IMG/VR virus record: IMGVR_UViG_3300042988_001172
Span: 1 to 23,454 of that record
DNA from: a virus
Strand: one strand, 5' to 3'
DNA: 23,454 bases
Positions 1-23,454 of this stretch are shown here, piece after piece. A program made the translations under genes and the position numbers. The notes below the pieces were generated by a model. The model was not told the origin of the DNA. It saw nothing but the letters and a program-made list of their open reading frames with translations, and made no database searches. Numbering within the stretch: the first letter of the stretch is position 1; every line of letters begins with the position of its first letter.

Positions 1-211
1 ATTCCACGTAGGTGGCGTAGGACGTGGCGTTCTCGATGCCACCGGATACCTTGTCGCCGGAGACGGAGAGCTGCGTCAGCTTCGTGGAGCGCACCAGTCT
101 TGTCGTATCTTCCGGGGTGCGCGCGTCAGCTTCGGCCTTTAGGACTTGCGACGCCTTCGCCACGGCCGGCCCGAGGGCCTTCAGCAACGATTTGTCGGCG
201 TCTTTCAGCAT
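1..211 (-). CDS. HK97 gp10-like tail-completion/neck protein (partial, 3' end off window)
   Basis: The reading frame starts at ATG (209-211) and runs off the left edge, so about 70 residues are visible. It begins MLKDADKSLLKALGPAVAKA and contains ARTPEDTTRLVRSTK followed by a segment ending NATSYATYVE. The pattern of an N-terminal helix, then 'TP-x-DT-x-L-x-x-S' and 'Y-A-x-Y-V-E', is typical of HK97 gp10-family proteins, which sit at the head-tail interface or complete the tail tube. Position agrees: it is the third small gene after the capsid protein and follows the connector and closure genes, as in HK97-like phages. The leader has no Shine-Dalgarno sequence. The family call rests on motif resemblance and gene order. 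Confidence 0.7.
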   Translation of the reverse strand, partial: MLKDADKSLLKALGPAVAKASQVLKAEADARTPEDTTRLVRSTKLTQLSVSGDKVSGGIENATSYATYVE

Positions 212-215
212 GTGT

Positions 216-536
216 TTAGGTCAGCAGCTTCACCTTGCATTCCAGGTTGTCCACGACGCCCGCCCACTTGTGCGGGACGGCCGACTCGACGAGCCAGTCT
301 TTCCCGCCGTGGCGGACGACGCTTCCGACCTGGACCGAGGACGAGCCGCGGAAGCACGCCGTGGCGGTCGTGACCTCCGTCTCCCTCCCCAGTTGCCCGT
401 CGGCCAGCTTGGCCGAATACGACCACCACGCGCAGGGCTGGTTCGCCGCGACGAGGGACAACGCCACGACCTGTTCCGCCCCGGATTCCGAGACGGTCTG
501 CGCGTACACGTCGGCCAGTTCGTCGAAGAAGACCAT
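216..536 (-). CDS. Putative head closure/stopper protein
   Basis: This 106-residue protein starts MVFFDELADVYAQTVSES. It has a central beta-rich part with WWSYSAKLADGQLGRETEV and GSVVRHGGKDWLVESAVPHK. The small beta-barrel appearance, with a 'V-x-x-GG-K-x-W-x-V' strand pair, and the place between connector and gp10-like genes fit the head closure (stopper) proteins that cap the connector in siphoviruses. The gene ends 4 bp before the start of the next one. No strong sequence signature fixes the family, so the role is inferred mainly from synteny. It could also be another small neck protein. Confidence 0.5.
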   Translation of the reverse strand: MVFFDELADVYAQTVSESGAEQVVALSLVAANQPCAWWSYSAKLADGQLGRETEVTTATACFRGSSSVQVGSVVRHGGKDWLVESAVPHKWAGVVDNLECKVKLLT

Positions 537-537
537 A

Positions 538-1089
538 TTATGCGACGGCGGGTTGGTATTTGCGGACGATGGACTCGGCGGCCATGACGGCCGGATCGGC
601 GTCTTTTCCGTAAGTGACGGAGCGCGGCCCCAGCGTTTGGGAAACCACGTCCCGCCCGGCTTCGCGCGTCAAGGCCTTTGCGGCCAGCTCCACGACGGCG
701 TTCTTGAGGTCGGCCGGACAGGCGGCCCCGCCCGTGAGCGTGACCGTGAAGTACGGCGAGTACGAGAACGTGACGGGCAGGGAAGGCATGGTGACCTCTT
801 CCCCGTCCAGCCAGTAGTCGGTGCCAAGGACGCCCGTATAGGCGGCGCCATCGACTTTCGTTACCGCCGTGGCGAACTTCGTAGGCAGGACGAACTTGTC
901 GCCGAACCGGGAAGCGTGCCGGATCTTGGCGTCGTAGCCCGTCCCGAAGTCAGAAGCCAAGACAGGCCCGACGATCCCCCGCGCCCATGCGGAAACCGCG
1001 TCCAGGGCCGCTTGTACCTGCGCGTCGGAGACGGAGGCCAAGGCGGGCTGGGCGGTGCGGAATTCCGCGAGGGTGGCGAGGGATTGCAT
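538..1089 (-). CDS. Head-tail connector (adaptor) protein
   Basis: This 183-residue protein is largely helical at both ends. The N-terminus (SLATLAEFRTAQPALASVSD, then VQAALDAVSAWARGIVG) is the classic opening of gp6/gp15-type adaptor proteins, in which helices pack against the portal ring. A middle beta region contains YWLDGEEVTMPSLPVTFSYS, and the C-terminus returns to helices (DLKNAVVELAAKALTREAG). Length matches the usual 100-200 residues for adaptors. It lies just after the capsid gene and one small unknown gene, the expected place. The start ATG has no Shine-Dalgarno but follows GACCGACCG. Family assignment is by pattern and order. Confidence 0.6.
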   Translation of the reverse strand: MQSLATLAEFRTAQPALASVSDAQVQAALDAVSAWARGIVGPVLASDFGTGYDAKIRHASRFGDKFVLPTKFATAVTKVDGAAYTGVLGTDYWLDGEEVTMPSLPVTFSYSPYFTVTLTGGAACPADLKNAVVELAAKALTREAGRDVVSQTLGPRSVTYGKDADPAVMAAESIVRKYQPAVA

Positions 1090-1098
1090 CGGTCGGTC

Positions 1099-1338
1099 TT
1101 ACTTTTTCTGACGCTTGGGCTTTTCCGGAGTTGAGACGGTGGCGACGGCTTGCGCCGTTTCTCCCGCCTCGCGGAACCGATTGATGTTCAGATACCGAGC
1201 ATAGCCCGGATGGGCCATGTGCGGCTCGGCGAACTCTACCGTTACCGTTTCCCCTTCGCGCACCTTCGTCTTTTCCGTAGCTCCTGGGAGCATGATGAGG
1301 GTTTCTCCTTTTCCGGCGTATCGGAAGGTGCGCTTCAT
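1099..1338 (-). CDS. Small conserved-position head-region protein, unknown function
   Basis: This 79-residue protein is not recognised. It opens MKRTFRYAGKGETLIMLPG, continues with a predicted beta segment (KVREGETVTVEFAEPHMAHP), and ends in a basic tail PEKPKRQKK. Its place directly after the major capsid gene is where many siphoviruses keep a decoration protein or a small adaptor accessory, but nothing in the sequence proves either. The gene starts 11 bp after the capsid stop with a C-rich leader (TAACCGACTTCCCC before ATG). Confidence 0.6.
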   Translation of the reverse strand: MKRTFRYAGKGETLIMLPGATEKTKVREGETVTVEFAEPHMAHPGYARYLNINRFREAGETAQAVATVSTPEKPKRQKK

Positions 1339-1349
1339 GGGGAAGTCGG

Positions 1350-2525
1350 TTAGACGGTGGCGTTGATCGCGAGGGCGCCCGTGGCGCCTTCACCGACGAG
1401 GGACGTGGCGATGGCCAGGCCCATGTCGTAGGAACCGAGGATCTGCCAGCCCTTGCCCGGGATGCGGTAGACTTCCAGGACGTAATCGGAGCCGAAGCCG
1501 TACTGGACGGCCTTGGAGTTGACGAACATGAATCCGCCCTTCGTGTTGGACGCCGGGGTGGCGGACTGCTTGCCGTCGGCTTCCGTGAGGCCGAACACTT
1601 CGGACGTGTAGACGTTGCAACCGAGGATCTTCGTCAGCGCGCGGACGCCTTCGTTGACCGTGGACATGTTGCCGTTCTTGGCGGCGTCCGCGAAGTCGGC
1701 GATGCCGAGGGACTTGAGGTACGTCTGCGTGTTCATGATCAGCGCAACGTCGGCCGGGTTGGCGGCGTAGGCGCCAAGCTTGCCCATGACCGTGGCGTAG
1801 TCGTCGAACGCCAAGGCGCCCACGTCCGTAGCGGCGGACAGGAACGACTTGCGGAGACCGTCGGCGCCCAGGTAATAGGACGTGTCAGCCGGATCGGCGT
1901 CATCGGAGTTGACGTTGCCGGTAGCGGCGTTCGTCGTGTCGCCGTTGATGATGAGGCCTTCGATGGTGCGGGCGGCGGACTTCGCCAGCTTGGCCTGGAT
2001 GAGCGCCAAGAGGTCGATGACCGAGTAGCGAACGTCCATGTCGGAGACATCGACGGAAGCCTGGTACGTCTTCTGCGTCAGCGTGACGAGGGCCGTCGGG
2101 ACGCGCTTCGTGCCCTGGGCGATGGCGCCGGCGCCGGTCGTCCATTCGGAAGCCAGGTCGTGGAATCCGACCTCACCGACGACGGGGCGCTTTTCGATCT
2201 TCTGCAAACCGCGGCCGTGGAAACCGGCCTGGAAAGCCTGGACGACCGGGGAGTACGTCGGGGCCATGTCCAGGAAGTCGGACATGAGGACGGACGCCGG
2301 GACGAGTTCGGCTCCGTAGCCGGTGTTCGTCGAGTGCATCACTTCGTTGGCGCGGGTCGTGAGCAGGGCCTTGCGTTCCAGGGCCTTGGAAAGGTCGGCG
2401 CGGTGATCGGCGGCGCCTTCGGACTTGTACTGGCCGGCGAGAAGCTCGGCCATGAGGCGGGTCGCGTCGGCGGCGGACCGGATGGTACCGACGTGGACGG
2501 CGCCCGGCTTGAGAGCGGGATTCAT
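1350..2525 (-). CDS. Major capsid protein, HK97 fold
   Basis: This is a 391-residue protein that assembles the icosahedral shell. The order of elements fits HK97-fold capsid proteins: a helical N-terminal arm to about residue 60, the segment TGYGAELVPASVLMSDFLD where the E-loop region starts, GAIAQGTKRVPTALVTLTQK (the 'T-x-K-x-V' strands), a spine helix region (LIQAKLAKSAARTIEGLIIN), then an A-domain with ADVALIMNTQTYLKSLGI. It follows the protease-scaffold gene by 6 bp and precedes the connector genes. The N-terminal arm looks shorter than the 102-residue delta domain of HK97 gp5, consistent with scaffold function being carried by the protease fusion upstream. The leader is CATAAAGAAAC, not C-rich. 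Confidence 0.85.
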   Translation of the reverse strand: MNPALKPGAVHVGTIRSAADATRLMAELLAGQYKSEGAADHRADLSKALERKALLTTRANEVMHSTNTGYGAELVPASVLMSDFLDMAPTYSPVVQAFQAGFHGRGLQKIEKRPVVGEVGFHDLASEWTTGAGAIAQGTKRVPTALVTLTQKTYQASVDVSDMDVRYSVIDLLALIQAKLAKSAARTIEGLIINGDTTNAATGNVNSDDADPADTSYYLGADGLRKSFLSAATDVGALAFDDYATVMGKLGAYAANPADVALIMNTQTYLKSLGIADFADAAKNGNMSTVNEGVRALTKILGCNVYTSEVFGLTEADGKQSATPASNTKGGFMFVNSKAVQYGFGSDYVLEVYRIPGKGWQILGSYDMGLAIATSLVGEGATGALAINATV

Positions 2526-2531
2526 GTTTCT

Positions 2532-3623
2532 TTATGCGTGAACGCTCCGGGCGATTTCGGCCAGCGACGGCATCCTGTAGGAAGCCGACGGGCCATTGTT
2601 GACGGGCGTGCCGGAGCTAAAGCCGCGCGTCAGCATCTTGTTCATCCGTTCCTCGGCCTCGGTCTTGGCGGCGCGGACGCCGTTCAGTTCCGTTTCGAGG
2701 GCGGAAATTTTGGACTGGTGGGCCTTGCTGGCTTCCTGTTCGGAGGCGAGCGCGGCGCGCGCGGCTTCCAACTCTTTGGAGAGCTGGGACGCTTTGGTTT
2801 CGGCCTCGGTCACCTTGGCTTCCGCTTCGGCCTTGGCGGCTTCCGCTGCTTCGATGGCGGGGTCTTTCGCCTCTTCCTGGTGTTCCACAGGTTGGGCGGC
2901 GTCCGGCACAATGGCGGCGGGCGTCTCGTCGGGTTTCACGACTTCCTCCTTGGCCTTTCCGTCCGCGTCCGCTTGCGCGGCCGCCGGGGTTTCACCGGCA
3001 TTTTCAGCGGGCTGGACAGGTTCGGCAACGGGTTTGACCTCCGGGACGACCTCGGCCGCCACGGGGGCGACAGGGGCATCTTGCGTATCTTCGGCGCGGC
3101 AGGCGCGCAGCTCGTCACCGATCTCCTGCATGGAGCGGGCGACGGAAAAGAGGGTGTTTGGGTTGGCGGGGACGGAGACGACGGAGATCTCCTTCATCTC
3201 GATTTTCGTAAGGACCAGCACCTCGCGGTCAGCGACGGCGCGGAACTCCCACGAGACGGGCATGAAGCCGACGGAGAAACCGCGCAGTACGCGGTTCTTG
3301 ACGGCGGAGAACACCCCGTCCACGTCCTCGGTGATTTCGGCGCGTACAAACAGGCCGCCCTGGTCGATGGAGTATTCCACCACCTGGCCGATAGGCTTGT
3401 CGTGCTTGTGTTGGAGCAGCACCACCGGGTTCTTGGCCAGGTAGTCGCGCATCGAATCGGCGTAGGCCGAAGGCTCGATGATGGACTCATAGCTGTCGAT
3501 GTCCGGCGTGGAAGCCAGGCCCTCGACGGTGATCTTTCCTTCCGCCGAACCGTCCACGGCGCGGAAAGCGACCTGGAAGTTGCGGACCTTGGAAAGGGCT
3601 TGTTCGAGCTTCTGCTTGTTCAT
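2532..3623 (-). CDS. HK97-family prohead protease fused to a coiled-coil scaffold
   Basis: The 363-residue protein has two parts. Residues 1 to about 170 are an S78 prohead protease: ITVEGLASTPDIDSYESIIEP, the histidine segment LLQHKHDKPIG (H72 or H74), RGFSVGFMP with the likely nucleophile S117, and KEISVVSVPANP. Residues about 180-245 are a Pro/Ala/Glu-rich linker. Residues about 248-335 form a long Ala/Glu/Lys heptad coiled coil (EAAEAAKAEAEAKVTEAETK and onward), as in delta-domain scaffolds. The last 25 residues are a separate tail. The protease should mature the prohead and degrade the scaffold after assembly, including its own. The gene sits between portal and capsid, as expected. Confidence 0.85.
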   Translation of the reverse strand: MNKQKLEQALSKVRNFQVAFRAVDGSAEGKITVEGLASTPDIDSYESIIEPSAYADSMRDYLAKNPVVLLQHKHDKPIGQVVEYSIDQGGLFVRAEITEDVDGVFSAVKNRVLRGFSVGFMPVSWEFRAVADREVLVLTKIEMKEISVVSVPANPNTLFSVARSMQEIGDELRACRAEDTQDAPVAPVAAEVVPEVKPVAEPVQPAENAGETPAAAQADADGKAKEEVVKPDETPAAIVPDAAQPVEHQEEAKDPAIEAAEAAKAEAEAKVTEAETKASQLSKELEAARAALASEQEASKAHQSKISALETELNGVRAAKTEAEERMNKMLTRGFSSGTPVNNGPSASYRMPSLAEIARSVHA

Positions 3624-3633
3624 GATGGGAAAA

Positions 3634-4779
3634 TTAGGCTTGCGGTTGGGAAGGTTCTGCCGGGTCGTTGAGCGATTCGTCCGGTTCGTGCCCGACGTAA
3701 TCGCGGGCCTCGTTTGTCGTGATGATGCCGCCCGACTTGAGCTTGACGGCGATGTCGGCCCATTGCATTGCCTGGCTGATATGGTCGTCGATGATGTCGG
3801 CGGTGCAACCGTAGGGAGAGAGCAACGTATTTAAAACCTGCTCGAACCGTTCCTCCATCGGGCGGACGGTGTTCTCGATGAAAATTTGGTACTGCTGCGC
3901 CCCGTTGGCGTAGTTGACTCCCTCCGTGTAGTTGAGGATGGACTTCGGGACGCCCATCGCGGCGCACACTTTCTCCGTGGAGAACTGGCGCATCCCCACC
4001 CACTTGCCGTCCTTGTCGGTCGCCGTGAGCGTGATGATCGAGTCGATGGCGTTGGACAGGGTGCCGACCTTGCCCTGGTTCTTGGCGCCTCCGTACTTGG
4101 CTTCCATCTGCTCGCGCAGCTTGTCGGCCTGTTCCTGCGTAGCACCGGCCACCAGCTTGACAAGGTGGGCGGGGACGGCGTTGTTGTCGAAAAAGACGAA
4201 GTTCGCCATTGCCGCGCGGTCGTCCCCGAATGCGTCGTACACCACGCGGGCGACCGGGGAAATGCCCCAGGCTGGGTTTTTCCTGTCCTTGGCGGGCTTG
4301 ACGTGGATAACGTCCTCGGCGGGGTAGGTGAACTGCCGCCCCTGGCGCATCTGATCGGCGTACACGTAGCGCGTCGGCAGGGACGTGGCGCTGTCGGTGT
4401 AGATCGTGACGTGGCACGGGTCCAGCAACTCCACTCCCACCGGGTTGCCCTCGGCGTTGCGGAGGATGGCCCAGAAGACGTTGCCGCCCACCTTCACGTC
4501 CACCACGGCGTCGCCCTTCACGGACAGGAACGACTTGACCAGCGCGTCCGTCTCGGGGGATTTGAATTCCCGCTCGCCCTTCATCACCAGAACGCCGGAC
4601 TTCGCCACGGTGTCGCCCAGTACCTCGGTCGCGCGGGAAACGTCGCCGTTTCGCTCCCAAACGTCAAACCAGGTGCGCATCGAGCGGACGGCCAAAGGTT
4701 GGTCGCCCGCTTGGGAGTTCTGCCGGAGTATCGGCGTGGCCGTCGCCGCACGGAACGCGGCCTTGCGAGGTTTTGGCAT
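3634..4779 (-). CDS. Portal protein, HK97 type
   Basis: This 381-residue protein forms the dodecameric portal ring through which DNA is packaged. The recognisable track of HK97-type portals is present: a stem opening with RATEVLGDTVAKSGVLV, GGNVFWAILRNAEGNPVGVE, TYPAEDVIHVKPAKD, GISPVARVVYDAFG, the helical FSTEKVCAAMGVPKSILNY, NGAQQYQIFIENTVRPMEE, and the C-terminal GGIITTNEARDYVGHEP. Length is near the usual 380-450. It is one of very few genes here with a Shine-Dalgarno-like sequence (AAAGGA, 4784-4790), and a candidate promoter lies just upstream, so head genes may be expressed more strongly from this point. Confidence 0.9.
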   Translation of the reverse strand: MPKPRKAAFRAATATPILRQNSQAGDQPLAVRSMRTWFDVWERNGDVSRATEVLGDTVAKSGVLVMKGEREFKSPETDALVKSFLSVKGDAVVDVKVGGNVFWAILRNAEGNPVGVELLDPCHVTIYTDSATSLPTRYVYADQMRQGRQFTYPAEDVIHVKPAKDRKNPAWGISPVARVVYDAFGDDRAAMANFVFFDNNAVPAHLVKLVAGATQEQADKLREQMEAKYGGAKNQGKVGTLSNAIDSIITLTATDKDGKWVGMRQFSTEKVCAAMGVPKSILNYTEGVNYANGAQQYQIFIENTVRPMEERFEQVLNTLLSPYGCTADIIDDHISQAMQWADIAVKLKSGGIITTNEARDYVGHEPDESLNDPAEPSQPQA

Positions 4780-4783
4780 CGAG

Positions 4784-4790
4784 TTCCTTT
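4784..4790 (-). promoter_or_regulatory. Shine-Dalgarno-like site of the portal gene
   Basis: On the minus strand AAAGGAA lies 4 bases before the portal ATG, giving AAGGA at normal spacing. It is unusual in this window, where almost all other starts lack any purine-rich site. Confidence 0.55.
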
Positions 4791-4796
4791 GAGGTC

Positions 4797-4824
4797 ACAT
4801 TATCCCGCGAGTCGCGCAAGTCAA
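4797..4824 (-). promoter_or_regulatory. Candidate promoter for the head genes
   Basis: The 48-bp gap between terminase and portal contains, on the minus strand, TTGACT (4824-4819) and GATAATGT (4804-4797). Spacing is 14 bp to GATAAT or 16 bp to TAATGT, so neither choice is ideal. The -35-like box starts 3 bp after the terminase stop codon. Confidence 0.35.
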
Positions 4825-4827
4825 GCG

Positions 4828-6288
4828 TTAAGCGAAAACCGGGACGAAAGCCGGGCGGGCCACGGCGTCGAAGACGGTATCGGCCAGGTCGTCGTGCGTC
4901 ACGTTCGGGAACGCCAGTAGTTGCTCGACCGTCGCATGGGAGGCCGGGCAGTCGGGGCTGAAGTACACGTTGCCGTTTTGGAATTCCGCTTGCACCTCCT
5001 TGGCGCGGGTCACCTTGTCCTTGTGGCGCTTAACCTCCGTCACGGCGATGCCACGTTCGCGCAAGAGTCGGGCCAGCGTCGCCATATAGCCCACGGATTC
5101 GATCTTGACCACGTTGGCGCGGTAGCGGCGGTACAGCCCTTCGATGACGGCAAGCGCGTTGTTGTCGTCCTTGGCGGGGCCCTTGAGTTCCTCGCCCCAG
5201 AGCATGACCCTTTGGACGCCGCGATGGCCCCAGCACGTGATGGCGAAGGCGTCGGAGAGTGTCTTGGTGCTGTTGGCCGGGTCACAGATGATCTCTACGC
5301 GGTCCCAGGATGACGCACCAGCGACGCATTCGCTGCCGATGGCCCAATGCATCCACTCGCGCCGGAAGATCGCTTCCCCGCCCTCGTAGGGCACCAGCTC
5401 GTAGTTTTGAGCGTAGGCCGTCGGCCCCTGCTGTTCGAGCTTCTTTTGCAAGCTGATGGGGGACTTGTGCCCCTTGGCCTTTGCTTCGTCCGCTTCCGCG
5501 TCGGTGGCGAAGATGCGGGCGGGCCAAGCGATGACGCCTTTCTCGACGGCGGGTTGCCAAAAGCACGCCCAATCATTCCGGCGGCCCATTTCGCGGTAGA
5601 TGCGTTGCGATACCCCGTCGCCCTTGATGACGTTCCCGAGTACCACATAACGCGCGGACGCCCCTTCCGCGCCCATGATTTCCCCCTTGACCCGGTTATA
5701 CCCGGCGTCGATGAGTTCCACGGTGTTGACGGAGCTGATCGTGTCGATGTCGTCCAGGACGATGAGATCCGGGCGGCGGGAGATACCTTCCTTGTCAATG
5801 TAGTTGACGCCGCGCACGCCCGTGCCTAGCCCCAATGCGCGCACCTTCACGCCGTTGGTGGTGATGAACTCGGCCATGGTCTTGCGCTCCTTGATGTCCA
5901 AGGCGGCCTCCTGCTTCCCGTTGTAGAGTTCCCCGAAGTCGCCCTTAAGGTTCTGGTTGGCTTGTAGTTGTACGGTGATGTCATACAGGCGTTCCTGCGC
6001 CTTGGCCTGGTCTTGGCATACCCACAGTATGTACCCAACTTCCTTGAAGGCGATGGCACGTATCACGTCGGCCACGGCCCACACGGTCTTGCCCAGGTCG
6101 CGGGCGCCGATGACGCACACTGACTTGCGGGCGTTGAACGCCTTGGCCCACTCCCAATGAAACGGGGCGGGCGGCACGCAAAAAACCCCAGGGAGGTAGT
6201 TGACCCCGAAGGCGTAGAGGGAACGCTTGACCAGCTCCGGCCGGACGGCGGGATCTTCGAGCGCGGCTTGGATGGTCCGAAGGTCCAT
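4828..6288 (-). CDS. Terminase large subunit (packaging ATPase/nuclease)
   Basis: This 486-residue packaging motor couples ATP hydrolysis to DNA translocation and cuts the concatemer. The ATPase domain has a Walker A at residues 61-68 (GARDLGKT) and a Walker B at 175-180 (LIVLDD), followed by DTISSV. The RNase H-like nuclease domain shows EIICDPAN (D336), LSDAFAIT (D346), VVKIESVGY (E397) and the terminal acidic pair THDDLADT (D466/D467). Length is normal for the family. The start ATG overlaps the stop of the preceding 51-residue gene as TAATG, implying translational coupling. Confidence 0.9.
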   Translation of the reverse strand: MDLRTIQAALEDPAVRPELVKRSLYAFGVNYLPGVFCVPPAPFHWEWAKAFNARKSVCVIGARDLGKTVWAVADVIRAIAFKEVGYILWVCQDQAKAQERLYDITVQLQANQNLKGDFGELYNGKQEAALDIKERKTMAEFITTNGVKVRALGLGTGVRGVNYIDKEGISRRPDLIVLDDIDTISSVNTVELIDAGYNRVKGEIMGAEGASARYVVLGNVIKGDGVSQRIYREMGRRNDWACFWQPAVEKGVIAWPARIFATDAEADEAKAKGHKSPISLQKKLEQQGPTAYAQNYELVPYEGGEAIFRREWMHWAIGSECVAGASSWDRVEIICDPANSTKTLSDAFAITCWGHRGVQRVMLWGEELKGPAKDDNNALAVIEGLYRRYRANVVKIESVGYMATLARLLRERGIAVTEVKRHKDKVTRAKEVQAEFQNGNVYFSPDCPASHATVEQLLAFPNVTHDDLADTVFDAVARPAFVPVFA

Positions 6289-6443
6289 TAGTCGGGGTCT
6301 AACATATCCGCAATTTCTTCTCCGATGCTTTCAAAGTTTGAAGCCACGCTGTCCGGCTCTTTGCCCTGGACGGCGCTTGATAGGTCGGAGATGGCGGAAA
6401 ACGGAAGTTTCGCGGCTTGTCCGATGAATCCGAAGATTGACAT
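6288..6443 (-). CDS. 51-residue protein coupled between the terminase subunits
   Basis: This small protein reads MSIFGFIGQAAKLPFSAISD, then a polar acidic C-terminal half rich in Ser and Glu ending ADMLDPD. It is not recognised. Both its start and its stop overlap neighbours through TAATG: its ATG overlaps the stop of the small terminase, and its TAA overlaps the start of the large terminase. This double coupling suggests the three are translated in series and argues strongly that the gene is real. The hydrophobic, Gly/Phe-containing N-terminus could form a short amphipathic helix. A packaging accessory role is possible by position only. Confidence 0.65.
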   Translation of the reverse strand: MSIFGFIGQAAKLPFSAISDLSSAVQGKEPDSVASNFESIGEEIADMLDPD

Positions 6444-6877
6444 TATCCGGGAAGGTTAGCGATGGCCCCTTGGAGCAGGGCGATTTGGTCGGGCGTCAGC
6501 GCCTTGGCCGCGCCGTGTTCGTCGGTGGCCTCGCCTCGGAGCAGCATGTACCGGGCGGCGGACTCCTTGGCGATGCTGGACAGGTCGCGGGCCTCCACCA
6601 TGGCGACGGGGCGTTTCAGTTCGCGGAGGATGTGGCCCTGGGCGAGCTGCACGATCTCCACGTCGGCGTCGGTGATCGCCAAGATTCGTTCGTCCTTAGC
6701 TCCCGATTGTCTCACTTCCTCCTTTACCCGATTGACGGACGAGGGGGAAACCCCTGCCGCCTTCGCCAGTTCCCTTTCCGTAGCTCTAGGCTTGGCGAGC
6801 ATGGCCTTGGCGACCTTCTCGATGGTCTTGCGGCGGTCGGAACGCTGGCGCTTGGGCTTGATGGGTTCGGATGGCAT
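6443..6877 (-). CDS. Terminase small subunit (probable)
   Basis: The 144-residue protein has a basic N-terminus (PKRQRSDRRKTIEKVAKAML) followed by a helix-turn-helix at about residues 33-54 (TERELAKAAGVSPSSVNRVK). Then come a helical middle (DVEIVQLAQGHILRELK) and a C-terminus with KALTPDQIALLQGAIANLPG. DNA-binding N-terminus, oligomerisation middle and position directly before the large terminase are the hallmarks of small terminases, which recognise the packaging site. A terminal segment of this type could contact the large subunit. The leader (AAGCCAGCACC before ATG) has no Shine-Dalgarno. Confidence 0.75.
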   Translation of the reverse strand: MPSEPIKPKRQRSDRRKTIEKVAKAMLAKPRATERELAKAAGVSPSSVNRVKEEVRQSGAKDERILAITDADVEIVQLAQGHILRELKRPVAMVEARDLSSIAKESAARYMLLRGEATDEHGAAKALTPDQIALLQGAIANLPG

Positions 6878-6897
6878 GGTGCTGGCTTACTGGCTGA

Positions 6898-7095
6898 TTA
6901 TACTCCGACCTCGACCGAAACGCCACCCCGCTTGACGGTCACGGTGACGGACTTGATGGAATCCTCGGCTCCCTTTTTCTTGGCGTCGGCGAGCAACTGG
7001 GCGACGCAATCCCCCGCGACGGCGGAGTGTCTGGCGAATTCCTCCAGGCTGGCGGCGTCCGGGCAAAGGACGTGGACGTTATCGGGGGTGAGCAT
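6898..7095 (-). CDS. Small unknown protein (65 aa)
   Basis: The protein begins MLTPDNVHVLCPDAASLEEF, has a helical middle (RHSAVAGDCVAQLLADAKKK), and ends in an alternating beta pattern, SIKSVTVTVKRGGVSVEVGV. It is not recognised. It starts 9 bp after the stop of the gene before it. The sequence at its own stop codon reads GTATAATC on the minus strand, so the TAA lies inside a perfect TATAAT hexamer. Confidence 0.55.
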   Translation of the reverse strand: MLTPDNVHVLCPDAASLEEFARHSAVAGDCVAQLLADAKKKGAEDSIKSVTVTVKRGGVSVEVGV

Positions 7096-7104
7096 ACGTC
7101 GGGA

Positions 7105-7359
7105 TTATACTTGCGCCTCGAAGGAACGGAAATACGCCTTGGCGAGCCTAACGCCCCTGGCTGTGAGGTAGAACGCGGTCTTGCCGTTCTCGTTGATACG
7201 GCCGCAAAGCCCGGCGCGTGCCATTTCACGGAGACGGACGGGCATGGTGGTCTGTCCCATGTTCTTGAGCGGTGACGAAAGGTACCAGGGGAAAGCGGGG
7301 TTGCACTTGGTGGCCTTCCGGCGAAGCAGCAGCGCGGCGATCTTGGCGTACTGGTTCAT
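7105..7359 (-). CDS. Small winged-helix-like protein (84 aa), unknown
   Basis: I take the ATG at 7357-7359, preceded by TAACCGCCCCACCC, rather than a longer upstream frame, because this leader matches those of neighbouring genes. The protein starts MNQYAKIAALLLRRKATKCN, then MPVRLREMARAGLCGRINENG and FYLTARGVRLAKAYFRS. The order helix, 'RLREMARAGLCGRI', then 'G-K-T-A-F-Y-L-T-A-R-G' resembles winged-helix folds, where the wing hairpin often carries 'Y-x-L-T-x-x-G'. A DNA-binding role is therefore plausible, but no family is identified. Confidence 0.6.
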   Translation of the reverse strand: MNQYAKIAALLLRRKATKCNPAFPWYLSSPLKNMGQTTMPVRLREMARAGLCGRINENGKTAFYLTARGVRLAKAYFRSFEAQV

Positions 7360-7370
7360 GGGTGGGGCGG

Positions 7371-7646
7371 TTAGATTTTGACGCGCCAGGCGTTCGCCAC
7401 GTCGATGACGGCCAAGGTTCCGAAAATGGCGGCGGCCGAGGCGGCTGCCCATCCCTCGAATCCCTGCGGGACGTACCCGGCGGAGAGCGTCACGGCGACG
7501 GAAGCGGAAAACGCGCAGGCGGCTCCTTTGAAAACGGCGTGCTGTTCGCGCAAGCCCTTCAAGGCGATGCGGGCACCGAGGCGGGCGATGTTGGCCGAAT
7601 CGACGGAAGCCTGGGCGGCAACGTCCATTTTCTCGCGGTTGTTCAT
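7371..7646 (-). CDS. Small membrane protein (91 aa)
   Basis: The start is the ATG at 7644-7646. The N-terminal 35 residues are polar and helical (SVDSANIARLGARIALKG), followed by two hydrophobic segments at about 40-57 (GAACAFSASVAVTLSAG) and 64-84 (WAAASAAAIFGTLAVIDVA), so two membrane helices are likely. Function is unknown. Small two-helix proteins of this kind can be holins or superinfection-exclusion proteins, but there is no evidence here. The C-rich leader (AGCCCTTACCCA, then CCAGCCC before ATG) is complementary over 12 nt to the predicted 5' part of a candidate small RNA at 18070-18149. Confidence 0.6.
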   Translation of the reverse strand: MNNREKMDVAAQASVDSANIARLGARIALKGLREQHAVFKGAACAFSASVAVTLSAGYVPQGFEGWAAASAAAIFGTLAVIDVANAWRVKI

Positions 7647-7662
7647 GGGCTGGTGGGTAAGG

Positions 7663-7789
7663 GCTGGGTAATTTCCCAGCGTGGGCAATCGATCCGGCAA
7701 GACGGAGGTGGCCCTCCAGTTCTCGCCCAGGTATCTAACCCGCTGGCGAGAATCGATTGCCCGCGCCGGGAGGCGTCCCGAGAGACGCC
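7663..7789 (-). ncRNA. Highly structured 150-bp spacer (three-way junction plus hairpins)
   Basis: The gap 7647-7796 has no gene but is dense in inverted repeats. An 11-bp closing stem pairs 7683-7693 with 7752-7762 (GGGCAATCGAT/ATCGATTGCCC). Inside it are a 5-bp stem with a 4-nt loop (GGAGG 7704-7708, CCTCC 7713-7717) and an 8-bp stem (TTCTCGCC 7720-7727, GGCGAGAA 7745-7752). This makes a three-way junction of about 80 nt. It is flanked by GGCGTC/GACGCC (7772-7777/7784-7789) and GCTGGG/CCCAGC (7663-7668/7675-7680). A tRNA was considered but there is no T-loop or anticodon arm. It could be a structured leader, a stable RNA, or a DNA site for packaging or replication. Strand is assumed from neighbours. 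Confidence 0.4.
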
Positions 7790-7796
7790 AGGCGGG

Positions 7797-7961
7797 CTAC
7801 TTCTCGACCTTCTCAATGGCGAAGCCTTCCGCGATGCGGACGATGGAGCGCCACACAAGGACAGGGGCGAACAATCCGAACGTCACGGCGGTCAGCGCGC
7901 CCCACAAAAGGAACTCCAGCGCGAAGGCGATGCCGCCGGTCTTCATCTTGAACTGGTACAT
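7797..7961 (-). CDS. Small membrane protein (54 aa)
   Basis: This short gene starts at the ATG at 7959-7961. The protein reads MYQFKMKTGGIAFALEFLLW, then a continuous hydrophobic run (GALTAVTFGLFAPVLVW) and a polar tail beginning RSIVRIAEGF. One long or two short membrane helices are expected. The 'T-x-G-L-F-A-P' turn is seen in several small phage and bacterial membrane proteins. Function unknown. The structured spacer at 7663-7789 follows it directly. Confidence 0.6.
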   Translation of the reverse strand: MYQFKMKTGGIAFALEFLLWGALTAVTFGLFAPVLVWRSIVRIAEGFAIEKVEK

Positions 7962-7991
7962 GGGAAGAAAGATAATGGTTTGAAACTTTAT

Positions 7992-8207
7992 TTAGGCCTT
8001 GCGGTACAGGGTGACAAGCTCGGAACCTACGTGGACGAACCGCCAATCCAGCCACGACAGGACGCGCTTGGACGGGCCGGACGGGAAATCCTTTGCCTTG
8101 CCATTCTTCAACGCCTTGCAGGCTTTGCGGAACAGGCTTTTTCCATGCTGGACGCTGGCGCAACGTTCCTCGGCGCGTTCCTGGGCGTGTTTCGTGAAGG
8201 TGATCAT
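7992..8207 (-). CDS. Small basic protein with DUF4258-like opening
   Basis: The start is taken at ATG 8205-8207, which overlaps the stop of the preceding gene as ATGA. The 71-residue product begins MITFTKHAQERAEERCASVQ, continues with FRKACKALKNGKAKDFPSG, and ends with WRFVHVGSELVTLYRKA. The opening 'F-x-K-H-A-x-E-R-x-E-E-R' followed by a basic middle and a terminal 'L-V-T-L-Y-R' strand resembles DUF4258/RelE-like small proteins, some of which are toxins or nucleases. The resemblance is partial. A longer upstream frame exists but would overlap the preceding gene heavily and is rejected. Confidence 0.55.
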   Translation of the reverse strand: MITFTKHAQERAEERCASVQHGKSLFRKACKALKNGKAKDFPSGPSKRVLSWLDWRFVHVGSELVTLYRKA

Positions 8208-8392
8208 TCGCGGGTTTGGTAGGGTTGGGCTACGACGGTCTGCGAAGCGCGGCACGAATAACACACGTCTCCTGGCCCAATCACGTAGGCGTGCTTCCTC
8301 TCGAAGCAGCGCGTACAAGTGATGAGGTGCGGCCCTTTACGGACTACCCGCCGCAGATAGGGCAAGGCGGTATTTTCGACGGACGTATTCAT
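8204..8392 (-). CDS. Small zinc-ribbon protein (62 aa)
   Basis: The protein holds two CxxC knuckles: LITCTRCFERKHAYV and GDVCYSCRASQTV, about 15 residues apart, which should bind one zinc ion. The rest is short and polar. The family is not recognised. Such mini zinc ribbons are common in phage early regions and often bind DNA, RNA or host polymerase, which is only a general expectation. The start ATG (8390-8392) lies 56 bp inside the end of the preceding gene, with a leader ending CTCACCC. The stop overlaps the next start as ATGA. Confidence 0.6.
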   Translation of the reverse strand: MNTSVENTALPYLRRVVRKGPHLITCTRCFERKHAYVIGPGDVCYSCRASQTVVAQPYQTRE

Positions 8393-8690
8393 GGGTGAGC
8401 TTTTGGGAACCTGTTGCTTTGGTGCCGACCGCGTAGATCGCGGCGGCCTCGGGGGAACCTTTCTTGACGGTCAAACGGACGGTCACCTGGTCTTTGGACG
8501 GGTCGGCATGGTCGAAAATAACGTAGGCCAACTTGACGAACCTTCCGGCCATGAGCGCCTCGGTTGCGCGGCCCAGCTTCCATTTCGGAAGCGTACCCCA
8601 CAGGTGCTTTGCGGCGTCGGACGGCTTCTTGAAGAAGCGGTGCCCCTTGCTGGCGTGCGGGTACTTGCGGGTGATGGCGCGGCGCTTCAT
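8337..8690 (-). CDS. Unknown basic protein (117 aa), first gene after promoter element A
   Basis: The ATG at 8688-8690, preceded by AACCCACACCC, is preferred to an upstream in-frame start, because the upstream stretch would include the promoter element at 8716-8747. The product is basic: MKRRAITRKYPHASKGHRFF, FKKPSDAAKHLWGTLPKWK, a beta-rich middle (FVKLAYVIFDHADPSKDQVT, VRLTVKKGSPEAAAIYAVG), and a C-terminus with THEYVRRKYRLALSAAGSP. No family is recognised. Its 3' end overlaps the zinc-ribbon gene by 56 bp. Confidence 0.6.
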   Translation of the reverse strand: MKRRAITRKYPHASKGHRFFKKPSDAAKHLWGTLPKWKLGRATEALMAGRFVKLAYVIFDHADPSKDQVTVRLTVKKGSPEAAAIYAVGTKATGSQKLTHEYVRRKYRLALSAAGSP

Positions 8691-8715
8691 GGGTGTGGGT
8701 TGCGTGAATGATACC

Positions 8716-8747
8716 GTGATACTGCTTTTTTGCAAATCGGAATACTA
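8716..8747 (-). promoter_or_regulatory. Repeated promoter/operator element, copy A
   Basis: On the minus strand, TATTCC (8744-8739) and TATCAC (8721-8716) are separated by 17 bp containing TTTGCAAAAAA. A second hexamer, TATCAT, lies at 8713-8708. The element starts within the TAG stop of the gene at 8745-8963. It is the most divergent of five copies. Confidence 0.6.
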
Positions 8748-8963
8748 CAATCCTGCGAATGCGGCGGGGAAGGTGCGGCGTGCCCAGGTCTTGGCGCGTT
8801 GGCGGACGCAGGACTGCGCCAAGCGTTCCACGTCGCCCTGTTCCCCGTCAGCGACGGGAAGGTGCATCGTCTCGCCCGTGGGGAACGGAAAGGAAAAGTG
8901 GGCGGCGCCGTTCTGGACGACGCGGCGCATGGGCCAGATCGGGACGACCTTTTTGCGTTGCAT
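8745..8963 (-). CDS. Small unknown basic protein (72 aa)
   Basis: The start is ATG 8961-8963 with a leader ending GAATAACC. The product begins MQRKKVVPIWPMRRVVQNGA, then FSFPFPTGETMHLPVADGEQ, and ends with a basic helix (CVRQRAKTWARRTFPAAFAG). It is not recognised. The stop codon TAG is part of the repeated promoter element that follows, the same arrangement seen at the other copies. Confidence 0.5.
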   Translation of the reverse strand: MQRKKVVPIWPMRRVVQNGAAHFSFPFPTGETMHLPVADGEQGDVERLAQSCVRQRAKTWARRTFPAAFAGL

Positions 8964-8965
8964 GG

Positions 8966-9178
8966 TTATTCGGAAAAGGTTTGGAAAGCCACGACGAGGC
9001 CGACGATGATGAGCCAAGAGCAAAACCAGGCTACGGCGGCGGATACGATGAGCGCTCCGGCGGTCAGCCCTACAATCCACGTCACGAACAATACTGGTAC
9101 GGCGACGCCGGAAATCCATGCCAACAGTCGGAACGCGACGAGCAGGACGGCGGCGACGGAAAAAAAGATTGCTTTCAT
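8966..9178 (-). CDS. Small hydrophobic membrane protein (70 aa)
   Basis: Nearly the whole protein is hydrophobic. Segments at about residues 3-20 (AIFFSVAAVLLVAFRLLAW), 23-43 (GVAVPVLFVTWIVGLTAGAL) and 45-66 (SAAVAWFCSWLIIVGLVVAF) give two to three membrane helices with very short connections. Only the two ends are polar (MK and QTFSE). Size and topology would suit a holin or a small inner-membrane protein, but it lies far from the presumed lysis genes, so no role is assigned. Confidence 0.6.
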   Translation of the reverse strand: MKAIFFSVAAVLLVAFRLLAWISGVAVPVLFVTWIVGLTAGALIVSAAVAWFCSWLIIVGLVVAFQTFSE

Positions 9179-9188
9179 GGCGCGGCGC

Positions 9189-9500
9189 TTAGCGTTCGTT
9201 CCCGGTAATAACCGTGAGGTTGTCAGTTCGGAGGCAGCGGCCCGCCTTGTATTCTATGGACACTCCCGGCGGCAACATGCGGTGCGACGGGTCGGAGTCG
9301 GCGGCGACGCCGTAGTATTCCGCGATTTCGTTGCAGGCGATTTGCGCCTGGCGCTGCGAGTAGCCCTGGGCGGCGCTGATGGTGAGGAAGATTGCGGCCA
9401 CGAAAACGATGAGCGGGGCGAACACTTCCGCGACGGACTGGCCGATGCCGGGCGCCGGGTATTCCATGCGGTCGAGCATCAAGCGTTGATTCGGGGTCAT
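9189..9500 (-). CDS. Single-pass membrane protein (103 aa)
   Basis: From ATG 9498-9500 the product reads MTPNQRLMLDRMEYPAPGIG, then a hydrophobic stretch at about residues 26-44 (VFAPLIVFVAAIFLTISAA). A polar region follows with QAQIACNEIAEYYGV and MLPPGVSIEYKAGRCL. One membrane helix with a roughly 60-residue soluble domain carrying two cysteines is expected. If the N-terminus is cytoplasmic, the cysteines could form a periplasmic disulfide. No family is recognised. The leader is C-rich (TAGCCACCCCACCC before ATG). Confidence 0.55.
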   Translation of the reverse strand: MTPNQRLMLDRMEYPAPGIGQSVAEVFAPLIVFVAAIFLTISAAQGYSQRQAQIACNEIAEYYGVAADSDPSHRMLPPGVSIEYKAGRCLRTDNLTVITGNER

Positions 9501-9511
9501 GGGTGGGGTGG

Positions 9512-9763
9512 CTAAAAGGTGGGGTTGACGATTTCGGAGACGGTCTCGGCGACGATCCGGCGGGCGTGACTGATCGCTCCGTCCAGGTCTCCGGCCCTTT
9601 CCGCCGCGCGTTGTGCGGGCGACGACGGGAAGCGGTGGCCGGAGAGCGAGACGTAGGAATATGACTTGACGGCGGCTTTGACCTCGCCGGGGGTCGGCTC
9701 CCGGTAGGTGCCGTCCGGGCATTTCACCCGGAAGCAGTTGACGGCGGCGGCGTAGCTAGTCAT
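9512..9763 (-). CDS. Small unknown protein (83 aa)
   Basis: The start is ATG 9761-9763. The product begins MTSYAAAVNCFRVKCPDGTY, then REPTPGEVKAAVKSYSYVSL, and ends with a helix containing LDGAISHARRIVAETVSEIV. It is not recognised. The first 8 bp overlap the end of the preceding gene, so the two are probably translationally coupled. Confidence 0.5.
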   Translation of the reverse strand: MTSYAAAVNCFRVKCPDGTYREPTPGEVKAAVKSYSYVSLSGHRFPSSPAQRAAERAGDLDGAISHARRIVAETVSEIVNPTF

Positions 9764-10097
9764 GTGCGGGCTGGTTACGTTCGGATTTCTCTTGGGCGGC
9801 GTCCACCTCGGCGTCGTGCCTCGCGGCTTCCGAGCGGTCGGCGTCCTTCTCGGCGTCGGCAACGTTGGCGGCGGCGTCGAATTCCAATGCCATGCGCAAG
9901 AGATTCTTGGCAATCGGGCCGGAATCTGTGCGGCTGATAACCGGGTACATTTCCGAAACGGTACGCAGGATTTCCGCGACGTGGCGAAGATCGGAAGCGT
10001 TCAACGCAAGCGTGAACTCTGCGGGATAGCGGATGACGGTACAAGTGGAAACTTTGCTTCCCAAATCGGTGACGACGGGCTGGATGGTGGGGTTCAT
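9756..10097 (-). CDS. Unknown helical acidic protein (113 aa), first gene after promoter element B
   Basis: The ATG at 10095-10097 is chosen because the longer upstream frame would run through the promoter element at 10138-10170. The product begins MNPTIQPVVTDLGSKVSTCT, then VIRYPAEFTLALNASDLRHV and AEILRTVSEMYPVISRTDSG. It ends in a strongly charged helix or coiled coil rich in Ala, Asp and Glu (AADVADAEKD-like; AARHDAEVDAAQEKS). The function is unknown. Its stop lies inside the start of the next gene. Confidence 0.55.
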   Translation of the reverse strand: MNPTIQPVVTDLGSKVSTCTVIRYPAEFTLALNASDLRHVAEILRTVSEMYPVISRTDSGPIAKNLLRMALEFDAAANVADAEKDADRSEAARHDAEVDAAQEKSERNQPAHD

Positions 10098-10137
10098 GGT
10101 CTTGCTGGTTTGTCCGGGATGCCCCGGCTGCAAAATC

Positions 10138-10170
10138 ATTGTATTCCTTTTTTGCAAAAAGCAATACTAT
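10138..10170 (-). promoter_or_regulatory. Repeated promoter/operator element, copy B
   Basis: On the minus strand, TATTGC (10166-10161) is followed after 17 bp by TACAAT (10143-10138). The interval between forms a nearly symmetric 25-bp palindrome centred on TTTTTGCAAAAA. The element begins 4 bp after the TAA stop of the gene at 10171-10569. Confidence 0.7.
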
Positions 10171-10569
10171 TTAGTTACGGAAGTTCGCTTCTATTTCTTC
10201 CGGCGTGGCGGCGCGAATCTCGTCGCTGTAAATCCATTCCCCGGCGACGCGGTACTTGATCGTCCTAAGCTTTCCTTCCTTGACCAGCCGGATTGCGTCA
10301 ATCGTCCCGAACGTCTTGGTGTTTTGCTGGGCAAATTCCATCACGTGAACTCGGTCTCCGACGCGCAGGTTAACCTTTTGGTTAGGGACGGGTTCGCAAT
10401 CCTTGATGTTCCAGCTGACGACTTCCGCTCCGGGATAGTCGATTTCGTGGACATGTACCCATTCCGGGTGCATCACGTCGTGGCGTATCACTTCCGCGAC
10501 GACTTCCGGGCGGTTAATTTTGCGGATCTTCTGCCTCGTCAAGGCCGGGATAAATTCTTTCGGTTGCAT
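10171..10569 (-). CDS. Unknown protein (132 aa) with a small beta-barrel-like middle
   Basis: The product begins MQPKEFIPALTRQKIRKINR and contains WVHVHEIDYPGAEVVSWNIK, a segment NQKVNLRVGDRVHVMEFAQQ, and GTIDAIRLVKEGKLRTIKYR with a terminal helical part ATPEEIEANFRN. The succession 'V-G-D-x-V-H-V', a glycine turn and 'G-x-I-x-x-I' resembles SH3/KOW-like barrels that read charged polymers, but the match is too loose for a family name. It starts 10 bp after the coiled-coil gene, with a leader ending GAAAAACC. Confidence 0.55.
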   Translation of the reverse strand: MQPKEFIPALTRQKIRKINRPEVVAEVIRHDVMHPEWVHVHEIDYPGAEVVSWNIKDCEPVPNQKVNLRVGDRVHVMEFAQQNTKTFGTIDAIRLVKEGKLRTIKYRVAGEWIYSDEIRAATPEEIEANFRN

Positions 10570-10579
10570 GGTTTTTCGG

Positions 10580-11446
10580 TTAGCGCACGTCCATATCTTC
10601 CCAAATCCGCACCCCGGAGATCTCGCGCGCGCCGGCGTTCACGGCGGCCCGGATGGCCTTCTCGTCGGCGCACAGGTATTCGCGGGGAAGCTTGGCGGCG
10701 TCGGTCACCTCGAACTTGGCGACCTTCCGCACGCCCTTGGGGGCCTGGACCTTGGCGCGGGCGGCGGCTTCGCTGGCGGCGCGTTCGGCTTCCTTGGCCA
10801 ATTGCTCCTGCTGGGCCTTCCGGGCGGCGTCCTGCTTGTCTTGCTCCAACTTGCGGGCTTCCGCCTCTTGGCGGGCCTTTTCCTGGGCGATGGCGGCGGC
10901 TTCCTCGCCCTGCTTCTTGGCGATTTTGGCAAGCTCCTTGCGTTCGGCGTCCAGGCGCTTGGCCTCGGCGGCCTGTTCGCGGGCCTGGGCGATGGCGGTT
11001 TTGCGGGCTTCGGCGGCGGCCAGCACTCCCAGGTCGTCGAAGTCCAGGCCGGCCACCACGGCGTCCACGGCGGCCTCGTCCTGCGCGGCGCTGATGGCGC
11101 GCTGGGCGTTCGCCACGGCCAGCTCGCGGGCCTTGCGCTTGCGTTCCAGTTCCGCGTTGTAGTCCATGATCTTGCCCTTGACCTTCTCCTTGGCGGTCTC
11201 GACCGGGGCGACCAGCTGCTTGGCCAGCTCGTCGATCTCGCGGCCCTTTTCCAGGTAGGGTGCTTTGGCGGCCGCCCGCTGCTGCTCGATGTAGGAAGCG
11301 AGCATCTGCGCGTTCTTCAAAAGCTCTTGGGCCTCCGGCAGCGTCGGGGCGGTGACGGCCAGGGCGTCAACCTTGGCGAGTAGGGTATCCGCCTTGGCGC
11401 GGATGGCTTGCAGGGACTCGGCGGCGAAAATTTGGAGGTCGGCCAT
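10580..11446 (-). CDS. Coiled-coil protein of the early region (288 aa)
   Basis: An N-terminal helical part (LLAKVDALAVTAPTLPEAQE, then YIEQQRAAAKAPYLEKGREI) leads into a very long Ala/Lys/Glu coiled coil from about residue 90 to 225 (KAREL through EAERAASEAAARAK). The C-terminal domain of about 60 residues ends ISGVRIWEDMDVR. The same architecture, with 'K-A-P-Y-L-x-K' and a closing 'G-V-R-I/F-x-E' motif, is common in phage early operons near RecT or ERF recombinases and is usually annotated as hypothetical. RecT is about 4 kb upstream here, so a role in recombination or replication is an inference. It is the first gene after promoter element C. Confidence 0.65.
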   Translation of the reverse strand: MADLQIFAAESLQAIRAKADTLLAKVDALAVTAPTLPEAQELLKNAQMLASYIEQQRAAAKAPYLEKGREIDELAKQLVAPVETAKEKVKGKIMDYNAELERKRKARELAVANAQRAISAAQDEAAVDAVVAGLDFDDLGVLAAAEARKTAIAQAREQAAEAKRLDAERKELAKIAKKQGEEAAAIAQEKARQEAEARKLEQDKQDAARKAQQEQLAKEAERAASEAAARAKVQAPKGVRKVAKFEVTDAAKLPREYLCADEKAIRAAVNAGAREISGVRIWEDMDVR

Positions 11447-11475
11447 AGGGTAAGGGTTAGGGCTACGGCGTGCCT

Positions 11476-11507
11476 ATCATATTCCTTTTTACGGAAAAGC
11501 AATACTA
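11476..11507 (-). promoter_or_regulatory. Repeated promoter/operator element, copy C
   Basis: On the minus strand the TAG stop of the HNH-like gene runs directly into TATTGC (11504-11499), then 17 bp containing TTTTCC and AAAAAGGAA, then TATGAT (11481-11476). The predicted start site is about 25 bp before the ATG of the coiled-coil gene. Confidence 0.7.
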
Positions 11508-11822
11508 TTTTGCAACCTTCGGCCACACGTTGAACTTCCGCATGGCGTCAACTGCCGAATGGCACTTAAGCGAACAGGCAAGCGCGATGCCATTTGGATT
11601 CAACCGCTCTCCGCCGTGGACGCCCTTAGAAAAACGATGCGCAAAAACCCACGGATGCGGAATGGGTATGGAGCGCCCGCATATCTCGCAGTTATGGGCG
11701 CGCGTCATCCACACGAATTCAAAGACCGCCCGTTCCCCCGTCGCCTTGCGCGGGCCCGGCCGCCAAACCTTCTTTGGCTTCTTGGCAGGCAGGATGTCGC
11801 TTTTGAAGTAGGTTTTGTGCAC
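11505..11822 (-). CDS. HNH-like zinc-binding nuclease (start uncertain)
   Basis: No ATG precedes the conserved part in this frame, so the GTG at 11820-11822 is proposed, giving 105 residues. The core reads HNCEICGRSIPIPHPWVFAH, then RFSKGVHGGERLNPNGIALA and CSLKCHSAVD. This gives a C45-x2-C48 and C83-x3-C87-H88 zinc site around an AHR histidine (H62) and Asn 75/77. It is the arrangement of HNH/endonuclease VII-type domains. Such proteins cut branched or double-stranded DNA in phage packaging or recombination. The frame is overlapped upstream by another ORF at 11719-11922, so a frameshifted or fused longer gene is possible. Confidence 0.6.
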   Translation of the reverse strand: MHKTYFKSDILPAKKPKKVWRPGPRKATGERAVFEFVWMTRAHNCEICGRSIPIPHPWVFAHRFSKGVHGGERLNPNGIALACSLKCHSAVDAMRKFNVWPKVAK

Positions 11823-11922
11823 GTTCCAGGTGTTTAGTCGCCTCCGCGATGGTGTTTCTTTCGTTCCCGTGGATGATCCCGTGGAAAATAAGAACCGCGC
11901 GGGATTTGTTAAAGTGCGGCAT
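11719..11922 (-). CDS. Possible small gene overlapping the HNH gene (67 aa)
   Basis: An ATG at 11920-11922 overlaps the stop of the VRR-NUC gene, the arrangement used by genuine neighbours here. The first 33 residues look like protein (MPHFNKSRAVLIFHGIIHGN, then ERNTIAEATKHLER). After that the frame overlaps the HNH gene, and its last 20 residues become Gly-rich and improbable. Either two genes overlap, or a frame change near 11822 once joined this N-terminus to the HNH domain. Confidence 0.35.
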   Translation of the reverse strand: MPHFNKSRAVLIFHGIIHGNERNTIAEATKHLERAQNLLQKRHPACQEAKEGLAAGPAQGDGGTGGL

Positions 11923-12280
11923 GGACGGCGTTCAAGAACTGGATCGCCTCGTCCGCCCCGTGGCAGAATCGGTGCAGAATGTCGGCTTGGGCGCACAGCC
12001 CGGCGAATTCCTCCTGCCCTTCACCGATGCGCGACCCGTTCAGCCCGCCTTTCGGCCCGCGCTCCCGCTTCATCTCGACGAAAGCCAGCTCCGCCCTGCC
12101 CCCTTTGGTCACGAATACCACCAGGTCGGGCAACCCGGCCCGGACACCGGCGCGCGCGCGGATGCCACGCACGGCGGGATTCTTGATGCGGACGGCCTGG
12201 TCCGTGTTCCAAAACGGCCACCCACGGAGGCGGCAGTATTGGACGACGGCGGCCTGGTGCTGGGATTCGGTGGGATTCAT
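11909..12280 (-). CDS. VRR-NUC domain nuclease
   Basis: This 123-residue single-domain protein matches VRR-NUC nucleases (a PD-(D/E)XK branch). It opens with SQHQAAVVQYCRLRGWPFWN, has a basic IRARAGVRAGLPDLVVFVTK holding the G-x-P-D core (D52), then LAFVEMKRERGPKG with the E-x-K pair (E69, K71), and a later GEGQEEFAG (Q89). These are the usual metal-binding and substrate residues. Stand-alone phage VRR-NUC proteins are thought to resolve or nick branched DNA. Here it neighbours an HNH protein and follows the RecT/methylase cluster. The leader is GTAAGCC before ATG. Confidence 0.8.
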   Translation of the reverse strand: MNPTESQHQAAVVQYCRLRGWPFWNTDQAVRIKNPAVRGIRARAGVRAGLPDLVVFVTKGGRAELAFVEMKRERGPKGGLNGSRIGEGQEEFAGLCAQADILHRFCHGADEAIQFLNAVHAAL

Positions 12281-12283
12281 GGC

Positions 12284-12664
12284 TTACAGGCCAACGGCGC
12301 GCAGCGGTGCGCCTTCCGGGTACATTTCGCCACGGTACAGGTCTTTGGTGGCTTGGCGGGCTTCCTCTGCCTCCTGCGCCACCTTGCGCCACGGCTCTTG
12401 CGCCTTGGCAATCTCCCGGTCGCGTCGTGTCAAGAAGTCCCCGCGCTGGTGCCACGGCCTCCAGCCGCTGCCCTGCCGGGCGCCGCCGTGCCCTTCCCTG
12501 GCCCCGAGGTACTTCTTGGCGGTCTGCGGGGAACAGGCGTACTTTTTCAAGAACGCGCGGTAATCCATCGTCTCCCAGTCTTTGCAGACTTTCTCGCGGT
12601 TGCGAGCCAGCTTGTCGGGCAGGGAATTGCGGCGCTTGTTCTCGGGGATTCCTTTGTCGGGCAT
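12284..12664 (-). CDS. Unknown basic protein with helix-turn-helix-like segment (126 aa)
   Basis: The protein starts MPDKGIPENKRRNSLPDKLA. At about residues 34-53 it has YRAFLKKYACSPQTAKKYLG, which reads as a helix-turn-helix with 'S-P-Q-T-A' at the turn and recognition helix. It continues with a Gly/Arg-rich loop and a charged helix with EPWRKVAQEAEEARQATKDL. No family is recognised. DNA binding is likely from composition, and the position just upstream of the VRR-NUC gene suggests a partner or regulator. Only 3 bp separate its stop from that gene's start. Confidence 0.55.
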   Translation of the reverse strand: MPDKGIPENKRRNSLPDKLARNREKVCKDWETMDYRAFLKKYACSPQTAKKYLGAREGHGGARQGSGWRPWHQRGDFLTRRDREIAKAQEPWRKVAQEAEEARQATKDLYRGEMYPEGAPLRAVGL

Positions 12665-12675
12665 GGTGTGGAAAA

Positions 12676-12924
12676 TTACCGCTTGTATGCGCTCAATATT
12701 TCTTCACTCGTGAAATCTTCGGCAAGACAATTATATTTCGTCCACACTACGTTTCCACAATGGACGCAGTAGAACTCTCGGCGCGACGCGGAATGTCCCT
12801 TTACGCTACCGTCCGCGTTGTAATGGAAGCAGCGCGGATAGTGCCAATATTTATCTGCTCTCGTTTCATGCCTACCAATCCAGCACATTGCCTTATGGAA
12901 CAGAGTGGAAAGAGCGTGTGGCAT
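12676..12924 (-). CDS. Small zinc-ribbon-like protein (82 aa), more AT-rich than neighbours
   Basis: From ATG 12922-12924 the product reads MPHALSTLFHKAMCWIGRHE, then YPRCFHYNADGSVKGHSASR, EFYCVHCGNVVWTKYNCLAE and a helical end FTSEEILSAYKR. The 'C-W-I-G-R-H', 'C-x-x-C-G' and spaced Cys/His pattern resembles small zinc ribbons found in phage and bacterial proteins that carry a 'C-x-x-G-x-H' opening. Its coding sequence is visibly richer in A and T (many aat, ttt, tat codons) than the adjacent GC-rich genes, suggesting a recent foreign origin. Function unknown. Confidence 0.6.
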   Translation of the reverse strand: MPHALSTLFHKAMCWIGRHETRADKYWHYPRCFHYNADGSVKGHSASRREFYCVHCGNVVWTKYNCLAEDFTSEEILSAYKR

Positions 12925-12935
12925 GGTGGGGAAGC

Positions 12936-13391
12936 TTACTTGATTTCGCAGGCGTCCTTGGACGACGCGGAGCGGAGATCGTGGCACGCCTTGGCGGCCT
13001 CGAAGCGCAGTTCTGCGCGGCGGATTTCGTTCGTCATACGCACGAACGCCGGGCGGTACTGGGCCGGGAGGTCGTTGGCGGTGACCGGGGACGAACCGAT
13101 CCACACGGCGCACGCGCCCAGGGCGAGGCCCAGCGCGAACGCGGCGGCGGCCTTCGTCCAGGCGGGCCAGCCTTCCGGCTCATCCGATTCCTCCGGCGTT
13201 TCCTCCGGGACGGGTTCTGGCTTCGGCGCGGCGGCACGGGCGGCGGCTTCTTCCAGCCCGATTTCCTCCGCCGCCAATCGGACCGATTCGTTCCAGGCGG
13301 CGGTCGCCTGTCCCTCGAACTGCGCAAGGCGCGGGTCGTTGGACTTGTAGATCGCGCGGGCGCGTTCGGTGACTTTCTCTTGGTCGGCCAT
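12936..13391 (-). CDS. Single-pass membrane protein with acidic/Pro-rich N-terminal domain (151 aa)
   Basis: The N-terminal 55 residues are helical and charged (EKVTERARAIYKSNDPRLAQ). Residues about 56-75 form a Pro/Glu-rich linker (KPEPVPEETPEESDEPEGWP). A hydrophobic helix follows at about 79-100 (TKAAAAFALGLALGACAVWI), and a C-terminal helical domain ends DLRSASSKDACEIK with two cysteines. No family is recognised. A cytoplasmic N-terminus and external C-terminus are plausible. An iteron-like spacer (13434-13476) lies directly upstream and may control it. Confidence 0.6.
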   Translation of the reverse strand: MADQEKVTERARAIYKSNDPRLAQFEGQATAAWNESVRLAAEEIGLEEAAARAAAPKPEPVPEETPEESDEPEGWPAWTKAAAAFALGLALGACAVWIGSSPVTANDLPAQYRPAFVRMTNEIRRAELRFEAAKACHDLRSASSKDACEIK

Positions 13392-13433
13392 GTTGGAAAT
13401 GTGACGGATAAAGATACTCCCCTGCCCTGCCTT

Positions 13434-13476
13434 CTAGGGTTCAAACCCTGGCCAAACCCTGGAAACCCTAGGGTTT
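13434..13476 (-). repeat. Iteron-like AGGGTTT repeats with flanking palindrome
   Basis: The gap before the gene at 12936-13391 contains AAACCCTGG at 13443-13451 and 13454-13462, AAACCCTAG at 13463-13471, and CTAGGGTT in the opposite direction at 13434-13441. Positions 13463-13476 form a perfect 14-bp palindrome, AAACCCTAGGGTTT, that contains the TAG stop of the preceding gene. Spacing is 9-11 bp, about one helical turn. This suits a cooperative protein-binding site: an operator or a small replication origin. Confidence 0.55.
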
Positions 13477-13749
13477 TGCGGGGGGTAGTGTTTCGGCGGT
13501 CGGGGAGGGGAGGCGGCAAAGAGCGACGTTGACGCCGTTGGCGATTTGGCATTTCCACCCGGCGTCCAGGGCGCATTGCGGGCCCGTGGCGACGACCGTT
13601 TGCGGCTTGGTCATCCAGGCGTGCGTCACGAATCCGGCGAAGATCGAGGCCGCCAGGACGAAGGTGACGAACAGGGCGTCCGTCCCACGGGCAAACCCGT
13701 AGCGGTAGGCGGCGCTGGCGGCCTGGGCGATGGGGTTTTTGCCGGTCAT
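13468..13749 (-). CDS. Single-pass membrane protein (93 aa)
   Basis: The start ATG (13747-13749) overlaps the stop of the nuclease gene as TAATG, so it is translationally coupled to it. The product begins MTGKNPIAQAASAAYRYGFA. A hydrophobic helix lies at about 24-45 (ALFVTFVLAASIFAGFVTHA), followed by a soluble part with two cysteines (ATGPQCALDAGWKCQIANG) and a Pro-rich end. The two cysteines 9 residues apart in a presumably external domain could pair. Function unknown. Confidence 0.6.
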   Translation of the reverse strand: MTGKNPIAQAASAAYRYGFARGTDALFVTFVLAASIFAGFVTHAWMTKPQTVVATGPQCALDAGWKCQIANGVNVALCRLPSPTAETLPPAKP

Positions 13750-14789
13750 TAGGCTGCTGGTGACTGGGTAAGCAGGGACTCGTCCGCGTTGTTCATCTCG
13801 TCCTGCAAGAGCTTGAAGGCGTCGGTGGCTCCGTATTCGCTGGACAGGTTCATGGGCAGCGGGCAGAGCTGTGGCAGGAACGTGTGGGCGTACATCCCGA
13901 CGATGCAGCGGCGGGCCATTTCCGCCCAAATCCGCACGGCTTCCGATTCAATCCCTGCCTCGAACTCGACGGGCAGGACGTGGGACAGGATGGCGGCGGC
14001 ACCTCCTTTGCCCCTGTGGATCTCCACGAAGTCGCACCCGGTCAGCGGAACGTCGGAGTACCCGGCGTCGTCCAAAGCCTTGCGGGCGGGCTCGTAGTAG
14101 CAACCCGCCTGCATACGCTTCAGCCCGGACGGATCCCATTCCATCGACTTGGCCCAATCGCTGGGCCATACGCCGGACGTTTCCGGCGGCAGGGACAGGG
14201 CGGCGACGGTTTTCCAGTCAATGAGCCTGGCTTGGCTCCTGTCTTTCTTCACGGCCAAGCAGTCCATCACGGACGATACCGGCAGCGGGAGCAGGGCGGA
14301 CGGGAGGCTGTCGTACTTCGTCTCGATGGCGACGATTTCCCAACCGCCGCCCGGATACGTGCCGATCATGTAGTCGCATACGGCCTTGAAGGCGTTGCGC
14401 GAGCATTGCACCACGTCTCCGCCGGACTTTTCCGGGCTTCCCGTCTTGCCCCAGTTGATCTTGGTGACGCGCTTGTCCTCGTCCTTGCCCGCCACGATGC
14501 GCTCGAACTTCGCCAGGGCCGTGACTTGCAACTTTTCCAGGTTCTCCGGGGAGTCCAGGCTGGTGACCTCGCCGCGCTTGAAGGCGTGCAGCAGGGTCTC
14601 GATGCCGTAGTGTACGGCCGTACCGACGACGGCGGAAGGGGACGTGTCGAAATCCCGGATGCCGTGGACGTACTCGCGGAACCACAGGGACGGGGATTCG
14701 TGGTACTTCTTGACGCTGGAAAAGGACAGGTGGCGCACGGGGAGGTCGGCCACGGCGGCGACGACCTCCTGGGGGATCTTGGTGAGCAT
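13749..14789 (-). CDS. PD-(D/E)XK exonuclease, RecB/Cas4-like
   Basis: The start is set at ATG 14787-14789, preceded by TAACCCCTTGCCC; a TTG two codons upstream is less likely. The 346-residue product has the RecB-family signature: LSFSSVKKYHESPSLWFREY near the N-terminus, VVGTAVHYGIE with H60, VAIETKYD (E156), SSVMDCLAV (D176), RLIDWKTVA (D191, K193), and QAGCYYEPA, the conserved Q-x-x-x-Y. Related phage proteins act as 5'-3' exonucleases that make the single strands used by RecT-type annealing proteins. The RecT gene lies two genes upstream, so the two probably form a recombination pair. Confidence 0.8.
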   Translation of the reverse strand: MLTKIPQEVVAAVADLPVRHLSFSSVKKYHESPSLWFREYVHGIRDFDTSPSAVVGTAVHYGIETLLHAFKRGEVTSLDSPENLEKLQVTALAKFERIVAGKDEDKRVTKINWGKTGSPEKSGGDVVQCSRNAFKAVCDYMIGTYPGGGWEIVAIETKYDSLPSALLPLPVSSVMDCLAVKKDRSQARLIDWKTVAALSLPPETSGVWPSDWAKSMEWDPSGLKRMQAGCYYEPARKALDDAGYSDVPLTGCDFVEIHRGKGGAAAILSHVLPVEFEAGIESEAVRIWAEMARRCIVGMYAHTFLPQLCPLPMNLSSEYGATDAFKLLQDEMNNADESLLTQSPAA

Positions 14790-14799
14790 GGGCAAGGGG

Positions 14800-15225
14800 T
14801 TAACGGAAAATTACGAGCATGGACGGGAACGGTGCAGGATCTTTACCATCGTCAAACTTCAATCGACCGCGAAGGAAACGGACTTCGACGCCTGGTTTCT
14901 GCCAGATATAGTCGTGGAAATAGGACGTGTCCGTGCGGGACGGGATGAGCATCACCACGACCCCCCCCGTGCCGATGATGGAGGCCGCCTTGGCGACCCA
15001 CTTCTTGATCGTTCGGCCATAGGGCGGGTTGCACCAGATCTTGCGCCCGGCCCAGTCCTGCTTGAGTGCGTCCGCCTGTTCGTCCCAAAAATGGGGCGCC
15101 AGCGCGTTTTGCGCGTCTGCGGCGGCGTCAGTATCGAACGGGCCGAACTCGCGCGCCACGGACTCGAAGAACGCGCGCGGCGTGCGCCAGTCGTGGCGTT
15201 GGCTGGAAAGAAGGCAAGCGTCCAT
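14800..15225 (-). CDS. Phage DNA N6-adenine methyltransferase (Dam-like)
   Basis: From ATG 15223-15225 the 141-residue product shows the phage Dam family layout: HDWRTPRAFFESVAREFGPF, then DTDAAADAQNALAPHF, and the catalytic motif IWCNPPYGR (N66-P-P-Y69), followed by a helix and GGVVVMLIPSRTDTSYFHDY. The opening 'W-x-T-P-x-x-F' with 'F-x-x-D-x-A-A' binds the methyl donor. The size is close to the compact members of the family. It could protect phage DNA from host nucleases. GATC sites remain frequent in the window, so methylation rather than site loss would be the protection, if GATC is the target. It follows promoter element D. Confidence 0.85.
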   Translation of the reverse strand: MDACLLSSQRHDWRTPRAFFESVAREFGPFDTDAAADAQNALAPHFWDEQADALKQDWAGRKIWCNPPYGRTIKKWVAKAASIIGTGGVVVMLIPSRTDTSYFHDYIWQKPGVEVRFLRGRLKFDDGKDPAPFPSMLVIFR

Positions 15226-15246
15226 GTTTCTTGTTATGGCAGGGCT

Positions 15247-15280
15247 ATTGTACGCCTTTTCCGCGAAAAGCAATACTTTA
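15247..15280 (-). promoter_or_regulatory. Repeated promoter/operator element, copy D
   Basis: On the minus strand the TAA stop of the RecT gene (15280-15278) runs into AGTATTGC (TATTGC 15275-15270), then 17 bp with TTTTCGCGGAAAAGG, then TACAAT (15252-15247). The start of the methyltransferase gene is about 22 bp further on. The right half of the palindrome is weaker than in copies B and C. Confidence 0.65.
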
Positions 15281-16636
15281 TGCTTTCGGGGCCGTCGCGT
15301 TCCGTTCCAGCACCAGCGAGAGAAAGGTCTCCGCCTCCGTAGGAGTGAGGTTGTCCAGCGTCGCGTCCGGGCGGACCTTGGCTTTGAGTGCGCTTTCCAG
15401 GGTGGCGAGCGTGCGGATCGCCAAGGCGCTTGCGTGCAACGACGGTTCGGCCCACGCCGCGCGGATGCGGTCAACCGTGGAACCCTTGGCCGCGTCGCCC
15501 TGGGCCTTTTCCTTTTCCGCCACCTCAGCAAGCGTCTTTTCCACGGCCTGGACGCCGGACGGGTGCAAGTCGGCCTTCAAGGCGTCGGCCTGTTCCGCCG
15601 TCAGCGCGTAGGCGTTGTCGTGCCCGAACTTGCGGCGCATGGCCTTCTTGAACCAGGTTTCGCCGCCCATCGCCTTGGCGAGCGCGGACACCTGGGCTTG
15701 CGAGGCGAGCAGGGTCTCCGGCTTTTCCGTCAGCATCCCGTCGTTGCGCTCGTGGATGGCGGCCAGGGACTTGGCCTTGTCCTCGGCGGACAACGCGCCC
15801 ATGTCGCGGACCTGCGTCCCGAGCGTCGCGTTCAAGAAGCGGAACAGTTCCAGCTCGTTGGCGCGGCGGTTCTCCAGGACGTTCTTCGGCAGACGCTCGT
15901 CAAGCCAGGCGGCCCATATCTCCGTGACCGTGGCGACTTCGGATTCAACCTCGGCGGCCATGTTCACGCCAACAGCGGGCGCCGCTTCATCCTCGAAAGC
16001 CTTAGCTTCCGGCTCGAAGGTCGCCTCATGCGCTATTGCCTTGGCGGCCTTGCGTCGCTTCTTGGCGTCCTCGATGGCAGCCTTGGCGTTGTCCTGGGCT
16101 TCCTCGATCTTGCCGGATTCCGCGTGCAAGAGTTCCTTTTCCGTTTCCTGGTAGTCCTCCTTGATCGGCAACCCGCCGCCCACCTCCGGGCAGAAGAAGT
16201 TACGGGCGCGGGCCAAGGCCTTCCAGCGCAGCATGTCGCGCGTGTAAAGTGTCCACGGCCCGGCCTTCCCGGCCAGCCCGGCCTTCTTGGCGTCGTCGAT
16301 GGTGAACGTCTCGGAGTGTTCCCCTCGGCCTTCCTTGGACACCTTGAGCGTCGCGGTCGTTGCGGAACATTTGCCCCACGCCAGGTTGTACCCGTGCTTG
16401 ACCATGAGCGACGCGGCGGCAGCTCCGAACACCGCCAGCTTGCCGTTGACGAACGCGATCCCCGTCAAAGCCTGGGTCGGCGTCAGCCCCATGTCCTTGG
16501 CGGCTTGCAGCTTCATCATCACCTGGCCGGCGTTCTCGTTGGCGGGCAGGGCGGAATTGGTCTTGAGGTAATCGACGAACTCGCGCATGGTGGCGAGCTG
16601 GTCCTTGTCGATGAACGGGACGATTTCGGAGGCCAT
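15278..16636 (-). CDS. RecT-family single-strand annealing protein with repeated C-terminal extension
   Basis: The 452-residue product starts at ATG 16634-16636. Residues about 35-165 carry the RecT core: AAKDMGLTPTQALTGIAFVN, GKLAVFGAAAASLMVKHGY, SETFTIDDAKKAGLAGKAGP, then TRDMLRWKALARARNFF and CPEVGGGLP. Such proteins anneal complementary strands during phage recombination. Residues about 170-225 are a charged helical linker. Residues 240-452 are unusual: the segments at about 240-299 and 400-447 resemble each other (both open I-x-AAW and end near ERN), and 316-356 shares part of the pattern. RecT proteins are usually 250-350 residues, so this is an extended version. It pairs logically with the RecB-like nuclease downstream. 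Confidence 0.75.
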   Translation of the reverse strand: MASEIVPFIDKDQLATMREFVDYLKTNSALPANENAGQVMMKLQAAKDMGLTPTQALTGIAFVNGKLAVFGAAAASLMVKHGYNLAWGKCSATTATLKVSKEGRGEHSETFTIDDAKKAGLAGKAGPWTLYTRDMLRWKALARARNFFCPEVGGGLPIKEDYQETEKELLHAESGKIEEAQDNAKAAIEDAKKRRKAAKAIAHEATFEPEAKAFEDEAAPAVGVNMAAEVESEVATVTEIWAAWLDERLPKNVLENRRANELELFRFLNATLGTQVRDMGALSAEDKAKSLAAIHERNDGMLTEKPETLLASQAQVSALAKAMGGETWFKKAMRRKFGHDNAYALTAEQADALKADLHPSGVQAVEKTLAEVAEKEKAQGDAAKGSTVDRIRAAWAEPSLHASALAIRTLATLESALKAKVRPDATLDNLTPTEAETFLSLVLERNATAPKA

Positions 16637-16669
16637 AGCGGGGAGGTGGTAAGGGTAAATGGCTTGACT

Positions 16670-16701
16670 ATGATATTCCTTTTTTGCGAATTGCAATACT
16701 A
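16670..16701 (-). promoter_or_regulatory. Repeated promoter/operator element, copy E
   Basis: On the minus strand the TAG stop of the gene at 16699-17049 runs directly into TATTGC (16698-16693), then 17 bp with TTCGCAAAAAAGGAA, then TATCAT (16675-16670). The RecT start is about 33 bp further on, after a C-rich leader. Confidence 0.7.
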
Positions 16702-17049
16702 TTTTTCGGATTGCCAGGCGGCCAGCGTCGATTGCGCCCACCTCGCTTCCAGCGGATGACCGGCTGCTTCCTCGTTCTTGGCGATGTGCAGGGCCATGCG
16801 TCCACGGTATTCCGGCGGGCACAGCGGGAGCCAGCCCTTCGCGGTGGCCTGGTCGTACTCCGACAGCGGCACGATTTCCCGGACGGCGTACCGCTCCACC
16901 CAGCGGTTGCCGATGTGGACCAATGGATTCTTGCCCGAGTTGACGGCCTCGCCTATCGCGTCGATCTGCGCGGCGGGCACGAAAACCGGGGACGACCCGT
17001 CCTTGAACGTGACCATCCCGAGCGGTTCGTACTTGGCGATTTCTTGCAT
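16699..17049 (-). CDS. Unknown protein (116 aa)
   Basis: The start is ATG 17047-17049, with the leader TAACCACAAAGCCC. The product reads MQEIAKYEPLGMVTFKDGSS, FVPAAQIDAIGEAVNSGKNP and LVHIGNRWVERYAVREIVPL. It ends in a helical region with PEYRGRMALHIAKNEEAAGH. The N-terminal part looks like a small mixed alpha/beta domain. It is not recognised. It lies between the replication protein and RecT, so an early function is likely. Confidence 0.55.
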   Translation of the reverse strand: MQEIAKYEPLGMVTFKDGSSPVFVPAAQIDAIGEAVNSGKNPLVHIGNRWVERYAVREIVPLSEYDQATAKGWLPLCPPEYRGRMALHIAKNEEAAGHPLEARWAQSTLAAWQSEK

Positions 17050-17060
17050 GGGCTTTGTGG

Positions 17061-17846
17061 TTAGACGGTTTGGAAGTGGGGCGTCTTCGGGGCCTGGCGG
17101 TTCTTGAACTCCTTGGCGTCGTTGTACACCTTGGCGTGGTGGCGGTAAATCGCGGCCGGCCCGCAAACCTTGCCGCGCCAAAATTCGAGCGCGGCGGACG
17201 CCATGACGATGGCTATCGCGTAACTGTGCTGCGACATTCCGCACCTTTCCGCCTGGGCCTTGAAGTCCTTGGCCGTGAGGATGTGCCTTGCAAATCTGCG
17301 GTCGTCCTTGCGGTCGTAGGCCCACTCGTGCTTGTCGCAATGCGCCTTGATTTCCATGATCAGCCCGCCGATTGCCGGGTCTCCCGGCGCTTGCGCCGTA
17401 GTCTCGATAGAGACTTGTGATTCTGTGTTTTTATTACTGGTACTATTATTGTCCGGCATTTGCGCCGCACCCCCTCCGGCGTTTGCGCCGCACCCCACCG
17501 TTTCAAACGCCGCACCCCCGTAGATGGATTTTGCCTTGTCGGTCGGACGGATCCAAGGCGTGTTGTTATCCTCGACGCACCTTTTGAAGTACCCCTTTTC
17601 GATGAGCGCCGAAATCCTGCGCGTCAGGCTTCCGGGGGTAACACCAAGGATCGGGAGTTGCGAGGCGACGTGCGAAGAGTGGAGGCGGTAGTACCGCTCG
17701 CCCTCGAAGTCCTTAATGTCCATCTCTTCGCTTGCGATGAAATGGCGGACGAAATCGATGATCGCCGCGTCGATGATGTCGATCTCAAATCCCTGCCGCG
17801 ATATGGCGAGCTGATTTATCGTGATCGTGTACTGGATATTAGGCAT
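17061..17846 (-). CDS. Winged-helix replication protein (replisome organiser type)
   Basis: The 261-residue product has an N-terminal winged-helix domain at about 15-95: SRQGFEIDIIDAAIIDFVRH, YYRLHSSHVASQLPILGVTP, then SLTRRISALIEKGYFKR, with a basic recognition helix and wing. A low-complexity Asn/Ser/Thr/Gly linker lies at about 110-150. A C-terminal helical domain from about 155 holds WAYDRKDDRRFARHILTAKD and FWRGKVCGPAAIYRHHAKVY. Winged helix, flexible linker and a helical C-terminus are the layout of phage replisome organisers that bind the origin and recruit the helicase. It is the first gene after the regulatory region at 17847-18183 and is somewhat AT-richer at its 5' end. Confidence 0.65.
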   Translation of the reverse strand: MPNIQYTITINQLAISRQGFEIDIIDAAIIDFVRHFIASEEMDIKDFEGERYYRLHSSHVASQLPILGVTPGSLTRRISALIEKGYFKRCVEDNNTPWIRPTDKAKSIYGGAAFETVGCGANAGGGAAQMPDNNSTSNKNTESQVSIETTAQAPGDPAIGGLIMEIKAHCDKHEWAYDRKDDRRFARHILTAKDFKAQAERCGMSQHSYAIAIVMASAALEFWRGKVCGPAAIYRHHAKVYNDAKEFKNRQAPKTPHFQTV

Positions 17847-17918
17847 TCCCGAGAGATTTAATATATTTCAAATCCTCTTCAGATAGCGCAAACCATTCTC
17901 CGTTTCTTTATTTTCCAT
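17839..17918 (-). pseudogene. Possible frameshifted mini-ORF before the replication gene
   Basis: In one frame (17907-17839) the minus strand encodes RNGEWFALSEEDLKYIKSLG followed by NA and a stop that overlaps the next start by 8 bp, a typical gene end. That frame has no start codon and a TAA just upstream. An ATG at 17918-17916 in the adjacent frame gives MENKETENG and then diverges. A one-base change near AAATAAAG would join them into a 26-residue peptide. This may be a decayed gene, a sequencing indel or a frameshift product. Confidence 0.25.
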
Positions 17919-17934
17919 GTGCGAAAATTCACGA

Positions 17935-17969
17935 AATAAATCCCCCACGCTCTTCACTTCGTGGGGGAT
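17935..17969 (-). terminator. 9-bp hairpin with 12-nt loop (terminator or leader structure)
   Basis: The minus strand pairs ATCCCCCAC (17969-17961) with GTGGGGGAT (17948-17940) around the loop GAAGTGAAGAGC, then continues TTATTT. The T-run is short, so termination may be weak. The loop holds GTGAAGAG, complementary to CTCTTCAC transcribed from 18013-18006, which could make a pseudoknot. A small ACCC-GAAA-GGGT hairpin lies between (17985-17974). Confidence 0.45.
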
Positions 17970-18069
17970 CCATACCCTTTCGGGTCGGTCGTGCGCCTTT
18001 GCCTGGTGAAGAGTGCAAGCAGGGGCGCACGAAACCGCCGCCATCCTACGCCTCCCGTTTTCAAAGTCA

Positions 18070-18093
18070 AGAAAACCCCGGATTTCTCCGGGG
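18070..18093 (-). terminator. Intrinsic terminator with GAAA tetraloop
   Basis: On the minus strand CCCCGGA-GAAA-TCCGGGG (18093-18076) is a 7-bp GC-rich stem closed by a GAAA tetraloop and followed at once by TTTTCTT. This is a good rho-independent terminator. It lies only about 55-75 nt after the predicted start from the promoter at 18156-18183, so it would end a short RNA or act as an attenuator of the replication gene. A competing GGGC/GCCC pairing just upstream could act as antiterminator. Confidence 0.6.
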
Positions 18094-18149
18094 CCTTCCG
18101 CCCTTTGGTTCCCCCGTGCTTGCGCGAGCGGGAGCCCTTACCCATAGGC
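18070..18149 (-). ncRNA. Candidate ~80-nt small RNA or attenuated leader
   Basis: The promoter at 18156-18183 predicts a start near 18149, and the terminator at 18076-18093 predicts an end near 18070. The 5' part contains TGGGTAAGGGCT (18144-18133). This is complementary over 12 nt to the leader of the membrane-protein gene starting at 7646, and over 8-9 nt (CCCTTACC or CCCTTACCC) to the leaders of genes starting at 11446, 16636 and 19760. A 67-codon frame covers the same bases but spans the terminator and looks non-coding. The RNA is inferred only from these signals. Confidence 0.3.
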
Positions 18150-18155
18150 AAGGCC

Positions 18156-18183
18156 ACTATATCCCGACGTGGGCGGGCGTCAA
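18156..18183 (-). promoter_or_regulatory. Sigma70-type promoter
   Basis: On the minus strand TTGACG (18183-18178), a 16-bp spacer and TATAGT (18161-18156) match the sigma70 consensus at 5 of 6 bases each. The -35 box starts directly after the TAG stop of the HNH-like gene at 18184. It drives either a short RNA or the replication/recombination operon. Confidence 0.65.
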
Positions 18184-18444
18184 CTACCGCCGCAAGACGC
18201 CGTTTTGGTAGATCCAGTCCGCGTCCTTCGAGAGCTGCCGCCGGATCTTGTGCTTGAACTCGTCGCGCAGGGCGGTGCCGTTGATGTCCAGCAACCGCTC
18301 TATCTGCTCGTGCGGCAGGCGGTTGTCTAAAATCTGATGCAATGCCACGTGGACGTTGTGCGTCAGTCGGACGATGTTATCCGGCAGGGAAGTCCCGCCG
18401 CGCGACGTGGGGCAGATGTGGTGTCGGGAAAAACGGTGGGCCAT
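18184..18444 (-). CDS. Small HNH-like protein (86 aa)
   Basis: From ATG 18442-18444 the product begins MAHRFSRHHICPTSRGGTSL, then PDNIVRLTHNVHVALHQILD. The 'R-H-H-x-x-P-x-S-R-G-G', 'N-I-V-x-L' and 'H-x-x-x-H' run is a compact beta-beta-alpha-metal core with the H, N and H residues in place (H8/H9, N23, H32/H36). The C-terminal helices (LRDEFKHKIRRQLSKDADWI) are not typical of a packaging HNH nuclease, and there is no flanking zinc site. Nuclease activity is plausible. It may also be one of the HNH-fold proteins of unknown role. The leader is TAACCCCTTCCAGC. Confidence 0.6.
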   Translation of the reverse strand: MAHRFSRHHICPTSRGGTSLPDNIVRLTHNVHVALHQILDNRLPHEQIERLLDINGTALRDEFKHKIRRQLSKDADWIYQNGVLRR

Positions 18445-18455
18445 GCTGGAAGGGG

Positions 18456-18593
18456 TTAGGAACCTTCTTGGGGGAACGGCGGCACTTCGTCCCATTCCGG
18501 GAGTTCCCGCGCGTCCTGGGCCGTCCTGGCGACTAACCGCAGCGCTTCCCAGCGGGCGCGGCCGGCTTCGTAGGCGGCGCGGGTGAATTCCAT
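18456..18593 (-). CDS. Small protein (45 aa) coupled to the peptidase gene
   Basis: The product starts MEFTRAAYEAGRARWEALRL and continues VARTAQDARELPEWDEVPPF. It is a single amphipathic helix with an acidic, Pro-rich end. The ATG overlaps the stop of the preceding gene as TAATG, and the stop is followed 11 bp later by the HNH-like start, so the frame is well supported despite its size. No family is recognised. Confidence 0.5.
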   Translation of the reverse strand: MEFTRAAYEAGRARWEALRLVARTAQDARELPEWDEVPPFPQEGS

Positions 18594-19318
18594 TAGGCGG
18601 GCAGGAATATGTACCAGCTCGGCATTACTTGCCCGTTCTGCACCTTCTGCGCGAAGTCGTCCAGCTGGTAGGCGTTGCGCTTGCCCATCGTCTTGGGGTA
18701 TCCGTCCAGGACGTAATCGAGCATGTCCCGGTTCGTCGCGTAGCAGCAGGAATGCCCGTAGACGCCATTTCCAGCGGGCTTGGCGTCGTCCTGGATGATC
18801 CCGTCGTCCAGGAGGTCGCCCAGCAGGTCCGCGCTCGCGTAGCGCCCGATCTGCACCATCCAGCCGGAATACAGGGCGCGGTAAAAAGCCTGGTGCGTCG
18901 CGTCGTCCTGGTCGAACCTCGGGCACTTGCCCCGGTAACTGGCCACCTTGCGGTCGGTAAATGCGGCGTTCCACGCGCGGCGGGCGTAGTCCACGCAGTC
19001 CGCGAACCTGGCGCCCATCCCCGGCGTCACCTTGCCGTCGCGCAGCATTGCGGCCCAGCCGTCGCGCCAAGCATTCAAGGCCACGGGCTTATCCTCGGCG
19101 GACAAGGGAAAGGCGTCCGCGCAGCAGCGGAACGCGGAATTGTACCCGCAGGAAACGTTGCCGTGCGGGGATAGGTCGGTCTGCTGCAACAGGACGTGGG
19201 CGCGCTGCTGGGATAGCGTCACGCCGTCGCGCTTGCCGATCTTTTCCACCTGGGCGTCGATGATTCGGTCCGTGTCGTTGACCGCGTAGAGGGTGCCGCA
19301 AATGATTTCGGAAGGCAT
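18593..19318 (-). CDS. Candidate papain-fold (C39-like) cysteine peptidase
   Basis: The 241-residue product starts at ATG 19316-19318. It is not a clear family member, but the residue order fits papain-fold peptidases: QQTDLSPHGNVSCGYNSAFR with a likely nucleophile C57, a helical insertion, SGWMVQIGRYASADLLGDLL, then NGVYGHSCCYATNRDM with the likely catalytic H189, and YVLDGYPKTMGKRNAYQLDD with an acidic partner D205. The end reads MPSWYIFLPA. It lies after the tail fibre and small membrane-protein genes, so cell-wall cleavage during lysis or entry is a reasonable idea. It has no signal peptide. The cysteine content (7) is high for this window. Confidence 0.45.
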   Translation of the reverse strand: MPSEIICGTLYAVNDTDRIIDAQVEKIGKRDGVTLSQQRAHVLLQQTDLSPHGNVSCGYNSAFRCCADAFPLSAEDKPVALNAWRDGWAAMLRDGKVTPGMGARFADCVDYARRAWNAAFTDRKVASYRGKCPRFDQDDATHQAFYRALYSGWMVQIGRYASADLLGDLLDDGIIQDDAKPAGNGVYGHSCCYATNRDMLDYVLDGYPKTMGKRNAYQLDDFAQKVQNGQVMPSWYIFLPA

Positions 19319-19328
19319 GTCGTGGCGG

Positions 19329-19760
19329 TTAGGCGGCGCCGTTCGGACCCCGGTACTGGTCATCCGGGTCCGGGAGGGAGTAGCCCGAGAAAGCGTGTGC
19401 GTTGCCGATGACCTTATGGCCGATTTCGCCTTCCGCCGTGACGATGGAAACGGCGTCCTTCACGGTGACCGTGATGCGGTCCGTCTTTCGCTTCCCGAGG
19501 GCGCGCATGGCGCGGCGTTCGCAAGCCTTCCTGAAATGCTCGAAATTGGCGAGCTGGCCGTCAACGGAGTTCCAATGATACGCCACGTCCTCCACGACTT
19601 CGGCCATTTCCGGCCAGGTGAGGCCGGGGTTCGCGGCTTTGATATTCGCCAGCACGACGTATTCCGTCAGCTTGGCGATGCCGATGCGGTGGCGATGGAG
19701 GTAATCGGCGGAAACGGGCGGGCAATCGCGCTCGTCCGGGGTGGTCTTGATGAGGTCCAT
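19329..19760 (-). CDS. Unknown protein (143 aa)
   Basis: From ATG 19758-19760 the product begins MDLIKTTPDERDCPPVSADY, then LHRHRIGIAKLTEYVVLANI, a helical region TWPEMAEVVEDVAYHWNSVD, a basic CERRAMRALGKRKTDRITVT and an extended Gly/Pro-rich end. No family is recognised. The leader (TAACCCTTACCCCCTCCCT before ATG) is one of the four carrying the CCCTTACCC motif. It lies 10 bp before the peptidase gene. Confidence 0.55.
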   Translation of the reverse strand: MDLIKTTPDERDCPPVSADYLHRHRIGIAKLTEYVVLANIKAANPGLTWPEMAEVVEDVAYHWNSVDGQLANFEHFRKACERRAMRALGKRKTDRITVTVKDAVSIVTAEGEIGHKVIGNAHAFSGYSLPDPDDQYRGPNGAA

Positions 19761-19794
19761 AGGGAGGGGGTAAGGGTTACCCGCGCATCCTACG

Positions 19795-20067
19795 CTATCG
19801 AAGTTGCCCGTCAAGGGCTTGCGACGTGCGCGCCGCCGTGGCGCCTTGCAGGGAAAGGCGGCACAGGGTATCCGGGTCGCGCACGCCGTCGGCCCACGCC
19901 TGCGCGAAAGCCGCGGCATATCCGTCGCGCTCCCACGCCTGCCAATCCGCCGCGCACCTCGCCACGAACGCCCGCACCCCGGCTTCCGCCTGCCTCCGGG
20001 CCACCCGCTCGAACGTGTCCACTTGGGCGCGCTGGCGGGCGGGGAAGCTGTCGGAGTAGGTCTTCAC
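19795..20067 (-). CDS. Small helical protein (90 aa), GTG start coupled to the upstream gene
   Basis: The GTG at 20065-20067 overlaps the TAG stop of the preceding gene as TAGTG, the same geometry as the TAATG couplings elsewhere, so this start is preferred to an in-frame ATG far upstream. The product reads KTYSDSFPARQRAQVDTFER, then RRQAEAGVRAFVARCAADWQ and YAAAFAQAWADGVRDPDTLC. It is strongly helical and Ala/Arg-rich. It is not recognised. It may work with the membrane protein it is coupled to. Confidence 0.5.
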   Translation of the reverse strand: MKTYSDSFPARQRAQVDTFERVARRQAEAGVRAFVARCAADWQAWERDGYAAAFAQAWADGVRDPDTLCRLSLQGATAARTSQALDGQLR

Positions 20068-20363
20068 TATTTTTGCTGGATCAGGTAGGTCTTCACGTCC
20101 TGCCGCAGCTCGGTCATCCCCTTGCTGAGCGCGTCCAGCTTGATGGGCGTGGTGATGATGGCCTCGTTGGCCTTCTCTTTCCACGCCTCAAGCTGCGAAA
20201 TCCTTTCGTCCTGGCGAACGTCCTTGCTTTCCAGGTTGCCGATCCTTGAGAATCCGGCGTAAGCCCATGTGACCGTGGCGGCGGTGATCGTGACGGCGCC
20301 GACTATCATGGTGACCGTCTTTCCCAATTTCACTCCGCCCTCAAGTACGTCCTGCATGGTCAT
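20067..20363 (-). CDS. Membrane-anchored coiled-coil protein (98 aa), holin-like position
   Basis: The product begins MTMQDVLEGGVKLGKTVTMI. A hydrophobic helix lies at about 15-36 (TVTMIVGAVTITAATVTWAY), and a polar coiled coil follows from about 42 to 98 (GNLESKDVRQDERISQLEAW, then LDALSKGMTELRQDVKTYLI). One membrane helix followed by a coiled coil is seen in small phage proteins next to lysis genes and in tail accessory proteins. It directly follows the tail fibre gene and a separate promoter. A holin or spanin-like role is possible but unproven. Confidence 0.6.
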   Translation of the reverse strand: MTMQDVLEGGVKLGKTVTMIVGAVTITAATVTWAYAGFSRIGNLESKDVRQDERISQLEAWKEKANEAIITTPIKLDALSKGMTELRQDVKTYLIQQK

Positions 20364-20378
20364 TTGGTGTTTGGTTTC

Positions 20379-20406
20379 AATGTATCGGTCTCGGCGGAAA
20401 TTTCAA
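20379..20406 (-). promoter_or_regulatory. Candidate sigma70-type promoter after the tail fibre gene
   Basis: On the minus strand TTGAAA (20406-20401), 16 bp, TACATT (20384-20379). The -35 box starts 1 bp after the TAG stop of the tail fibre gene. It would drive the holin-position gene and those after it. Confidence 0.45.
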
Positions 20407-20407
20407 G

Positions 20408-23400
20408 CTATGCCGCAAACACGTCTCCAGCGGTTGCGCGTGACGAGATCGGAGCGTCCACGCGCGCCAGCTCCGTCGCCAGTTCAGTACGCACGGCGTC
20501 CGCCACCTGTTCCGCCGTGGGCGCGGACTGCGCGGAGATGGCCGCGAGGATTTCGGAGTTGTCTGCGGGGTCGGCCGTGAGGTTGTCGGTCTTGGCCTTG
20601 ATGGCCGCCACGGAGGCGTTGTCCGGGGCCACGGCGTTGCGGCTGGAAACCGTCGCGTCGATCCGGGCAAGCTCGGTCGCCAGCTCGGAACGGACGGCGG
20701 AGGCGTTGGCGGCGGCACTCGGTGCGGACGGGATGGCCGCGATGGCCGCCTCGACGGCGGACTGGTCGGCCGGGTCGGCCGGGAGGCGCGCGTCGATGGC
20801 CGCGATGCCCACGTTGTCCGGGGCGACGTAACTTCCGGCCTGGAGCGGTGAACCCAAGGCCGTGACGCTGGCCTGGCTGGCTTTCGCGGCGACGGTGGAC
20901 TCCTTGGCCAAGACCGTGGACGCCTCGATCTGCGCCAGGGTCGGGCGCGCGGCCACGGTCGTCTCGTTGGCCGGGGACGCGGGCAAGTTGTCCGTCTTGG
21001 CCTTGACCGCCTGGACGGAGGATTCCAGGGCGAGGGAAGGCGTGGCCGAGGGGGCCGCGGCCGAACCGTCGATCCCCAAGCGGTGCCGGATGTGCTGGCG
21101 TTCCGTGGCCGTCCAGTCGGCCGTTCCGCCGCCTCCCGCCGGGGCTTCTTCGAGGGCCTTGGCCGTGAAGCGGTCGCCGCCCACGTCCTCGATCAGCCCG
21201 TCAATCGTGGAGCTTGCGCGCGTGGAAACGGCCACGTCGATGCGGTTCATTTCCGTGGACAGTTCCTCGCGCACCCACGTCTTAATCTGCGATTCGGACG
21301 GGGCGACGCCGCCCGTCGAGGTTGTGAGAACTTTGCCGCCGGAGAACATGGTGATGCCGCCGCCGCCGGAGGTGGGATTGACCACGGGCAGCGTCGAGGT
21401 GGAGTTCACCACGTTAATCTCATCGGCCTGCTTCGCGGTGCGGTTGGTCACGTTGTCGAGCAGGAGCGTGCCGATGGAGAGGTTGGCGGCGTCGGTGGCA
21501 GAGACCTGCGTGAACACGGCGCGCCTTCCGGTCGTGTTCCAGATGTCGTATTTGTCCCAGAGGAAAAGCCGGTGCGCGAACCACGAATTGTCGTCGTCGT
21601 CGAGGTCGATCTGGAGATTGCCCATGTCGCGGATGAAGTCGCCGGAAGCATCGACGGCTGCGCCGGTAACGGAGTAGGTGGCGTAGTAGGCTGCGTAAGT
21701 GGTGCACGTCTCCTGCTCAAGATTCACGCTCCAGCCGGTCGCGCCAGCTGTGACGGTCGCGCGGGCCTTCTTGGTCGCGCTGGTTCCATCGGCAGCCACC
21801 CAGACGTGGTAAATGCGGATGGTGTCGCCGGTGGTGTAGTCGCTGCCTTCGACGTAGGTGTTGGTGTAGGGAGCAGATGCCACCTTGGTATCGAGCAAGG
21901 TGGTGTTGGCCGTCTCGTTGAAAACGATGACGCGGGTGTTGGCGGCAAAGCCCGTTATCGAGACGTTGTTGTAAATGATGGGGTTGGTGACGGTGATGGT
22001 GCCGCCGGTGTTGTTCGCGGTGGTGGTCGTCGTGCCGGTTGGCACCTGAACCGTGATCGCGTGGGCGGAGGTGTTGCGCAGGTCGAGAGTGCCGCCGTGC
22101 GTGCCGGTGACGATGTAGGTGCCGGGAGCGGTCGGGGTGAGGCTGGCGACTAGCGTGCCAGTGGAACTGAAAACGTAGCTGCCCGCCGCGCCGAGGTTGA
22201 GGGTGCCGCCCGCGAAAGTCGGCACGTCAGTCGAGACAGAGAGCGTGCCGCCGGTGTAGGTGTAAGACCCGCCCGTGGTGAGCGTGCCGGAGGTGGTGCC
22301 GGTGGCTGAGATCGTGCCCGCGAACGTGGTCGATGCGGTGAGGTTGCCGAGCACGTTGAGGTTGGACGGCGAGCCGGTGACGAACTGGTTGAGTCGATTG
22401 CCGACGCCGTAGGCTGCGGCCCAGTCGTAGAGTTCCTGCGCGGTGCGGGTGCCGGAAATGGTGAGTGTGCCGCCGCTCCATGCGAGGCCGGTGTAGCCGG
22501 AGGCGGTGGCGAAATTGGCGACGACGTTTGGGTCGGTGACGTAAAACGGAGAGCCAGGGTTATAGAACGAGCCGTAGTGCCAGACCCAATCCGTCCACGG
22601 TGGGATTGCCACGCCGTCCAGCCAATAGTCGCCAGTGGTGGAGGCGGATTTGCCGGAGACGGTGAGCGTGAGGCTGCCGGTGCTCGTCGGGGTGATACTC
22701 AGGCTGAACTCGTGCCATGCGTCAGCCGTTGCCGGTGCGGTGAAGTTGGCAGTGGTGCCGCCGAGGCCGGAGAGGGAGACGGTGGGCGGCGTGCCGGTGC
22801 CGTAGGTGGAGTCGAAGCGGAGGAATCCCTTGACGGTGTAGGTGGTGCCAGCCTGTGCGCCTGCGAGGGAGTAGGTCTCGCCGTGGGCGGTGTTGGCGAT
22901 GAGCGGAAAAAACGACACGGACGAACGCCCGCGATTGATCGTGCTGTTGTCGCGCACGATGTTGCCCGTGCGGTACATGGTCCGTTGCTGGGTGCTGTCG
23001 TTGTTGTAGTTGATGAACCGCAACGCGCAGTTAGTGAAGTCGGCGGTGAAGTTGGTGGTCTGGTTTTCGATGGTCGGAGCGGTGTTGAACACGCAGTCTT
23101 GGAACAGGTGCAGGTGCTTAAAGAAACCGTTTGCCGAATAGGTGAACGACTGCGCGCTTCCGGTTCCGCCGCCATAGGTCGGGTGGGTGACGCCGAAGTA
23201 GCACCGGCGGAACAGGTAGCCGTTGTTCGATTGGGCGGTGATGTAGGCGCGGCAGGATCCGAAAAAACAATCCTCGTAGATGGACCCGCCAGAAGCGCCG
23301 AATACGATGTACGGCGCGTTGGTGTAGCCGCCGGTGTAGATGCAGCGACGGTAAAGACCGCCGCAGTCGGCGGTGCCGAAGCTGGTGGTTGTGGCCTGCC

Positions 23401-23454
23401 CAGCAGCGAAGTGACAATCCTCAACGGTGTAGTCGATGGCCCCAGAGTACGGCA
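20408..23454 (-). CDS. Large tail fibre/adhesin with beta-helix (partial, 5' end off window)
   Basis: About 1014 C-terminal residues are visible and the frame is open to the right edge. A GTG at 23092 is not the start, since coding continues upstream. The first part is a parallel beta-helix with short rungs, each with a cysteine (VEDCHF, YRRCIY, YEDCFF, FRRCYF, FQDCVF, FTNCAL). Next comes a carbohydrate-binding-like beta-sandwich (GETYSLAGAQAGTTYTVKGF through GSLTLTVSGKSAS), then a Thr/Gly-rich repeat region (TLNVLGNLTASTTFAGT and similar). A domain rich in DDDDNSWFAHRLFLWDKYDI follows. The C-terminal 300 residues are helical repeats with three copies of VR-x-ELATELAR-x-D. It probably contacts the host surface. 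Confidence 0.7.
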   Translation of the reverse strand, partial: PYSGAIDYTVEDCHFAAGQATTTSFGTADCGGLYRRCIYTGGYTNAPYIVFGASGGSIYEDCFFGSCRAYITAQSNNGYLFRRCYFGVTHPTYGGGTGSAQSFTYSANGFFKHLHLFQDCVFNTAPTIENQTTNFTADFTNCALRFINYNNDSTQQRTMYRTGNIVRDNSTINRGRSSVSFFPLIANTAHGETYSLAGAQAGTTYTVKGFLRFDSTYGTGTPPTVSLSGLGGTTANFTAPATADAWHEFSLSITPTSTGSLTLTVSGKSASTTGDYWLDGVAIPPWTDWVWHYGSFYNPGSPFYVTDPNVVANFATASGYTGLAWSGGTLTISGTRTAQELYDWAAAYGVGNRLNQFVTGSPSNLNVLGNLTASTTFAGTISATGTTSGTLTTGGSYTYTGGTLSVSTDVPTFAGGTLNLGAAGSYVFSSTGTLVASLTPTAPGTYIVTGTHGGTLDLRNTSAHAITVQVPTGTTTTTANNTGGTITVTNPIIYNNVSITGFAANTRVIVFNETANTTLLDTKVASAPYTNTYVEGSDYTTGDTIRIYHVWVAADGTSATKKARATVTAGATGWSVNLEQETCTTYAAYYATYSVTGAAVDASGDFIRDMGNLQIDLDDDDNSWFAHRLFLWDKYDIWNTTGRRAVFTQVSATDAANLSIGTLLLDNVTNRTAKQADEINVVNSTSTLPVVNPTSGGGGITMFSGGKVLTTSTGGVAPSESQIKTWVREELSTEMNRIDVAVSTRASSTIDGLIEDVGGDRFTAKALEEAPAGGGGTADWTATERQHIRHRLGIDGSAAAPSATPSLALESSVQAVKAKTDNLPASPANETTVAARPTLAQIEASTVLAKESTVAAKASQASVTALGSPLQAGSYVAPDNVGIAAIDARLPADPADQSAVEAAIAAIPSAPSAAANASAVRSELATELARIDATVSSRNAVAPDNASVAAIKAKTDNLTADPADNSEILAAISAQSAPTAEQVADAVRTELATELARVDAPISSRATAGDVFAA

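Follow-up and report, generated by a model that had tools for sequence, protein, structure and literature searches.

A strongly folded candidate RNA element in an intercistronic spacer upstream of the terminase genes of an uncultivated tailed phage

Phages T7 and lambda provide examples of intercistronic RNase III processing sites. The smallest target that RNase III is stated to need is a stretch of double-stranded RNA (dsRNA) of about 22 nt, and within operons its cleavage can stabilize or destabilize parts of the transcript (PMC5371410). Two further phage RNAs are described that act by other means. HK022 put, a two-stem RNA (PMC9378689) found in early transcripts, binds the β′ zinc-binding domain of RNA polymerase and suppresses downstream terminators. 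The phi29 pRNA has interlocking loops, i.e., complementary loops on two arms for intersubunit pairing (PMC5340915). Here, we compare with these systems a 150-nt spacer in a stretch of 23,454 nt of DNA, which we call the window and which comes from an uncultivated tailed phage.

Every recognized gene around the spacer is on the minus strand, which is therefore the transcript strand for the spacer given the orientation of its neighbors. The spacer lies within one co-directional operon, in which a block of small early-side genes comes before it and the packaging/head genes come after it, the small terminase gene being ~0.8 kb downstream. The main features are as follows:

4828–6288, minus strand: large terminase gene, terL (phrog_38, E 3.5e-56; Terminase_6C)
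6443–6877, minus strand: gene for a putative small terminase/HTH DNA-binding protein, directly before terL (weak PHROG terminase-small-subunit and HTH matches)
7371–7646, minus strand: downstream gene, an ORF for a 91-aa putative two-TM membrane protein (codon score 0.39)
7647–7796, minus strand: 150-nt intercistronic spacer with the structured RNA (gene map, codon scores, fold z −5.5)
7797–7961, minus strand: upstream gene, an ORF for a 54-aa hydrophobic protein (codon score 0.49)

Small genes also lie between the putative small terminase and the 91-aa gene, whose product has no match in PHROG or Pfam. Upstream of the 54-aa gene there are more small genes, followed by recombination/replication-type genes (RecT-like, exonuclease, and methyltransferase). 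Farther upstream in the window, an 894-aa ORF (20408–23092, minus strand) with no PHROG match adjoins a putative Rz-like spanin. At 150 nt the spacer is long by comparison with the other gaps of the operon, which are mostly 0 to 35 bp. It looks noncoding since its codon-usage score is below zero in whichever of the six frames it is read (−0.18 to −0.58), while both flanking genes score as coding. Because the gaps elsewhere are so short, translational coupling across the operon is likely, judging by the gene map, and a long structured gap would be expected to break it.

In the predicted minimum free energy (MFE) fold of the minus-strand RNA, a 5′ hairpin precedes a basal helix, which leads into a three-way junction bearing a side hairpin and an end arm. 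Its parts, and two helices that compete with them, are the following:

7772–7789, minus strand: 5′ hairpin, 7 bp with a 4-nt loop (pair probabilities 0.84 to 0.99)
7752–7771, minus strand: 5′ arm of the basal helix (inverted-repeat pairing, MFE fold)
7674–7693, minus strand: 3′ arm of the basal helix (pair probabilities 0.85 to 1.0 save at the mismatch)
7728–7742, minus strand: side hairpin CGGGU-UAGAU-ACCUG, at the junction (pair probabilities 0.96 to 0.99)
7696–7727, minus strand: end arm of fold S1, the MFE, made of a GGCGAGA/UCUUGCC helix (7727–7721/7702–7696) and a UGGAGG-GCCA-CCUCCG cap hairpin
7720–7752, minus strand: alternative arm of fold S2, UUCUCGCC/GGCGAGAA, 8 bp, which excludes the S1 end arm
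7663–7680, minus strand: alternative 3′ hairpin GCUGGG-AAAUUA-CCCAGC (P ~0.06), with neither a U-tract nor a terminator call

An earlier note on this DNA had named several helices, and all of them are present in the sequence: GGGCAATCGAT (7683–7693) pairs perfectly with 7752–7762, TTCTCGCC (7720–7727) and GGCGAGAA (7745–7752) are complementary over 8 bp, and there are a 4-nt loop closed by a 5-bp stem (7704–7717) and flanking hairpins at 7663–7680 and 7772–7789. The arrangement that we predict for the RNA is different in three respects. First, the outer stem, given as 11 bp, exists but is longer. The arms of the basal helix (7674–7693/7752–7771) are Watson-Crick at 18 of 20 positions, and in the minus-strand MFE the helix has 8 bp, a C•A mismatch (7763/7682), and 13 bp, making 21 bp in all (7771–7750/7674–7695). 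Second, the 8-bp stem that had been proposed as a junction arm is outside the RNA MFE, with P ~0.03; GGCGAGA pairs instead with UCUUGCC (7702–7696, P ~0.97). Third, the 7663–7680 hairpin does not stand alongside the outer stem: it shares bases with the lowest part of the basal helix, and the two are mutually exclusive. In fold S2, the 8-bp stem stacks on the side hairpin through a 2-nt bulge and uses the same GGCGAGA strand as S1. S2 is ~3.6 kcal/mol above S1 as RNA and is the MFE under DNA parameters. The order of the two folds stays tentative since program predictions of three-way-junction energies err by several kcal/mol (PMC5340915).

We assessed the significance of the fold with 1000 dinucleotide-preserving shuffles per strand. 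The full 150 nt of the minus strand folds at −77.5 kcal/mol (z −5.5), a value that none of the 1000 shuffles reaches, as against z −2.6 for the plus strand (11/1000 shuffles). For the 98-nt core (7771–7674), z is −8.0 on the minus and −5.7 on the plus strand, with 0/1000 shuffles on each. When both strands of the window were scanned in 130-nt segments (roughly 930 of them), the top outlier was the segment from 7651 on the minus strand, with z −8.5, the runner-up being at z −5.9. G-U pairs make up 6 of the 46 pairs in the minus-strand fold and 2 of the 45 in the plus-strand fold, an excess that would follow from maintenance of an RNA fold. This asymmetry between the strands, including the G-U share, argues for a gene-sense RNA over a DNA site. 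The structure is thus real, beyond chance, and strand-biased. The gap is indeed long, apparently noncoding, and significantly structured, as the earlier note held, but the structure had been described on the plus strand, whereas the neighboring genes are on the minus strand and the fold is far more unusual there.

We searched for relatives using terL, the protease, the 91-aa protein, the 117-aa protein, the small terminase, and MCP as protein queries. A 22.4-kb contig (IMGVR_UViG_3300047552_001395) belongs to the same phage and matches window 1–10,998 at 99.99% identity. Among the viral contigs searched, it is the sole other one with the spacer, of which it carries an identical copy. The nearest relative, L003 (95% by terL and ~92% over the terL-to-head part), stops at window 7314, ~330 bp short of the spacer. 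Apart from these two, the protein searches returned just distant relatives, with an MCP identity of 30 to 41%, a genome-collection scan gave one distant match, and the more distant relatives had no recognizable spacer homologue. When we ran blastn against 50,697 phage genomes, an 801-nt region comprising the spacer and its flanks was unmatched, and the spacer itself gave just 19-nt chance matches (E ~5). Exact-pattern scans of the viral contigs returned 17 matches in the collection for GGGCAATCGATTCTC, which looks like chance, while those for GGTTAGATACC..GGCGAG were in sequences with unrelated folds.

The distant relatives include AT-rich phages whose genes can be read through with code 25. 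In several of these, a well-folded gene-sense element is found after a small membrane-protein gene, mostly ~1.2 to 1.4 kb upstream of terL:

L047, 351–450: code-25 element
L049, 1415–1516: code-25 element
L050, 1348–1449: code-25 element
L056, 1412–1516: code-25 element
L073, 1553–1658: code-25 element
L090, 1384–1489: code-25 element
L094, 1428–1529: code-25 element
L095, 370–474: code-25 element

This element combines a conserved ATAAG..TGCATAAGTAATTA hairpin and a terminator-like hairpin (ACCTTTGA..TCAAAGGT-GTTTTC), with compensatory changes, and runs up to the start codon of a gene that looks NinG-like by eye. We rejected it as a homologue of the spacer: it is AT-rich, terminator-like, and placed before a different gene; the two have no sequence match; and their covariance models do not cross-match. 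Other windows of the code-25 phages fold equally strongly. The likeness is one of location rather than of common descent. In another distant relative (L044, 1711–1830), a long hairpin GCGTTGAGA..TCTCAACGC with z −5.4 is ~0.1 kb upstream of the portal gene.

The spacer lies below a series of promoter-like repeats. A 34-nt repeat, TAGTATTGCTTTTTGCAAAAAAGGAATACAAT..., occurs in five copies between 8714 and 16701, all on the minus strand and all upstream of the spacer (8.7–16.7 kb):

8714–8747, minus strand: promoter-like repeat, the closest copy, ~1 kb from the spacer
10136–10169, minus strand: promoter-like repeat
11474–11507, minus strand: promoter-like repeat
15245–15278, minus strand: promoter-like repeat
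16668–16701, minus strand: promoter-like repeat

The repeat has sigma-70-like hexamers (TTGCTT - 17 nt - TAYNAT), the spacer between which is a palindrome of the TTTTGCAAAA type, and each copy is possibly a promoter plus operator. Over the 16 kb of packaging and structural genes read downstream, including 7.5 kb past the window in L004, the repeat is absent.

The explanation that we place first, and hold tentatively, is that the spacer is an intercistronic mRNA processing/stability element, probably an RNase III-type dsRNA target. It would encode a cis-acting RNA within one long minus-strand phage transcript, transcription from the repeat at 8714–8747, or from the four farther upstream, presumably passing through it. 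The nascent RNA would form an extended helical rod, from the 5′ hairpin through the ~21-bp basal helix and the three-way junction to the side hairpin and end arm, and this rod may be a double-strand-specific processing/stability boundary cut by a host nuclease. Cleavage or blockage at the rod would part the upstream mRNA from the packaging/head mRNA, and the structured ends left there would slow exonucleases. The 91-aa gene and its followers would then be uncoupled in translation from the upstream gene, with a likely effect on their expression. A cis-acting transcript RNA is favored because of the strand bias, the G-U pairs, and the operon position; a nuclease boundary is suggested because the dominant feature is a ~21-bp helix extended by a further arm. 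Consistent with this, the strongest, gene-sense fold outlier of the window has no U-tract, whereas T-tract hairpins exist on the same strand at ~17.95 and 18.09 kb; the promoter-like repeats are all upstream; the other gaps are mostly short; and the 91-aa start is accessible. On the other hand, the basal helix is mismatched, and a simple hairpin would suffice without a three-way junction or competing folds. The match to RNase III is also unspecific since this enzyme needs little beyond dsRNA.

Alternatively, the rod might work in trans as a stable small RNA of the phage, for instance by binding a host or phage protein, after being excised from the operon transcript or made beside it. This we regard as possible but unlikely. 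The predicted RNA is compact, very stable, and ~120 nt long, with defined hairpins at both ends, and its three-way junction is more elaborate than a processing hairpin requires. However, the closest phage-type promoter repeat is at 8714, no minus-strand terminator follows the fold in 7300–9000, and there is no second locus in the sequence searched. No family in Rfam 15 matched at the gathering threshold, and up to E = 10 there was just lncRNA/frameshift-element noise. ARAGORN found no tRNA or tmRNA in the spacer, in keeping with the earlier note. Two short resemblances were also discarded: that of GUUAGAUACC to the loop of 16S rRNA helix 24, since chance alone would give a 9-nt match in a 1.5-kb molecule, and an integron attC-like GTTAGAT, which is without a partner box.

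It is improbable, in our estimation, that the spacer RNA acts while nascent in antitermination or attenuation of the packaging/head operon, whether like HK022 put or as a leader attenuator, through a switch between S1 and S2 or through the 3′ hairpin. Its location, with the promoter-proximal small genes on one side and the long packaging/head operon on the other, would fit such a role, as would its two pairs of mutually exclusive helices, but there is no recognizable terminator to control. No intrinsic terminator (a GC-rich hairpin followed by a U-tract) was called on the minus strand in 7300–9000, and no U-tract follows the spacer hairpins, including the one at 7663–7680, so the view that the spacer is not a terminator stands. 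Moreover, the spacer is ~1 kb inside the operon rather than beside a promoter, and put is built of two stems (PMC9378689) rather than around a three-way junction. Terminator-like hairpins can be seen by eye in a 337-nt gap of the window (17847–18183, minus strand), which has two of them with T-rich tracts (~17.95 and ~18.09 kb) and a fold z of −5.9.

We give equally little credence to a translational switch or riboswitch for the 91-aa membrane protein. The spacer is immediately upstream of the 91-aa start, and the 7663–7680 hairpin ends 16 nt before the ATG, but this start is open in the predicted ensemble: its accessibility of 0.75 is the highest among the 11 starts tested, and the final 27 nt ahead of it are unpaired. 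The switch hairpin reaches ~6% occupancy, and there is no Rfam riboswitch match. A leader for the 91-aa gene, as suggested earlier, is thus not favored in the sense of one that sequesters its start. Among the minus-strand genes of the window, the starts have no Shine-Dalgarno motif; their ATGs are often preceded by a stop codon and a C-rich stretch, e.g., CCACCC.

A DNA-level site, i.e., a cos/pac packaging site or a replication origin near the terminase genes, seems to us quite improbable. The 20-nt inverted repeat is ~0.8 kb from the small terminase gene, and the single-stranded DNA fold of the spacer is significant on both strands, but the gene-sense RNA folds markedly more strongly than the other strand, a difference not required of a site in duplex DNA. 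In addition, neither of the two spacer-bearing contigs ends inside the spacer, and there is no GC-skew switch there. Finally, an accidental structure is highly improbable: although the GC content of the gap is 67% and only an identical copy was found for comparison, the fold is matched by 0/1000 shuffles and is the best of the ~930 scanned segments, and the near-perfect 20-nt inverted repeat is in a noncoding gap of a compact genome.

Taken together, these findings describe an orphan structured intercistronic phage RNA that is real and well defined, in one phage, with no homologue found in the collections searched. Beyond the model phages, little cataloguing has been done of structured RNAs in noncoding operon gaps. 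Since this one is a clear thermodynamic outlier, strongest in the gene sense and placed at a packaging-gene boundary, a few homologous sequences would suffice to define an RNA family, and homologues would also let one test how such phages separate or time the expression of gene blocks. It is rather doubtful that the RNA represents a new class of phage RNA, in which a three-way junction with two folds of near-equal energy would switch the transcript over from expressing small genes to expressing packaging/head genes, or would act in trans, in an uncultivated lineage distantly related to the code-25 phages.

How does the spacer RNA compare with the described systems? Like phi29 pRNA, it is a phage RNA that measures ~120 nt, has a basal helix leading to a three-way junction with two hairpin arms, and is encoded close to packaging genes. 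We rejected an assignment to pRNA since the UAGAU and GCCA loops of the MFE fold are not complementary, there is no Rfam match up to E = 10, and the phi29-type packaging ATPase works without a conventional small/large terminase pair, whereas the phage here has one (the small subunit being putative). With HK022 put it shares being a structured nascent phage RNA within an operon. It differs in architecture, as a three-way junction ~1 kb from the closest promoter-like repeat, with no downstream terminator seen in 7300–9000 (minus strand), and on these grounds it does not match a put-type antiterminator. From the intercistronic RNase III sites of the E. coli set (PMC5371410) the predicted spacer RNA differs in having a three-way junction and competing inner folds. 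As in those sites, a long imperfect dsRNA helix is predicted in a noncoding gap of a polycistronic transcript; where the minimum target is ~22 nt, the helix has 21 bp and a single mismatch, and beyond the junction a 7-bp arm carries it on.
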